IMG/VR virus record: IMGVR_UViG_3300034121_001925
Span: 1-49,880 of that record
Origin: a virus
Strand: one strand, 5' to 3'
DNA length: 49,880 bases
Part shown: in pieces, positions 1 to 49,880 of the stretch
Numbering within the stretch: position 1 is the first letter of the stretch
How the letters are laid out: the number at the start of each line of letters is the position of its first letter
Translations under genes and position numbers: made by a program
The notes under the pieces: model-generated
The model's database searches: none
Seen by the model: only the letters and a program-made list of their open reading frames with translations
Told to the model about the DNA's origin: nothing

Positions 1-750
1 TCCTATAGCACCTTGAACCCCTTGAGTGCCTTGTACTCCTTGGGTACCTTGCGCTCCAGTAGCTCCAGTGGCTCCTATAGCACCTTGAACCCCTTGGACA
101 CCCTGAACTCCTTGAGTGCCTTGTACCCCTTGGGTACCTTGTACCCCTTGGATACCTTGAGCTCCAGTAGCTCCAATTGCTCCAGTAACTCCTTTAGTAC
201 CATTAGATATTTCTTCTATACCCCTCAAAAAAGAAAAAAGAATAGATCCATCAGTAGAAATAGAAATAACATTTCCTATTTTCTGTACAACAGCATCTAA
301 AACATTAGATTTAGAATTATTAAAACTTCCAGCGGAGCCTACATAGATAGAATCATTTAAACTATATAATGATGTATCTAATCCATTTAAGAGACCGTAA
401 GATAAAATTCTTGAAGATTCTCCCACTTCTATATCAGCAGTAGTTATACCTATAGCAGGCATATAAGCTGAAATACTTGATTCTGATAAATCAATATTTA
501 TAGATCCGTTTTCATTCAGACCTTTAGAATATACTATAGAAAAAGCCGGGATTGTATTCTCGGTATTATTTTCTACATTTAAAATTATACTTCCATCAAA
601 AGAGCCTCTTATAATAGAGGCTGACAATTCATTTCTTAAATCTAAGCTATTAAACTGTACATTACTTGAACTTGAAAGATCGAGGGTTTCTCTTGCTGAA
701 AATGCTGTTTCATCATCTAAAAGTGTTGTCGCAAAAGTTGTTATTCTCAT
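1..750 (-). CDS. collagen-like tail fibre protein, C-terminus cut by window edge
   Basis: The frame is open from the ATG at 750 to the window edge, so only the first 250 codons are seen. The first ~175 residues have no recognised domain. From about residue 185 the protein becomes Gly-X-Y repeats ([17 protein letters not shown]), typical of collagen-like stalks in phage tail fibres. A GTGTATAAATAG box (761-772) lies 15 nt downstream-to-start on the minus strand, resembling a late promoter. Tail-fibre role is inferred from the collagen repeats and the position after the connector genes. Confidence 0.8.
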
Positions 751-778
751 AAACCCTTATCTATTTATACACTAGATT

Positions 779-812
779 AAAAAAAATCCGCCTGTAAAAA
801 AACAAGCGGACT
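779..812 (-). terminator. intrinsic terminator after the short collagen-like gene
   Basis: On the minus strand a 9-bp stem (TCCGCTTGT / ACAGGCGGA, one G-T pair) with a T-rich loop is followed by a run of T. It closes the 838-1047 transcript and precedes the late-type box of the tail fibre gene. Confidence 0.8.
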
Positions 813-837
813 CTTTAATCTTTTATTTACAATCAAA

Positions 838-1047
838 TTATGGAATAAGATTAGAACTTGTTGTTCCTTGAGGATCAATAGTTCCCGTTAAAGGTTTTTT
901 TGATGATTTAATTGTAGCGGGAGTTTTAGGCTTTTTAGGCACTAAACTTTGAATACCTTGTATCCCTTGTATCCCTTGTATCCCTTGCACTCCTTGCACT
1001 CCTTGCACTCCTTGAATCCCTTGAACTGATGTGATTTTAGTAGGCAT
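838..1047 (-). CDS. short collagen-like protein (69 aa)
   Basis: Residues 8-33 are GVQ/GIQ triplets, flanked by a short N-terminus (MPTKITS) and a Lys/Pro/Thr-rich C-terminus. It is far too short to be a whole fibre and looks like a separate collagen-like cap, linker or a remnant of the neighbouring fibre gene. It has its own terminator. A GTGTATG box lies about 35 nt upstream of the ATG. Function unknown. Confidence 0.65.
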
Positions 1048-1145
1048 AATTATAATTATAGATTAGGGTTTATGAGAATGCATACACTTAATTTTTACAA
1101 TCTTGAAATACTATTCTCAAAAAAGTAAATAATACTACCTATTTA

Positions 1146-1982
1146 CTAGTTAAGATTTTCGGGTACTCTAAATTTAGAAAGCGAAACATTCCCAACTCCA
1201 ACTAATATGTTAGGAAATTTTTCATTTACATAATCTAAATCTAAAATTCTAAATGATGTATCATTTACATGTATTAGATTATCTTGATTTGCATTAGTTT
1301 GCATTAATGAATTATAATTCCAATAACCCGATTTTAAATCGTTAAGTTCATTAAATGGAGTCAAGCTGAGAGATGGGAAAACTCTATCTGACATATCTCT
1401 GACAATTTTCTGAACACCCATTAAATGATGTAAATTATCAGCAAATGCAGCAACCTGAACTGAGAAATTTGTAGACTCCAATCCACCCAATTGAAAAGGT
1501 ACATTCTCAGTAGAAGTATAAGAAACAAATATACAAGGGGCAATAATCGAGTCCGCCTTTATCGCACTAGTAGGATCTTTTAAATAAGGGGCATATTCAA
1601 ACTTGTTTTCTAAAAATATCTTCTGGGTAGATGTAGTTGTAACGTAAATATTGAAATCCGGAATGCTTACCGGAATTGATCCCGTAATCGGAACCCCCGA
1701 ATTAACTAAAACTCTGCCATTTTTAAAATCAATAGAAAGGCCGCTTACACCTCTATTCAATGCTCCAACACCGCTAGGAATATTAGCCCCAGCAATAGAA
1801 CTATCATAACCCCATTGAGCAAAAGGAGACCCATAAACATCTTTTCCAGCGAACCTTCTAGCCGGAGTAGTTGCATATAAAGGCACATTGACATTCCTAA
1901 ACGCCTCTAAATCTTTCAATAATGAGTAGCTAAGGAATTCTTTAAAACTCGATATAATATCATGATCTATAATTTTTTTCAT
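1146..1982 (-). CDS. probable tail-completion or tail-terminator protein (278 aa)
   Basis: No domain is recognised with certainty. It is the last gene of the tightly packed run downstream of the capsid gene (its ATG shares one base with the previous stop at 1982), the place where tailed phages often keep tail-terminator or tail-completion genes. The sequence is soluble, without membrane segment or signal peptide. The assignment comes from gene order only. Confidence 0.5.
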   Translation of the reverse strand: MKKIIDHDIISSFKEFLSYSLLKDLEAFRNVNVPLYATTPARRFAGKDVYGSPFAQWGYDSSIAGANIPSGVGALNRGVSGLSIDFKNGRVLVNSGVPITGSIPVSIPDFNIYVTTTSTQKIFLENKFEYAPYLKDPTSAIKADSIIAPCIFVSYTSTENVPFQLGGLESTNFSVQVAAFADNLHHLMGVQKIVRDMSDRVFPSLSLTPFNELNDLKSGYWNYNSLMQTNANQDNLIHVNDTSFRILDLDYVNEKFPNILVGVGNVSLSKFRVPENLN

Positions 1983-2581
1983 TAAGAGGCCAGTTCCTTC
2001 GTTAGAATTTTAATAAAATGATTTTTAGTATTTCTAAAAATAGTAGACAGATATTTAATTTCGCCTAGATCGCTTCCATTATTTAAAGTATTTTTAGATT
2101 GAAAACCTTTTTCTGATCTTCCGTATTCAGATACAAAATAATTAGATAGTCCGGGAATACCTTTCTCGACTACTTCGGGCCAAGCTCTTCCATCTCCCCA
2201 TCCATCTAATACTATTCCCCCTGCCGCTAAATCTTTATAGGATGGTCCTAATAAATTGCCAGAAATTCTACCAGTAGTTCCTTCTTTAGATAAAGTATAT
2301 TTTAGTCCGTTTGATCCCTTTAAAAAAGTAAGTAATTCGAATACAGGATTTCTTGAACTTTTAAATCCCATTAAACCGAAAAGTGTCCCATTCGGATTCG
2401 CGAAATAAGAAGACGAAGGTGATTGAGATATAAGTTCTACTGAAAGAGGATGACTTAAAACTTGCTTCTCCATATATGACAATGAATTTCTATAAGCTTT
2501 TTCCATAGCTTGTTTTACTTTCTTATTCACTACTTTTCTATAATTCCCTTTTGCAGTTTTTAAAAAGTTCTTTTTAGCCAT
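1982..2581 (-). CDS. possible HK97-gp10-like neck or tail completion protein (199 aa)
   Basis: Very basic N-terminus (MAKKNFLKTAKGNYRK), helical first half, Gly/Ser-rich middle, no membrane segment. It sits third in the connector-like run 3554-1146, with one-base overlaps on both sides, so translation is probably coupled. The order adaptor, stopper, gp10-like, terminator is common in tailed phages and is the only basis for the name. Confidence 0.45.
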   Translation of the reverse strand: MAKKNFLKTAKGNYRKVVNKKVKQAMEKAYRNSLSYMEKQVLSHPLSVELISQSPSSSYFANPNGTLFGLMGFKSSRNPVFELLTFLKGSNGLKYTLSKEGTTGRISGNLLGPSYKDLAAGGIVLDGWGDGRAWPEVVEKGIPGLSNYFVSEYGRSEKGFQSKNTLNNGSDLGEIKYLSTIFRNTKNHFIKILTKELAS

Positions 2582-3045
2582 TAGTTTACCTTTTTTAAAT
2601 CAACTTGATACAAATTAAATGTTCCTAAAACGCCTATCTTTCTGATATCAGATATTCTTGTGTAATTGTCGCCCATAAAAGTAAACCTCACACAATCTTT
2701 CAAATATAAATAAGCATCTTCTTCGAATCTTATTTTCAATAATCCTAAATCTTGTTCTCCTTTGACTTGTATATTCGACCCACCTCCTATAAAACTAGAA
2801 TAAGAATCTCCAGCTTTAGGATATATAACTACACAATAGAAATCTGTATATTGTTGAGTTAATTCTACATTAGGATTACTATATTCTTGTAAATCAGAAT
2901 TAAAATCAACATCAAAAACAACCACCTCTTCTACAGATGGTTTATAAAATCTAAGAGGAGTATCTCTTTTGAAAGTATCAAAAATATCTTTAAGAGCCCC
3001 TTGTATTTCTGCTTGATATTCACTTAGAAGGTTCATTATTTCCAA
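2581..3045 (-). CDS. possible head-closure (stopper) protein (154 aa)
   Basis: A small soluble protein with a helical N-terminus (residues 1-30) and a beta-rich remainder. It overlaps the preceding gene by 10 nt. A second possible start (MNLLSEY) is three codons in, at 3036. It lies in the slot usually used for head-closure proteins in a connector operon. No motif proves this. Confidence 0.45.
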   Translation of the reverse strand: MEIMNLLSEYQAEIQGALKDIFDTFKRDTPLRFYKPSVEEVVVFDVDFNSDLQEYSNPNVELTQQYTDFYCVVIYPKAGDSYSSFIGGGSNIQVKGEQDLGLLKIRFEEDAYLYLKDCVRFTFMGDNYTRISDIRKIGVLGTFNLYQVDLKKVN

Positions 3046-3554
3046 ATAAAGTTGATATCACCTATCCATGCCGGAGGAGGAAGAAGATCGAAATTAGCTC
3101 CACCAAATCTTTCTCCGTATAGGACTTGACTAGAAAATATATTTGTGCTTTTAGAGTTGTTGTACCACTCTGTTAATTTATCTAAATTTTCGCGGCAGTC
3201 TTTAGACAAAGTTCTAAAGGTTTTGGCCACCTCATTCTTAGAGACTCGCCTAATCGAACCCTGCTCATCTCCATTTATCTCTGTCCAGTCATAACTCGCG
3301 GCACCTAAATTTTTACCAGCTTGTTTATTGTAATAATAACAATAATACATTTCAGTATAAATGCCTGAAACATTTTGGGACATATCAGGAATAACACAAT
3401 CTCCACTTAAAGTAAAAGCCTCTCCTAATCTTAAATTTAATTGTCCTAAATTGGTTTTTAACCAAGTAGATACAGATCCTGTCGGAGTAGTTGTATCCCC
3501 AAGCGAGTCAAGAATTAAACCCGCCCAATAATATTGTTCTCCAGAGCATAACAT
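3036..3554 (-). CDS. possible head-tail adaptor protein (172 aa)
   Basis: Mixed soluble protein, no recognised domain. The start is supported by a GTGTATAA box (561-568 of kb 3) that ends 6 nt before the ATG, with no -35 element. It is the first of four overlapping genes (3554-1146) that look like a head-tail connector set by position. Adaptor role is inferred. Confidence 0.45.
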   Translation of the reverse strand: MLCSGEQYYWAGLILDSLGDTTTPTGSVSTWLKTNLGQLNLRLGEAFTLSGDCVIPDMSQNVSGIYTEMYYCYYYNKQAGKNLGAASYDWTEINGDEQGSIRRVSKNEVAKTFRTLSKDCRENLDKLTEWYNNSKSTNIFSSQVLYGERFGGANFDLLPPPAWIGDINFIWK

Positions 3555-3573
3555 ATAATGTTATACACTTCTT

Positions 3574-3936
3574 TTAACTCAAGGTGCGCAAAAAACCTGC
3601 CCGCTCTAAGCTCTTTTTCCTTTGCAATTCCATAGTTTCTATCTGTTCAGCCGTGAACTTTCTGGAAGCCTTAGATGCTTTTCTTTTTGACATAACAGTT
3701 TTAAATTGGTTGACAAGAACAGCTTCTAATCTTCTTCTGTCGGGGGAAGGCTTAATACCTTTATCCATAGCATGAGTTTGAAGATCTCCTAGATTCATTT
3801 TGGAAATAGTAGAAGCATAAACTTTTACATCTTCTGTTGGATATTCAAATTCTGATTTTGATCTTAAAAAATCGAAAATAGATGGATTTCTACCATTTTC
3901 TCCATGTGCTATATTTTTCATTTCTTCTTCTTTCAT
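3574..3936 (-). CDS. small basic structural-region protein with SAP-like stretch (120 aa)
   Basis: Residues 45-80 (MNLGDLQTHAMDKGIK, then DRRRLEAVLVNQF) look like a short helix-extended-helix SAP-type fold; the C-terminal third is Lys/Arg/Gln-rich and helical. It lies between the capsid gene, which has its own terminator, and the connector genes, and has a GTGTATG box 7 nt before its ATG (944-950 of kb 3). Possibly a DNA- or portal-associated head protein. Function unknown. Confidence 0.6.
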   Translation of the reverse strand: MKEEEMKNIAHGENGRNPSIFDFLRSKSEFEYPTEDVKVYASTISKMNLGDLQTHAMDKGIKPSPDRRRLEAVLVNQFKTVMSKRKASKASRKFTAEQIETMELQRKKSLERAGFLRTLS

Positions 3937-3997
3937 AACTTGACATACACCTAAAAAACGTAAATGGATTTTTTTTTAAAAAAAAGAAGATAAACGC

Positions 3998-4030
3998 AAA
4001 AAAAACGCAAGCCCAATTGGACTTGCGTTT
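3998..4030 (-). terminator. strong intrinsic terminator after the major capsid gene
   Basis: The minus strand shows AACGCAAG / CTTGCGTT around CCAATTGG, giving a long stem, followed by eight T. It isolates the highly expressed capsid transcript from the connector genes. Confidence 0.9.
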
Positions 4031-4050
4031 CTTTAATTACTTATTTCTTA

Positions 4051-5157
4051 TTACAAGACGAGACCGACGATTGCTTTCGAATCAGTGGCGATACGACCTT
4101 CTCTACGCTGAGCATAGAAGCCGAGTTTTTCACTTCTGCGAACCCACTGGTCATCTGGCTCAACAACTGTTTCGCTACCTACTTCAGCGTCGCTTTCGAC
4201 GATTTTAAGGAAGGCAGGAACTGAGAGGTCAAGACCGATGGCGAGTTGTTGTGTAGCAGCTGCGAAGGTGACTTCGGAACCAACAGCAGTGTAATAATCA
4301 TCAAAGAGATAAGAGTAAGGCTGGCCGACTCCCATTTCATTTAGAGTGATTAGATTGACACCGAACAACTGTGAGATACCTCCATTACGATAAATTTCTT
4401 CACGTAAGCTGTCAGGAGCTCCTAGAGCTGTGCTTTCATCACTATTAGGGAAAGCAGCAGTGTTTTGAGGATTGTAACTCATAGCACGAATATCACCTTC
4501 AACTTCAGGAGAAATGATAAGGTGAGTTAGACCACGGCCCGGAGCCGAGACAGGAGTACCACCTGACCAAGATGTCCGCAAACGCTTAACTTTAGTCCAT
4601 AGAGTATTCAAGTCAGCGAGTTTAAATGTACCAGTAGTGCTACCGTCATAAAGCTGAGATGTTCCGACTGAACGTGAATTAGCAAGGGAAGCAAGAAGAG
4701 TGGCCCAGTTCAAGTATTCGCTCTTAGCGAGAATTTCTTGGGTCATTCTTTTGATCATTGCGGTCATTACATCGAGACGAGCACTCTGAGCATACTGCTT
4801 TAGGCAGGAAACAGCAGAGGTGAGTGAATCGACGGTGAAACGGAAGTCATCCATACCACTCACGTGATTTGTAGCTAAACCGCCAGCTATTGTTTCAGAC
4901 CATACAGTCAAAAGACCTTCTGTATTCTGTTCGAAAAGATCGAGAGGAATAGAAGGATTGGTTCCTGAATCATAAGTGAACTTTTGATAAACAAGATTGG
5001 AAGTAGCAGTTTGATCTAGAACTTGGTCGATGGTAGGACCAACGAAAGCTGCAAAGACTTCCTGTGCGAGCCATGACTCTTCTTTATTGCGTGAGCCCAT
5101 GGCTTGCAAAATTTCACGAGTCTTAGCTTGTTCTTCTTTAGATAGATTAAGTTTCAT
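4051..5157 (-). CDS. major capsid protein (368 aa)
   Basis: Length, position directly after the protease-scaffold gene and composition fit an HK97-fold capsid subunit: an N-terminal helical arm (residues 1-45), a long central domain, and a C-terminal segment with YLFDDYYTAVG and VTFAAATQQLAIG stretches typical of the P/E-loop region. Codons are visibly less AT-rich than in neighbouring genes, consistent with high expression. It has no Shine-Dalgarno sequence (upstream AATTTAAA) and its own strong terminator. Fold assignment is by recognition and context, not by a search. Confidence 0.85.
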   Translation of the reverse strand: MKLNLSKEEQAKTREILQAMGSRNKEESWLAQEVFAAFVGPTIDQVLDQTATSNLVYQKFTYDSGTNPSIPLDLFEQNTEGLLTVWSETIAGGLATNHVSGMDDFRFTVDSLTSAVSCLKQYAQSARLDVMTAMIKRMTQEILAKSEYLNWATLLASLANSRSVGTSQLYDGSTTGTFKLADLNTLWTKVKRLRTSWSGGTPVSAPGRGLTHLIISPEVEGDIRAMSYNPQNTAAFPNSDESTALGAPDSLREEIYRNGGISQLFGVNLITLNEMGVGQPYSYLFDDYYTAVGSEVTFAAATQQLAIGLDLSVPAFLKIVESDAEVGSETVVEPDDQWVRRSEKLGFYAQRREGRIATDSKAIVGLVL

Positions 5158-5180
5158 TTTAAATTAAATTATATATAGGG

Positions 5181-5765
5181 TTAGAGTTCGACCTTGAATA
5201 GAGCGTAACCATCATAATCAGCAGCGCTCAAGAAACGACCAAAAGATGTTCCTTTGCTATAAACGCCGACAACTCCAGAACCATTAAGGCAATTGTTAAT
5301 TCCTGAACCAGCAGCAGCAGTTCCAGTAAAACCCTTCAAGGCGATTAGGCCACGGGCTAGAATTGGAAGAGCTTCACCAGATACGACGACTTCTTGTTCA
5401 ATCCGCTCGTACTTAGGACGTGATAGGAAAGACTCACCGTAAGCATTGTTTTCACGAACATCGTAAAGAGCAACGCCAAGAGGAACAGTACCAGATGGAG
5501 CAGCTTGAACTTTCCACTTGACCTCAGAACGATAAGAAGTTACACGAGAAGGACCGTTGCCATAAGCTGGTCCAGCGCCGAGTAGAGGGGTTGGCGGACG
5601 ATTAGCGTTTTGAATGACATTCAAGTTGCCACTTGCACCCGCAACGATAGAAACGAAAGTACCCTTATTTAAGGATGCTACGTTCGCAGAGAAGAAACCA
5701 TTATAAACCTCATGTTCGTCATAATCACGATATGGTTTAATATTTGGGGACTGAGTTATATTCAT
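5181..5765 (-). CDS. possible capsid decoration or stabilisation protein (194 aa)
   Basis: Beta-rich, Gly/Ala/Ser-rich protein without Cys-rich motif or membrane segment, encoded between the protease-scaffold and the capsid gene. Like the capsid gene it uses less AT-rich codons, suggesting an abundant virion protein. Head-decoration genes often occupy this position. Name inferred from context. Confidence 0.55.
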   Translation of the reverse strand: MNITQSPNIKPYRDYDEHEVYNGFFSANVASLNKGTFVSIVAGASGNLNVIQNANRPPTPLLGAGPAYGNGPSRVTSYRSEVKWKVQAAPSGTVPLGVALYDVRENNAYGESFLSRPKYERIEQEVVVSGEALPILARGLIALKGFTGTAAAGSGINNCLNGSGVVGVYSKGTSFGRFLSAADYDGYALFKVEL

Positions 5766-5778
5766 GTGTTATAAATTA

Positions 5779-7218
5779 TTATAGTTTGATTTTGATTGAA
5801 GACAAAGCTTGTTTCCAGCTTTCGATTTTATTTCCTTTTTCGTCTTGAGAATTCGGAACAGCCGGATTAATAGCTGAGGCCTCGACCTCTAGAACAGAAA
5901 CACTCGATTTCGACTTAAATAATGGCTTCATATCTTCGAGCCATTCGCTAAAGTCTTCATCTGATAAACCGAAAATGCGCTTTGCGATTGTTTTAGATGC
6001 GGCTGCATCTAGTTCAAATTGCTCCTTGAGAGACTCAATTCTTTCGCTAAATTTAGCTTGATCTTCTTGAGCTTTCAAAGAGGCTTTGAGTTCAGAAACT
6101 TCACTGCGAAGCTTTTCTGATTCTTCTTGGAAATTTTCAATATTGGCTAAAGCATCCTGAAGAGCTTGCTCTTTTTCTGCTTTTTCATTTTTAAGAGCAA
6201 CGAATTGATCGTTGGACTTTTCGACTTGAGAAACGACAAAATCTCTCACATCCGAAGCAGCTGCTTCGTGAAGATGGTCGATCAATTCATCTAGATTATT
6301 ATACTTCATATGTACAATTACACGTTTTTTGTTATTTGGTGAAATTTTATCAGAAATTATATCAGAAATACTAGATTCAACCTCTTCTACATCCTTTTCT
6401 TCTTCTTCTAATTCTTCCATTTCATGTTCCGAATCTTCTTCTGGTTCCTCTTCCTTATCTTCTTCTTTTTCTTGGAAATCTTGGTAGTCCATAGAAAGAA
6501 CTCCCTTAACAGCCGCAGCTGGATTTGTAGTGAAGGCACAACCTAGAAAACGACAGTCGTCTCCTATAATTCTATAAACTTCTTCTCCAGTGGGAATGAA
6601 ACCTGTTCCTCCCATTGAAACTAAGTATTTTGAATACTCTTCTACAGAAGCTTCGTCTTCTATTATTCTGGCTTTTCTTAAGTCTTTACTGCCCACAGCG
6701 AGCTTATAAGTATTAAAGCCAACTTCCCAACTTGTAGAGACAGTCTTGTAAGATTCGCTGTCTTCATCTTGAGATTCCATAATGAATCTTGCAAATGTTT
6801 TGTTAGATATCTTCCAAACAATAGCAGCCAAAGATATGTTAAAGGGATCATTATTTAATTCTTGTTCAGTTAAAGTTTTGTTTTCACCAAAAGTCGAAAA
6901 GCCGTAATTAGTGATAACCCCTACTATGTCTTCCCTAGAATGTTCAATATTCATGGGTTTCAATTTAATGGATTGTACTAAAATTTTAGCGCCCTCAGTT
7001 GTAATACCATCCCCATTTAAATTTATAGAATTTACAACAGCCGCATTAAAGCATGTGTACAAAAGATCTGGATTATTTTTTATAATCTCCGATTCTGGCA
7101 ATAAAGATTTTAAATCATCTAACCCCATGTTGGCTTCACTTACATAAGCTCCATTCAATAAATCTTTCTTCCTAAAATCCGCCTTTACTTCAAATCTCGA
7201 AATATACTTGTACTCCAT
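5779..7218 (-). CDS. prohead maturation protease fused to scaffold (479 aa)
   Basis: Residues ~1-240 look like a phage prohead protease: conserved His in MNIEHSRED (H93) and a later Ser in TVSTSWEVGFN (S161 or S163), the usual His/Ser pattern of this class. Residues ~250-285 are almost only Glu/Asp, and ~320-420 form a long coiled coil (EKEQALQDALANIENFQEES), typical of scaffold proteins. The C-terminus (~430-479) could be the capsid-binding end. A GTGTAAAATA box (7224-7233) lies 8 nt before the ATG. It would assemble and then digest the prohead interior. Confidence 0.8.
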   Translation of the reverse strand: MEYKYISRFEVKADFRKKDLLNGAYVSEANMGLDDLKSLLPESEIIKNNPDLLYTCFNAAVVNSINLNGDGITTEGAKILVQSIKLKPMNIEHSREDIVGVITNYGFSTFGENKTLTEQELNNDPFNISLAAIVWKISNKTFARFIMESQDEDSESYKTVSTSWEVGFNTYKLAVGSKDLRKARIIEDEASVEEYSKYLVSMGGTGFIPTGEEVYRIIGDDCRFLGCAFTTNPAAAVKGVLSMDYQDFQEKEEDKEEEPEEDSEHEMEELEEEEKDVEEVESSISDIISDKISPNNKKRVIVHMKYNNLDELIDHLHEAAASDVRDFVVSQVEKSNDQFVALKNEKAEKEQALQDALANIENFQEESEKLRSEVSELKASLKAQEDQAKFSERIESLKEQFELDAAASKTIAKRIFGLSDEDFSEWLEDMKPLFKSKSSVSVLEVEASAINPAVPNSQDEKGNKIESWKQALSSIKIKL

Positions 7219-7240
7219 AGATGTATTTTACACTCAAAAA

Positions 7241-8062
7241 CTAGGAAACGAAAAATTTTAATAAGTTTTCAGAAGATAGGAAGCCTTGGGTCTTCAGAGT
7301 TCCTCTACCAAACTTGTTAAATTTCCTGATATAAATACCATCTCCAGCTCTTTGAAGATTTTGATTTGTAGTTTCTCCAGACGATGTATTCCCTTCTAAA
7401 GTGACAAGCATATCGCCCTTTATATCAAGAACTATGCCTGTATGCCCAGAATCTGTTTCTCCAAATTTAGCCAACCATATGCTGCCTAAAGACGGTGTTA
7501 TAGATAAAATGTTTTTAGACTTAAGTAGTCTAACATTAGTCATTACATGGGCGGTCCAGTTGTTTATAAATTTTGAAGAAGATAATTTGCAATCTTGAAG
7601 AGCCATTATAACAAAAGCCCCGACTGCGGCAGAACAATATGGCGCTCCGGGTGTCCAACCTTCTATTTCTCTCATGTAAGAAGATAATTTTAAAGACTGT
7701 TCTTTTTGTATACCCTTTATATCAGGATCATCCCATTCAGAGTTAGGTTTTATCTCAACTAAACCCTCAAACTCTTGAGATCTTTTTAATAGATTTATTA
7801 TAAATTCATTAGTTAATGAGCGGTCAACAGTTGCACCTCTTTCTTCAGAAAAAGAAAAGCTATCTTTTAAAAGAGAGTCAATTGTTTTCTTTCCTATTAT
7901 TCCATCTGCTTGTAGTCCTTTTAATTTTTGATATTCTATAATATATTTCTGAGTTTCAGTGGAAAACTCCCCATTAGTAGATTTTATAGGATACCCAATT
8001 CTTTTTAAAAAAAGTTGAATAAGTCTAACTTCATTTCCCGAGGACCCTAATTTTAATAACAT
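7241..8062 (-). CDS. endolysin: peptidoglycan-binding plus CHAP-like amidase (273 aa)
   Basis: Residues 1-66 are a PG_binding_1-type domain (LGSSGNEVRLIQLFLKRIGY, then ADGIIGKKTIDSLL). Residues ~130-270 look like a CHAP/NlpC-type cysteine peptidase with C143 in APYCSAAVG, H207 in DSGHTGIV and E223/N225 in TLEGNT. No signal peptide, so release needs the holin. It is the last gene of the lysis cassette, one base after the lipoprotein gene. It should cut cell-wall peptides or the amide bond at lysis. Confidence 0.85.
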   Translation of the reverse strand: MLLKLGSSGNEVRLIQLFLKRIGYPIKSTNGEFSTETQKYIIEYQKLKGLQADGIIGKKTIDSLLKDSFSFSEERGATVDRSLTNEFIINLLKRSQEFEGLVEIKPNSEWDDPDIKGIQKEQSLKLSSYMREIEGWTPGAPYCSAAVGAFVIMALQDCKLSSSKFINNWTAHVMTNVRLLKSKNILSITPSLGSIWLAKFGETDSGHTGIVLDIKGDMLVTLEGNTSSGETTNQNLQRAGDGIYIRKFNKFGRGTLKTQGFLSSENLLKFFVS

Positions 8063-8063
8063 A

Positions 8064-8402
8064 TTATTGTTTGTTTATTCTAGAAAGTTCCATAAATATA
8101 GCCATATATTCAGGAGTTAAAATAAAGTTTTTTTCATAAGGCATTAATCCTTCTGAAATTTTAACAGCTGGAACAATTTTATTTCCAAACCTCTCTGTTA
8201 ATAAAGAGTATCTTTGCGCTGCGGCTGGAGTTATTAAAAAACCAACATTATCAATATATGTAATCAAGCCCGAGTTCTGAGATTGATTATCCCAGCTGGC
8301 TTGAGATTCTTTTATAGGGGGAGGAACTATAGTAACCGATTCGTCTTTAATTTTGCAGGAACTCAAAATTAGAGTCATTAAAATAAAATTTAAAGTTTTC
8401 AT
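8064..8402 (-). CDS. small lipoprotein of the lysis cassette (112 aa)
   Basis: The N-terminus MKTLNFILMTLILSSCK is a lipoprotein signal with lipobox LSSC. The mature part has a Pro-rich stretch (VTIVPPPIKE) and a helical C-terminus. It overlaps its upstream neighbour by 4 nt and ends next to the endolysin. An outer-membrane spanin subunit (Rz1-like) is possible but not shown. Confidence 0.65.
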   Translation of the reverse strand: MKTLNFILMTLILSSCKIKDESVTIVPPPIKESQASWDNQSQNSGLITYIDNVGFLITPAAAQRYSLLTERFGNKIVPAVKISEGLMPYEKNFILTPEYMAIFMELSRINKQ

Positions 8403-8653
8403 TTAGCTATTATTTTTCTGATTTCTTCTAAACTCATCTCTCTTTGAGCTCCAGCTGTATTAACTACGTCTGCAATAAGTTTTTCATCTTTATCTTTTTC
8501 GTTTACTTCCTGTTGATTAACTTCTCTTTCTTGAAAAACTTCTTTATTTTTTATTTCTATTTCCTGTTTTTTTACCTCTTTGTGGATACGGAAAATAGAT
8601 AATAATTCAGATATTGCTTTGAATATATATTCCATAATTTTTTTCCAGTTCAT
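8399..8653 (-). CDS. small coiled-coil protein of the lysis cassette (84 aa)
   Basis: Amphipathic N-terminus (MNWKKIMEYIFKAISELLSIF) followed by a highly charged coiled coil (KKQEIEIKNKEVFQEREVNQQ). It overlaps both neighbours by 4 nt. An inner-membrane-linked spanin-like partner of the adjacent lipoproteins would fit the architecture, but the N-terminal helix is only weakly hydrophobic. Function unproven. Confidence 0.6.
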   Translation of the reverse strand: MNWKKIMEYIFKAISELLSIFRIHKEVKKQEIEIKNKEVFQEREVNQQEVNEKDKDEKLIADVVNTAGAQREMSLEEIRKIIAK

Positions 8654-9111
8654 TCTATTAAGTATTTGTTAGAGGCTATTTTGCAACCAGCCGAGATTTT
8701 ATTTAATGCTGTAAGTAAAATTCTAGCTTTCGTATTGGCTTCTAATTGATTAGTTTGACTATAAAAATCTGCGTACAAAAGAATTATATTCACGGCAAAA
8801 TCATTCAAAGAAGAACCCTCGGGAACATATCTCGATATAATAGCTGCAAATGATTCTGGTGTAATATCATCTTCGACTGTAAGATTCTCTATTGTAAAAG
8901 ATATATCATAAATAACTCGGGCAATTTTAGCTCTTGTTTCTTCAGATTTTTCTTGAGCTAAAACAACTGATGTGATATAGCTAGAAGAAGATTTCAAATA
9001 GACAGAAGACCTAGATAGGTTATTATAAAAATCTGTTTGGTTTAAAGATGAGCAGCTAGAGCTAAAAAAAGCTACAAACAAACAAAGAAGTATTACTCTA
9101 AAATTTTTCAT
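8650..9111 (-). CDS. lipoprotein of the lysis cassette (153 aa)
   Basis: MKNFRVILLCLFVAFFSSSC is a lipoprotein signal with lipobox SSSC. The mature protein is mostly helical. It follows the holin-like gene with a 14-nt overlap and overlaps the next gene by 4 nt. The cassette therefore has two lipoproteins. A role in outer-membrane disruption is inferred. Confidence 0.65.
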   Translation of the reverse strand: MKNFRVILLCLFVAFFSSSCSSLNQTDFYNNLSRSSVYLKSSSSYITSVVLAQEKSEETRAKIARVIYDISFTIENLTVEDDITPESFAAIISRYVPEGSSLNDFAVNIILLYADFYSQTNQLEANTKARILLTALNKISAGCKIASNKYLIE

Positions 9112-9370
9112 ATTTAATTTTTTCTATTTCCTTCTCTAATGACTTTGCTGTTTTTTCTGATTCTTTTACATCTCTACTATTGCGACCTATTTGAATCATT
9201 CCAACGCCGATCAAGAATGCTAATAATTGTCTTATAGTATTCTCCCAATATTCGGGTAATGGATCTAAAATTTCAGGATAGAAAGCTAAAAAAGAACATA
9301 TACCGGAAACTAATCCGGCTAACGAAGTCCTCCAACTAGATCCTAAAAGTTTTTCCATTAAGGTTTGCAT
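9098..9370 (-). CDS. holin-like membrane protein (90 aa)
   Basis: The ATG at 9370 (MQTLMEKLLGSSW) is preferred because a GTGTAATTGT box (9375-9384) ends just before it; a longer frame from 9406 would run into the upstream gene. Two hydrophobic segments (about residues 14-31 and 47-63) are followed by a charged C-terminal tail (RNSRDVKESEKTAK). The pattern SWRTSLAGLV...GRNSRDV resembles phage holins that end with a RDN-type tail. It should time lysis by opening the inner membrane. Confidence 0.75.
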   Translation of the reverse strand: MQTLMEKLLGSSWRTSLAGLVSGICSFLAFYPEILDPLPEYWENTIRQLLAFLIGVGMIQIGRNSRDVKESEKTAKSLEKEIEKIKYEKF

Positions 9371-9386
9371 AATTACAATTACACTG

Positions 9387-9989
9387 CTATGAAAACAAAA
9401 TGCCAAAAAATTTTTCTATAGAACCGTCTATGTTTTTTATAGGCCAAGCTACTATAGAGATATCTTTATTGTCACTGTTGCTCAAAATTGCATTAAAATG
9501 GAATTCCCTTTTTTGTTCCATGCAAGATAACCATTCTTCTTTAGCTTCTTTTCTCATTTCCTTATTAATTATACCTAACCATCCATCTCCTATAGCTTGA
9601 TCTAAATTAAACTCTGTAATATCTGTCCATTTTTTACTAACAAAAGTATATTCTCCTTTGTTACTAGTTTCAAAATAAGCAACTCCCAAGCAGGAAGATA
9701 TTAGTCTTATTTTCTGTTCTGTATGGATTAAACTATTTTCCATCCTATTTAAAACGTCTCTTAAAGAACTTCCTCCGTTAGGTTTGAATTCAGAAGTAAC
9801 TCTTTTAAGCTCTGGTATTAAATCTAAAAATTCAGTAACAGACTTGTTCGCTGCTTTTATGCTTTTATAAAAACTTTTTAAGAATTTGAAAAGTCCAAAA
9901 ATAAAAACAGATATACCAAGCAATGCAGCTATAACTTCTTCCCAATGAACAAGACTATTATCGAAGTTTTCAAAAAAAGATAGAAACAT
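9387..9989 (-). CDS. membrane protein with a PAS sensor domain (200 aa)
   Basis: A hydrophobic segment (about residues 18-36), a helical linker (40-95), then a PAS fold over ~97-200: TFVSKKWTDITEFNLDQAIG, GWLGIINKEMRKEAKEEW, and a final beta strand before the C-terminus. No histidine kinase, cyclase or other output domain follows. It is the first gene of the lysis cassette, with a GTGTAATATTT box (9993-10003) 7 nt before its ATG. A sensor acting on lysis timing or on a host membrane protein is possible (inference). Confidence 0.75.
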   Translation of the reverse strand: MFLSFFENFDNSLVHWEEVIAALLGISVFIFGLFKFLKSFYKSIKAANKSVTEFLDLIPELKRVTSEFKPNGGSSLRDVLNRMENSLIHTEQKIRLISSCLGVAYFETSNKGEYTFVSKKWTDITEFNLDQAIGDGWLGIINKEMRKEAKEEWLSCMEQKREFHFNAILSNSDNKDISIVAWPIKNIDGSIEKFFGILFS

Positions 9990-10056
9990 AATAAATATTA
10001 CACTGATGTAGAGTTTTTAAGAAACAAAAAATTGAATATACTGTATGTATATATAA

Positions 10057-10938
10057 ATGTTATTATTCTGTGGTAATAAAATACTTAGACATGCGGGAAC
10101 ATTATCAGCTATAATGGTTTCTGTAGGAGATAGAATTGATGAAGAGTGTTATGATGTATTATTCAACGATGGAACGAATGCTATTCTACCTAAAGGAATT
10201 AAAATAAGTCTTATTGAACATAAACATCTCCAAATAGATAGAGAAAGAGAAGACTGCTCGTATGGTACAAGGTCCAAATTCAGGTTAAAAAAAGTAATTC
10301 CCGAATTTACTAAAACTAATAAAGATGCTTACTTTATAGGATTTTGCATATGCTTACCTATAAAAAATGGAGAAATACAAACTAAAAAGAAATCAATAAT
10401 AGATATAAATTCTGTTCCTAATCAATACTTTAACATGGACGTGAAAAGTATGCCCAATGATTATTTTAAGATAATCGCCGCAGAAGGATATCCTAATCTC
10501 ATTAAATTAGAACTCAAAAGAATAAGAAATTTTACTAAGTTAAGAGATAGATTTATTCCAGATGAGTATTTGTTCTCCTCTATCGAAGATAGAATTTCAT
10601 TGATACGCGGGTGCATGGATGCCTGCGGAAGATTTTGTAAAAGCGAGACGACATTTGAAACATCCTCTAGACAACTTGCCAAAGACTTTTCTTTTTTGAT
10701 TAAATCAATAGGTGGCTTCTGTAAAATAAGATCTAAGCAATCAAAAAGAGAATATTATATTTTGTCAATTAGTTTCAATAATGATTTTAACCCTTTCTTA
10801 ACAAAGGCTAATACTTTCCGCCCGAGTAAAAACCCTAGAGTAAGATCTATTATAAAAATAGAAAAAGCGGGAGTTTTACCATGCTTGGAAACCCCGCTCG
10901 ATTCTGTCATTTTAGAAAATCTTGTAGAAGTTAGCTAA
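10057..10938 (+). CDS. free-standing intein-like (Hint/LAGLIDADG) homing endonuclease (293 aa)
   Basis: The N-terminus contains VSVGDRIDEECYDVLFNDGT, like intein splicing blocks. Residues ~173-245 resemble a DOD (LAGLIDADG) endonuclease: DRISLIRGCMDACGRFCKS, SSRQLAKDFSFLIKSIGG and YYILSISF. The end (RSIIKIEKAGVLPCLETPLD) resembles intein C-terminal blocks, but no host protein sequence flanks it and it ends at a normal stop (VEVS). It overlaps the convergent phoH gene by 8 nt. Probably a former intein living as a stand-alone mobile endonuclease. Confidence 0.65.
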   Translation: MLLFCGNKILRHAGTLSAIMVSVGDRIDEECYDVLFNDGTNAILPKGIKISLIEHKHLQIDREREDCSYGTRSKFRLKKVIPEFTKTNKDAYFIGFCICLPIKNGEIQTKKKSIIDINSVPNQYFNMDVKSMPNDYFKIIAAEGYPNLIKLELKRIRNFTKLRDRFIPDEYLFSSIEDRISLIRGCMDACGRFCKSETTFETSSRQLAKDFSFLIKSIGGFCKIRSKQSKREYYILSISFNNDFNPFLTKANTFRPSKNPRVRSIIKIEKAGVLPCLETPLDSVILENLVEVS

Positions 10939-11695
10939 CTATACTCTCTTTATTTCTTTCTTGATATTGTTCTACTTTACTGACCACGAATTGCACGAAA
11001 GGACTTCTTACAATCTGAGAACTATCTAGTTTAAAGTATCTAAACCCGTGATCTTTAGACTCTTCATCCCCGAATATTTCGATAAACTTTCTAAATCCAG
11101 ATAGTTTACCTAAATCGTTTTGGAAAACGCTATCTCCAATAACAAAAAGTTTACTATACATACTTAGTCGAGTTGCTATCGTAAAGATAGAATCAAAAGT
11201 CATGACTTGAGACTCTTCGCATATAACAGCAGAGTTATGAAAATTATAAGATCTTAACATTGAAGTTGGATAACATTTTATCCTTTCTTGTTCACCTAAT
11301 CTTTTAATATCATTACCCGGAATGATTTCAGATAGAGTTTGATTTAAGGCCTCATTATAATAGAAGGTCTTTTCATCTAGATCCCCTTTTAGATATCCAG
11401 TTTGTCCATCTTTAGCTTGAACTAAAGATCTTAAATATACAATCTGTTTAACTATATGGAGGTCAAGAAGCATAAGAGAAGACAGAATAGTCGTCCAACT
11501 TTTTCCCGTCCCCGGCACCCCATCTATAACAACACATTTAACTTCTTTATCCAGAGCGGCTTCTATTATTTGTTTCTGAACCTCAGTTAAATCATTCCTA
11601 TGCTGTATATTTAAACTGAAATTTAAATTAGGATCTTCTTTAACCTTAGAATTTTTTCTGGTTAAATCCGACAGAGCTTTTGGTTTATTTGCCAT
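10931..11695 (-). CDS. phoH: PhoH-like P-loop ATPase (254 aa)
   Basis: Walker A GVPGTGKS at residues 59-66 and a Walker B-like SAVICEESQVM at 155-164, with the usual PhoH order of YLRSLVQAKDGQTGYLKGD, then the SYNFHN segment and SKLFVIGDSVFQND. Family length fits. PhoH proteins of phages are ATPases or helicases linked to RNA or nucleotide metabolism; the exact role is not settled. A GTGTATA box (705-711 of kb 11) is 9 nt before the ATG and faces a divergent copy for the next gene. Confidence 0.85.
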   Translation of the reverse strand: MANKPKALSDLTRKNSKVKEDPNLNFSLNIQHRNDLTEVQKQIIEAALDKEVKCVVIDGVPGTGKSWTTILSSLMLLDLHIVKQIVYLRSLVQAKDGQTGYLKGDLDEKTFYYNEALNQTLSEIIPGNDIKRLGEQERIKCYPTSMLRSYNFHNSAVICEESQVMTFDSIFTIATRLSMYSKLFVIGDSVFQNDLGKLSGFRKFIEIFGDEESKDHGFRYFKLDSSQIVRSPFVQFVVSKVEQYQERNKESIVS

Positions 11696-11700
11696 GTAAT

Positions 11701-11735
11701 TAAATATACACTCAAATTTTGGTGTATAAAAATAA
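11701..11735. promoter_or_regulatory. back-to-back late-type promoter boxes
   Basis: TATACAC (705-711) read on the minus strand and GTGTATAAA (722-730) read on the plus strand form an inverted pair ten bases apart between phoH and the beta-helix gene. No -35 TTGACA-like box is present on either side. Confidence 0.55.
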
Positions 11736-11753
11736 AGTTACCCCAAGAAAATT

Positions 11754-12938
11754 ATGCCTTTACCTGATAACTTTGCACTTTTAGCTCTAAGTCCCACGAT
11801 CAGGGAAAACGATGGATTCCTATTCCTACAAACAGGTCAAGCAGGTTATATAGACATAATGGTTCAATCAGCTACGGGCTTGCCAGTCAATATATTAAAA
11901 GTTGGGTCTGGCGTTCCGGTTTCTCAATATATATATGTTAATCAGAATGGTAATGATTCTACAGCTAAAAAAGAAACTATAGATTTTCCTTTTAAAACTA
12001 TAGCAGCAGCTTTAAATACAGCAACTGCAAATGATACTATAGAAGTTTTTCCCGGAGTTTACAATGTGTCTGGAAATATGTATAAGGTTGGAGTTAATTA
12101 TTATTTAAATAAAAATACTAATATAAATTTTGTAACAAATGGAAAACTTCATATAACAGGTTTGGATACAGGAGATTTTAATATATTTGGAAATGGAGTA
12201 TTAACTCAAGATTCAGCTGCTAATGATCTATTCCATATTTCAGGTGGAAAAGTTACTTTAGAAGTCGATAGAATTCAAGCTGCTAGTTGCAATTTTCTTA
12301 TAAATGAAGTCGCGAGTTCTTTGTCTTATTTAGTCATGAAAACAAAAGGGGAGGGGACTGTTGATGATGGTCACTTCTATTTTAGCACTTTAAACATAAA
12401 AAACTCTACTACAAAATTTGAAGGGATAAAGTTTAAAGGAACTTCTATATCCGTTCAAGCAAATTCTACCAAAGATATTGAATTCGAAGACTGTTTATTC
12501 GATGGGACAGATTCTTCTCCTAGCAATCCTATTTACAGATTAACAGGTAAATATAATTTAACTAATTGTTCTTTCACAAACTCCTTCCCACATTTTACAG
12601 CTCTCGGTAAATCAAGAATCAGAAATACTATATTCAATGGGGGGATAGTAGTCTCAGGATCTAACTATTTCGACTCTTGTGTTTTTGATACTAAAGCTTC
12701 TACCCTGTATCCCAACTCGTCTTTAATAACTTGTTTAGGCGGAAACTCTTTATTCTCAAATTGTTACGTTAATAATTTTAATAATAACACTAATGTATTC
12801 TATACATTCAGGGCATCAGGATCAGCTTCTGGAGCTTCAGACTTTAACATAAATGGGACATTCTCATCTTTTGATCCAGTTTTTTCAGGAACTGTTATTA
12901 AATTCGGTACGTTCATTTATGACGTAAATTTAAAATAG
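11754..12938 (+). CDS. right-handed beta-helix tail protein (394 aa)
   Basis: After a ~55-residue head there is YIYVNQNGNDSTAKK, then DFPFKTIAAALNTATAND and TIEVFPGVYN, the hallmark opening of DUF1565/pectate-lyase-like beta-helices. The rest is a series of short beta strands with Asn/Ser turns, ending without a recognised trimerisation domain. It probably forms a tail spike or fibre binding or cutting surface sugar; no catalytic residues can be assigned. GTGTATAAA lies 24 nt upstream of the ATG. Confidence 0.75.
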   Translation: MPLPDNFALLALSPTIRENDGFLFLQTGQAGYIDIMVQSATGLPVNILKVGSGVPVSQYIYVNQNGNDSTAKKETIDFPFKTIAAALNTATANDTIEVFPGVYNVSGNMYKVGVNYYLNKNTNINFVTNGKLHITGLDTGDFNIFGNGVLTQDSAANDLFHISGGKVTLEVDRIQAASCNFLINEVASSLSYLVMKTKGEGTVDDGHFYFSTLNIKNSTTKFEGIKFKGTSISVQANSTKDIEFEDCLFDGTDSSPSNPIYRLTGKYNLTNCSFTNSFPHFTALGKSRIRNTIFNGGIVVSGSNYFDSCVFDTKASTLYPNSSLITCLGGNSLFSNCYVNNFNNNTNVFYTFRASGSASGASDFNINGTFSSFDPVFSGTVIKFGTFIYDVNLK

Positions 12939-12986
12939 ACACAATTATTTTAATAATCTGTATAAACTTAACACAATAGGAAAAAA

Positions 12987-13328
12987 ATGCCAAATATTTA
13001 TTGCCCATCGTGCGGAAGCGGAATTAAATTCCTCTACGAAAAACCAAAATCTTGCAGTAATTGTAAATTTGTTTTCGCCGTACCTATTAAATTAGAAGAA
13101 GAAAAAGATTATAATGAAAGTGTATCTTTCAAAAAACTTCCAAAAAATAAAATTTCTCTTAAAGATATAAAAATAACAATAGAAAAAATTACGCCTATTA
13201 AATTAAGTTCTGTCTTGGGTTCTGATCCTAACAACGAATCTTTCAAAAGGAAGGGTTTAACAAAGGAAGAATTCAGACAACAGGTATTTAAGTCAGGGCC
13301 AATTTCCCTAGATGATGATCAAATTTGA
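12987..13328 (+). CDS. zinc-ribbon protein next to the sigma-like gene (113 aa)
   Basis: Two CxxC pairs, CPSC at residues 6-9 and CSNC at 23-26, make a short zinc ribbon; the remainder is Lys/Glu-rich and probably disordered. A CTGTATAAA box is 25 nt upstream and GGAAAAAA precedes the ATG. It overlaps the next gene by 17 nt. A transcription-related role, for example as a late-transcription co-activator, is suggested only by its neighbour. Confidence 0.7.
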   Translation: MPNIYCPSCGSGIKFLYEKPKSCSNCKFVFAVPIKLEEEKDYNESVSFKKLPKNKISLKDIKITIEKITPIKLSSVLGSDPNNESFKRKGLTKEEFRQQVFKSGPISLDDDQI

Positions 13329-13989
13329 AGATAAAATAAAATGTATAGACTCACTTATACAAAAAAATAGAGGCAGATGGCGTCTATCTGATATATGCGG
13401 TTTTGGATTTGAGGATTTAGCCCAAACAATAAGACTTCATATTTATAACAAGTGGGCTCAATGGGATCAGGAAAGACCATTCGAATACTGGTGTAATAAG
13501 ATAATAATAAACCAGATAAAGAACACAGTAAGAGATAGATATTCAAGAGATGCCCCTCCTTGCTTCAGCTGCCCATTCGATAGAGGTTCAGATTTATGTG
13601 GTTATACTAAGAGCGGAGTAAAATGTGATCAGTGCCCGTCTTTCTGCAAGTGGGCAAAAAAGAAACAAAATAAATTCTTACTAAAAACAGCTCTTTCAAT
13701 TGATAGTGAGAATTTCAAAGAAACTCAAGATTTTTCTGATCCAATATCTTCTATAAAACTTGAATCCTCTGTTATAAAATTCCATAAGTTTATTTGTCAA
13801 TTCCTTAATCCTAAAATGGTAAATTTTTATGGATTAATATATATAGAGAATTTAAAAGACGAACAAGTAATAGAAAGACTCAAAAATATAAATGGAAAGG
13901 GCATAACTAAAAGACAGCTTATAACTATAAGAAAGAATTTGCAGATTATAGCTAAGAAAAAAATAAGCGAATTCGATCCCGAAGAATGA
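13312..13989 (+). CDS. divergent sigma70-family factor with inserted cysteine cluster (225 aa)
   Basis: Residues 33-77 match sigma region 2 in pattern: FEDLAQTIRLHIYNKWAQWD, ERPFEYWCNKIIINQIKN and TVRDRY. Directly after it come six cysteines (C84, C87, C96, C105, C108, C112) likely binding metal. The C-terminal part (about 160-215: KMVNFYGLIYIENLKDEQVI, then GITKRQLITIRKNLQ) has the look of a region-4 helix-turn-helix. It could direct host RNA polymerase to the GTGTATA boxes as T4 gp55 does for its late promoters. The start may be 13312 or 13315 (two ATGs). Family assignment is by pattern only. Confidence 0.65.
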   Translation: MMIKFEDKIKCIDSLIQKNRGRWRLSDICGFGFEDLAQTIRLHIYNKWAQWDQERPFEYWCNKIIINQIKNTVRDRYSRDAPPCFSCPFDRGSDLCGYTKSGVKCDQCPSFCKWAKKKQNKFLLKTALSIDSENFKETQDFSDPISSIKLESSVIKFHKFICQFLNPKMVNFYGLIYIENLKDEQVIERLKNINGKGITKRQLITIRKNLQIIAKKKISEFDPEE

Positions 13990-15128
13990 ACACTTCAATA
14001 AGAACAAACCTAACTGAAAAATTAGGTAAAAAAATAGATAGAAAGAACATAAACTTATGTGATAAAATAATTTGTCAGCATAAATATGAATTAGATTTAA
14101 ATCAGCAGGACTATCTAAATGATAATAAGAACTGTAAAGAAAGTAATATCCTATCTCTCGCACAAGAGGTTTATAAGAATTCGAAGCTCATAGAGCAGAC
14201 AGAGGAGTTCAAGAATGTAAGGAAATTTTTACAAAAATTATGGAGAGGCGGAGAGTATGATAATTATACAGATGAGCAATTAGATTTTCTTTTCGAAAAT
14301 GCGGAACATTTAACTCCTAAAGAAATAGCCAAAACTCTGTTTCCCGATAAAGAATATATAGTCTCTTTAAGAACTATTACATCCTTATTAGATGCGGCAG
14401 GTTTTAGAGAAGTTAAAGATGACGAAAAAATAGAAAGAACGAATGCTAGATATAACTCTCCTAGAACAGATTTGCAAGTTATGAATCTCATAAATAGATC
14501 AGATCATTCTGCGAAGTATGATTCTGATAAAATGGATATGAGGAAAAAAGATTCTATTGCTGCTGTGAAAAAATTCTTATCAGCTCCTAGATTCGTCGAA
14601 ATGATTTCTATGATTACGAATGTAAAACATAGAGAAGTTTTTGAAACAGAATTCGTAAAGGCTGTTTATAATAAACCGGATTTAAATTCAGACGAAGTTA
14701 ATCTTTATATAGGACTAGCTTTAGAATATGTAACTTTAATCGAGATAAGACAGCAGATAACAATCCTAAATGATAGATTAACAGAGTCTATGTCAGATGA
14801 TGAAGAGGGCAGAAAATTTACGATGTCTTTATCAGAAGCTTTAAAAGATAAGACAGCAGCTTATAATCATTGCCTAGAAAGAACTCTTAAAATGACACGC
14901 TCTTTGAGTGGAGATAGAATTAAGAAGCTAGAAAAACAAGCTTTGGCTAATCAGAGTTTAGCTCAGTTCATTGAACTTGTTCAAGATGAGAAAGAAAGAA
15001 GAAGGATGATACTAATCGCTAAAGCAGAAGAGTTCAAAGTCAAAGAAAAAATACAAGAGTTAGAAAACTTTTCAGAGCTTTTTGTTGAAGTTTACGGTGT
15101 CGGCAAAGAGGAGGTATTCTCTCTTTAA
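13986..15128 (+). CDS. candidate terminase small subunit or DNA-packaging protein (380 aa)
   Basis: Large helical protein. Residues ~110-150 (LTPKEIAKTLFPDKEYIVS, RTITSLLDAAGF) resemble a helix-turn-helix. The second half (~225-370) is long helices with many charged residues, as in oligomerisation domains. It overlaps the sigma-like gene by 4 nt and the ERCC4 nuclease by 1 nt, in the block ending with large terminase and portal. DNA recognition for packaging is inferred from place and the putative HTH. Confidence 0.45.
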   Translation: MNTSIRTNLTEKLGKKIDRKNINLCDKIICQHKYELDLNQQDYLNDNKNCKESNILSLAQEVYKNSKLIEQTEEFKNVRKFLQKLWRGGEYDNYTDEQLDFLFENAEHLTPKEIAKTLFPDKEYIVSLRTITSLLDAAGFREVKDDEKIERTNARYNSPRTDLQVMNLINRSDHSAKYDSDKMDMRKKDSIAAVKKFLSAPRFVEMISMITNVKHREVFETEFVKAVYNKPDLNSDEVNLYIGLALEYVTLIEIRQQITILNDRLTESMSDDEEGRKFTMSLSEALKDKTAAYNHCLERTLKMTRSLSGDRIKKLEKQALANQSLAQFIELVQDEKERRRMILIAKAEEFKVKEKIQELENFSELFVEVYGVGKEEVFSL

Positions 15129-16045
15129 TGAAATGTCTAGAATGTTTATCTGATTTTTCTAGTGAAAAGGGATTACATTTACATGTTTCCAAGAAGCATA
15201 AATTCTCTTTGCAGGAATATTACAGTAAACATTTTCCTAGATTCGACAAATTCTCTAATGAACCAATAAAGTTTAAAAATTTTGAAGAGTATTTTTTAAC
15301 TGATTTCAATTCAAAAGAAAACTTAGCTAATTGGTGTTTCAAAGAAGAGAAAACTATTGTAAGAGATTACATTTGTAAGCTTTTTAAAGCAAGATGCAAT
15401 AAGAAAAAAACGCTTTTCGTTCCATCTAATATAGAATTGAAAAGTTTATTCTTGCCATCTTGGCAGGGTCTTGTTAAAATCTTTGATACTAAAGAAAATA
15501 TAATAAAGGCATTAACGAAGCAAGGGCTTAGATTCAAATATGATTATATATCTACTCCCACATTTAGTGATATAGAACCAGAGATTTTAATAGACACTAG
15601 AGAACAAAACCCATTAGAGTTTAAAGATTCTAAAAAAATGAAATTGAGTTGTGGTGATTATGGAACATCGGGGCCTTTATTTTCTGATGTTTTTGTGGAG
15701 AGAAAAAGCTTAGAAGATTTGATATCAACTTTAGTTTCCGGGGCCGAAAGATTCGATAGAGAAATATCAAGAGCTGAAGATCTCGGTTACTATCTAGTAG
15801 TTTTAATAGAGAATAAATTTCAGAATGCTTTAAACTATAGTCCAGAAAAAAGTTTCAGTAAATATATAAATGGAAAGTTTGTTTTCCATAAGATTAGAGA
15901 AATTTACGCAAAGTACAATAATATACAATTTATCTTTTCTGATTCTAGAGAAAACTCTAAATATATAATGATAAAGATTTTTCAGATGAAAGAAAGTGTA
16001 AAGAAATTCGATTTAGAATTTTTGAAAGATTTTAACCAGATATAA
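15128..16045 (+). CDS. ERCC4-type nuclease with N-terminal C2H2 finger (305 aa)
   Basis: Residues 3-24 form a C2H2-like finger (CLECLSDFSSEKGLHLHVSK, closing H). The ERCC4 nuclease core starts near residue 152: ILIDTREQNPLEF, then LSCGDYG and VFVERKSLEDLIST, giving the family's D, E and ERKxxxD catalytic pattern; it ends near YYLVVLIENKF. Such nucleases cut branched DNA with a 3' flap. Lying directly before the large terminase, it may clear branches before packaging (inference). Confidence 0.8.
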   Translation: MKCLECLSDFSSEKGLHLHVSKKHKFSLQEYYSKHFPRFDKFSNEPIKFKNFEEYFLTDFNSKENLANWCFKEEKTIVRDYICKLFKARCNKKKTLFVPSNIELKSLFLPSWQGLVKIFDTKENIIKALTKQGLRFKYDYISTPTFSDIEPEILIDTREQNPLEFKDSKKMKLSCGDYGTSGPLFSDVFVERKSLEDLISTLVSGAERFDREISRAEDLGYYLVVLIENKFQNALNYSPEKSFSKYINGKFVFHKIREIYAKYNNIQFIFSDSRENSKYIMIKIFQMKESVKKFDLEFLKDFNQI

Positions 16046-16047
16046 AC

Positions 16048-17925
16048 ATGTGGAACGAAGGTGCTCATCCTACCCCTTTTAGGAAATCGACTAATGATGA
16101 ACTTGATAAAGTCAAAGGGATACTTTCTGAGGCGGAAGCTCAACAATGGTTCGCTAGATATTGTTTAGCTAATCCCGCATTCATGGTTTATCTTTTGACT
16201 AGAGTCAAGCTAGATCCTGTACAAGATCTAATGTTAAGATCCTTTATTTTAAAAGATTATTGCCTTGTTGTAGCTGGGCGGGGATTTTCAAAATCTTTCG
16301 TAATTTCTTTATTCTGTATAATATATGCTCTAGGCAATCCCGGCGTTAAAATAGGTATAGCCTCGGGAACATTTCGTCAGTCTAAATCTATAATGAAGCA
16401 GATTGATAGCTTCGCTTCTCATCCTAAGAACGGAACCTTTTTAAGATCCTGCATAACAAAACAATTATCAAAATCAAGTGACGCTTGGTCAATGGAAATT
16501 GGTTATTCGTCTATAACAGCTATCCCTCTAGGTAAAGTTAGAGGTTACAGATTCAATGTTCTTATTGTTGACGAGCTTTTAGTAGTGAGTAAAGAAATCA
16601 TAGATTCGATTCTTAAGCCGTTCTTGATGGTTAGACAAGATGGCCCTCAGCACGAAGAAATCACAAACGCTCAAAAACTTTTAGTTGCAAATGGAGTTTT
16701 AAACCCAGAAGATGTACAACAGTTTTCATCTAACAATAAAATTATTGGTTTATCTTCTGCAAGTTACAAATTTGAATCTCTTTATAGAGATAATTATGTG
16801 CCTTATGTAAAAACAATTCTAGACCCAGAAGCTGAGAATGTTAATCATTGCGTTTTCAGAATGTCTTACAGAGCTGCCCCTAAAGGCTTCATGGAAGAAT
16901 CGGCTATTGAAGACATGAGAAGAACAATGTCTAAGTCCATGTTCGACAGAGAGTTAGAAGCTATATTCGGAGATGATACAGGTGGTTATTTTTCAGCTCA
17001 AGCTATCGAAGAAGCAAGTGTAAAACTCGGAGAATATCCTACCGTAAAAATAGTCGGAGATCTAGATAAAAAATACATATTATCAATAGATCCTAACTAT
17101 AATAATTCTGAAACCTCAGATGACTTTGCAATGGCTGTTCTCGAACTCAATGAAGAGGATGAGTCAGCAACTCTTGTTCATGCTTACGCTTTGCCGAATA
17201 GTACCAATGAGAAAAGATGTTTATATTTGAAATACCTTCTTGAAAAGTTCAATGTAGTATACATGATTATAGATAATAGCGGAGGTCCTGCATTCTTGCA
17301 GATTGGAAAAGAATTCAAATTGATGCCCAGAGAGTTACATCTTTTTGATCACGATTTCTTGAATTATAATTCCAATGAAGGCATCTTATATTCTAAAAAT
17401 AATTATGTTCCAAAAGATGGTAAGATAGTTCACTCTCAAGCTTTCGGCGTTGGAGGATGGTTAAGGTTTGCAAATGAAAACTTGCAATGGATGATAGAAA
17501 AGAAAAAAATAAGATTTGCCGCTCCAGTATTTAACGATTCAGACTTTCAAAAAGCTATAAATGAAAAATTTCCTATAGAAGATTTACATTATTCTAAGAC
17601 TCAAGATATTAGTAAAGAAGAAACCAAAGAGATAGCTAAAAATGTTCAAGAGGAAATGAAAGTAGATTTTGTAGAGCATCTAGGAGATGTTATAAATCTA
17701 ACTAAAAGGGAATGTTCCCTTATAGAAGTCTCCACTAGCCCAAATGGCAATCAACAGTTTGATTTGCCAGCTACAATGAAAAGAGATAGCAATCCTCATA
17801 AAGCCCGAAGGGACTCTTACACTGCTCTTCTATTGGGAAGCTGGGGTGTTAAATGTTATTTTGATATGAATAGAGAACAAGAGGTAAATAAATCTTTTGA
17901 ATTCGTTCCAAGGATGTTTAGATAA
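16048..17925 (+). CDS. terL: terminase large subunit (625 aa)
   Basis: ATPase: Walker A-like VVAGRGFSKS near residue 75 and Walker B VLIVDELLVV near 170. Nuclease: RNase-H-like start ILSIDPNYN near 343 and IIDNSGGPAF near 405. Length and two-domain order are typical. It packages DNA into the prohead by pumping it through the portal encoded next. It follows the ERCC4 gene after 2 nt; no ribosome-binding site is visible. Confidence 0.92.
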   Translation: MWNEGAHPTPFRKSTNDELDKVKGILSEAEAQQWFARYCLANPAFMVYLLTRVKLDPVQDLMLRSFILKDYCLVVAGRGFSKSFVISLFCIIYALGNPGVKIGIASGTFRQSKSIMKQIDSFASHPKNGTFLRSCITKQLSKSSDAWSMEIGYSSITAIPLGKVRGYRFNVLIVDELLVVSKEIIDSILKPFLMVRQDGPQHEEITNAQKLLVANGVLNPEDVQQFSSNNKIIGLSSASYKFESLYRDNYVPYVKTILDPEAENVNHCVFRMSYRAAPKGFMEESAIEDMRRTMSKSMFDRELEAIFGDDTGGYFSAQAIEEASVKLGEYPTVKIVGDLDKKYILSIDPNYNNSETSDDFAMAVLELNEEDESATLVHAYALPNSTNEKRCLYLKYLLEKFNVVYMIIDNSGGPAFLQIGKEFKLMPRELHLFDHDFLNYNSNEGILYSKNNYVPKDGKIVHSQAFGVGGWLRFANENLQWMIEKKKIRFAAPVFNDSDFQKAINEKFPIEDLHYSKTQDISKEETKEIAKNVQEEMKVDFVEHLGDVINLTKRECSLIEVSTSPNGNQQFDLPATMKRDSNPHKARRDSYTALLLGSWGVKCYFDMNREQEVNKSFEFVPRMFR

Positions 17926-17971
17926 ATTTTAAGGTTAAAATTAATTTAGTAAGAATTTTTAAGGTTTAAAA

Positions 17972-17986
17972 GTGTATAGTAGTGTA
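17972..17986 (+). promoter_or_regulatory. late-type box before the portal gene
   Basis: GTGTATA (17972-17978) is followed after 7 nt by the portal ATG. There is no -35 hexamer at the right distance and no Shine-Dalgarno sequence. Same arrangement as for the capsid-side genes at 3554, 7218 and 9989. Confidence 0.55.
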
Positions 17987-19818
17987 TGGCTCGTAAACCC
18001 AAAAGCAACGCTGTAGTTGTAAACTCAGACCCTTTCACTCCAAAGTTCATTTCAGAATCAGCAAGAGACTTAAGAAATAGGGGTACAAATTCTTTCCAGA
18101 ACCCGTTATCAGGACTTTCAGGGGAAATAGAAAATATTAACAAAGGTGTATCACCTTTCTCAAGAGATAACTCAGGAACTCTAAGTGCTCAACAAGCTAT
18201 TATCTTGTGTCAAAAAGCTTATTGGAATGTTGCCATATTTAGAAATACTATTGATATTCAAACAGAGTTTGCTAATTCGAAATTACACTTCAGAGGCAAA
18301 AATAAAAGATCTGTTAAATTTTACGAGGAATGGTATAAGAAAATAAATGGTTGGTCTTTATCAGAAAGATTTTTTAGAGAATGGTTTAGATCTGGAAATG
18401 TTTTTATTTATAAATTCCTGTATAATGTTACGAGTCCTGAAATAAATAAAATGTCTAGAGCTCAAGCTCAGAAAAAAATCCCTTTACGATATACTATTTT
18501 AAATCCAGCCGATATGAGAGCTGAGGGGTCAGCAACTTTTGTGAATTTTAATTATTATAAGTTATTGAATACCTACGAGTTAGCTAGACTAAAAACTCCC
18601 AAAACAGAAGATGAGAAAAGATTCATGGATTCATTACCTGTTAATATTAGAGAACAAATCAAAAGAGGAGAGTTGCCTGAGATCCCTATAGACACAGAAT
18701 ATCTAACAGCTATATTTTGTGGCAAGCAAGATTATGAAGCTTTGTCTGTGCCAATGTACTATCCTGTTCTTTTTGATATTGATTTAAAGCTAGAGTTCAA
18801 GAAGATGGAAAAAGTTATAGCCAGAACCGCTGACTATATGATCCTTTTGATTACAGCTGGTGATAAAGATAGAGATCCTAATACAAATTCAAGAATACTA
18901 GCTGCTTTACAAGATTTGTTCGAGATGGAAAGCGTAGGCAGAGTACTAGTGTCTGATTATTCTACTAAAGCAGAATTCATTTTACCAGATTTAAATAAAA
19001 TCTTGGGACCAGATAAGTATCAAGTAGTTAATCAGGATATTGCTAACGGTTTGATGAATATATTCTGGGGAGATGAGAAGTATGCCAATTCAATGGTAAA
19101 AATAAAAGTCTTTCTAGAGAGATTGAATTCAGCTAGACAGGCATTCTTGAATAATTTCTTAATTCCTGAAATGGAGATGATTGCTAATGAACTAGGATTC
19201 ACTGAAATACCTGAGCCCGTTTTTGATCAAGTAGATTTAAAAGAAGAAATCGAATATATGAAGGTTTATACAAGACTTGCTGAAATTGGCATGTTGACAC
19301 CAGAAGAACTATTCGAAACTTTAGAAACCCACAGTCTGCCTCTTCCAGAAAACTCAATTGAAGCTCACAATAAATTCAAAGAGCTTAAAGACAAGGGTCT
19401 TTATGAGCCAATCATTGGCGGACAGAAAAAAGAGGGAGGCACAGGCCAACCAGCGGGAAGACCAGCAGGAACAAAGGCTCCTCAAACTACTAAAAAGGTT
19501 TCACCAATAGGCGCATCTAAATTCAGTTTGCAAAAAATCTCTGAGAATATTAGATTGATTAATGATCTGTCAGAAGCTGTAGAATCGAACTATAGGAAAA
19601 TGAACAGTATCAAAAGACTCAGTTCCAAGCAGAAAGATTTATGCTGGCATGTAACGGAGTCTATTATCGCCTCTAAAAATGTAAACGATTGGCAATCGGA
19701 TATTCCTGATTGGATTAAAAATCCCACTATAGTACCGAACGAGGAGACTCTAGAGATCGCAACGGAACACAACGTCTCTATATTCTTGGCTGGACTACTC
19801 AAGGAGTCAAAAATTTAG
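17986..19818 (+). CDS. portal protein (610 aa)
   Basis: Size, place right after the large terminase, and a typical layout: N-terminal flexible part, central wing-like domain with FFREWFRSGNVFIYKF (typical portal segment), long stem helices, and a polar C-terminal tail with a Gly/Pro-rich stretch (GGTGQPAGRPAGTKAPQ) and a helical end. It forms the dodecameric DNA channel at one capsid vertex. Assigned by pattern and context. Confidence 0.85.
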   Translation: MARKPKSNAVVVNSDPFTPKFISESARDLRNRGTNSFQNPLSGLSGEIENINKGVSPFSRDNSGTLSAQQAIILCQKAYWNVAIFRNTIDIQTEFANSKLHFRGKNKRSVKFYEEWYKKINGWSLSERFFREWFRSGNVFIYKFLYNVTSPEINKMSRAQAQKKIPLRYTILNPADMRAEGSATFVNFNYYKLLNTYELARLKTPKTEDEKRFMDSLPVNIREQIKRGELPEIPIDTEYLTAIFCGKQDYEALSVPMYYPVLFDIDLKLEFKKMEKVIARTADYMILLITAGDKDRDPNTNSRILAALQDLFEMESVGRVLVSDYSTKAEFILPDLNKILGPDKYQVVNQDIANGLMNIFWGDEKYANSMVKIKVFLERLNSARQAFLNNFLIPEMEMIANELGFTEIPEPVFDQVDLKEEIEYMKVYTRLAEIGMLTPEELFETLETHSLPLPENSIEAHNKFKELKDKGLYEPIIGGQKKEGGTGQPAGRPAGTKAPQTTKKVSPIGASKFSLQKISENIRLINDLSEAVESNYRKMNSIKRLSSKQKDLCWHVTESIIASKNVNDWQSDIPDWIKNPTIVPNEETLEIATEHNVSIFLAGLLKESKI

Positions 19819-19835
19819 AAAATGAAGAAAAAAGC

Positions 19836-19889
19836 TTGACTTTCAAAAAAGTGCCGCTACTATAGAAGGACCGCCATACTTCGGCGGCC
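19836..19889 (+). promoter_or_regulatory. sigma70-like promoter and 5' UTR hairpin of the accessory operon
   Basis: TTGACT (19836-19841), 16-nt spacer, TACTAT (19858-19863). The leader then holds a CCGCC / GGCGG hairpin (19871-19887). It would start an operon of accessory genes independent of the late boxes. The -10 match is only moderate. Confidence 0.5.
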
Positions 19890-19901
19890 AAAAACATCAA
19901 A

Positions 19902-20237
19902 ATGAAAAATCTAAATAATCCAGAACAAGTAAAACCAGACAATATTATTAATATGGATGAATTCGACATGGAAGATAAAATGTATGTTGAGTTCTTGGAA
20001 AAGCAACTCGCGCAATCTATCGTGGAAATGGAAAAGAAGGATAGTGCAATCTCCGCTTTTATAGACTTACTCTCTTTTGTCAAAGAAAATATTGGGGATA
20101 CTGCGGATTATCCGATTCGGGTCACAGATGATTATTCTATTGCTTCTTTCTCTGAAAAACTTGATATATGCTTGATTAAAGTTGCTGAAGCTGAGAACAA
20201 AAATTCAGAACATTACGAATTAGATCCGATTTTCTAG
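19902..20237 (+). CDS. hypothetical acidic coiled-coil protein (111 aa)
   Basis: Acidic, mainly helical (MEDKMYVEFLEKQLAQSIVE), no Cys motif, no membrane segment. First gene after the promoter and leader hairpin at 19836-19889. The nearest start-context is AT-rich without ribosome-binding site. No function can be assigned. Confidence 0.65.
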   Translation: MKNLNNPEQVKPDNIINMDEFDMEDKMYVEFLEKQLAQSIVEMEKKDSAISAFIDLLSFVKENIGDTADYPIRVTDDYSIASFSEKLDICLIKVAEAENKNSEHYELDPIF

Positions 20238-20272
20238 ATCTAGGAAAGTTATACATTAAACCTGATTGAAAA

Positions 20273-20626
20273 ATGAGCGGCAAAGACTGTAGTAATAATA
20301 GTGAAAAATCAAAGCGTTATGATTACTGGGGTCAAGTAGTAGAAACTTTAGTTAATAAATACAAAGCTTTGAATAAAGCTTGTGAAGCCGCAAGTAAATC
20401 AGGTACACTTGATCCGAATGGCCCATTATTTGAGGCCATTTGGTCAAGTTTTGAAAGTTTTTTAAATATACTAGATCAAGAAGGATGGATCTCATGGTAT
20501 ATTTACGATAATGAATGTGGAAAGAAAAAACTTAAAGCATCATATGGTAAAAGGAAACTTGTGAAAATAGACTCGAATTTAAAATTGATTGATCTAATAA
20601 TAGAAACAGAGGAAAGTAAAAAATGA
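20273..20626 (+). CDS. hypothetical protein (117 aa)
   Basis: Helical N-terminal half (YWGQVVETLVNKYKALNKAC), aromatic-rich middle (GWISWYIYDN) and basic C-terminus. It overlaps the pyruvyl transferase gene by 4 nt, so both are probably translated together. I do not recognise a functional family. Confidence 0.65.
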   Translation: MSGKDCSNNSEKSKRYDYWGQVVETLVNKYKALNKACEAASKSGTLDPNGPLFEAIWSSFESFLNILDQEGWISWYIYDNECGKKKLKASYGKRKLVKIDSNLKLIDLIIETEESKK

Positions 20627-21675
20627 AAATGCCTAGTATATCTTTATGTGGTTTCTATGGTTATAAAAACTATGGAGACACTTTAATGCTTGATTGTCTC
20701 AGTTCTTTTTTAAAGTCCTCGGGCTTAAGCGTTAGTGTTTTCTCTGATAGGAAAAGTGATGAATCTTTTTCTTATAAAAAATTAGACCCTAATAGATCAG
20801 ACATTATAGCTTTGGGTGGTGGGGGAATTATTACACAAAATTTCTGGTATATAAAAGAGGGCTTATACAAGTCTCTGAGAGAGGATCAAAAGCTAATTTT
20901 ACTGAATGTAAATCTCACTTCAGAATCAGTGCCAGTACTGGGACTTCTCAAAGATAAAATCTCTCTGGCAGTTGTGAGAGATCGTTTTTCTTATGATCTT
21001 GCTTTAAAATTTTTAATGGATGAAAGCAAAGTGATTCTGGCTTCTGATATATCTTACATTTACAATGTAAAAAAGATAGACGAAGGATATACAGATTCTA
21101 TTTTCAATAAAAAAGAAAAGAAAGTTTCTGTTTGTTTAAATAGTTATATTTTTAAAGATTACTTTTCTAATGATTCTAGACAAAGAATTTACGCTGAAAA
21201 ATCTCTAATAGAAATTTCTGAATTTCTAAAATGGATGAAAACATTTGACTATAGAGTACAACTTGTTCCATCTCAAGTAGATACAGAAGTAAATGATAAT
21301 ACTATCCATGGTATTCTAAATGGTTATATGGGCGGTGCGAATAATTGGATCTACACAAACGAGCATATAGAACAGAATCTAAAAAATTCTTCTCTGATTG
21401 TTTCCTCTAGATATCATACTACTTTATTTGCTATCAAAAATTCTATACCTTTCATTGATATAACTCATCATTCTAAAAATTCTAATTTACTTAAAGACTT
21501 AGGGTTACAAGAATTTTCAATTAATTACTGGAAAATTGGTTTAGAAGAATTAAAGAAAAAAGCTTCTGAAGCGCAGAATTCAGATCTAATATCTGAAATA
21601 AGTTCTTCTTACGGTGTATCGTCTAGAGAGAATTGGAACAAAGTCCTTGAAAAAATACATGCATTAATTTTATGA
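20623..21675 (+). CDS. polysaccharide pyruvyl transferase-like protein (350 aa)
   Basis: Opening LCGFYGYKNYGDTLMLDCLS, the Gly-rich ALGGGGIITQ near residue 64, and near the end SLIVSSRYHTTLFAIKNSIP match the polysaccharide pyruvyl transferase (CsaB-like) family, which adds pyruvate ketals to surface sugars. Together with the glycosyltransferase genes at 21800 and 27191 it suggests modification of glycans on the host or the virion. Overlaps the genes on both sides by 4 nt. Confidence 0.8.
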   Translation: MKMPSISLCGFYGYKNYGDTLMLDCLSSFLKSSGLSVSVFSDRKSDESFSYKKLDPNRSDIIALGGGGIITQNFWYIKEGLYKSLREDQKLILLNVNLTSESVPVLGLLKDKISLAVVRDRFSYDLALKFLMDESKVILASDISYIYNVKKIDEGYTDSIFNKKEKKVSVCLNSYIFKDYFSNDSRQRIYAEKSLIEISEFLKWMKTFDYRVQLVPSQVDTEVNDNTIHGILNGYMGGANNWIYTNEHIEQNLKNSSLIVSSRYHTTLFAIKNSIPFIDITHHSKNSNLLKDLGLQEFSINYWKIGLEELKKKASEAQNSDLISEISSSYGVSSRENWNKVLEKIHALIL

Positions 21676-21803
21676 AAAAGCATCCCCACTGCTGTAAGCC
21701 TCCCGATGATCATTCATCCAAACATAAATGGATGATGGTGACTTTCTACTTAATGATTTTCAAATATAAAATAAAAAAATTCTTTGGTAAACTTTTCAAA
21801 TGA
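21672..21803 (+). CDS. small His/Cys/Lys-rich protein (43 aa)
   Basis: A complete frame of 43 codons overlapping the upstream and downstream genes by ATGA at both ends. The N-terminus has MKKHPHCCKPPDDHSSKH, rich in potential metal ligands; the second half (MMVTFYLMIFKY) is hydrophobic and ends in a basic tail. The double ATGA overlap supports it as a real translated gene between two sugar enzymes. Function unknown. Confidence 0.6.
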   Translation: MKKHPHCCKPPDDHSSKHKWMMVTFYLMIFKYKIKKFFGKLFK

Positions 21804-22888
21804 AAGTTGCTTTCATAGGTAACATAAATTCTAAGTGTGGAGTAGCAGTTTATAACGAATTGCTATTCAATGCTTTAAAAGAATTTACAGAAATTAAATT
21901 TTTCTCCGAAAGAAATGGAGAAGAAGATAATAAAGATATTAGTTACTGTTGGGATAGAGAAGAGTTCCCAAAGTTATCTCTTATAGAAAAAATAGATGAG
22001 TTTAAGCCGAATGTAATATTATTTAGTCATGAATACGGTATATTTCCTAAAGCTTATTTTTTCACATCTTTAGTATCTTATTTCAAATTAAAAAAATATA
22101 AAGTAGTAACAATATTCCACTCTGTATACGAAAATCATCAGGATAAATTAGTAACAGAGTCTATTTGCAAAAACGTAGTAGTCCATACAGACGAAGCTAA
22201 AAGGGCTCTAGTCAGAAAAGGTCTAAACGAAGAGGATATCAGTATAGTTCCTCATGGATGCTCATTCGCAAATGAAGAAGAATCTATTCTTCCTAGATTG
22301 TGGAACCATAATGGAAATGAACATGTAGTTTTACAAGCAGGATTCCTTTTTTATTATAAATCCCATTTGCATATGCTGGATGTGATCTATGAGCTTAAAA
22401 AGAAATACGAAAATGTGCTGTACATAATAGTGGGTTCAGAAAATCCACTATGTAAATCGGAGCATGACAAATTATATAAAGAGATTTGCGATAAAGTAGA
22501 AAAATTAGGATTGACGCATAACGTAGTCATAGACAGAGGTTTCGTTTCTAAAAATGTTCTAATGTCTTATATCAGAACTAGTTACGTATGTGTATTGCCT
22601 TATAAACCAGATCCAGAATTTGACGTTTTTGCGGCGAGTGGTATGGCGAGAATAGTTTTGCAAACATCGACGCCGCTATTAACATCAAAAGCAAATTTAT
22701 TTAACAATATGGATGATGTGGCCATCAAGTGTGACACTACTGATACTTGGGTTAAATCTATTTCTGACATCTTTGATAAAAATTACGACGAGAATAAAAT
22801 GATTGAAAGTAGAAAGACTTTCTTAAAAGAAAATTCTTGGGAAAACTGCTCTAAAAAACTGATAGATATATTTAATATAGCTAAATGA
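21800..22888 (+). CDS. glycosyltransferase, GT4-like fold (362 aa)
   Basis: Starts with MKVAFIGNINSKCGVAVYNE, the Rossmann opening of GT-B enzymes; later IFHSVYENH, VHTDEAKRAL, SIVPHGCS (typical before the second domain), VVLQAGFLFYYKSH and IIVGSENP, then EFDVFAASGMARIVL in place of the usual ExxxxGxxxxE motif. It should move a sugar from a nucleotide donor. The final Ser/Trp-rich helix (WENCSKKLIDIF) is typical for the family. Confidence 0.8.
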   Translation: MKVAFIGNINSKCGVAVYNELLFNALKEFTEIKFFSERNGEEDNKDISYCWDREEFPKLSLIEKIDEFKPNVILFSHEYGIFPKAYFFTSLVSYFKLKKYKVVTIFHSVYENHQDKLVTESICKNVVVHTDEAKRALVRKGLNEEDISIVPHGCSFANEEESILPRLWNHNGNEHVVLQAGFLFYYKSHLHMLDVIYELKKKYENVLYIIVGSENPLCKSEHDKLYKEICDKVEKLGLTHNVVIDRGFVSKNVLMSYIRTSYVCVLPYKPDPEFDVFAASGMARIVLQTSTPLLTSKANLFNNMDDVAIKCDTTDTWVKSISDIFDKNYDENKMIESRKTFLKENSWENCSKKLIDIFNIAK

Positions 22889-23340
22889 AAAAATGTGGCA
22901 AATGCAAAACTTATTTGGAAGACGGCGACTTTTCGTTTCGTAAAGGTCGTTTACAAAGTTTTTGTAAGAACTGCCAGAAAGAATGCTCTAAAAAATATAG
23001 AGAGAAAAATAAAAAAAGCTGTAGAAGAAATTTGAAAGAATGGAGAGAAGAGAATAAATCAAATAGGGGATTAGATTCTCAGCAAGTATTGCAAGAAGAA
23101 TTCAGATCAAAAATGAGGAGGATGCTAAAAAGAAAGAATGATAAAGTCGAAGACTCTTTACTGAAATATTCTTCTGAAGAATTAAAATCTTTTTTGATAA
23201 AAACATTTGACACTTTGCCTAAAGAGGGTATATTCTTATCATATAAAAAACCTTTAAAAGAATTTAATTTATCTTTAGAAGAAGAGTGGAGAAAAGCGGG
23301 GTCTTTTGAAAATTTGATTTTGAAATTCAAAGAAACTTGA
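22885..23340 (+). CDS. zinc-finger protein, HNH-associated type without nuclease motif (151 aa)
   Basis: CGKCKTYLEDGDFSFRKGR then SFCKNCQKECSKKYRE: two CxxC pairs as in phage zinc-ribbon/HNH-recombination endonuclease relatives, but no HNH triad follows. The middle is very basic, the C-terminus helical. It overlaps the GT gene by 4 nt. Probably a nucleic-acid-binding protein. Confidence 0.6.
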   Translation: MKKCGKCKTYLEDGDFSFRKGRLQSFCKNCQKECSKKYREKNKKSCRRNLKEWREENKSNRGLDSQQVLQEEFRSKMRRMLKRKNDKVEDSLLKYSSEELKSFLIKTFDTLPKEGIFLSYKKPLKEFNLSLEEEWRKAGSFENLILKFKET

Positions 23341-23352
23341 TAGAAATCAAAA

Positions 23353-23688
23353 ATGAATATAGAATTAGAAGAAATAATAGTCAAAAAGTACCCAGAAATA
23401 TGCTGTGGCTATAAAGAAGACTATCCTACAAACTGTTTCCAATATGGATTCGAATTTGGTGACGGATGGTTTGATCTTATAGATGAAACATTGTCAAAGC
23501 TAGACGATATATGCAAAAACACAGGAATAAAAATCAAAATAGGTCAAGCTAAATCGAAGTTCTCGGAACTCAGACTTCACATAGATATTTTACCCGGCCA
23601 AAGAGGCGCTAAAATACAACAAGCAATTTCCCAAATAGAAAACATTGTCCAGCAATCAGAAATAAAATCAAAAACAATAAAAGAATGA
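23353..23688 (+). CDS. hypothetical phage protein, CGYKEDYP...GDGWFDLI type (111 aa)
   Basis: Contains YPEICCGYKEDYP, FEFGDGWFDLIDETLSKL and a C-terminal helical part; small phage proteins with a GDGWF motif of this type are common but uncharacterised. It starts 12 nt after the zinc-finger gene and overlaps the next by 4 nt. Function unknown. Confidence 0.6.
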   Translation: MNIELEEIIVKKYPEICCGYKEDYPTNCFQYGFEFGDGWFDLIDETLSKLDDICKNTGIKIKIGQAKSKFSELRLHIDILPGQRGAKIQQAISQIENIVQQSEIKSKTIKE

Positions 23689-23945
23689 ATCAAGAAATAA
23701 CAAACATAGAAGACGAAGATCTTCGCCTAAAACTAGAGCAGCTAGAAAAGTATAAATACGAAATCAGAAAGCTAAGTGAAGAACAAGATTCGATATACGA
23801 AAAAGTTGTAGCATTATTTGTTAATGGAGATAATGATTTCGCTTTTGATTATGTCTTTAATCAAAGTAGCGAAGATTCAGAAGGAAATTGTGATTACGCT
23901 GTATTCCTAACTGATAGTATGATAAAGAAATTAAAAGAAAAATGA
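23685..23945 (+). CDS. hypothetical acidic protein (86 aa)
   Basis: Strongly charged helical N-terminus (LEQLEKYKYEIRKLSEEQDS) and a second part with aromatic and acidic residues. Overlaps both neighbours by 4 nt (ATGA). No recognised domain. Confidence 0.6.
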   Translation: MNQEITNIEDEDLRLKLEQLEKYKYEIRKLSEEQDSIYEKVVALFVNGDNDFAFDYVFNQSSEDSEGNCDYAVFLTDSMIKKLKEK

Positions 23946-24364
23946 AAAAGATAACGCAAGAGAAATTAACTCAAACCACTGATTGGATTGAGTATTCTAA
24001 AAAATTTGTCGGAGATAGCAATTATAATATGCCTACTAAGAACTGGATTAAACTTGAGTTTAGTCCTTTCTTCATGGGTATACTAAAAAATCTAAGTCTC
24101 CCTTATTCTTTTAAATTCGATTGTGATGACTACGCCTCTCTATATAGAGTACTCGCTCAAATTTGCCACAAGAAAAGCGAAGGGAATGGAGAGGGAATTG
24201 CAGTTGCAGAAATTATGTATAAGCCGAATTGGGCAGACGGCTTAAATCATGCCATCAACGCCGCTTACACTGATGAAGGTTGGGTCTTCATTGAGCCTCA
24301 AGGCGGACAAATAATTAAACTAACCGAAGAAGAGATAAATTCTATATACTATGTACGTTTATAA
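23942..24364 (+). CDS. transglutaminase-like protein (140 aa)
   Basis: FKFDCDDYASLYRV supplies a possible nucleophile Cys, NHAINAAY a His, and GWVFIEPQGG the third polar residue, in the order used by transglutaminase-like cysteine peptidases. Length is short for an enzyme of this fold. Substrate unknown. It overlaps the next gene by 14 nt. Confidence 0.6.
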   Translation: MKKITQEKLTQTTDWIEYSKKFVGDSNYNMPTKNWIKLEFSPFFMGILKNLSLPYSFKFDCDDYASLYRVLAQICHKKSEGNGEGIAVAEIMYKPNWADGLNHAINAAYTDEGWVFIEPQGGQIIKLTEEEINSIYYVRL

Positions 24365-24503
24365 ATCTATTTTAATTTTATTCGTAATGCTATCTAGTGG
24401 GTGTATTTCTTTAGACCAAACTTCAACTACAAATGAACCAATTGTAATTATGAAGTCTGGGACTCTAAAGCAAGATTTCCCAAAGGTAGATTATGTTCAA
24501 TAA
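24351..24503 (+). CDS. small lipoprotein (50 aa)
   Basis: MYVYKSILILFVMLSSGC is a lipoprotein signal with lipobox SSGC; about 32 residues follow. It overlaps the genes before (14 nt) and after (11 nt), consistent with a compact operon. Possible roles such as surface exclusion or a second spanin are speculation. Confidence 0.6.
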   Translation: MYVYKSILILFVMLSSGCISLDQTSTTNEPIVIMKSGTLKQDFPKVDYVQ

Positions 24504-24708
24504 AATAAAAACAATCCTTTCTATTCTAAGTTGCGATTGCTATGTGATACCCAAAAAACAAATGGGTATTTGGCTCTATGATTTGGAAAATCTAAAAAAA
24601 AGAGTTGATACTTGCAGTAGCAAAAATGTGTGCTATATTCTAATGGGAAGGATAGATTCTCTATCAAACATCACAAGATATATCTTAACTTTTAATCATA
24701 AGAAGTAA
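24493..24708 (+). CDS. hypothetical protein (71 aa)
   Basis: Short, with four Cys in two groups (LSCDCYVI and TCSSKNVCY) and a Lys-rich end. It overlaps the lipoprotein by 11 nt and shares one base with the next ATG. No recognised family. Confidence 0.55.
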   Translation: MFNKIKTILSILSCDCYVIPKKQMGIWLYDLENLKKRVDTCSSKNVCYILMGRIDSLSNITRYILTFNHKK

Positions 24709-25337
24709 TGGCTCAAATGGTTCTAAATCACAATGTTGATAACCTGAAATGTTTAGTGAGAGTCTCTCACTTGACTCATAATCCAGAAGACCATGACAAA
24801 TACCATAATGCTTACATATTTGGTATTCAATCTATATCAGGGAAAATCTTAACATTCCATATCATGACTGATTACGGCATGATGAGAAGTAGAGTCCCTA
24901 TTAGCGAGATATTCCTATCTGAACCAACTAATGATATTCCTTTCCATTTTAAACAATTGTGGGATTGCTTTAGTGAAAACGTATCTGTAATTACCTACGA
25001 ATATCTATATGAAAAAAGATGTGAAGTATTACTAAAAGATGGATCTAAAATTTGGGCAACTTATCTGTTTACAGTAGATTGGTATAGTAATGCATATTCA
25101 GATGAACCTTCTGATTATAAGTGCGGTCATATTTTAGTAGCAGACGACGGCTATTTGTTATGCCAACCAAATAATAGAATATTCTGGAGAGATTCTAACT
25201 GGGTTACAAAACCTTTCCCATTCAAAACAAAAAGCATAAAAGTCGATAATAATTTACCTTCTGTAGAAACAGTCTCTGATAAATGGGTCACTGAAGATAC
25301 TGATTCTTATTATTACGATATAACTAAAAAAGTATAA
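24708..25337 (+). CDS. hypothetical protein (209 aa)
   Basis: Soluble, aromatic-rich, beta-type sequence; KCLVRVSHLTHNPEDHDKYH and GKILTFHIMTDYG suggest small barrel-like folds but no family is recognised. It shares a base with the genes on both sides, so it belongs to the same operon as the SET-domain gene. Confidence 0.6.
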   Translation: MAQMVLNHNVDNLKCLVRVSHLTHNPEDHDKYHNAYIFGIQSISGKILTFHIMTDYGMMRSRVPISEIFLSEPTNDIPFHFKQLWDCFSENVSVITYEYLYEKRCEVLLKDGSKIWATYLFTVDWYSNAYSDEPSDYKCGHILVADDGYLLCQPNNRIFWRDSNWVTKPFPFKTKSIKVDNNLPSVETVSDKWVTEDTDSYYYDITKKV

Positions 25338-25717
25338 TGCTACTAGTCGAAACATACTTGTTCGAATCGGTTGGTAGAGGTTTAGGTTTATTTTCCAAAA
25401 AATTTATTCCAAAAGGTACTTTAATTTGGCAATTTGCGGAAGGTCTTGATATAAAAATTCATAAAGATAAATGTGAATTGTTAAATAGTGTTCAAAAGAA
25501 GTTTGTAGATACTTATTTCTGGAGAGAAGGTGATTATTTATATTCTTCTTGTGATCATTCTATTTTTCAAAATCATAGTGACAATCCTAATTGCGTAGAA
25601 TTAGATGAAGACAAAATAATAGCGGCAAAAGATATTCATCCTGATGAAGAAATATTAACTTGCTATCAGAGTTTCGATGATGATTTTGAGAGTTATCAAA
25701 ATCTACTAATAGATTAG
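25337..25717 (+). CDS. SET-domain protein, putative lysine methyltransferase (126 aa)
   Basis: GRGLGLFSKKFIPKGTLIW (residues 13-31) is the N-terminal SET block; NHSDNPNC (79-86) is the cofactor-binding NHS motif; KDIHPDEEILTCY (98-110) contains the catalytic-type Tyr. The domain is compact and complete, without post-SET Cys. It may methylate a host or phage protein; the target is unknown. Eukaryotic-like SET proteins occur in some large phages. Confidence 0.8.
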   Translation: MLLVETYLFESVGRGLGLFSKKFIPKGTLIWQFAEGLDIKIHKDKCELLNSVQKKFVDTYFWREGDYLYSSCDHSIFQNHSDNPNCVELDEDKIIAAKDIHPDEEILTCYQSFDDDFESYQNLLID

Positions 25718-25722
25718 AAAAT

Positions 25723-26385
25723 ATGATTTTAGTAATATCCGATATACATTTAGGTAGCCCAATATGTCAGTCTGATTTGACTCTGAAGATTCTAAAAAGG
25801 AATGATTATGATTCTTTGATATTATGCGGTGATTTGCTAGATAGCTATCATATGCATAGACTTTGCAAAAAACAATGGAACATCTTATCTGAATTAAGAA
25901 AAATTTCCAAAAAGAAACCTTGCGTTTTTATAAAAGGGAATCATGACAGAGATGCTGAAACTATATCCTCCCTTCTAGGCCTAGAATTCGTTGAAGAATA
26001 TTCTCAGGTTGTTAATAACAAACGTATTCTTTTCGCCCATGGTGACAAATGGGATAGCTTCACTAATAGTAAACCAATGATAACTGAAATAGCATCTAAG
26101 GTTTACTACGTGTTGCAAAAACTAGACAAGAATCAAAAGCTAACTAGAAAGCTTAAAAGAACTATAAAAACTTGGCATGGCGCAGCTCATGAGCTTACAG
26201 TAAAGATTGCTAAATATTGTTCTGATAATAAATACGACGCGGTTTGCTTTGGTCATACCCATGTTCCTAAGCATTCTTTTATAGATGGTATAGAGTGCGT
26301 TAATTTAGGCTCTCAGTGCGAATTACCTGTCACATATGCTATGATACAGAACGATGGGACGATCAGTATTGAGAAATTAGAATAA
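25723..26385 (+). CDS. calcineurin-like metallophosphoesterase (220 aa)
   Basis: All metal-binding blocks are visible: DIH (7-9), GDLLD (36-40), GNHD (72-75), FAHGDKWD (104-111) and GHTH (177-180). The order and length are close to LpxH/UDP-diacylglucosamine-type hydrolases and to small phage phosphoesterases. Substrate not deducible. Six bases separate it from the SET gene. Confidence 0.85.
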   Translation: MILVISDIHLGSPICQSDLTLKILKRNDYDSLILCGDLLDSYHMHRLCKKQWNILSELRKISKKKPCVFIKGNHDRDAETISSLLGLEFVEEYSQVVNNKRILFAHGDKWDSFTNSKPMITEIASKVYYVLQKLDKNQKLTRKLKRTIKTWHGAAHELTVKIAKYCSDNKYDAVCFGHTHVPKHSFIDGIECVNLGSQCELPVTYAMIQNDGTISIEKLE

Positions 26386-26448
26386 ATAGTTTTTAGTAAA
26401 AAAAAACGGTTGTATTTCAATAAATAGATGTAGTATAAAGTAGATACT

Positions 26449-26661
26449 ATGTCTATTAAAAATATTAAGTTTGGTAAATTTTCTCTATTTACTGCTCGCT
26501 GTAGTTATAGCACTCTAGGATATTCATTTGTTAATGATTCTTGGTTTTTATATTTTTCAATAAGAATACTTTTCTTCGAATTCGGTGTAGAGTATGATAA
26601 GGATCATATCAAAAAAGATAAAAAAAGATTCTTCAGTAGAAAAGATTTAACCCTATTCTAA
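26449..26661 (+). CDS. hypothetical basic, aromatic-rich protein (70 aa)
   Basis: Ends with a Lys-rich segment (KKDKKRFFSRKD). A TATAAAG box (26434-26440) is 8-9 nt before the ATG, like the late-type promoters. No recognised domain. Confidence 0.55.
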   Translation: MSIKNIKFGKFSLFTARCSYSTLGYSFVNDSWFLYFSIRILFFEFGVEYDKDHIKKDKKRFFSRKDLTLF

Positions 26662-26663
26662 AT

Positions 26664-26834
26664 ATGAATAAAGATAGAAATTCGAAAGATCTAGTTAGAG
26701 ACGAAGTAATTTCTCAACTTAGAAATGAAAAATCTAATCTCTTAAAAGAAGTCAAGAAGTTAAGATTAGAACTAGATTTACTGAAAATAGCATTCTCCGA
26801 ATCTCATACAGGATTCACCCACCGAATACATTGA
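26664..26834 (+). CDS. small coiled-coil protein (56 aa)
   Basis: Complete frame between two close neighbours (2 nt after the previous stop, 1 nt before the next ATG). Charged coiled coil VISQLRNEKSNLLKEVKKLR dominates. Assigned because the spacing leaves no gap in the operon. Function unknown. Confidence 0.6.
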   Translation: MNKDRNSKDLVRDEVISQLRNEKSNLLKEVKKLRLELDLLKIAFSESHTGFTHRIH

Positions 26835-26835
26835 A

Positions 26836-27162
26836 ATGAAAAAAATACTACTGCTGCTACTGTCATCCTCCAGCCTGCTATTGGCAAAACCAGTAGTAAT
26901 ATGGGATGATCCAAATCCTCCTTCAGCTAATATAGTATCTTATATAATATACGAGCAAGTCACCAGCTTAACTGGCACTACATATAAAGCTATATCGAAA
27001 GTATCGGGGAGTAGGGTATTTAATTTACCCACATCGAATACTACAAAAACATATACCGTGTCAGCCGTTAGCGCAGAAGGTTTGCAAAGTCCGATGAGCG
27101 AACCATTGACAATTTATGCTCCAATGGCCTTGAAAAATTTAAGACTTCAGGAAGTAAAGTAG
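26836..27162 (+). CDS. secreted protein with fibronectin type III-like domain (108 aa)
   Basis: MKKILLLLLSSSSLLLAKP is a signal peptide; the mature part (WDDPNPPSANIVSYIIYEQV, then TYTVSAVSAEGLQSPMSEPL) is a single FN3-like beta-sandwich. It may act in the periplasm or on the cell surface. Separate from the next gene by 28 nt. Confidence 0.65.
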   Translation: MKKILLLLLSSSSLLLAKPVVIWDDPNPPSANIVSYIIYEQVTSLTGTTYKAISKVSGSRVFNLPTSNTTKTYTVSAVSAEGLQSPMSEPLTIYAPMALKNLRLQEVK

Positions 27163-27190
27163 AAAACTTAAACTCGGTTGCGAGGTATAA

Positions 27191-28324
27191 ATGGGTATGC
27201 ACCATTTGACCTTGACGATGATTGTCAAAAATGAATCATCAAATATAGAGAGATGCCTGTCATCCGTCGCGGCTTATATAGATTACTATATTATATGTGA
27301 TACAGGATCTACCGACGATACAAAAGAAAAGATTGTTAATTTTTTTGATTTAAAAGGCATCAAGGGAGAGGTTCATGATCACAAGTGGGAAGACTTTGGA
27401 ACCAATAGAACTAAAGCTCTAGAGTTGACATATGGCAAAACTAAGTGGGCTCTGATGATAGATGCAGACGATAGTATTTCGGGTAAACTGCCAGTAGAAA
27501 AATTATCAGAAGAATTCGACGCCTATAATGTCATACTATCAAAAGAATCTTTTAGATGGTACAGAACTCAAATATTCAATATATCAAAAAAAGAATGGAA
27601 ATACGTAGAACCATTGCATGAGTACCCTACATGTGAAGGCCAAGCCAAAATAGGAACATTAGAAGGCAAATATAGTTGGGATGCAAGGGCCGAAGGATGT
27701 AGAGCAAAAGAAAGCGCCACAGCTCAAGAGAAATATACAAAGGATTACTGGACATTAAAGTCCTACCTCAAGAAAGATCCTAAACAGCCTAGGAAACAAT
27801 TCTATGCAGCCCAATCTGCTTTCGACGGCGGGATGTTCAAAGAAGCAGAAGAAGAATATATCAAAAGAATAAATCTAGGAGATTGGATAGAAGAAATATT
27901 CTATTCATGGTTTAGAATAGGTGCCTGCCGAGAAAGACTAGGAAGACCGCTAGAACAAATTATAGATGCTTATATGATGGCCTACGAAACATGCCCCCAT
28001 AGAGTAGAATCTTTAGTTAATATCTCAAGATGCTATAGAGAACATAATAGGCCTAGATCTGCCTACTTAGCTGCTATCCAAGGTGCCAATATTCCATACC
28101 CTAAAGACCTACTGTTTATCGAGGCTTCTGATTATTTGTGGCGTATACATGATGAGATAGGTGCTACAGCCTATTATATGGGCGAATGGGTAATCGGGGC
28201 TAGAGCGTGTGAGAAACTTTTGAGGGAAAATTATTTTCCACCGAATGAGAAAGAAAGGATTACCGCAAACTACAATTTATATAAAGAAGCTTTGAAGGAA
28301 CAAAATAAGCTGGCAAATCGTTAA
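27191..28324 (+). CDS. glycosyltransferase family 2 with helical repeats (377 aa)
   Basis: LTMIVKNESSNIERCLSSV, CDTGSTDDT (36-44) and MIDADD (89-94) are the nucleotide- and metal-binding blocks of GT2 enzymes; the C-terminal ~200 residues look like TPR-type helices (FYAAQSAFDGGMFKEAEEEY). TATAAA lies just upstream; the second ATG (27197, MHHLTLT) is the likelier start. It is the last gene before the cassette region. Confidence 0.8.
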   Translation: MGMHHLTLTMIVKNESSNIERCLSSVAAYIDYYIICDTGSTDDTKEKIVNFFDLKGIKGEVHDHKWEDFGTNRTKALELTYGKTKWALMIDADDSISGKLPVEKLSEEFDAYNVILSKESFRWYRTQIFNISKKEWKYVEPLHEYPTCEGQAKIGTLEGKYSWDARAEGCRAKESATAQEKYTKDYWTLKSYLKKDPKQPRKQFYAAQSAFDGGMFKEAEEEYIKRINLGDWIEEIFYSWFRIGACRERLGRPLEQIIDAYMMAYETCPHRVESLVNISRCYREHNRPRSAYLAAIQGANIPYPKDLLFIEASDYLWRIHDEIGATAYYMGEWVIGARACEKLLRENYFPPNEKERITANYNLYKEALKEQNKLANR

Positions 28325-28652
28325 GCTGGTAAACTGTTAAGCTGCCAAATTAGAGAAAGCAATAGAAATAGAGAAAGCAATAGCGCACGCTGCTCTAATA
28401 AAACACGCCGCTCAAATAGTGCACGCTTATTATAAACAAAGATACTTGTGAAAGAAAGTATAGTAGAAATGCTTTTATGTGGGTAAGAAGTTAGTGCCAC
28501 CCTACCCTATATGAGTTTCCATAGTTTCCATAATTTTCATAAATAGGGGGTTCCCCTATGGCCGCTTAAAGTATTTTTTATTTGACACGCAAATGCGCAA
28601 TAACTGTTACACCATGCGCCATGTTACACCATGCGACACGTTTTTTGTCAAG
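28325..28652. other. boundary of the cassette region, no gene
   Basis: Imperfect short repeats follow the GT2 stop (tagagaaagcaatag twice). At 28543-28560 half of a spacer palindrome appears, followed by TTTTTT, TTGACA (28582-28587) and two TTACACC units, so the first cassette border is truncated. Composition changes from AT-rich to mixed here. Confidence 0.6.
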
Positions 28653-28688
28653 TAAAAAAAAAGGACACGGGGTGAACCCGTGTCCTTT
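28653..28688 (-). terminator. intrinsic terminator after gene 28700-29200
   Basis: Eleven-base perfect stem AAGGACACGGG / CCCGTGTCCTT with a 5-nt loop; on the minus strand it ends in about nine T. Confidence 0.9.
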
Positions 28689-28699
28689 CGTATTACACC

Positions 28700-29200
28700 C
28701 TAGGCGACTAGTTCAAAAGTTTTTCCCCCATATTTTATGGTTTTTATGGATGAGAATTTAATGGCTTTAAAAGCCACTTGTTTCTTACCGGTGACGCCGA
28801 CTTCCGCCTGTCTCTTGTTCTCTCCTTTCTTACGTAAGAAAGGGATGACCTTCTCGGCTGGTATAATATACCCACCCGAAAAGTAGAAAGAATGCATCGG
28901 TGGAGAATTGCGCCTCACGTGCGCCAAGTACAGTTCTCCCTTGTGCTCGATGATCTTCTTGGACACAAACCACTGACCCCACGGAAGCGGGGCAGACACA
29001 AACCCGTCACCTCCCTGCATTCTCACTGCGTTTTGGTAGGATGCACCCACAACTATCCTCCCCGTAGACACTTTGAGCAAGTCACTGGGCCCGCCTTTTT
29101 TAACTTCTGGCGAAGTTATTATCTTAAGTCCAACGATGAGAGCGCCCAGTTTTTCACTGAGAAGGGAAATCAATTCTGTAGATGAAATGGTGTTGTTCAT
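28700..29200 (-). CDS. hypothetical protein, family A (166 aa)
   Basis: Paralogue of 31729-32232 and 46283-46789. Shared blocks: GALIVGLKIITSPEVKKGGP, GRIVVGASYQNAV, PLPWGQWFVSKK, and a very conserved end GVTGKKQV...IKFSSIKTIKYGG...FEL. No Cys motif or membrane segment; possibly a compact beta fold binding nucleic acid. The promoter TTGCGT-17-TATAGT is 8 nt from the ATG, so the message should be nearly leaderless. Function unknown. Confidence 0.8.
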   Translation of the reverse strand: MNNTISSTELISLLSEKLGALIVGLKIITSPEVKKGGPSDLLKVSTGRIVVGASYQNAVRMQGGDGFVSAPLPWGQWFVSKKIIEHKGELYLAHVRRNSPPMHSFYFSGGYIIPAEKVIPFLRKKGENKRQAEVGVTGKKQVAFKAIKFSSIKTIKYGGKTFELVA

Positions 29201-29281
29201 AGGACTTCACTATACACCCATTCCTTGAATCACGCAAGCGAATTTTTCTAATTGTTTTCGTTTTTCTTGGCGTGCCAATGC

Positions 29282-29312
29282 ATGTTACACCATGCACTAT
29301 GTTACACCATGC
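29282..29312. repeat. TTACACC array, promoter side of gene 28700-29200 (2 copies)
   Basis: First of the arrays of a 17-nt unit (consensus TGTTACACCATGCNNCA) that flank the minus-strand cassettes. One array lies ahead of each promoter, behind a TTGGCGTGCCAA palindrome, and another at the 3' end of the gene. Confidence 0.75.
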
Positions 29313-29468
29313 GCGAGAATCTAGGGTCCATGCCACACTACCATGGCGCGCGCATTTGTCAAAAAGAAAAACGTAGGGAAAAACACTATGCGCGAGAATC
29401 TAGGGTCCATGCCACACTACCATGGCGCGCGCATTTGTCAAAAAGAAAAACGTAGGGAAAAACACTAT
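29311..29468. repeat. tandem duplication, 79 bp x 2
   Basis: Two adjoining, identical-looking 79-bp copies begin at 29311 and 29390 (GCGCGAGAATCTAGGG). A third, slightly changed copy lies at 30156-30235. They extend the array between cassettes and contain no convincing gene. Confidence 0.85.
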
Positions 29469-29495
29469 GCGCGAGAAAAAGTGCACCATACGCTA

Positions 29496-29525
29496 TGTTA
29501 CACCATACGCTATGTTACACCATGC
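29496..29525. repeat. TTACACC array (2 copies)
   Basis: Placed between the 79-bp duplication and the spacer palindrome at 29538. Confidence 0.7.
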
Positions 29526-29537
29526 GGCACGTTTTTC

Positions 29538-29639
29538 GTCAAGTGAAAAAACACCTGATGCGCTAGTAGAGGAATCCCCTAGGCGACGGGCCCGGCTAGG
29601 GGATTCCCCTATGGCCGCTTAAAGTATTTTTTATTTGAC
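29538..29639. terminator. spacer palindrome 1, bidirectional terminator-like
   Basis: Order: GTCAA, A6, a stem arm ending AATCCCCTAG, a 13-nt GC-rich loop, CTAGGGGATT, T6, TTGAC. The inner 10-bp arms are perfect, and T-runs are present for both strands. Loop orientation: GGCGACGGGCCCGG. Confidence 0.7.
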
Positions 29640-29658
29640 ACGCAAATGCGCAATAACT

Positions 29659-29741
29659 GTTACACCATTCGCCATGTTACACCATGTGCCATGTTACACC
29701 ATGTGCCATGTTACACCATATGCCATTTTACACCATGCGAC
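29659..29741. repeat. TTACACC array, 3' side of gene 29804-30028 (5 copies)
   Basis: The largest array; unit length 17 nt, spacers ATTCGCC, ATGTGCC (twice) and ATATGCC. Confidence 0.75.
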
Positions 29742-29756
29742 ACGTTTTTTGTCAAG

Positions 29757-29796
29757 CAAAAAAAAAGAGCACGGGATACACCCGTGCTCTTTCGTA
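29757..29796 (-). terminator. intrinsic terminator after gene 29804-30028
   Basis: Stem AAAGAGCACGGG / CCCGTGCTCTTT with a short loop, followed on the minus strand by a run of T. A close relative of the terminator at 28653. Confidence 0.85.
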
Positions 29797-29803
29797 TTAC
29801 ACC

Positions 29804-30028
29804 TTAGGACATCCTATACGTCTCACACTTCGGTTCTAGTATGGTATCCCATACCATATAGAGTCTACCGGGCTCCATTAGAGCCACGAAATTGTTGTTG
29901 CCAGTCCATATACTGGCGCTGATGTCGCCGGGCCGCTTGACCCTAAAATGGCCGGGCTCAAGCGCCCAGCATGAAGGATACTTGCTCCATGTACGATACA
30001 TGGGACGGTTAAAAGATAGATTTGTCAT
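29804..30028 (-). CDS. hypothetical protein, family B (74 aa)
   Basis: Paralogue of 34940-35170: both share FRTWS-type start, SCW, PxHFRVKRPGD, and LYMVWDTI. Small beta-rich fold with many Trp/Tyr. The -10 TAGACT is 8 nt from the ATG. Function unknown. Confidence 0.75.
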   Translation of the reverse strand: MTNLSFNRPMYRTWSKYPSCWALEPGHFRVKRPGDISASIWTGNNNFVALMEPGRLYMVWDTILEPKCETYRMS

Positions 30029-30110
30029 AGGTCACTAGTCTAAAGCCTATCGGCCAATCACGCAAGCGAATTTTTCTAATTCTTTTCATTTTTTTTGGCG
30101 TGCCAACGCA

Positions 30111-30155
30111 TGTTACACCATGCACCATGTTACACCATGCACCATGTTACACCAT
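30111..30155. repeat. TTACACC array (3 copies)
   Basis: On the promoter side of gene 29804-30028; uniform spacer ATGCACCATG. Confidence 0.75.
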
Positions 30156-30260
30156 GTGCGAGAATCTAGGGTCCATGCCACACTACCATGGCGTGCGCAT
30201 TTGTCAAAAAGAAAAACGTAGGGAAAAACACTATGCGCGAGAAAAAGTGCACCATACGCT

Positions 30261-30292
30261 ATGTTACACCATACGCTATGTTACACCATGCG
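30261..30292. repeat. TTACACC array (2 copies)
   Basis: Together with 30236-30400 it repeats nearly unchanged the block at 29469-29640, evidence of segmental duplication of a cassette border. Confidence 0.75.
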
Positions 30293-30303
30293 GCACGTTT
30301 TTC

Positions 30304-30405
30304 GTCAAGTGAAAAAACACCTGATGCGCTAGTAGAGGAATCCCCTAGGCGACGGGCCCGGCTAGGGGATTCCCCTATGGCCGCTTAAGGTATTTTTTAT
30401 TTGAC
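30304..30405. terminator. spacer palindrome 2, bidirectional terminator-like
   Basis: Same arms and loop as copy 1; TTGACA (30401-30406) follows the T-run. Confidence 0.7.
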
Positions 30406-30423
30406 ACACGAATAGGCAATTCG

Positions 30424-30483
30424 TGTTATACCATGCGCTATGTTACACCGTGCGGCATGTTACACCATGCCGCATGTTACACC
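30424..30483. repeat. TTACACC array, 3' side of gene 30487-30813 (4 units)
   Basis: The first unit is TTATACC. The stop codon of the gene follows within 4 nt. Confidence 0.75.
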
Positions 30484-30486
30484 ATC

Positions 30487-30813
30487 CTAGTAATCCATGT
30501 GACTATCCATCATGGCGCGCATCCACGGGAGATGATGCGCGTCATCGTCAAATGGAGAATCGCAACGCATGTTGCTAAAGAAGTCATCCGTGCTTTCGCA
30601 TTTATGAACGTGCTTGCCGTGCTCGCTTAGGAACCAATGGATGTCTTCATCGCACCAATCAGCTTCATCATCTAGGAAAGTGTAAACCTCGCATTGCCAC
30701 AGTCTTTCGCCGTCTTCCTCAGCGAGCTCGATGGCAATAATAAGGTCTTTCTCGACTGTCCGGTCTGAGGTCAAATCCACTTGTGCCAAGTACGGGTTTT
30801 TATGGTTATTCAT
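30487..30813 (-). CDS. hypothetical acidic protein, family C (108 aa)
   Basis: Paralogue of 34278-34613 and more distantly of 35806-36069: shared NPYLxxxxL start, EVYTFLDDE, DEDIHWFLSEH, and STDDFFSNMRCDS with a D-rich end. Very acidic, which fits a protein that binds a host basic protein or imitates DNA, but that is speculation. TATCTT is 8 nt before the ATG. Confidence 0.75.
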   Translation of the reverse strand: MNNHKNPYLAQVDLTSDRTVEKDLIIAIELAEEDGERLWQCEVYTFLDDEADWCDEDIHWFLSEHGKHVHKCESTDDFFSNMRCDSPFDDDAHHLPWMRAMMDSHMDY

Positions 30814-30895
30814 AGGACCTTAAGATAGCGCATGATTGCCATCCACGCAAGTGAATTTTTCTAATTGTTTTCATTTTTCTTGGCGTGCCTATGCA

Positions 30896-30943
30896 TGTTA
30901 CACCATGCACCATGTTACACCATGCACCATATTACACCATGCG
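30896..30943. repeat. TTACACC array (3 copies)
   Basis: Promoter side of gene 30487-30813; the third unit has ATATTACACC. Confidence 0.7.
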
Positions 30944-30954
30944 GCACGTTTTTC

Positions 30955-31056
30955 GTCAAGTGAAAAAACACCTGATGCGCTAGTAGAGGAATCCCCTAGG
31001 CGACGGGCCCGGCTAGGGGATTCCCTTATGGTCGCTTAGGGTATTTTTTATTTGAC
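30955..31056. terminator. spacer palindrome 3, bidirectional terminator-like
   Basis: Same loop orientation as copies 1-2; the outer right arm is GGGATTCCCTTATGG. Confidence 0.7.
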
Positions 31057-31074
31057 ACACGAATAGGCAATTCG

Positions 31075-31138
31075 TGTTATACCATGCGCTATGTTACACC
31101 GTGCGGCATGTTACACCATGCCGCACATGTTACACCAT
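31075..31138. repeat. TTACACC array, 3' side of gene 31140-31325 (4 units)
   Basis: The array runs directly into the stop codon of the gene; the last spacer is enlarged by ACA. Confidence 0.75.
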
Positions 31139-31139
31139 A

Positions 31140-31325
31140 TTAGGATATCCAATATAATGTTCCGTTCAATGTCATCGACCCATCCCACCACTCATATCCA
31201 AGATACCTATTTTGGACGCGAAGAGAGCAAAAGTCTTGGCCCCTGCGGCCCACAATGCGGGTCACAGGAGAGGCGCCCCACATGGTGGGGATGGTGTATT
31301 CGCTCCGGGAAAGGTTAGGTTTCAT
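31140..31325 (-). CDS. hypothetical protein, family D (61 aa)
   Basis: The start at 31325 (MKPNLSRSEY) is chosen because the promoter TTGCGT-17-TAGAGT places its -10 exactly 8 nt before it; an ATG 11 codons upstream would lie inside the promoter. Nearly identical to 33216-33401, and related to 33743-33934. Core: IPTMWG, RGQDFC, YEWWDGSM. Small beta-rich fold, function unknown. Confidence 0.75.
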   Translation of the reverse strand: MKPNLSRSEYTIPTMWGASPVTRIVGRRGQDFCSLRVQNRYLGYEWWDGSMTLNGTLYWIS

Positions 31326-31406
31326 AGAACCCCACTCTACAGCCGTTCCTTGAATCACGCAAGTGAATTTTTCTAATTGTTTTTATTTTTCTTGGCGTGC
31401 CAACGC

Positions 31407-31455
31407 ATGTTACACCATGCACCATGTTACACCATGCACCATGTTACACCATGCG
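31407..31455. repeat. TTACACC array (3 copies)
   Basis: Promoter side of gene 31140-31325. Confidence 0.75.
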
Positions 31456-31466
31456 GCACGTTTTTC

Positions 31467-31558
31467 GTCAAGTGAAAAAACACCTGATGCGCTAGTAGAG
31501 GAATCCCCTAGGCGACGGGCCCGGCTAGGGGATTCCCTTATGGTCGCTTAGGGTTGAC
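31467..31558. terminator. spacer palindrome 4, bidirectional terminator-like
   Basis: Same arms and loop as copy 3 but the right T-run is lost; TTGACAT follows directly after GGG. Confidence 0.65.
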
Positions 31559-31692
31559 ATTATAAATAATTAAAAGATAGTACACCATGCGGCAAAGTAG
31601 CAAAGCGCAAAAGCTAGTACACCTTGCGCAAAAGTAGTCCGCCGTACTTTTTCCGTCACCTTAAAATAAAATAAAAATAAATTCATTAGAAC

Positions 31693-31720
31693 TTGCGTTT
31701 TTCAGGATAGGGCTTATAAT
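31693..31720 (+). promoter_or_regulatory. sigma70-like promoter of gene 31729-32232
   Basis: TTGCGT, 16-nt spacer, perfect TATAAT; the ATG starts 8 nt after the -10. Confidence 0.75.
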
Positions 31721-31728
31721 ATAATCGT

Positions 31729-32232
31729 ATGAACACCACTACTCTATCTCACTCCGCTTTCCTTTCCATGCTTCAGGGAAAGCTTGGCGCTCTCATTATT
31801 GGGCTTGAAACCATCACTTCTCCTGAAGTGAAAAAGGGCGGTCCAGCCCATGTTCAAAAATACTCCAAAGGGAGGATTGTGGTCGGCGCATCCTACGCCA
31901 AAGCCGTCCGCGCACAAGGGGGGGAAGGCTTTGAGTCTTCTTCCCTTCCATGGGGGGAATGGCTGATTTCAAAGAAGGTAGTCACTCACAAGGGGGAATT
32001 TTATCTGGCCCATGTTCGCCGGAACAGTCCTCCCCTTAAATCGTTTTTCACCTCACAAGGTGAAATAATAGACAAGGCTGATATCAAGCCTTTCCTAAGA
32101 AAAGTGTACGAGAACAAGCGCCAAGCTGAAGCAGGGGTGACGGGAAAAAAGCAGGTTGATTTCAAGCTGATAAAATTCAGTTCTATAAAAACCATAAAAT
32201 ACGGGGGGAGAACTTTTGAACTAGTCTCATAA
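31729..32232 (+). CDS. hypothetical protein, family A (167 aa)
   Basis: Opposite strand to its close paralogue at 28700-29200 (shared GRIVVGASY, SLPWGEWLISKK, YLAHVRRNSPP, GVTGKKQVDFKLIKFSSIKT). Predicted soluble and basic. The opposite orientation shows that the family has moved or inverted within the region. The promoter at 31693 implies a nearly leaderless mRNA. Confidence 0.8.
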   Translation: MNTTTLSHSAFLSMLQGKLGALIIGLETITSPEVKKGGPAHVQKYSKGRIVVGASYAKAVRAQGGEGFESSSLPWGEWLISKKVVTHKGEFYLAHVRRNSPPLKSFFTSQGEIIDKADIKPFLRKVYENKRQAEAGVTGKKQVDFKLIKFSSIKTIKYGGRTFELVS

Positions 32233-32310
32233 ATTCCCCCTATCCTCCCCCCCCTACTTTCCCCATAAGGAGAGTAGGGGATAAAATTTCCATAACCGTC
32301 AGGATTTCCA

Positions 32311-32644
32311 TAATCGCTATTAAGCGCCATAGCTCTTCGAAGTTGTAGAATAACCATAAGAGCCGTAGCGGCTGAAAGCCGCATAATCGCTATTAAGCGC
32401 TATAGCTCTTCGAAGTTGTAGAATAACCATAAGAGCCGTAGCGGCTGAAAGCCGCATATTCTCTATTACGCGCCATAGCTCTTCGAAGTTGTAGAATAAC
32501 CATAAGAGCCGTAGCGGCTGAAAGCCGCATATTCTCTATTACGCGCCATAGCTCTTCGAAGTTGTAGAATAACCATAAGAGCCGTAGCGGCTGAAAGCCG
32601 CATATTCTCTATTACGCTCCATAACCCTTGGAACTTTTACAATA
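32311..32644. repeat. 73-bp dimeric repeat array, four units plus degenerate end
   Basis: The core AGCTCTTCGAAG starts at 32331, 32404, 32477 and 32550, an exact 73-bp period. Each unit is a dimer of related halves: one with CTCTTCGAAG, one with GCGGCTGAAAGCCGC (6-bp hairpin, GAA loop). The array ends in a degenerate unit (ATAACCCTTGGAACTT). It lies between convergent genes, 3' of gene 32722-32925. The 73-bp period is not a multiple of three, so it is not coding. Confidence 0.9.
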
Positions 32645-32721
32645 AGGATTTCCCCTAGTCACGCTTAAGGTGAATAAGAGAGTGACGCACTATGAACGAT
32701 TACGCCACTCTCTCATTCTTT

Positions 32722-32925
32722 TTAACTTGCTTGACGTTTCCTTAGTTCGTCAGCAAATGTCATGCCTTGGTCCCTGTAGTAGTTCTCATTATTGGGGGCT
32801 GGCAATGTCGCCATTGCTTCCGCCGCCAAGCGGCAATCCATTACAACCCAATTGAGGCTTTCAATTGAGAGAGTCTTGGCTTTAGCTTTCCAATAAATGA
32901 AGTCTAGTGACGTGGCTTGTTTCAT
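32722..32925 (-). CDS. hypothetical protein, family E (67 aa)
   Basis: Paralogue of 48368-48577: shared ATSxDFIxW, AKTLS, DCxxAAxAMAT, NxENYYxDQGxTFADELxxR. Helical, soluble. TATAAT is 8 nt before the ATG. Function unknown. Confidence 0.75.
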   Translation of the reverse strand: MKQATSLDFIYWKAKAKTLSIESLNWVVMDCRLAAEAMATLPAPNNENYYRDQGMTFADELRKRQAS

Positions 32926-33029
32926 GACACCTCATTATAACTCATTCGTTGTAACCTGCAAATGTTTTTTTCAATTACTTTAGTTTTTTTTACCATAGCA
33001 AATCTCATGCCAAGTAAAACATTTTTTCT

Positions 33030-33132
33030 GTCAAGCAAAAAAAATCCCTTACACGCTAGTAGAGGAATCCCCTAGGCGGCGCCCCCGGCTAGGGGATTTC
33101 CCTATGATAGCTTAAGGTATTTTTTAGTTGAC
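33030..33132. terminator. spacer palindrome 5, bidirectional terminator-like
   Basis: Loop GGCGGCGCCCCCGG, same direction as copies 1-4; A- and T-runs both strong. Confidence 0.7.
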
Positions 33133-33152
33133 ACGCAAATGAGTAATGCGTG

Positions 33153-33214
33153 TTACACCATGCGCCATGTTACACCGTGCGACATGTTACACCATGCCGC
33201 ACATGTTACACCAT
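33153..33214. repeat. TTACACC array, 3' side of gene 33216-33401 (4 copies)
   Basis: Runs directly into the stop codon; spacers CATGCGC, CGTGCGA, CATGCCGCA. Confidence 0.75.
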
Positions 33215-33215
33215 A

Positions 33216-33401
33216 CTAGGATATCCAATATAATGTGCCGTTTACTGTCATTGAGCCGTCCCACCACTCATATCCTAGATACCTATTGTTAACGCGAAGA
33301 GAGCAAAAGTCTTGGCCCCTACGGCCCACAATGCGGGTCACAGGAGAGGCACCCCACATGGTGGGGATGGAGTATTCGTTCCGGAAAAGGTTAGGTTTCA
33401 T
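33216..33401 (-). CDS. hypothetical protein, family D (61 aa)
   Basis: Differs from 31140-31325 at only a few positions (for example NLFRNEYS for NLSRSEYT, and VNNRYLGY for VQNRYLGY). The start at 33401 is set by TAGAGT lying 8 nt upstream. A recent duplication of a whole cassette with its promoter. Confidence 0.75.
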   Translation of the reverse strand: MKPNLFRNEYSIPTMWGASPVTRIVGRRGQDFCSLRVNNRYLGYEWWDGSMTVNGTLYWIS

Positions 33402-33482
33402 AGAACCCCACTCTACAGCCGTTCCTTGAATCACGCAAGTGAATTTTTCTAATTGTTTTCATTTTTCTTGGCGTGCCAATGC

Positions 33483-33551
33483 ATGTTACACCATGCACTA
33501 TGTTACACCATACGCTATGTTACACCATGCACCATGTTACACCATACGCCA
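33483..33551. repeat. TTACACC array (4 copies)
   Basis: Promoter side of gene 33216-33401; alternates spacers GCACTATG, ACGCTATG, GCACCATG. Confidence 0.75.
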
Positions 33552-33559
33552 TGTTTTTC

Positions 33560-33661
33560 GTCAAGTAAAAAAATTCCTTACGAGCTAGTAGAGGAATCCC
33601 CTAGCCGGGGCCGCCGCCTAGGGGATTCCCTTATGATTGCTTAGGGTATTTTTTAGTTGAC
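33560..33661. terminator. spacer palindrome 6, loop inverted
   Basis: Loop reads GCCGGGGCCGCCGCC, the reverse-complement direction compared with copies 1-5, while the arms keep their order. Confidence 0.7.
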
Positions 33662-33679
33662 ACGCAAATGCGCAATGCG

Positions 33680-33739
33680 TGTTACACCATGCCGCATGTT
33701 ACACCATGCCGCATGTTACACCATGCGGCATGTTACACC
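33680..33739. repeat. TTACACC array (4 copies)
   Basis: At the 3' side of gene 33743-33934; spacers are GCCGC twice, then GCGGC. Confidence 0.75.
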
Positions 33740-33742
33740 TTG

Positions 33743-33934
33743 TTATCTGATGGTGTACATCTGTCCAAATATGGACATGGTGCCATCCCACCATTCCATG
33801 GCTATAAATATGCCACCAACATGAAGCTCGCAGTAATCTTGCCCCCGGCGGTTGACTACCCTAGTCACACGGGAAAGAGGACCCCACATGGTGGGGATAG
33901 GATGGAGTTGTGATCTGAATAGTCGTGGTATCAT
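33743..33934 (-). CDS. hypothetical protein, family D distant member (63 aa)
   Basis: Shares IPTMWG, TRVVNRRGQDYCEL and EWWDGTM with 31140-31325 and 33216-33401 but is otherwise diverged. TTGCGT-16-TATATT and an 8-nt distance to the ATG. Function unknown. Confidence 0.7.
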   Translation of the reverse strand: MIPRLFRSQLHPIPTMWGPLSRVTRVVNRRGQDYCELHVGGIFIAMEWWDGTMSIFGQMYTIR

Positions 33935-34014
33935 AGGACTTCAATATACCACATGCCTTGAGAGACGCAAGCGAATTTTTCTAATTGTTTTCATTTTTCT
34001 TGGCGTGCCTATGC

Positions 34015-34082
34015 ATGTTACACCATGCACTATGTTACACCATACGCTATGTTACACCATGCATCATGTTACACCATACGCC
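34015..34082. repeat. TTACACC array (4 copies)
   Basis: Promoter side of gene 33743-33934; almost the same as the array at 33483. Confidence 0.75.
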
Positions 34083-34091
34083 ATGTTTTTC

Positions 34092-34193
34092 GTCAAGTAA
34101 AAAAATTCCTTACGAGCTAGTAGAGGAATCCCCTAGCCGGGGCCGCCGCCTAGGGGATTACCCTATAATCGCTTAGGGTATTTTTTAGTTGAC
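34092..34193. terminator. spacer palindrome 7, loop inverted
   Basis: Same loop direction as copy 6; the right arm is changed to GGGGATTACCC. Confidence 0.7.
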
Positions 34194-34212
34194 ACGCGAA
34201 TGCGCAATAACT

Positions 34213-34275
34213 GTTACACCATGCGCTATGTTACACCGTGCGGCATGTTACACCATGCCGCATGTTACACCATGC
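34213..34275. repeat. TTACACC array, 3' side of gene 34278-34613 (4 copies)
   Basis: Ends within 3 nt of the stop codon. Confidence 0.75.
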
Positions 34276-34277
34276 TC

Positions 34278-34613
34278 TTAATAATCCATTTCGACTTCGA
34301 ATAGTTCGAACATCCATGGGAGACGACTCGCGCCATCATCCCATACGCTATCGCAACGCATGTTGCGAAAAAACTCGTCAGTACTTTCGTACTTGTGTAT
34401 TATACCATGATGTTCCGTTAGGAACCAGTGAATTTCCTCGTCTCCCCAGTATTCTCCCACTTCGTCATCCAAGAATGTATATACTTCATCCTGAGTGACA
34501 GGATCAGAGTCTTCCATTGCCATTTGAAGCGCTATAACTATCTGCGCTTCAATCGTCTTCTCAGACGATAGGTTGATCAAGCTGAGATAAGGATGGTTAC
34601 TGTTGTTTATCAT
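34278..34613 (-). CDS. hypothetical acidic protein, family C (111 aa)
   Basis: Close paralogue of 30487-30813 (shared EVYTFLDDE, DEEIHWFLTEH, STDEFFRNMRCDS, LPWM and MDY end). TATAGT is 8 nt before the ATG. Strongly acidic. Function unknown. Confidence 0.75.
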   Translation of the reverse strand: MINNSNHPYLSLINLSSEKTIEAQIVIALQMAMEDSDPVTQDEVYTFLDDEVGEYWGDEEIHWFLTEHHGIIHKYESTDEFFRNMRCDSVWDDGASRLPWMFELFEVEMDY

Positions 34614-34694
34614 CGGACCTCACTATACATCCGTTCCTTGAATCACGCAAGTGAATTTTTCTAATTGTTTTCATTTTTCTTGGCGTGCCAACGC

Positions 34695-34742
34695 ATGTTA
34701 CACCATGCACCATGTTACACCATGCACCATGTTACACCATGC
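34695..34742. repeat. TTACACC array (3 copies)
   Basis: Promoter side of gene 34278-34613; uniform GCACCATG spacers. Confidence 0.75.
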
Positions 34743-34754
34743 GGCATGTTTTCT

Positions 34755-34856
34755 GTCAAGCAAAAAAATCCCTTACGCGCTAGTAGAGGAATCCCCTAGC
34801 CGAGCCCGCCGCCTAGGGGATTACCCTATAATCGCTTAGGGTATTTTTTAGTTGAC
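34755..34856. terminator. spacer palindrome 8, loop inverted
   Basis: Loop GCCGAGCCCGCCGCC; the left arm is CTAGTAGAGGAATCC and the right T-run has six T. Confidence 0.7.
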
Positions 34857-34876
34857 ACGCAAATGCGCAATGCGTG

Positions 34877-34936
34877 TTACACCATGCGCCATGTTACACC
34901 GTGCGACATGTTACACCATGCCGCACATGTTACACC
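34877..34936. repeat. TTACACC array, 3' side of gene 34940-35170 (4 copies)
   Basis: Matches the array at 33153 unit by unit. Confidence 0.75.
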
Positions 34937-34939
34937 ACC

Positions 34940-35170
34940 CTAGGACATCCTGTATATTCGACACTCAAAGTTTGACCCTATGGTGTCCCACACCATGTAC
35001 ATTTTCCCGCTTTCCATCAGACCGATAAATCGGCCTTCCGCCGTCCACATGTTCAGATTTACATCTCCCGGTCTTTTGACTCTGAAATGTGGCTGGTCAA
35101 TTGACCAGCAGGAGACTGTGGACGACCATGTGCGAAAAGAAGGACGGTTGGCAGTAGTTGTGTTGCTCAT
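34940..35170 (-). CDS. hypothetical protein, family B (76 aa)
   Basis: Paralogue of 29804-30028 (shared SCW, HFRVKRPGD, MYMVWDTI, YRMS end). TATAGT is 8 nt before the ATG. Beta-rich with conserved Trp. Function unknown. Confidence 0.75.
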   Translation of the reverse strand: MSNTTTANRPSFRTWSSTVSCWSIDQPHFRVKRPGDVNLNMWTAEGRFIGLMESGKMYMVWDTIGSNFECRIYRMS

Positions 35171-35251
35171 AGGACTTCACTATACATCCGTTCCTTGAAT
35201 CACGCAAGCGAATTTTTTTAATTGTTTTCTTTTTTCTTGGCGTGCCAATGC

Positions 35252-35320
35252 ATGTTACACCATGCACCATGTTACACCATACGCTATGTTACACCATGCA
35301 CCATGTTACACCATACGCCA
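35252..35320. repeat. TTACACC array (4 copies)
   Basis: Promoter side of gene 34940-35170. Confidence 0.75.
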
Positions 35321-35328
35321 TGTTTTTC

Positions 35329-35424
35329 GTCAAGTGAAAAAACACCTGATGCGCTAGTAGAGGAATCCACTAGGCGACGGGCCCGGCTAGGGGATTCCCC
35401 TATGGCCTCTTAAGGGATTCCCCT
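35329..35424. terminator. spacer palindrome 9, damaged
   Basis: The left arm has AATCCACTAGG instead of AATCCCCTAGG, the right part is shortened, and the T-run and TTGAC box are missing. It adjoins the 73-bp array, which may have inserted here. Confidence 0.6.
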
Positions 35425-35445
35425 AAGTTATAAAAACCAGCATCC

Positions 35446-35790
35446 CTATAATCTCTATTAAGCGCTATAGCTCTTCGAAGTCGTAGAGTAGCTATAAGAG
35501 CCATAGCGGCTGAAAGCCGCATAATCGCTATTAAGCACTATAGCTCTTCGAAGTCGTAGAGTAGCTATAAGAGCCATAGCGGCTGAAAGCCGCATAATCG
35601 CTATTAAGCGCCATAGCTCTTCGAAGTCGTAGAGTAGCTATAAGAGCCATAGCGGCTGAAAGCCGCATAATCGCTATTAAGCGCCATAGCTCTTCGAAGT
35701 TGTAGAATAACCATAAGAGCCGTAGCGGCTGAAAGCCGCATAATCGCTATTAAGCGCTATAGCTCTTCGAAGTCGTAGAAAATCTATAAT
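35446..35790. repeat. 73-bp dimeric repeat array, five units
   Basis: AGCTCTTCGAAG starts at 35469, 35542, 35615, 35688 and 35761, exactly 73 bp apart. The middle units carry paired changes (TCGTAGAGTAGC for TTGTAGAATAAC) that tend to keep a stem with AAGAGCCATAG. It lies immediately 3' of gene 35806-36069. Confidence 0.9.
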
Positions 35791-35805
35791 GAATGTTACA
35801 TCATC

Positions 35806-36069
35806 TTAAGAGTCGTAAAACTCTTTTAGAAATTTCTCCGGAGTTTCTTTGTATTTTTTATAAATCCTGCGGTCGTCTAAGACGCATAAAATTTCCTCGT
35901 GACAGATATATTCTCTTATATCCAATAGATAATAAAAGACCTCCCACATTTGGACTTGATCATCGTCCTCATATGCCATTTGCACAACAATCTCCAAATC
36001 CGCAAAAGCTTCTTCGAGATTGTTCAAAGAACACTGCTGGAGGTAGGGGTTCTTATTGGTGTTCATCAT
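35806..36069 (-). CDS. hypothetical acidic protein, family C distant member (87 aa)
   Basis: The start at 36069 (MMNTNKNPYLQQ) is set by TTGCGT-17-TATGTT with 8 nt to the ATG; a longer frame would include the promoter. It shares NPYLxxxxL and the EVFYYLLD/EEILCVL pattern with 30487-30813. Function unknown. Confidence 0.65.
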   Translation of the reverse strand: MMNTNKNPYLQQCSLNNLEEAFADLEIVVQMAYEDDDQVQMWEVFYYLLDIREYICHEEILCVLDDRRIYKKYKETPEKFLKEFYDS

Positions 36070-36197
36070 CAGGTCACAACATACAGCCGACTCTCTAATC
36101 ACGCAAGAGTTTTTTTCAATCGTTTTTGTTTTTTTTAGCGCAGTAATACATGTTACACCATGCTACATGTTATATCATGGTACCCTAACCGTTAGTA

Positions 36198-36270
36198 AGG
36201 GATTCCCCTACGCGGCGTCCCCGTCTAGGGGATTCCTCTATGGAACGCTAAGGGAATTTTTTAGTTGACA
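36198..36270. terminator. spacer palindrome 10
   Basis: The first of the form used on the right: loop CCTACGCGGCGTCCCCG, then GGGAATTTTTTAGTTGACA. Confidence 0.65.
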
Positions 36271-36355
36271 CGCAAATGCGCAATCCGTGTTACACCATGT
36301 CATATGTTACACCATGCGACGCGCCAAGATAAATGAAATAAATCGAAAATATCCG

Positions 36356-36383
36356 TTGCGTCTTTCGCGGCCTGTGTTATAGT
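36356..36383 (+). promoter_or_regulatory. promoter of gene 36390-36596
   Basis: AAAATATCCGTTGCG box with TTGCGT as -35, 16-nt spacer, extended TGTTATAGT, and 6 nt (AAGGAC) to the ATG. Confidence 0.75.
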
Positions 36384-36389
36384 AAGGAC

Positions 36390-36596
36390 ATGAAAGAAAC
36401 CCACTATCTCCTATCTGGCCTAAAACCCACAGGCGAGCACCTCGCCCTTTGGGCTTTAGAGTCCATAGTTAAGCTGTCCCGCCTCCACGGTCATCCCTTA
36501 GAAAGACCGGAAGCCACGGAGTGGCTGTCACAGTCTACAGAAAAGTCTCTTGACCGAGACTGGGTAGAATGGCGATTAGATGGCATCTTTGACTAA
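36390..36596 (+). CDS. hypothetical protein (68 aa)
   Basis: Soluble, helical (HLALWALESIVKLSRLHGHP), with a Trp-rich C-terminus. Leaderless promoter at 36356. No paralogue in the window. Function unknown. Confidence 0.65.
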   Translation: MKETHYLLSGLKPTGEHLALWALESIVKLSRLHGHPLERPEATEWLSQSTEKSLDRDWVEWRLDGIFD

Positions 36597-36642
36597 GGTG
36601 CTATCTCCCTCCCTTAAAAAGTTAAAAATAATCAAAAGGAAC

Positions 36643-36671
36643 TCGACACACCCCGAGTTCTATGGTAAACT
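36643..36671 (+). promoter_or_regulatory. promoter of the lysozyme gene
   Basis: TCGACA, 17-nt spacer, TAAACT, and 8 nt to the ATG at 36680. Confidence 0.6.
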
Positions 36672-36679
36672 CCTATACT

Positions 36680-37204
36680 ATGAAATCTCTACTCTTTATA
36701 GCCTTTATCTGTTTCACAGCTTTTGCTTATGGCATCTCTTCACCGAGTGTCAATGGTAAAAGGTTTGTCCCTGACTATTTTCAGATTGCGCTTGACGGCG
36801 TAAAGAGTTTTGAGGGTTTCAGAGAGAAGCCATATAAATGTCCGGCGGGAGTGCGGACTATAGGATACGGCTTTACTGGCCCTTTAGCTAAGGTTAAAAA
36901 TATCAGTAAAGAAGACGCAGATCTTCTCTTGACTAAAGAGCTTCACCAATATGTCTTGACTGTTGAAGATAATGTGAAAGTCCCCTTGACCCGCAATCAG
37001 CTTTATGCACTGGCCAGTTTCACATACAACTGCGGAGAAGGAAACCTTCGCCAGCTTGTCAACGGAAAAAATAGGCTAAACTCCGGAAACTATAAATCAG
37101 TTGAGAGGTTGTTACCTAAGTATCGTAAAGGCGGCGGGAAGGTTCTGAAAGGATTGCAAAAGAGGCGGGAGTGGGAAGTTAAGCTGTGGAAAGGTGAGCT
37201 TTAA
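36680..37204 (+). CDS. GH24 (T4-type) lysozyme with export signal (174 aa)
   Basis: The start at 36680 agrees with the promoter. MKSLLFIAFICFTAFAYG is a signal or signal-arrest sequence, so the enzyme can reach the periplasm without a holin. The catalytic spacing is E45-x8-C54-x5-T60 in KSFEGFREKPYKCPAGVRTI, the E-(D/C)-T triad of GH24 lysozymes, with Cys in place of the usual Asp, as in many lambdoid-type endolysins. It cuts the glycan backbone and complements the CHAP-type lysin at 7241. Confidence 0.85.
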   Translation: MKSLLFIAFICFTAFAYGISSPSVNGKRFVPDYFQIALDGVKSFEGFREKPYKCPAGVRTIGYGFTGPLAKVKNISKEDADLLLTKELHQYVLTVEDNVKVPLTRNQLYALASFTYNCGEGNLRQLVNGKNRLNSGNYKSVERLLPKYRKGGGKVLKGLQKRREWEVKLWKGEL

Positions 37205-37206
37205 AA

Positions 37207-37309
37207 GTCAAGCGCCGCCTCCCCCTAAGGGGGAGTAGGGGATTCCCCTACGCGGCGTCCCCGGCTAGGGGATTCCCTTATGGTCGCTTAGGGGAATTTT
37301 TCGCTTGAC
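37207..37309. terminator. spacer palindrome 11
   Basis: GTCAAGCG to CGCTTGAC as outer arms, a CTCCCCCTAAGGGGGAG hairpin, and the CTACGCGGCGTCCCCGG loop. It follows the lysozyme stop by 4 nt. Confidence 0.75.
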
Positions 37310-37378
37310 CCATAAAAACGCAATAGTTGTTACACCATACGACGCGCAAAAATAAACGAAAACAATTGAAAATATCCG

Positions 37379-37406
37379 TTGCGTTCCTCACTGCATGTGA
37401 TATAAT
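37379..37406 (+). promoter_or_regulatory. promoter of gene 37413-37685
   Basis: AAAATATCCGTTGCG box, TTGCGT-16-TATAAT with extended TGA; the GTG start is 6 nt after the -10, which puts the expected +1 at the G of GTG. Confidence 0.8.
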
Positions 37407-37412
37407 GAAATC

Positions 37413-37685
37413 GTGAAACTTGACTCTCTTATCGCCCAGCTCGAAGCTCTCAAGGCCATGTACGGCCCAGACATAGAGGTCGCCTTCAAGGCGGCGTCAG
37501 AAACACAAAGTACGCCAATCACAAGCGCCGCCTTCAATTTCGAGGAGGCAACCAGAGATTGGATTATATCCCTAGCCTCGGAGGTCGAAGAGGATGAATG
37601 CGACTATTCCGGCGAATGGGACGAAGCAGAAAACGACTACGAGAGGAGAATGGAGGGATGGATGGACTCCAGAGGGGAGGAGTAG
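37413..37685 (+). CDS. hypothetical acidic protein (90 aa, GTG start)
   Basis: Opens like 40986-41225 (MKLxxLIxxLxxxK). The last 30 residues are mostly Asp/Glu (EVEEDECDYSGEWDEAENDY). The GTG start is fixed by the leaderless promoter. Function unknown. Confidence 0.7.
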   Translation: MKLDSLIAQLEALKAMYGPDIEVAFKAASETQSTPITSAAFNFEEATRDWIISLASEVEEDECDYSGEWDEAENDYERRMEGWMDSRGEE

Positions 37686-37796
37686 TCAAGGGAAAAAATC
37701 TAAGAACCCCCCTAAGAGGGGGTAGGGGATTCCCCTACGCGGCGTCCCCGGCTAGGGGATTCCCCTATGGTACGATAAGGGAATTTTTTAGTTGAC
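37685..37796. terminator. spacer palindrome 12
   Basis: Begins at the stop codon of the previous gene; CCCCCCTAAGAGGGGG hairpin, then the standard loop and TTTTTT. Confidence 0.75.
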
Positions 37797-37865
37797 TCTC
37801 AAATGCGCAATACATGTTACACCATGCGGCGAGCCAAGATATATGAAATAAATCGAAAATATCCG

Positions 37866-37893
37866 TTGCATTTTTTCCTCCCTGTGATATACT
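37866..37893 (+). promoter_or_regulatory. promoter of gene 37900-38127
   Basis: TTGCAT-16-TATACT (extended TGA), 6 nt to the ATG. Confidence 0.75.
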
Positions 37894-37899
37894 GATTAC

Positions 37900-38127
37900 A
37901 TGAGTTTACCACATCTTAAGTATATACATTTATCACGATTCGATAAATTGGACTTCTTGATTAACAATTGCGGCGAAGGTTTTGTTAAAGAGTGCACTCT
38001 CTTGACCGAATTAGTCGGGTACATGTCTGACTCCGACTTTTCTGATTTCTTTGATAAAATCTGCCGTGAGTGGGGTATTGAGGTATCAGAAGAAATCTGC
38101 TGGGATTGGGAGACTGAAGGAGTCTAA
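37900..38127 (+). CDS. hypothetical protein, family F (75 aa)
   Basis: Paralogue of 42003-42197; shared FxKLDFLIxNC, FVKECxLLTELVGYMSDSDF and SDFFDKxCREW. Helical, acidic. Function unknown. Confidence 0.7.
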   Translation: MSLPHLKYIHLSRFDKLDFLINNCGEGFVKECTLLTELVGYMSDSDFSDFFDKICREWGIEVSEEICWDWETEGV

Positions 38128-38144
38128 GGGGAGACGATTAGAAA

Positions 38145-38246
38145 GTCAAGAAAACAACTCCCCTAAGGGGGAGTAGGGGATTCCCCTACGCGGCGTCCCC
38201 GGCTAGGGGATTCCCCTATGGTACGATAAGGGAATTTTTAGTTGAC
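38145..38246. terminator. spacer palindrome 13
   Basis: CTCCCCTAAGGGGGAG hairpin, then the standard loop, GGGAATTTTT and TTGACT. Confidence 0.75.
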
Positions 38247-38313
38247 TCATAAATGCGCAATGCGTGTTACACCATCCCACGACAAAAAAAAGAAAAAGAA
38301 TTGAAAATATCCG

Positions 38314-38341
38314 TTGCTTTCCTGAAACGCTGGACTATAGT
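38314..38341 (+). promoter_or_regulatory. promoter of gene 38348-38761
   Basis: TTGCTT-16-TATAGT, 6 nt (CAAGAC) to the ATG; this decides the start. Confidence 0.7.
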
Positions 38342-38347
38342 CAAGAC

Positions 38348-38761
38348 ATGACTCTTCAATCACCACCCGCTATCATCAAAGTTCCTTCCAACGTCTTGGC
38401 CGATGCCATGATCAACCGCTACTTCATCGCTGGCTTCCTGAACTGTTCAGAAGAGCAAATCTCTGACTGGGATATCAACTGGGAGAAAGGACACCTTTCT
38501 GTCACCTTTATCCCTGAATCCGATTTTTGGGGAGACTCTCTCAGGGAGTACCTCAACATAGAGTTCCAGCTTTTCGGAGAGGACATAGAAGGAAACGTCT
38601 GGGAGTTTCCCAACTCAGACAGAGTTCTAGAGTGGTTCTCTCTAGAGAAGAAAGGCCCCATGGGATCATGGAACGCGGGAGTAGCGGCTCACAAAGACAG
38701 CATGGAATGGGTGTGCTGGATGATAGCAAATAGCAAGGACGGCCTACTGAAAGATATGTAA
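38348..38761 (+). CDS. hypothetical protein (137 aa)
   Basis: The start at 38348 (MTLQSPPAII) is chosen from the promoter; a longer open frame begins inside the promoter and repeat. Soluble, mixed fold with many Trp (SDWDINWEKG, MEWVCWM). No family recognised. Confidence 0.7.
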   Translation: MTLQSPPAIIKVPSNVLADAMINRYFIAGFLNCSEEQISDWDINWEKGHLSVTFIPESDFWGDSLREYLNIEFQLFGEDIEGNVWEFPNSDRVLEWFSLEKKGPMGSWNAGVAAHKDSMEWVCWMIANSKDGLLKDM

Positions 38762-38779
38762 AGTTGTTACACCAAGCAA

Positions 38780-38882
38780 GTCAAATAAAAAACTCCCCTA
38801 AGGGGGAGTAGGGGATTCCCCTACGCGGCGTCCCCGGCTAGGGGATTCCCCTATGGTCGCTTAGGGGAATTTTTATGTTGAC
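38780..38882. terminator. spacer palindrome 14
   Basis: CTCCCCTAAGGGGGAG, standard loop, GGGGAATTTTTATG, TTGACT. Confidence 0.75.
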
Positions 38883-38949
38883 TCATGAAAAAATAATTCA
38901 TGTTACACCATCGCCTCCAAAGAAAAAGAAAAACAATTCAAAATATCCG

Positions 38950-38977
38950 TTGACTCTCTCTTGGCTTGTGTTATAGT
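38950..38977 (+). promoter_or_regulatory. promoter of gene 38986-39189
   Basis: TTGACT-16-TATAGT within the AAATATCCGTTGAC box; 8 nt to the ATG. Confidence 0.75.
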
Positions 38978-38985
38978 ATGGGACT

Positions 38986-39189
38986 ATGAATACCCTATAT
39001 GTTGTCGAGGCCGAGTCCGGAGTTCACCACGGGAATTGCGAGCTAGGAGTGGGCCTAAGCCGCGCCGCCGCCATATGTGATGCCTACGGCCCCGGAGGTA
39101 AGCTCCCCCGCCATGCGTGGGTCAATATCGTCTCCCGCGAAAAGGAGCCGAAAAGGTTCGAGCGCCTAAAGGCTCAAAATGGCCTTTAG
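38986..39189 (+). CDS. hypothetical protein (67 aa)
   Basis: Unusually GC-rich codons for the window (CGCGCCGCCGCC within the gene). Core VEAESGVHHGNCELGVGLSR. No family recognised. Possibly acquired from a source of higher GC. Confidence 0.65.
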   Translation: MNTLYVVEAESGVHHGNCELGVGLSRAAAICDAYGPGGKLPRHAWVNIVSREKEPKRFERLKAQNGL

Positions 39190-39190
39190 T

Positions 39191-39290
39191 GTCAAGCGAA
39201 AAACACCCCTAGGACACCCTAGGGGATTTCCCTACGCGGGGACGCCGCCTAGGGGATTCCTCTATGATTGCTTAGGGGATTTGCCTAGGG
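39191..39290. terminator. spacer palindrome 15, loop inverted
   Basis: Loop ACGCGGGGACGCCGCC, reversed relative to copies 10-14; no clear T-run on the right. It adjoins the next array. Confidence 0.65.
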
Positions 39291-39307
39291 TATAAAAACC
39301 ATCATTC

Positions 39308-39568
39308 CTATAATCACTATTAAGGTAAATAGCTCTTCGAAGTTGTATAATCACTATTAAAGGCTATAGCTCTTCGAAGTTGTAGAATATCCATAAGAGC
39401 CGTAGCGGCTGAAAGCCGCATATTCTCTATTACGCGCCATAGCTCTTCGAAGTTGTAGAATACCCATAAGAGCCGTAGCGGCTGAAAGCCGCATATTCTC
39501 TATTACGCGCCATAGCTCTTCGAAGTTGTATAATAACTATTAAGAGCTATAACCCTTCAAACTTTTCA
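39308..39568. repeat. 73-bp dimeric repeat array with one 37-bp single unit
   Basis: AGCTCTTCGAAG starts at 39331, 39368 (37 bp later, half unit), 39441 and 39514 (73 bp). The last degenerate unit (ATAACCCTTCAAACTT) contains the stop codon of gene 39566-39892. Confidence 0.9.
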
Positions 39569-39892
39569 AATCAATCCCTTCACAATTAACCATGAAGGAG
39601 AACCATAACTATCCGTTCCGTCAGGTTCAACCGTTTCACCTAGGATAGACTTGCAATTGCCGTTACTGTCCCATCGTGATAGACTTGACACAGAAGGTTC
39701 CTTCTTCCCTAGCATTTTAATAGCCGTACCATTGGAGATTTTAAACTCTGACTCTGAACCGTACACTTTGACACGAGGACGATGACCGATAGCAGTCTCT
39801 TCCCATCTAATAGAGAATTTGTTCCCCGCTTTCAGGACACTGCCGTCTTTCATTTTGATTTCAGTTTTATTGATAAATGAGTGAGTTTTCAT
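39566..39892 (-). CDS. hypothetical protein (108 aa)
   Basis: Beta-rich (SIRWEETAIGHRPRVKVYG), beginning with MKTHSFINKTEIKM. The stop lies inside the repeat array. Promoter TTGCTA-16-TAAACT, 6 nt to the ATG. No family recognised. Confidence 0.65.
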   Translation of the reverse strand: MKTHSFINKTEIKMKDGSVLKAGNKFSIRWEETAIGHRPRVKVYGSESEFKISNGTAIKMLGKKEPSVSSLSRWDSNGNCKSILGETVEPDGTDSYGSPSWLIVKGLI

Positions 39893-39949
39893 GTATTCAG
39901 TTTACCACACGGTTTTCAGATAGCAAAAAGTATTTTCAATTATTTTGTT

Positions 39950-40249
39950 TTATTGATAAAAGAAATTTTTGGCCCTCATCACAAGAGAAAGATATTGTGA
40001 GATTCTGATATGATGAAAAAGTCCACGATCAGGAGATTTTAAATAACCTTTAATTCCACCGTACTTAGCTATTGACTTATCCGGGTTACGTGGTGGATAC
40101 AACGGGTTACCCTTGCCTTCTATCTGACCCCAGATATCTACTGTATCGCCCCACACGGCGGCAGTCAGTCGGATAGTTCCACCCTGTAGTGATGGAACCG
40201 TTAGGGTGACGTGATATGGGTGAAGGCCGGGTTGCAATTCAGGTTTCAT
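39950..40249 (-). CDS. hypothetical protein (99 aa)
   Basis: Second gene of an operon with 40252-40494 (2-nt gap). Beta-type N-terminus (HPYHVTLTVPSLQGGTIRLT), helical C-terminus. No family recognised. Confidence 0.65.
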   Translation of the reverse strand: MKPELQPGLHPYHVTLTVPSLQGGTIRLTAAVWGDTVDIWGQIEGKGNPLYPPRNPDKSIAKYGGIKGYLKSPDRGLFHHIRISQYLSLVMRAKNFFYQ

Positions 40250-40251
40250 TT

Positions 40252-40494
40252 TTAGTCGCTGAGAAGTTCATCTCTTTCCTCATTGTAAATAGACAAACAT
40301 GAAGGCCTTTCAAAATCAATATCGCCTAACGATAAATCGCCTAAAGAGACTTTTTTCCATTCTACGTTGTCAAGCGTATAATGAAAAACGTCCCACTTGA
40401 CATAGCAATCTTTGACTTGATCCCAGCTATCGACTGGAATATCGACATCTGTTGAAGAGCCAACCGAATAAGACGCATCAATTGTGATTTTCAT
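40252..40494 (-). CDS. hypothetical protein, family G (80 aa)
   Basis: Paralogue of 41575-41823: MKIxxxxSYxVxSSxxxDxP, then HYTLDNVEWKKVSL. Its ATG is not leaderless; the promoter is further up and drives the minicistron at 40513-40539 first. Function unknown. Confidence 0.7.
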   Translation of the reverse strand: MKITIDASYSVGSSTDVDIPVDSWDQVKDCYVKWDVFHYTLDNVEWKKVSLGDLSLGDIDFERPSCLSIYNEERDELLSD

Positions 40495-40512
40495 TTTATA
40501 ATAAGTTAAGAA

Positions 40513-40539
40513 CTAGTGAAAGCTAAACATCGCTTTCAT
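40513..40539 (-). other. leaderless 8-codon minicistron (upstream ORF)
   Basis: TTGAGT-16-TATACT is followed after 6 nt by ATG and eight codons (MKAMFSFH) and a TAG; 18 nt later, in the same frame, the 40252-40494 gene starts. It may be a regulatory leader peptide or a shortened former N-terminus. Confidence 0.45.
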
Positions 40540-40591
40540 GTGATTAGTATATCACAGCCATCGAAAAACTCAACGGATATTTTTAATTCTT

Positions 40592-40619
40592 TTGATTTAT
40601 TTTAAGAGTGTACTATACT
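40592..40619 (+). promoter_or_regulatory. promoter of gene 40625-40801
   Basis: TTGATT-16-TATACT, 5 nt to the ATG. It is divergent from the minicistron promoter. Confidence 0.7.
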
Positions 40620-40624
40620 AAAGC

Positions 40625-40801
40625 ATGAGCCTAGACAAAGCAATCGAACACAATAAGGAGAAAAGAGCACCGTTCCGGAAAAGTAAACGCTTTGATAGAA
40701 CTTGCCGCAATCATGGAAAGTGTCCATACTGTGAAGGGAACAGAACTTTTCAATCAGAAAAAGAACTTCAGAGAATAGAAAGCTTTGGAGAAGAAGAATA
40801 G
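40625..40801 (+). CDS. small zinc-finger-like phage protein (58 aa)
   Basis: MSLDKAIEHNKEKRAPFR...FDRTCRNHGKCPYCEGNR: a C-x3-H...CPYC arrangement of Cys and His likely binds zinc. Short proteins of this SLDKAIEHGKEHRKPY type are widespread in phages and plasmids, with no known role. Leaderless promoter. Confidence 0.8.
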   Translation: MSLDKAIEHNKEKRAPFRKSKRFDRTCRNHGKCPYCEGNRTFQSEKELQRIESFGEEE

Positions 40802-40806
40802 AGAAT

Positions 40807-40899
40807 GTCAAGCACCGCCTCCCCTTAAGTGGGAATAGGGGATTACCCTATGCCTACCCCCCCGCATAGGGGATTCCCTTATAGTGTCTTAGGGTTGAC
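40807..40899. terminator. spacer palindrome 16, altered loop
   Basis: Arms as usual but loop ATGCCTACCCCCCCGCA; no T-run on the right side, and TTGACTTGGC follows. Confidence 0.65.
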
Positions 40900-40952
40900 T
40901 TGGCACGCCGCCTGCTTGTGTAAAGAAAATTGAAAACAATCGAAAATATCCG

Positions 40953-40980
40953 TTGCAATCTAATACCCCTGTGACATAAT
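40953..40980 (+). promoter_or_regulatory. promoter of gene 40986-41225
   Basis: AAAATATCCGTTGCA box; TTGCAA-16-CATAAT; 5 nt to the ATG. Confidence 0.7.
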
Positions 40981-40985
40981 AAAGC

Positions 40986-41225
40986 ATGAAACTATCTAAA
41001 CTGATTAAGGTTTTGCAAAATGCGAAAAAAGAACTAGGGGACGTTCCTGTTATGGTGATGGATGAAGAAATGGGGAGTTGGGAATATCTCTCTGAGGTTC
41101 TCAAACTTCATCCTTATACTGGACCTTACGGGTGTATGGATAGAACCAAACCCGCAGATTCGATTGGCCTTGTTAGAAATAAAGGTTTCTCATCTAAAGA
41201 CCTGCTACTAGGACAGAGAGATTAA
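40986..41225 (+). CDS. hypothetical protein (79 aa)
   Basis: MKLSKLIKVLQNAKKELGDV followed by VMVMDEEMG: the common phage small-protein pattern of an amphipathic helix then GD-P-V. Related at the start to 37413-37685. Function unknown. Confidence 0.7.
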   Translation: MKLSKLIKVLQNAKKELGDVPVMVMDEEMGSWEYLSEVLKLHPYTGPYGCMDRTKPADSIGLVRNKGFSSKDLLLGQRD

Positions 41226-41244
41226 AAAGAATTGAAAATATCCG

Positions 41245-41272
41245 TTGCATCTATCCTAAAGTGTGATATAGT
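41245..41272 (+). promoter_or_regulatory. promoter of gene 41279-41557
   Basis: TTGCAT-16-TATAGT, extended TGA, 6 nt to a GTG start. No spacer palindrome precedes it. Confidence 0.75.
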
Positions 41273-41278
41273 AAAGTC

Positions 41279-41557
41279 GTGAAAGATGATCTTCTTTACA
41301 TACCTCGCCTTGCTGAACTTTACGATTGGTTTCGTATTGAGGAACAGAATGGTGAGATGATTGCTTGCGGTGGAATATTTCCAGCTTATGAGATAAAGGC
41401 TGGCCAGCGATGGCAAGGTTCTAGTGGTCACACTGTTCTAGTCGATGAAGTGGATTCCTATTCAGTTCATTACTCATGGGACGAACAGGGAGTAAAGAAA
41501 ACCCATAAAAAATCCCACTTCGCTTTCCAGTGCCGGTATTGTCTTGTTTTATCCTAA
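41279..41557 (+). CDS. hypothetical protein (92 aa, GTG start)
   Basis: Core AGQRWQGSSGHTVLVDEVD and QCRYC at the end. Small beta fold like SH3-type domains is possible. First gene of a two-gene operon. Function unknown. Confidence 0.7.
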   Translation: MKDDLLYIPRLAELYDWFRIEEQNGEMIACGGIFPAYEIKAGQRWQGSSGHTVLVDEVDSYSVHYSWDEQGVKKTHKKSHFAFQCRYCLVLS

Positions 41558-41574
41558 TCTAACCTAATAACAAA

Positions 41575-41823
41575 ATGAAAGTTGAAATTGTCACATCATA
41601 CAGAGTATTCTCATCTGCCTTTATCGACCTCCCTATTGAAAATATAAAGGAAATTAAAGATTACTTTATAATCGACAATGTTTTGCATTACTCATTGAAA
41701 GATGAAAAATGGGAAAAAATCACCTTGCCAGAGGGTGAGGATGAATTCGAAAAATCTAGTGAAGTGAAATTCTATAGTGCTGAGTCTCACCAAACAGTAA
41801 TGAAAATGTCTAAGTCTATCTAA
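41575..41823 (+). CDS. hypothetical protein, family G (82 aa)
   Basis: Paralogue of 40252-40494. Follows its partner after 17 nt, without own promoter. Beta strands with Lys/Glu-rich C-terminus. Function unknown. Confidence 0.7.
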   Translation: MKVEIVTSYRVFSSAFIDLPIENIKEIKDYFIIDNVLHYSLKDEKWEKITLPEGEDEFEKSSEVKFYSAESHQTVMKMSKSI

Positions 41824-41915
41824 GTCAAGCTCCTCCTCCCCCTAAGGGGGAGTAGGGGATTCCCCTACGCGGCGTCCCCGGCTAGGGGATTCCCCTATAG
41901 CGTCTTAGGGTTGAC
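41824..41915. terminator. spacer palindrome 17
   Basis: CTCCCCCTAAGGGGGAG, standard loop, then TTAGGGTTGACTTGGC as in copy 16. Confidence 0.7.
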
Positions 41916-41968
41916 TTGGCACGCCGCCTGCTTATGCAAAGAAAATTGAAAACAATTGAAAATATCCG

Positions 41969-41996
41969 TTGCTCTTTTCCTTCCCTGTGATATACT
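41969..41996 (+). promoter_or_regulatory. promoter of gene 42003-42197
   Basis: TTGCTC-16-TATACT, 6 nt to the ATG. Confidence 0.75.
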
Positions 41997-42002
41997 AATT
42001 AC

Positions 42003-42197
42003 ATGAGAACACGATTCGAAAAACTAGACTTCCTGATTGAAAATTGCAACGAGACTTTTGTTAAAGAGTGCGTACTCTTGACCGAGCTCGTAGGCTATAT
42101 GTCGGATTCCGACTTCTCCGACTTTTTTGACAAAGTTTGTAGGGAGTGGGACATTCGCATAGGACTTTATTGGGACAGTACAGAAGAAACTGAATAA
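42003..42197 (+). CDS. hypothetical protein, family F (64 aa)
   Basis: Nearly the same protein core as 37900-38127, but the DNA is partly diverged at synonymous sites, and the N- and C-termini differ. Shows cassette duplication over 4 kb. Confidence 0.7.
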   Translation: MRTRFEKLDFLIENCNETFVKECVLLTELVGYMSDSDFSDFFDKVCREWDIRIGLYWDSTEETE

Positions 42198-42199
42198 AA

Positions 42200-42313
42200 G
42201 TCAAGCGCCGCCTCCCCGAAAGGGGAGTAGGGGATTCCCCTACGCGGCGTCCCCGGCTAGGGGATTCCCCTAGGATGCTTTAGTAGATTACCCTAGGGTA
42301 GCTTAGGGTTGAC
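42200..42313. terminator. spacer palindrome 18
   Basis: CTCCCCGAAAGGGGAG, standard loop, an additional TTAGTAGATTACCCTAGGG step, TTGACA. Confidence 0.7.
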
Positions 42314-42381
42314 AAATTTTTAGGCAAAGTTGGCACGCCTTCTGCTATGCAAAGAAAAATGCAATTAATCGAAAGTATTTG

Positions 42382-42409
42382 TTGATTGATTGCTTAATAG
42401 GGTTATTGT
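42382..42409 (+). promoter_or_regulatory. promoter of the RuvB-like gene
   Basis: TTGATT-16-TATTGT; 8 nt to the ATG at 42418. The upstream box is weaker (GAAAGTATTTGTTGA). Confidence 0.6.
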
Positions 42410-42417
42410 GTGGGACT

Positions 42418-43431
42418 ATGAATAAAGAAATTGCATCTTGCTTCTCCTCCGTCGTTGGCCAATCCCAGATTGTCGCCAATCGTATCCTGTCCCATAGCGC
42501 CTTCGCTGCGGGCAATAATTCGCCCTATAGCGTTTGTTACACCGGAGCTGCGGGCTTAGGTAAAACTCAATTGCTCCGCGCGGAGTTAGCGGCCCGCGCC
42601 ATGGCAATCCAGATTCGATTTGGACGTGAAGCCAATGTTTTCATGCTCCGGTCACCTCAGGAAATCCGCCTTGCTGGCGAGGCATTCTTTGAGTTTATCG
42701 GCAATGTCTCGGACGGTGACGGCGTTGTTATCGACGAGCTTCATGAGATTGAAATCTCGTCTACCGTTCAACTCCGGAAACTTAAGCTCATCTTGAAGGG
42801 CTTGCTTGACAACGGGCAAGGCAAAATCCGTTCCGTGAAGATTGACGATGATACGGTCATCTCCCGGCCTAAAGAGGAAATCTTTTTCGCCGCTGGCACT
42901 AACTTCCCAGAGAAAATCAAGGACGGTTCCGCCATCATCTCCCGGTTTGGTGGAGAGACGCCGCTGGACCTTTATACAGAGGATGAATTGACCAAAATTC
43001 TTAAACTCATGAGTGAGTCCGCCGGGCTTCGTGTGAACGAGAATACGCTTCTCCTTCTCGCCAAGTGTGGCCGTGGAACTGCCCGCCCACTAGAATCAAT
43101 CGTTAGCTACCTTAGCAAAGTAGCATCAATCTCAGAGAAGACGACTATCAATCGCGCGGAGGCACTAGAGGCAATGCGGGCTTTGAGTTTGTTTCCCCTT
43201 GGCGTTTCAAAGCGGGAAATCTCAATCCTTATCCGCAGCAAGGGCCAAGGCTTAGCGGTCAGAATGTTGCCAGTGATTTTTGCCGTCGAGCCGAAATCAG
43301 TCAATCAAAGCGTTAGCTTTCTTTGTGCTTATGGCTTCCTCAGCCTACGGGGCGGAGTTGTCAATCTGTCCCCTCGCGGCGCGGCCTACTTGGACCAGTT
43401 AAAGGCTGAAAAGTTCTCTTTAGAATCCTAG
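42418..43431 (+). CDS. RuvB-like AAA+ ATPase (337 aa)
   Basis: Walker A YTGAAGLGKT (41-50), Walker B VVIDELHE (103-110), sensor-1 stretch FFAAGTNFPE, an Arg-finger-like ISRFG, and a C-terminal winged helix (FAVEPKSVNQSVSFLCAYGF, then LSPRGAAYL) as in RuvB Holliday-junction motors. The whole AAA-plus-winged-helix order fits. No RuvA or RuvC is visible. The start at 42418 is chosen from the promoter. It may move DNA branches during phage recombination or replication. Confidence 0.8.
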   Translation: MNKEIASCFSSVVGQSQIVANRILSHSAFAAGNNSPYSVCYTGAAGLGKTQLLRAELAARAMAIQIRFGREANVFMLRSPQEIRLAGEAFFEFIGNVSDGDGVVIDELHEIEISSTVQLRKLKLILKGLLDNGQGKIRSVKIDDDTVISRPKEEIFFAAGTNFPEKIKDGSAIISRFGGETPLDLYTEDELTKILKLMSESAGLRVNENTLLLLAKCGRGTARPLESIVSYLSKVASISEKTTINRAEALEAMRALSLFPLGVSKREISILIRSKGQGLAVRMLPVIFAVEPKSVNQSVSFLCAYGFLSLRGGVVNLSPRGAAYLDQLKAEKFSLES

Positions 43432-43470
43432 GCCTTTTATCCCTCCCTTCTTTCTTACCTTACTTACCTT

Positions 43471-43797
43471 ATGAATGTTTCAATCTCCTACTCGCCATCG
43501 TCTCTCTCAGATTTTCTCGCCGCTTTGGAAGCGGTAAAAGGCATGAACGGGAAAAGCGTTTCCGTTTCGCCAGCTTCTCTGAACTGTCCTGTTTCAAAGT
43601 ACGTAGAAAAAACTGGAGCTTCCCGTTACCGTCGCACTCCGGAAGGTTGCCAATCCGGGCTTTCTAATTTGGACGACCTGAAAAAGCGGGCTTTGCTAGG
43701 CGACGCCATAGCGGCAGAATGTCTAGGCGACGAAATCCCGGAAAGTGATTCTGAGTTGTCAAGCGAAGATAATTCGCCGATTGAAGCGATTTTCTAA
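43471..43797 (+). CDS. hypothetical protein downstream of the RuvB-like gene (108 aa)
   Basis: Ser/Pro-rich N-terminal half (SISYSPSSLSDFLAALEAVK), then a helical acidic part. It follows the ATPase after 39 nt and ends in a strong terminator, so it forms a two-gene operon. Possibly a partner of the ATPase. Function unknown. Confidence 0.65.
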   Translation: MNVSISYSPSSLSDFLAALEAVKGMNGKSVSVSPASLNCPVSKYVEKTGASRYRRTPEGCQSGLSNLDDLKKRALLGDAIAAECLGDEIPESDSELSSEDNSPIEAIF

Positions 43798-43807
43798 TTG
43801 ACAGGAA

Positions 43808-43839
43808 AGGGCGGCTGATTTTCAGCCGCTCTTTTTTTT
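43808..43839 (+). terminator. strong intrinsic terminator
   Basis: GCGGCTG / CAGCCGC with a 5-nt loop and eight T. Confidence 0.92.
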
Positions 43840-43844
43840 GCATT

Positions 43845-43948
43845 GTCAACCCTTAATCTACCCTAGAGGAATCCATTAGAGCACCCTAGGGGAATCCCCT
43901 AGCCGGGGACGCCGCGTAGGGGAATCCCCTAGTAAGGCCTAAGGTTTA
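43845..43948. terminator. spacer palindrome 19, fully inverted copy
   Basis: The arms and loop (TAGCCGGGGACGCCGCG) are the reverse complement of copies 10-14, between the plus-strand block and the minus-strand block. It marks the change of gene direction. Confidence 0.75.
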
Positions 43949-44013
43949 CATCTTAATGAAACATAATACACCTTATTCATCCCCCCCCCATAAGGGGGAG
44001 GTATTTTGATATG

Positions 44014-44712
44014 TTACACCTGCACCACGAAACCAGAGTTGTCTTTTCTGGCTTTGCCTTTATCGACAAGCCCAACCACCACGCCCCTAGTGTCGAGGAA
44101 ACGAAGGTCATTCTTGTCACCGTTCACAACCGGCGTTCCATGCCAGCTCTCGGGCAGTGAGCGACGGAAAACAACCGCCACGTTTCCACCTCGTGAGCGG
44201 ATGGCGTGAACGTGCCGCTCGTTTGACTCACTGCGGGAGAATGTCAAACTGTAGTTGGCGGGCATTTTCCCGTCGAGAAAATCCATCATGCGTTTGTACC
44301 CCTTGGTGTAATCGTACCAAGTAACCTCAGGGAAAAGCTCGAACAAGTTTTTCCCGTCCTGAACGTCGAGCGATTCCCACGGGATATCGCTGGTAAGGTT
44401 AAGCCGGATGGCCAACCGCATCCCATTTTTCTTGGCTTTCTTAATAGCCGCTTGAATTTCCTTAATTAGTTGTTTAGAGAATAGGTCAAAATTCTCCTTC
44501 AAGAGTTTAGTCTTGGCGATTCTAGCCGCTTGAACCGTCGAGAATGCACCATGGCCTGAGGTGTTTAAACAGGAGAAGGTGCAACCACGGCTCGCCCAAG
44601 TGCATACGTTATAACCCGACAGATTGGCGGGAGCCAAATGGATGCCGAGAGTCGTCCAGCCTTCCTTCGTGCCCTTCATGATTTTTGCGTTCGCCGTAGT
44701 GAGTAATTTCAT
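44014..44712 (-). CDS. GP88-domain phage protein (232 aa)
   Basis: NLSGYNVCTWASRGCTFSCL (C37, C44, C48) followed by NTSGHG and SDIPWE, then FPEVTWYDYTKG and the final GVVVGLVDKGKAR match the gene-product-88 family first named in mycobacteriophages. The Cys cluster suggests a bound metal; the family's function is unknown. TATTAT is 8 nt from the ATG. Confidence 0.8.
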   Translation of the reverse strand: MKLLTTANAKIMKGTKEGWTTLGIHLAPANLSGYNVCTWASRGCTFSCLNTSGHGAFSTVQAARIAKTKLLKENFDLFSKQLIKEIQAAIKKAKKNGMRLAIRLNLTSDIPWESLDVQDGKNLFELFPEVTWYDYTKGYKRMMDFLDGKMPANYSLTFSRSESNERHVHAIRSRGGNVAVVFRRSLPESWHGTPVVNGDKNDLRFLDTRGVVVGLVDKGKARKDNSGFVVQV

Positions 44713-44798
44713 CGTTCACTATAATAGCCCGCTTTCCACCGATTGCAAATTTATTTTCGATTAATTCTACTTTTCTCACATAGCGGATAGCGTGCCAA

Positions 44799-44914
44799 GT
44801 CAACCCTTAATCAACCCTAGGGGAATCCATTAGAGCACCCTAGGGAAATCCCCTAGCCGGGGCCGCCGCATAGGGGAATCCCCTAGTAGTCGTTAAGGTT
44901 AAAATTTACTTGAC
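44799..44914. terminator. spacer palindrome 20, inverted
   Basis: GTCAACCC to TTGAC with loop TAGCCGGGGCCGCCGCA; upstream of the minus-strand GP88 gene. Confidence 0.7.
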
Positions 44915-45070
44915 TTTTTAATATGCCTATCACCCCTAATAGGGTTTTATAGTAAATATAAAGTATTGAAAAATGCAATGCTCTCTATGGATATTATAGT
45001 GGGCACTGAGATTGCGGAGACTATGGAGAGTATGGCAATAATAGTTATAGCCGCCATAAATAGCGTGCCC
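44915..45070. other. region without a supported gene
   Basis: AT-rich start, then a weak frame in the + direction (about 70 codons from a TTG) that runs into the 49-bp repeats. I see no promoter matching the local type, so I do not call it. Confidence 0.5.
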
Positions 45071-45386
45071 GCCTTATTAAGCGCCAAACCTCTTCGAAGT
45101 TGCAGCGCCACCTCCGCCCGCCTTATTAAGCGCCAAACCTCTTCGAAGTTGCAGCGCCACCTCCGCCCGCCTTATTAAGCGCTAAACCTCTTCGAAGTTG
45201 CAGCGCCACCTCCGCCCGCCTTATTAAGCGCTAAACCTCTTCGAAGTTGCAGCGCCACCTCCGCCCGCCTTATTAAGCACCAAACCTCTTCGAAGTTGCA
45301 GCGCCACCTCCGCCCGCCTTATTAAGCGCTAAACCTCTTCGAAGTTGCTAACGCCCCTTATTAAGGACGTTAGCTCTTCGAACTTA
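45071..45386. repeat. 49-bp repeat array, six units
   Basis: Units start at 45071, 45120, 45169, 45218, 45267 and 45316 (exact 49-bp period). Each has TTATTAAGCG...CCTCTTCGAAGTTG, followed by a GC-rich spacer (AGCGCCACCTCCGCC). It shares the CTCTTCGAAG core with the 73-bp family but lacks the second half. The last unit abuts the stop of gene 45389-45688. Confidence 0.9.
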
Positions 45387-45388
45387 CC

Positions 45389-45688
45389 TCACATTCTTTC
45401 GTTACATTTGATACGGCTTACATATTTTGGGCCATCATTGTAATAGACCTGTAAGTCTTCTAATAGCTCCTGTAGAGTCTCATCAATTGATTCGTAGCTT
45501 TCTCGCTCAATAAATCCAGATATCAGAAAGCCGACATTACAATGACTCCCAAAAGCAATAAAACTTTTACTTTTATAAATTTCAAAATCATGCCATTCTC
45601 CTTCATTATCTTGAAACTCTATAATGCCAACATAACTGTCTTTTTCTTTTTGATAAGCTTCAAATATTTCAGTGATTTCGGTTTGCAT
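45389..45688 (-). CDS. hypothetical acidic protein (99 aa)
   Basis: Alpha/beta, acidic, with NxxGEWHDFEIYKSKSF-like strands. Promoter TTGACC-17-TATACT, but with about 28 nt of leader, unlike most neighbours. No Shine-Dalgarno sequence. Function unknown. Confidence 0.7.
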   Translation of the reverse strand: MQTEITEIFEAYQKEKDSYVGIIEFQDNEGEWHDFEIYKSKSFIAFGSHCNVGFLISGFIERESYESIDETLQELLEDLQVYYNDGPKYVSRIKCNERM

Positions 45689-45722
45689 AGTATGGTTGTT
45701 GTTGGGGTTGCCTTACAATGTC

Positions 45723-45751
45723 AGTATAGCACAGGAGAAGGGGAGGGTCAA
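45723..45751 (-). promoter_or_regulatory. promoter of gene 45389-45688
   Basis: Minus strand TTGACC (45751-45746), 17-nt spacer, TATACT (45728-45723) with extended TGC. Confidence 0.75.
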
Positions 45752-45758
45752 GAAAATA

Positions 45759-46223
45759 TTAGTAATTGTTTTCGTTTACAATACCATCCTTGAAATCTTC
45801 GATATGTGAAACTACAGACCTGTCAATCATAGAAGTGATTTTGCTGATCTTTTCTTCTGTGACTACGTTGTCGAAAATAGTCCAAGAAACTAACATGAAG
45901 TTAAGTTTGCTAATAAAGGTAATATCGGCGACTTTTCTGCCGTTGTATTCTTCTAGGGTGGAGAAGAAATATCCTTCGTGTCTTTCTGTTTCGGTTGAGC
46001 GCCGGACTACTACATCGCCGAAGGTGCGACGATCCCAGTGAGTAGGCGACTGGTTAAGCTTGCGATACTCTGATGCGAACAAAGCCGCATCCGAAAGATT
46101 GCTAAAAACAAAGTAGTTAAAAGTCTTTAGGACAGACTCGATACTGTTTATAACCACAACGAAGCCGTCAACTTCGTCGCTGAAGAATGGTGGTCGAATA
46201 AAGATTTCGCCGGAGTGATTCAT
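45759..46223 (-). CDS. hypothetical protein (154 aa)
   Basis: Mixed alpha/beta protein with no recognised domain; HWDRRTFGDVVVRRSTETER and VADITFISKLNFML. TTGACC-17-TATATT and 8 nt to the ATG (leaderless type). Function unknown. Confidence 0.7.
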   Translation of the reverse strand: MNHSGEIFIRPPFFSDEVDGFVVVINSIESVLKTFNYFVFSNLSDAALFASEYRKLNQSPTHWDRRTFGDVVVRRSTETERHEGYFFSTLEEYNGRKVADITFISKLNFMLVSWTIFDNVVTEEKISKITSMIDRSVVSHIEDFKDGIVNENNY

Positions 46224-46282
46224 AGTAAATCAATATACCACAGAACAAAAGGAGGGTCAAGAAAAAAACTAAACTATTTTAA

Positions 46283-46789
46283 TCAGGAAGCCAAAATATA
46301 CTTCTCTCCATTCATCCTGACTTCTTTGATATTGGATAGTTTATAGTTTCTTACCTTTACTTGCTTCTTACCCGTTACCCCTGCTCGTTCCTGTTTGGCG
46401 CTGGGCTTGGACTTGGTAAGATATTTATCGACGACTTCTTTGGCGACCTCTTCGCCATCAGCGACGAACTGAATCTTGACCGGCTTAGGTGCATTGCGGA
46501 ATACTGTGCGCAGCTGCATCTCGCCGTTATATTTAATTACTTTATTTACGACTACATATTCGCCGTAGGGCAATGGATCTGATTCAAAAGATTCTGCTCC
46601 TTGTTTCAGGATGGCTTCTCTATATCTAGCCCCTGTGACGACTGTCTGGTGAACAATCTTTTTAATCTGTTTATAAGGATTGCCAGTCTTATTTGCCTTC
46701 GGCTCAGTTTCAGTGAGGATGCCTAGAATTGTTGCTCCACGCCGGGCCGATAGCATTTCAACAAATTGTTTATGAGTGATTGTTTTCAT
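46283..46789 (-). CDS. hypothetical protein, family A distant member (168 aa)
   Basis: Shares GATILGI, TGARYREA, PLPYGEYVVVNK, RNAP and GVTGKKQV...NYKLSNIKEVRMNGEKYIL with 28700-29200 and 31729-32232. It keeps a conventional leader of about 65 nt. Being the most diverged, it may be close to the ancestral copy. Confidence 0.75.
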   Translation of the reverse strand: MKTITHKQFVEMLSARRGATILGILTETEPKANKTGNPYKQIKKIVHQTVVTGARYREAILKQGAESFESDPLPYGEYVVVNKVIKYNGEMQLRTVFRNAPKPVKIQFVADGEEVAKEVVDKYLTKSKPSAKQERAGVTGKKQVKVRNYKLSNIKEVRMNGEKYILAS

Positions 46790-46861
46790 TTTATCTATTT
46801 GGTTAATAGGGTTAATAGGAAGTGAAAGGAGAGATATGAACTACCTAAAGCTGACAAGTAC

Positions 46862-46889
46862 ATTATAAGACCTGCCAGCTCGAATGCAA
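46862..46889 (-). promoter_or_regulatory. promoter of gene 46283-46789
   Basis: Minus strand TTGCAT-16-TATAAT. The predicted start is ~66 nt before the ATG. Confidence 0.75.
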
Positions 46890-46907
46890 ACAAATTTTTC
46901 ATTTGAT

Positions 46908-47126
46908 TTATCTTTTCTTCGTCCAGACTTTTAACTGAGCCTCTACTAGATCAGCGTCAGGGGGTGACTTACCTTTATTATCGACAATGGAATAAGTCAC
47001 ACGGGCGTTCACTCCTTCTTTCAGCATAAGTTTTTTAGCGTGCCAATTTTGAGCGGCGACTGCATCCGCCAAAGAACGATGTTGAGAAATTTTAGAATTA
47101 TCAGTAATGTTGTGAAGAGTGTACAT
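46908..47126 (-). CDS. hypothetical protein (72 aa)
   Basis: Basic, mixed fold: NITDNSKISQHRSLADAVAA. It follows the DUF932 gene on the same strand. No recognised family. Confidence 0.65.
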   Translation of the reverse strand: MYTLHNITDNSKISQHRSLADAVAAQNWHAKKLMLKEGVNARVTYSIVDNKGKSPPDADLVEAQLKVWTKKR

Positions 47127-47197
47127 ATTCTTGTTTATTTTTAAATTAGATAATAGATTTAATTAGAGGGTGTGGGAGGACACCCCGTTTTTATTGT

Positions 47198-48235
47198 TTA
47201 GCTGATCAAGGCCAGCTCACTACCCCGGCGAACCATTCGCTCAAATTCTCCCGGAGAAGTCAAGGCCGAGAATGCCCGAGTTTTCATTTTGCTACCTGAT
47301 CCAAATTCTGAACTGACGAACTGAGCTTGCATACCCCGACCCGAATTAGAGTGAGTATAGAAGTCTGTCAAGGCAGAAAAGAGATCCAGTCGATTTTCTC
47401 CAGAGTTTCCAGCTCCAGTCTTGAACAGATTAAACACCTCTTCGACATTGTTACGTGAGCGAGTAGAGAAGTCCTGAGCAGTTTCTGGGGCAATGAACCC
47501 CGTCAAGAATTGTTCGGCAATACTGTCATTGACAGACTTGTGACCCAGTTCAGCCAGTTCAGCGCAGAACAAAGCCCGATTGCTAATGAGATCCTCGATA
47601 CCGCTGGAAACATTGACCAACGCAAGGCCGGAATTTTTGGTGTGCTTGACGGCGAACTTGATGCCTTGAGTTTTATTGTTGAAAGCGTTTACGTTAAAGC
47701 TAAACGTATTAGCGCAAACTGTGCAAATAGAGCTGTCCAAGAACATCGCCTTACCCGAACCATCGTGAGTGGACAAAGCGTTGAGGTAGAAGTCGAACTG
47801 ACGATTACCAACCATAAAGGTTTTACCTTCGTTCAATTCGATTGAGATAAAGACTTTAGTGCGGTCGCAAACGGAACCGATAGAAGCGACTTTGAACTTC
47901 ACGTTGCAATCCTCCAGACCCGAAACCAGAGTGTCAAACAAGTCTTTATTTTGAATGATGCCGTAACTACCGCTGACAGCGTTACCGATAGGGAGACCAT
48001 CATCAGAAGAAACGATTGCGTCTTGATGGAACTTGACTGAGGTGCCATCCAAAGAAGTATTCAGAAACAAAGGCCGCCGCTCTAGTTCCCAGTTAAGAGG
48101 AGACTTTTCAAAAGTGATTTCCTGCTGAACGTCCGTCAGACCATGCCAAGCCTGAAAGGTTCCCATCTGAGCGTCGCGGTTTTCGATTTGGTGAGCCATA
48201 ATAGTAATTGAGTTTGTTGTTGTTTGTTGCTGCAT
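47198..48235 (-). CDS. DUF932 (phage/plasmid-like) protein (345 aa)
   Basis: Blocks AWHGLTDVQQEITFEKSPLN, NRQFDFYLNALSTHDGSGKA, CTVCANTFSFN and the end with SNSGRGMQAQFVSSEFGSG match DUF932/TIGR03299 proteins, which occur in many phages and plasmids and have unknown function. The family similarity begins near MAHQIENRD, so a start at 48199 is also possible. Promoter TTGCGG-16-TATACT is 15 nt from the first ATG. Confidence 0.85.
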   Translation of the reverse strand: MQQQTTTNSITIMAHQIENRDAQMGTFQAWHGLTDVQQEITFEKSPLNWELERRPLFLNTSLDGTSVKFHQDAIVSSDDGLPIGNAVSGSYGIIQNKDLFDTLVSGLEDCNVKFKVASIGSVCDRTKVFISIELNEGKTFMVGNRQFDFYLNALSTHDGSGKAMFLDSSICTVCANTFSFNVNAFNNKTQGIKFAVKHTKNSGLALVNVSSGIEDLISNRALFCAELAELGHKSVNDSIAEQFLTGFIAPETAQDFSTRSRNNVEEVFNLFKTGAGNSGENRLDLFSALTDFYTHSNSGRGMQAQFVSSEFGSGSKMKTRAFSALTSPGEFERMVRRGSELALIS

Positions 48236-48367
48236 CGTGCAGCTGAGATCAGTATAAGCGATTAAAAATAATCCGCAAGTTTTTTTTTCGTTTTTTTTAC
48301 TTTTTTATTTCCACTCTCTATTAGACTATTCTTAATCAGATAGAGAGCGTTAAGGGGATTAGCCCTT

Positions 48368-48577
48368 CTATTTGCCTTTATTGTTGCGGCGATTAAGCTC
48401 GTCCGCGAATGTCAACCCTTGATCGACATAATAGTTTTCCTTATTCGGTTGCGGGTGGGTTGCCATCGCCCTAGCGGCTTCTTGACAATCCTTGATTACA
48501 TACCGCAGGGAGCATTCGCTCAGAGTCTTGGCTTTTTTAGTCCAGAAGATGAAGTCTTGTGATGTTGCGTTGTTCAT
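48368..48577 (-). CDS. hypothetical protein, family E (69 aa)
   Basis: Paralogue of 32722-32925, 15 kb away. The promoter TTGCAG-16-TATACT is nearly the same as that of the DUF932 gene and is 6 nt from the ATG. Function unknown. Confidence 0.75.
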   Translation of the reverse strand: MNNATSQDFIFWTKKAKTLSECSLRYVIKDCQEAARAMATHPQPNKENYYVDQGLTFADELNRRNNKGK

Positions 48578-48672
48578 GACCTCAGTATAAGCGATTAAAA
48601 ATAATCTGCAAATTCTTTTTTCGTTTTTTTAATCTTTTTTTTATTCAGCTTAAAGGGAGGGTAAATAGCTAA

Positions 48673-48942
48673 TCATTTAGCCGTACAATGAAAATAATCC
48701 CGAATAGGGCTGTCATCATCCGTATGTTTATAGTCGAACGAAACCTCAACACCCTGAGATTGAAAATACTCAACGGCCAATGGTAAATCACAATCCTCCT
48801 CCAGAAAAAGAACGTCCCTCTTCCAGTAGGAATATGGAGAAATCTTTCGCCGCACTTCTTTAGGCAGCAGTTCCATGCGGACTTCACCCCAGCTATGGCC
48901 GGGGTCGCAATGACGGGTGATTTTGAGACTCTTGATGTTCAT
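48673..48942 (-). CDS. hypothetical protein (89 aa)
   Basis: ATG at 48942 (MNIKSLKITRH) chosen; a GTG at 48969 would add nine residues. Soluble, acidic C-terminus with His (FDYKHTDDDSPIRDYFH). TATAGT lies at 48992-48987, giving a leader of ~37 nt to the ATG or ~11 to the GTG. Function unknown. Confidence 0.65.
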   Translation of the reverse strand: MNIKSLKITRHCDPGHSWGEVRMELLPKEVRRKISPYSYWKRDVLFLEEDCDLPLAVEYFQSQGVEVSFDYKHTDDDSPIRDYFHCTAK

Positions 48943-49080
48943 AGTATAGTAGGTTTGAATTACCGACACATGATCGGTGTCCCCCTACTATAATCTAATC
49001 AGAAAAAGAATCAACACTTTTTTTCAATCTTTTTTCTTTTGTACCTGATCCCCTTAATAGAATCTAATTAGCAAATAGAA

Positions 49081-49117
49081 AAAGGGGACCCCCAGACACT
49101 CATCTGAAGATCCCCAA
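49081..49117 (-). terminator. intrinsic terminator after gene 49154-49642
   Basis: On the minus strand GGGGATCTTCAGA / TCTGGGGGTCCCC pair with several G-T pairs around a 6-nt loop, followed by TTTTT. Confidence 0.75.
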
Positions 49118-49153
49118 TCCGGCTTTTTTATGAATAATTTTATGCCGAAATTT

Positions 49154-49642
49154 TTATTCTTCTTCTACATACAGTACCTGATCTTCAAGACCGAGGTTCT
49201 CAAGAATCTTCATCCCCACAATATCTGTGGCGAAGAAATCTTCCTCCTCGATTAGTTCTCCGTCCCGAAAGGTTTCCGTTCCTACAAAATTGATCCCCTC
49301 ATCAGCGAATTGATTAAAGAAAGTTAAGGAGGGAAATAGAGCGCTTACATTCTCAAGAAAAACAGTCGGCGGATTCCAGCAGCTCATAAAAGGAATCACA
49401 GCTTTGTCGTCGAAGATTTCCCACGGGGTACTGTCGTCGTTATAAGGATCATATTCAGTTCCCCAGTTCTCCAGCTTCCAATCATTAATCTTTAAAGGCA
49501 ATTCATTTTTTAATTCTTCCGGTACAGGAAGTAGAGCTTCGAAGGAGAAGATAGCTTCTTCTTTTGCTGATTTAGAAATGAACTCCCGAATATCAAAATC
49601 AGGACCATAAACTTGCAAAATATTATAAACGTATTGAGGCAT
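49154..49642 (-). CDS. Api92/YubB-like protein with ferredoxin-like domain (162 aa)
   Basis: MPQYVYNILQVYGPDF..., FSFEALLPVPEEL, and INDWKLENWGTEYDPY fit the DUF1281/YubB_ferredoxin family found in plasmids and phages. Role unknown. A degenerate CTCTTGCAAC repeat unit lies upstream and may provide a TTGCAA -35 box. Confidence 0.75.
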   Translation of the reverse strand: MPQYVYNILQVYGPDFDIREFISKSAKEEAIFSFEALLPVPEELKNELPLKINDWKLENWGTEYDPYNDDSTPWEIFDDKAVIPFMSCWNPPTVFLENVSALFPSLTFFNQFADEGINFVGTETFRDGELIEEEDFFATDIVGMKILENLGLEDQVLYVEEE

Positions 49643-49654
49643 ATTGTTATATTA

Positions 49655-49740
49655 TGTTATTAAGGGCTGAAACTCTTGCAACTTTATTTTTTTATTATTA
49701 AGTAAAAATCTCTTCGAAGTTAATATTATTGTTATTAAGT
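49655..49740. repeat. degenerate 37-38-bp repeat array (3 units)
   Basis: TTATTAAG starts at 49657, 49695 and 49732; the second unit has the full CTCTTCGAAGTT core. The third TTATTAAG supplies the TAA stop of the gene running off the right edge. Confidence 0.75.
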
Positions 49741-49880
49741 TTCAAGCATTTCGAAATCTCCAGTCGGATTCGGAGCCCAAGAAATATATCCACCCCAAAA
49801 TTTTTTCGCGTTATTAATAAAACTACTTAATTCTTTTGATTTTTTAGATTCTCTAAATCCAGCGTTAGATATATAAGGAG
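49735..49880 (-). CDS. C-terminal end of a gene cut by the window edge
   Basis: An open frame enters from the right edge and ends at TAA (49737-49735). At least 48 codons are visible (FRESKKSKELSSFINNAKKF, then GGYISWAPNPTGDF). Family unknown. Confidence 0.65.
   Translation of the reverse strand, partial: PYISNAGFRESKKSKELSSFINNAKKFWGGYISWAPNPTGDFEMLET

Follow-up and report, generated by a model that had tools for sequence, protein, structure and literature searches.

Just upstream of the packaging genes of an uncultured virus lies a gene (13312-13989) whose product, P0001, raises the question of whether a sigma factor with an inserted metal-binding module could direct late transcription in this virus. 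The DNA analysed is a stretch of 49,880 nt, positions 1 to 49,880 of IMG/VR record IMGVR_UViG_3300034121_001925, and is referred to below as the window. A sequence-only reading had placed sigma region 2 at residues 33-77 of P0001, six cysteines at residues 84-112 and a putative region 4 at the C-terminus, and had proposed a metal-containing late sigma family paired with GTGTATA boxes. The observation was confirmed as real, and P0001 is a sigma-type protein of new architecture; promoter recognition and metal content have not been shown. The gene and the parts of its product are located as follows:

13312..13989, plus strand: sigma factor with an inserted Cys4 module, P0001, 225 aa (Pfam Sigma70_r2, AlphaFold2 model, Foldseek against the PDB, family of 463 confirmed stretches)
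13399..13551, plus strand: sigma-2 domain, residues 30-80 (Pfam match at 30-76; confident helices 33-46 and 57-80)
13561..13647, plus strand: cysteine module, residues 84-112, with ligand set C84, C87, C96 and C108 (conservation in 50 representatives)
13759..13965, plus strand: sigma-4-like helical domain, residues 150-218 (modelled helices, Foldseek alignments, weak Sigma70_r4_2 in relatives)

Residues 30-76 of P0001 match Pfam Sigma70_r2 (PF04542) with an E-value of 1.9e-6 and 28 bits, above the gathering cut-off of 24, and the region 2 assignment is upheld; the same model matches in 25/25 family members scanned (E up to 0.5). Several NCBIfam ECF sigma models match the region-2 stretch, all far below their own cut-offs, and P0001 does not reach the cut-off of the curated ECF model TIGR02937 (20 vs 42.9 bits). 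The Sigma70_r4_2 match is weak and was found in 5 of the 25 members scanned. The reading frame is kept full-length among relatives, at 76-100% identity in near ones and ~30-38% in distant ones.

The predicted fold was taken from an AlphaFold2 model based on a 50-sequence alignment, an earlier 8-sequence model (pLDDT 59.5) having been set aside. Its mean pLDDT is 78 and its pTM 0.44, the latter because the two domains are loosely connected. The sigma2 helices (33-46 and 57-80) are confidently modelled; the cysteine loop is ill-defined, with low confidence at residues 91-96, and is followed by a helix at 109-125 and then by a disordered linker. Helices 150-162, 167-178, 183-194 and 200-218 make up the sigma4-like part, where pLDDT is mostly high. 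In a Foldseek search of the PDB with this model, all 50 matches listed were sigma-factor entries (sigma H, E, 28, 32, B, S and 70), of which M. tuberculosis SigH complexes were the best, and viral matches to the model were mostly phage sigma factors. The alignments, 209-270 columns long, span both domains, with a probability of about 1.0 for most of the top matches. Against single sigma structures the TM-scores reach only 0.2-0.4, a low range that is expected of a flexible model with loosely placed domains, and the E-values are only about 1e-3 to 0.1; the search therefore supports the modelled architecture rather than its detailed geometry. Neither of the outcomes named beforehand as refuting a sigma factor was seen: the model has the sigma helices, and no non-transcription family gave a confident match. 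For region 4, support comes from the modelled fold, while by sequence it is barely detectable.

A single-sequence scan of IMG/VR with P0001 retrieved 16 near relatives, a profile scan added a marine group ~33% identical to P0001, and a combined near and marine profile gave 463 confirmed IMG/VR stretches, the best 80 of which were retrieved. The sigma gene is single-copy in 28 of 29 records tested. No family member was found among 50,697 deposited phage records (tblastn, four family queries), the sole match being a weak one to a Zobellviridae sigma factor (21% coverage, E 0.6), and single-sequence searches of deposited phages and the PDB gave no informative relative of P0001. Three family loci occur in metagenome-assembled bacterial genomes labelled Flavobacteriaceae, Halobacteriovorax and uncultured bacterium; these may be phage contigs inside the bins, and no host is claimed. 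A Flavobacteriaceae-labelled assembly (G041) carries two sigma-family members on separate contigs (C42:1323-1991 and C20:11920-12576). The family comes from uncultured, mostly aquatic phages and is large and, as far as searched, undescribed. No zinc-containing phage sigma factor was found in the open-licence literature, although a published description elsewhere is not excluded.

All six cysteines of the proposed cluster are present (84, 87, 96, 105, 108 and 112), but only four of them form a conserved core. Counted over 50 family representatives at 90% identity, C84 and C108 occur in 50/50 and C87 and C96 in 47/50, while C105 occurs in 13/50 and C112 is restricted to the closest relatives of the window; a site using all six as ligands is ruled out by the lack of conservation of the last two. 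The core spacing is CxxC-x8-C-x11-C in P0001 and CxxC-x8..24-C-x11-C across the family, the loop between C87 and C96 being variable in length, and no conserved cysteine lies beyond C108 in the 50 representatives. In the three exceptions (the L072, L074 and L076 groups), C87 and C96 are lost together and a CPxQH...CPIC set is gained. A structural metal site would be expected to lose and exchange its ligand-type residues together while keeping its position, as happens here, and conserved Cys/His ligands in finger spacing, four in number, are present throughout, as C84, C87, C96 and C108 or as the CPxQH/CPIC swap. One structural zinc site is likely, with zinc binding being inferred; the exchange of cysteine and histidine ligands favours zinc over an Fe-S cluster or a disulphide, which remain unexcluded. 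The replacement of central cysteine ligands by the CPxQH...CPIC arrangement is seen in a sub-lineage comprising L072, L073, L074, L075 and L076.

An insert of ~70 residues, which includes the cysteine module and helix 109-125, parts sigma2 from sigma4. The module directly follows the last sigma2 helix, the place taken in primary sigma factors by sigma3 and the extended -10 reader, and because of this placement it is attractive, if pure inference, to think that it acts at the upstream end of the promoter box or in binding of the polymerase core.

The genes around P0001 form a cassette, the remaining members of which are:

12987..13328, plus strand: zinc-ribbon protein, whose gene leads the sigma operon (CxxC...CxxC N-terminus; upstream in 103/104 loci)
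13986..15128, plus strand: conserved protein of ~350-380 aa downstream of sigma (125/125 loci)
15128..16045, plus strand: ERCC4-type nuclease (Pfam ERCC4 2.5e-9, phrog_3490 4.1e-17; 107/107 loci)
16048..17925, plus strand: terminase large subunit, TerL (Terminase_6N 4e-6, phrog_2 1e-18; 73/74 loci)
17986..19818, plus strand: portal protein (weak phrog_2739 match, 0.012, and position after TerL)

The order zinc ribbon, sigma, ~350-aa protein, ERCC4 nuclease, TerL and portal is near-invariant. Synteny was followed over 136 loci, with each test counting only those loci with enough flank, and the zinc-ribbon gene was found upstream in 103 of 104, the ~350-aa gene downstream in every one of 125, and ERCC4, TerL and phoH in 107/107, 73/74 and 58/70, respectively. 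In the window, the sigma gene overlaps both the zinc-ribbon gene and the ~380-aa gene. Given this near-invariance across loci, sigma belongs to the core genes of the packaging cassette. The zinc-ribbon neighbour noted from the sequence alone is thus borne out, as is the position directly upstream of the packaging genes, with the qualification that the ~380-aa protein and the ERCC4-type nuclease intervene before TerL. The zinc-ribbon protein is strictly tied to the sigma gene and could be a co-activator or an anti-sigma factor. Family searches with the 13986..15128 product gave no confident match, and by position it is a candidate for the small terminase. In relatives, the N-terminus of the ERCC4-type nuclease is C2H2-like.

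The pairing with GTGTATA boxes, a guess drawn from one genome, is supported by where the boxes lie and not by how many there are. The raw count in the window is 6 against 3.6 expected, a number reached by 15 of 100 shuffles, and enrichment as such was dropped as not being above chance; it is the position of the boxes that stands out instead. In an unsupervised k-mer search of 18 marine sigma-bearing contigs, GTGTAAA was the top enriched 7-mer in the 60 nt that precede genes, with 36 observed and a mean of 1.9 (maximum 6) in dinucleotide shuffles, and in window-like contigs GTGTATA was observed 19 times against a mean of 0.4 (maximum 2). The sigma factors of the contigs that yielded GTGTAAA are only 30-38% identical to P0001. 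One-base variants of the box are mostly rare. The proposed pairing thereby received an independent test, with the box corrected to a core of GTGTA and a variable tail in place of a fixed GTGTATA.

The positional rule was examined by counting GTGTA at 7-34 nt ahead of the ATG, on the coding and on the opposite strand. Marine upstream regions gave 74/180 against 5, window-like regions 26/77 against 6, and those of the left part of the window 8/19 against 1, while the 72 upstream regions of the control phages T4 (0/17), HTVC008M (0/21) and Stahl (0/34) had none. With a looser gene list, HTVC008M showed 2/50 boxes, and T4, Stahl and a Zobellviridae phage showed none; the controls comprise these four phages only. 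Boxed regions are a minority (23-42% of upstream regions). The box starts exactly 14 nt before ATG in 29 of 93 distinct marine boxes, and none is nearer. The boxes of the window, conserved at orthologous genes between it and L149, L151, L153, L157 and L158, are:

3562..3568, minus strand: GTGTATA, 14 nt before gene 3036-3554 (kept in L149)
3944..3950, minus strand: GTGTATG, 14 nt before gene 3574-3936 (kept in L149)
7227..7233, minus strand: GTGTAAA, 15 nt before gene 5779-7218 (kept in L149)
9378..9384, minus strand: GTGTAAT, 14 nt before the ATG at 9370 (kept in L149 and L158)
9997..10003, minus strand: GTGTAAT, 14 nt before gene 9387-9989 (kept in L149, L151 and L157)
11705..11711, minus strand: GTGTATA, 16 nt before the phoH ATG (kept in L149, L151 and L157)
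11722..11728, plus strand: GTGTATA, upstream of gene 11754 (kept in L149 and L151)
17972..17978, plus strand: putative late-promoter box GTGTATA, 14 nt before the portal ATG (motif scan; portal orthologues boxed)

The late box of T4, TATAAATA, lies at about -13 to -6 from its transcription start. Because its placement matches, GTGTA fits a -10-type box, with transcription predicted from this analogy to start at or next to the AUG.

The box precedes 54 of 56 portal genes, is found at the head of the sigma operon in 3 of 65 loci, and is absent from operon-internal TerL genes (0/74 loci). In the structural part of an 84.8-kb contig the operon heads are boxed, that of the tape-measure gene among them, and no boxes occur in the block after 59.5 kb, which carries primase and DNA polymerase genes; the contrast between structural and replication genes, drawn from this contig only, is borderline (Fisher p = 0.06) because the replication block has few operon heads. 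Such a distribution is what a sigma cascade predicts, in which sigma is made from a non-late promoter and then serves the late structural operons. Units of (G/A)ACTTT are repeated over the ~45 nt that precede the portal box (for example, in L148, L162, L174 and L175), and in many marine portal promoters a TATAAT lies about 14 nt downstream of the first base of GTGTAAA; an upstream element or an overlapping second promoter is possible.

The right half of the window differs in composition, with GC content stepping from ~0.32 to ~0.45 near 28.4 kb. The step raised the suspicion of a chimera, which was made unlikely by a contig from another sample (L191) that joins matches to 25.7-27.1 kb and 35.8-39.3 kb of the window (its parts 362-1753 and 2886-13750; 81-85% identity in the long matches). 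Since both sides are joined there, the halves are most likely parts of a single phage; the exact junction pattern had no match in viral contigs. Many right-half genes are preceded by a TTGC-type -35 and a TATAnT -10 spaced 16-17 nt apart, and the box genes of the left half have no -35 above background, except at 9370. In the region 28700-49642, the -10 hexamer lies only 12-15 nt before the start codon (for example, upstream of 37413, 37900 and 44014), and for this reason near-leaderless mRNAs may be general in this phage and its host. The window from 28300 to 49880 also contains a 17-nt repeat (CATGTTACACCATGC-type), with more than 50 overlapping copies in one family, and many longer intergenic repeats.

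The reading that we favour, with a probability of about 0.75, is that P0001 is a phage late sigma factor that takes the host RNA polymerase to promoters with a GTGTA(A/T)A box; recognition of the box, use of the host core, timing and zinc are all inferred, and the link between sigma and box is correlative, with neither biochemistry nor transcriptomics behind it. Transcription of the early half and of the sigma operon would fall to the host holoenzyme, which would presumably also make sigma, as the sigma-operon promoter lacks the late box in most genomes. P0001, arranged as sigma2, a four-cysteine zinc-finger-like module, a helix, a flexible linker and sigma4, would then bind the host core, with the cysteine module binding zinc in a structural role. 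The resulting enzyme would go to late promoters whose only recognisable element is the -10-type GTGTA(A/T)A, ~14 nt before the start codon, its targets being operon-leading genes such as portal. With the box so close to the start codon, many late mRNAs would have little or no leader. The metal-containing late sigma family originally envisaged is thus supported, with four ligand-type cysteines in place of six. Tentatively, and with considerable doubt, one might go further and suppose an undescribed class of phage late sigma factor, in which the inserted zinc finger replaces sigma3 or the extended -10 reader and itself reads the GTG of GTGTA(A/T)A; late promoters could then dispense with a -35, and transcripts would begin on or beside the AUG, throughout a large uncultured lineage of aquatic phages.

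Among known systems, the ECF (group 4) sigma factors (SigH, SigE/RpoE, SigW) share with P0001 the combination of sigma2 and sigma4, and its region-2 matches are to ECF models. ECF sigmas have a short linker, whereas that of P0001 comprises about 70 residues with the Cys4 module and an extra helix; unlike theirs, its proposed promoter has no recognisable -35, and no anti-sigma factor was recognised. Membership of the ECF family was ruled out by the ~70-residue insert and the score of 20 vs 42.9 bits. RinA/ArpU-type late activators of Gram-positive phages are small late-gene regulators encoded beside the terminase genes, and have only a sigma4-like HTH, without sigma2 or a cysteine module. P0001 resembles them as a proposed late regulator beside terminase genes and differs in adding sigma2 and the module; Pfam and NCBIfam scans gave no match of P0001 to this type. 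Phage sigma factors of single-HTH and RpoD-like types are described in a jumbo-phage review, in passages that mention no cysteine module (PMC7824862).

Other explanations must be weighed against a late sigma factor with a structural finger. The cysteine module might instead sense metal or redox state and so have a regulatory role, in the manner of CorE, CorE2 and OrbS. Known metal-sensing ECF sigmas do use cysteine clusters, and those of the CorE type need the CXC of their linker (PMC8999054, PMC9023288). CorE-like sigmas (CorE/CorE2, ECF238, former ECF44) combine a C-terminal cysteine domain with this CXC (PMC8999054) and OrbS (ECF243) has a C-terminal CX2CX3CX5C iron sensor (PMC9023288), so that a cysteine metal site in a sigma factor and, for the CorE-like proteins, linker cysteines are shared with P0001. 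Their cysteine-rich sensor is, however, mainly C-terminal, whereas the module of P0001 lies wholly between sigma2 and sigma4; the P0001 family lacks the C-terminal cysteine-rich domain, P0001 has no linker CXC, and assignment to CorE-like or OrbS proteins was ruled out. Moreover, the spacing CxxC-x8..24-C-x11-C with one concerted C/H swap resembles a structural zinc site, and sigma is a core packaging-cassette gene in all loci sampled, which leaves a sensor unlikely. It is also improbable, in our estimate, that the GTGTA boxes are read by some other factor, such as a host alternative sigma, the zinc-ribbon protein or the ~350-aa neighbour, with P0001 having another role, for example at middle genes. 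The association is correlative, the genes of both neighbours co-occur with the boxes just as strictly, and the head of the sigma operon is mostly unboxed; yet no other protein of the cassette was identified as having a sigma fold, P0001 alone carries an evident domain for reading a -10, and in a cascade it is normal for the sigma gene to lie outside its own promoter class.

Its place inside the packaging operon, and weak matches of 2/25 members to a 'terminase small subunit' PHROG (0.014), could be taken to mean that P0001 is a small-terminase-like packaging protein with a sigma-like helical fold. We consider this very improbable, as Sigma70_r2 scores above gathering, all listed PDB matches are sigma-factor entries, and the other conserved gene between sigma and TerL is free for the TerS role. 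A divergent T4 gp55-type sigma (gp55 acting with gp33 and gp45) would share with P0001 the service of late genes behind a -10-only box in a similar place, a trait seen in the window, where most box genes have no -35 above background, and the box itself resembles TATAAATA (TGTAAAT vs TATAAAT). Nevertheless, T4 gp55 belongs to a different PHROG (phrog_234, 2.9e-69), to which neither P0001 nor its relatives have a match, and this excludes P0001 from the gp55 family; the box assigned to P0001 is GTGTA(A/T)A. P0001 has a sigma4-like domain and a cysteine module, and T4 gp55 is reported to lack a sigma-4-like domain. Family-B DNA polymerase was not found in 11 records, with a phrog_405 polymerase in one examined, and gp55 kinship is scarcely credible. 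The T4-type clamp model PF09116 was silent in 12 records and also in all control genomes.

A late sigma factor of this kind would couple a new architecture to a defined promoter motif with a rule for its placement, in a large lineage without a match among deposited phage genomes, and would allow late genes to be annotated in metagenomic phage contigs by the hundred. A single purified protein and a single promoter should be enough to test directly what purpose a metal module serves when inserted into a sigma factor, and how late transcription operates with near-leaderless mRNAs and, it seems, without a -35.
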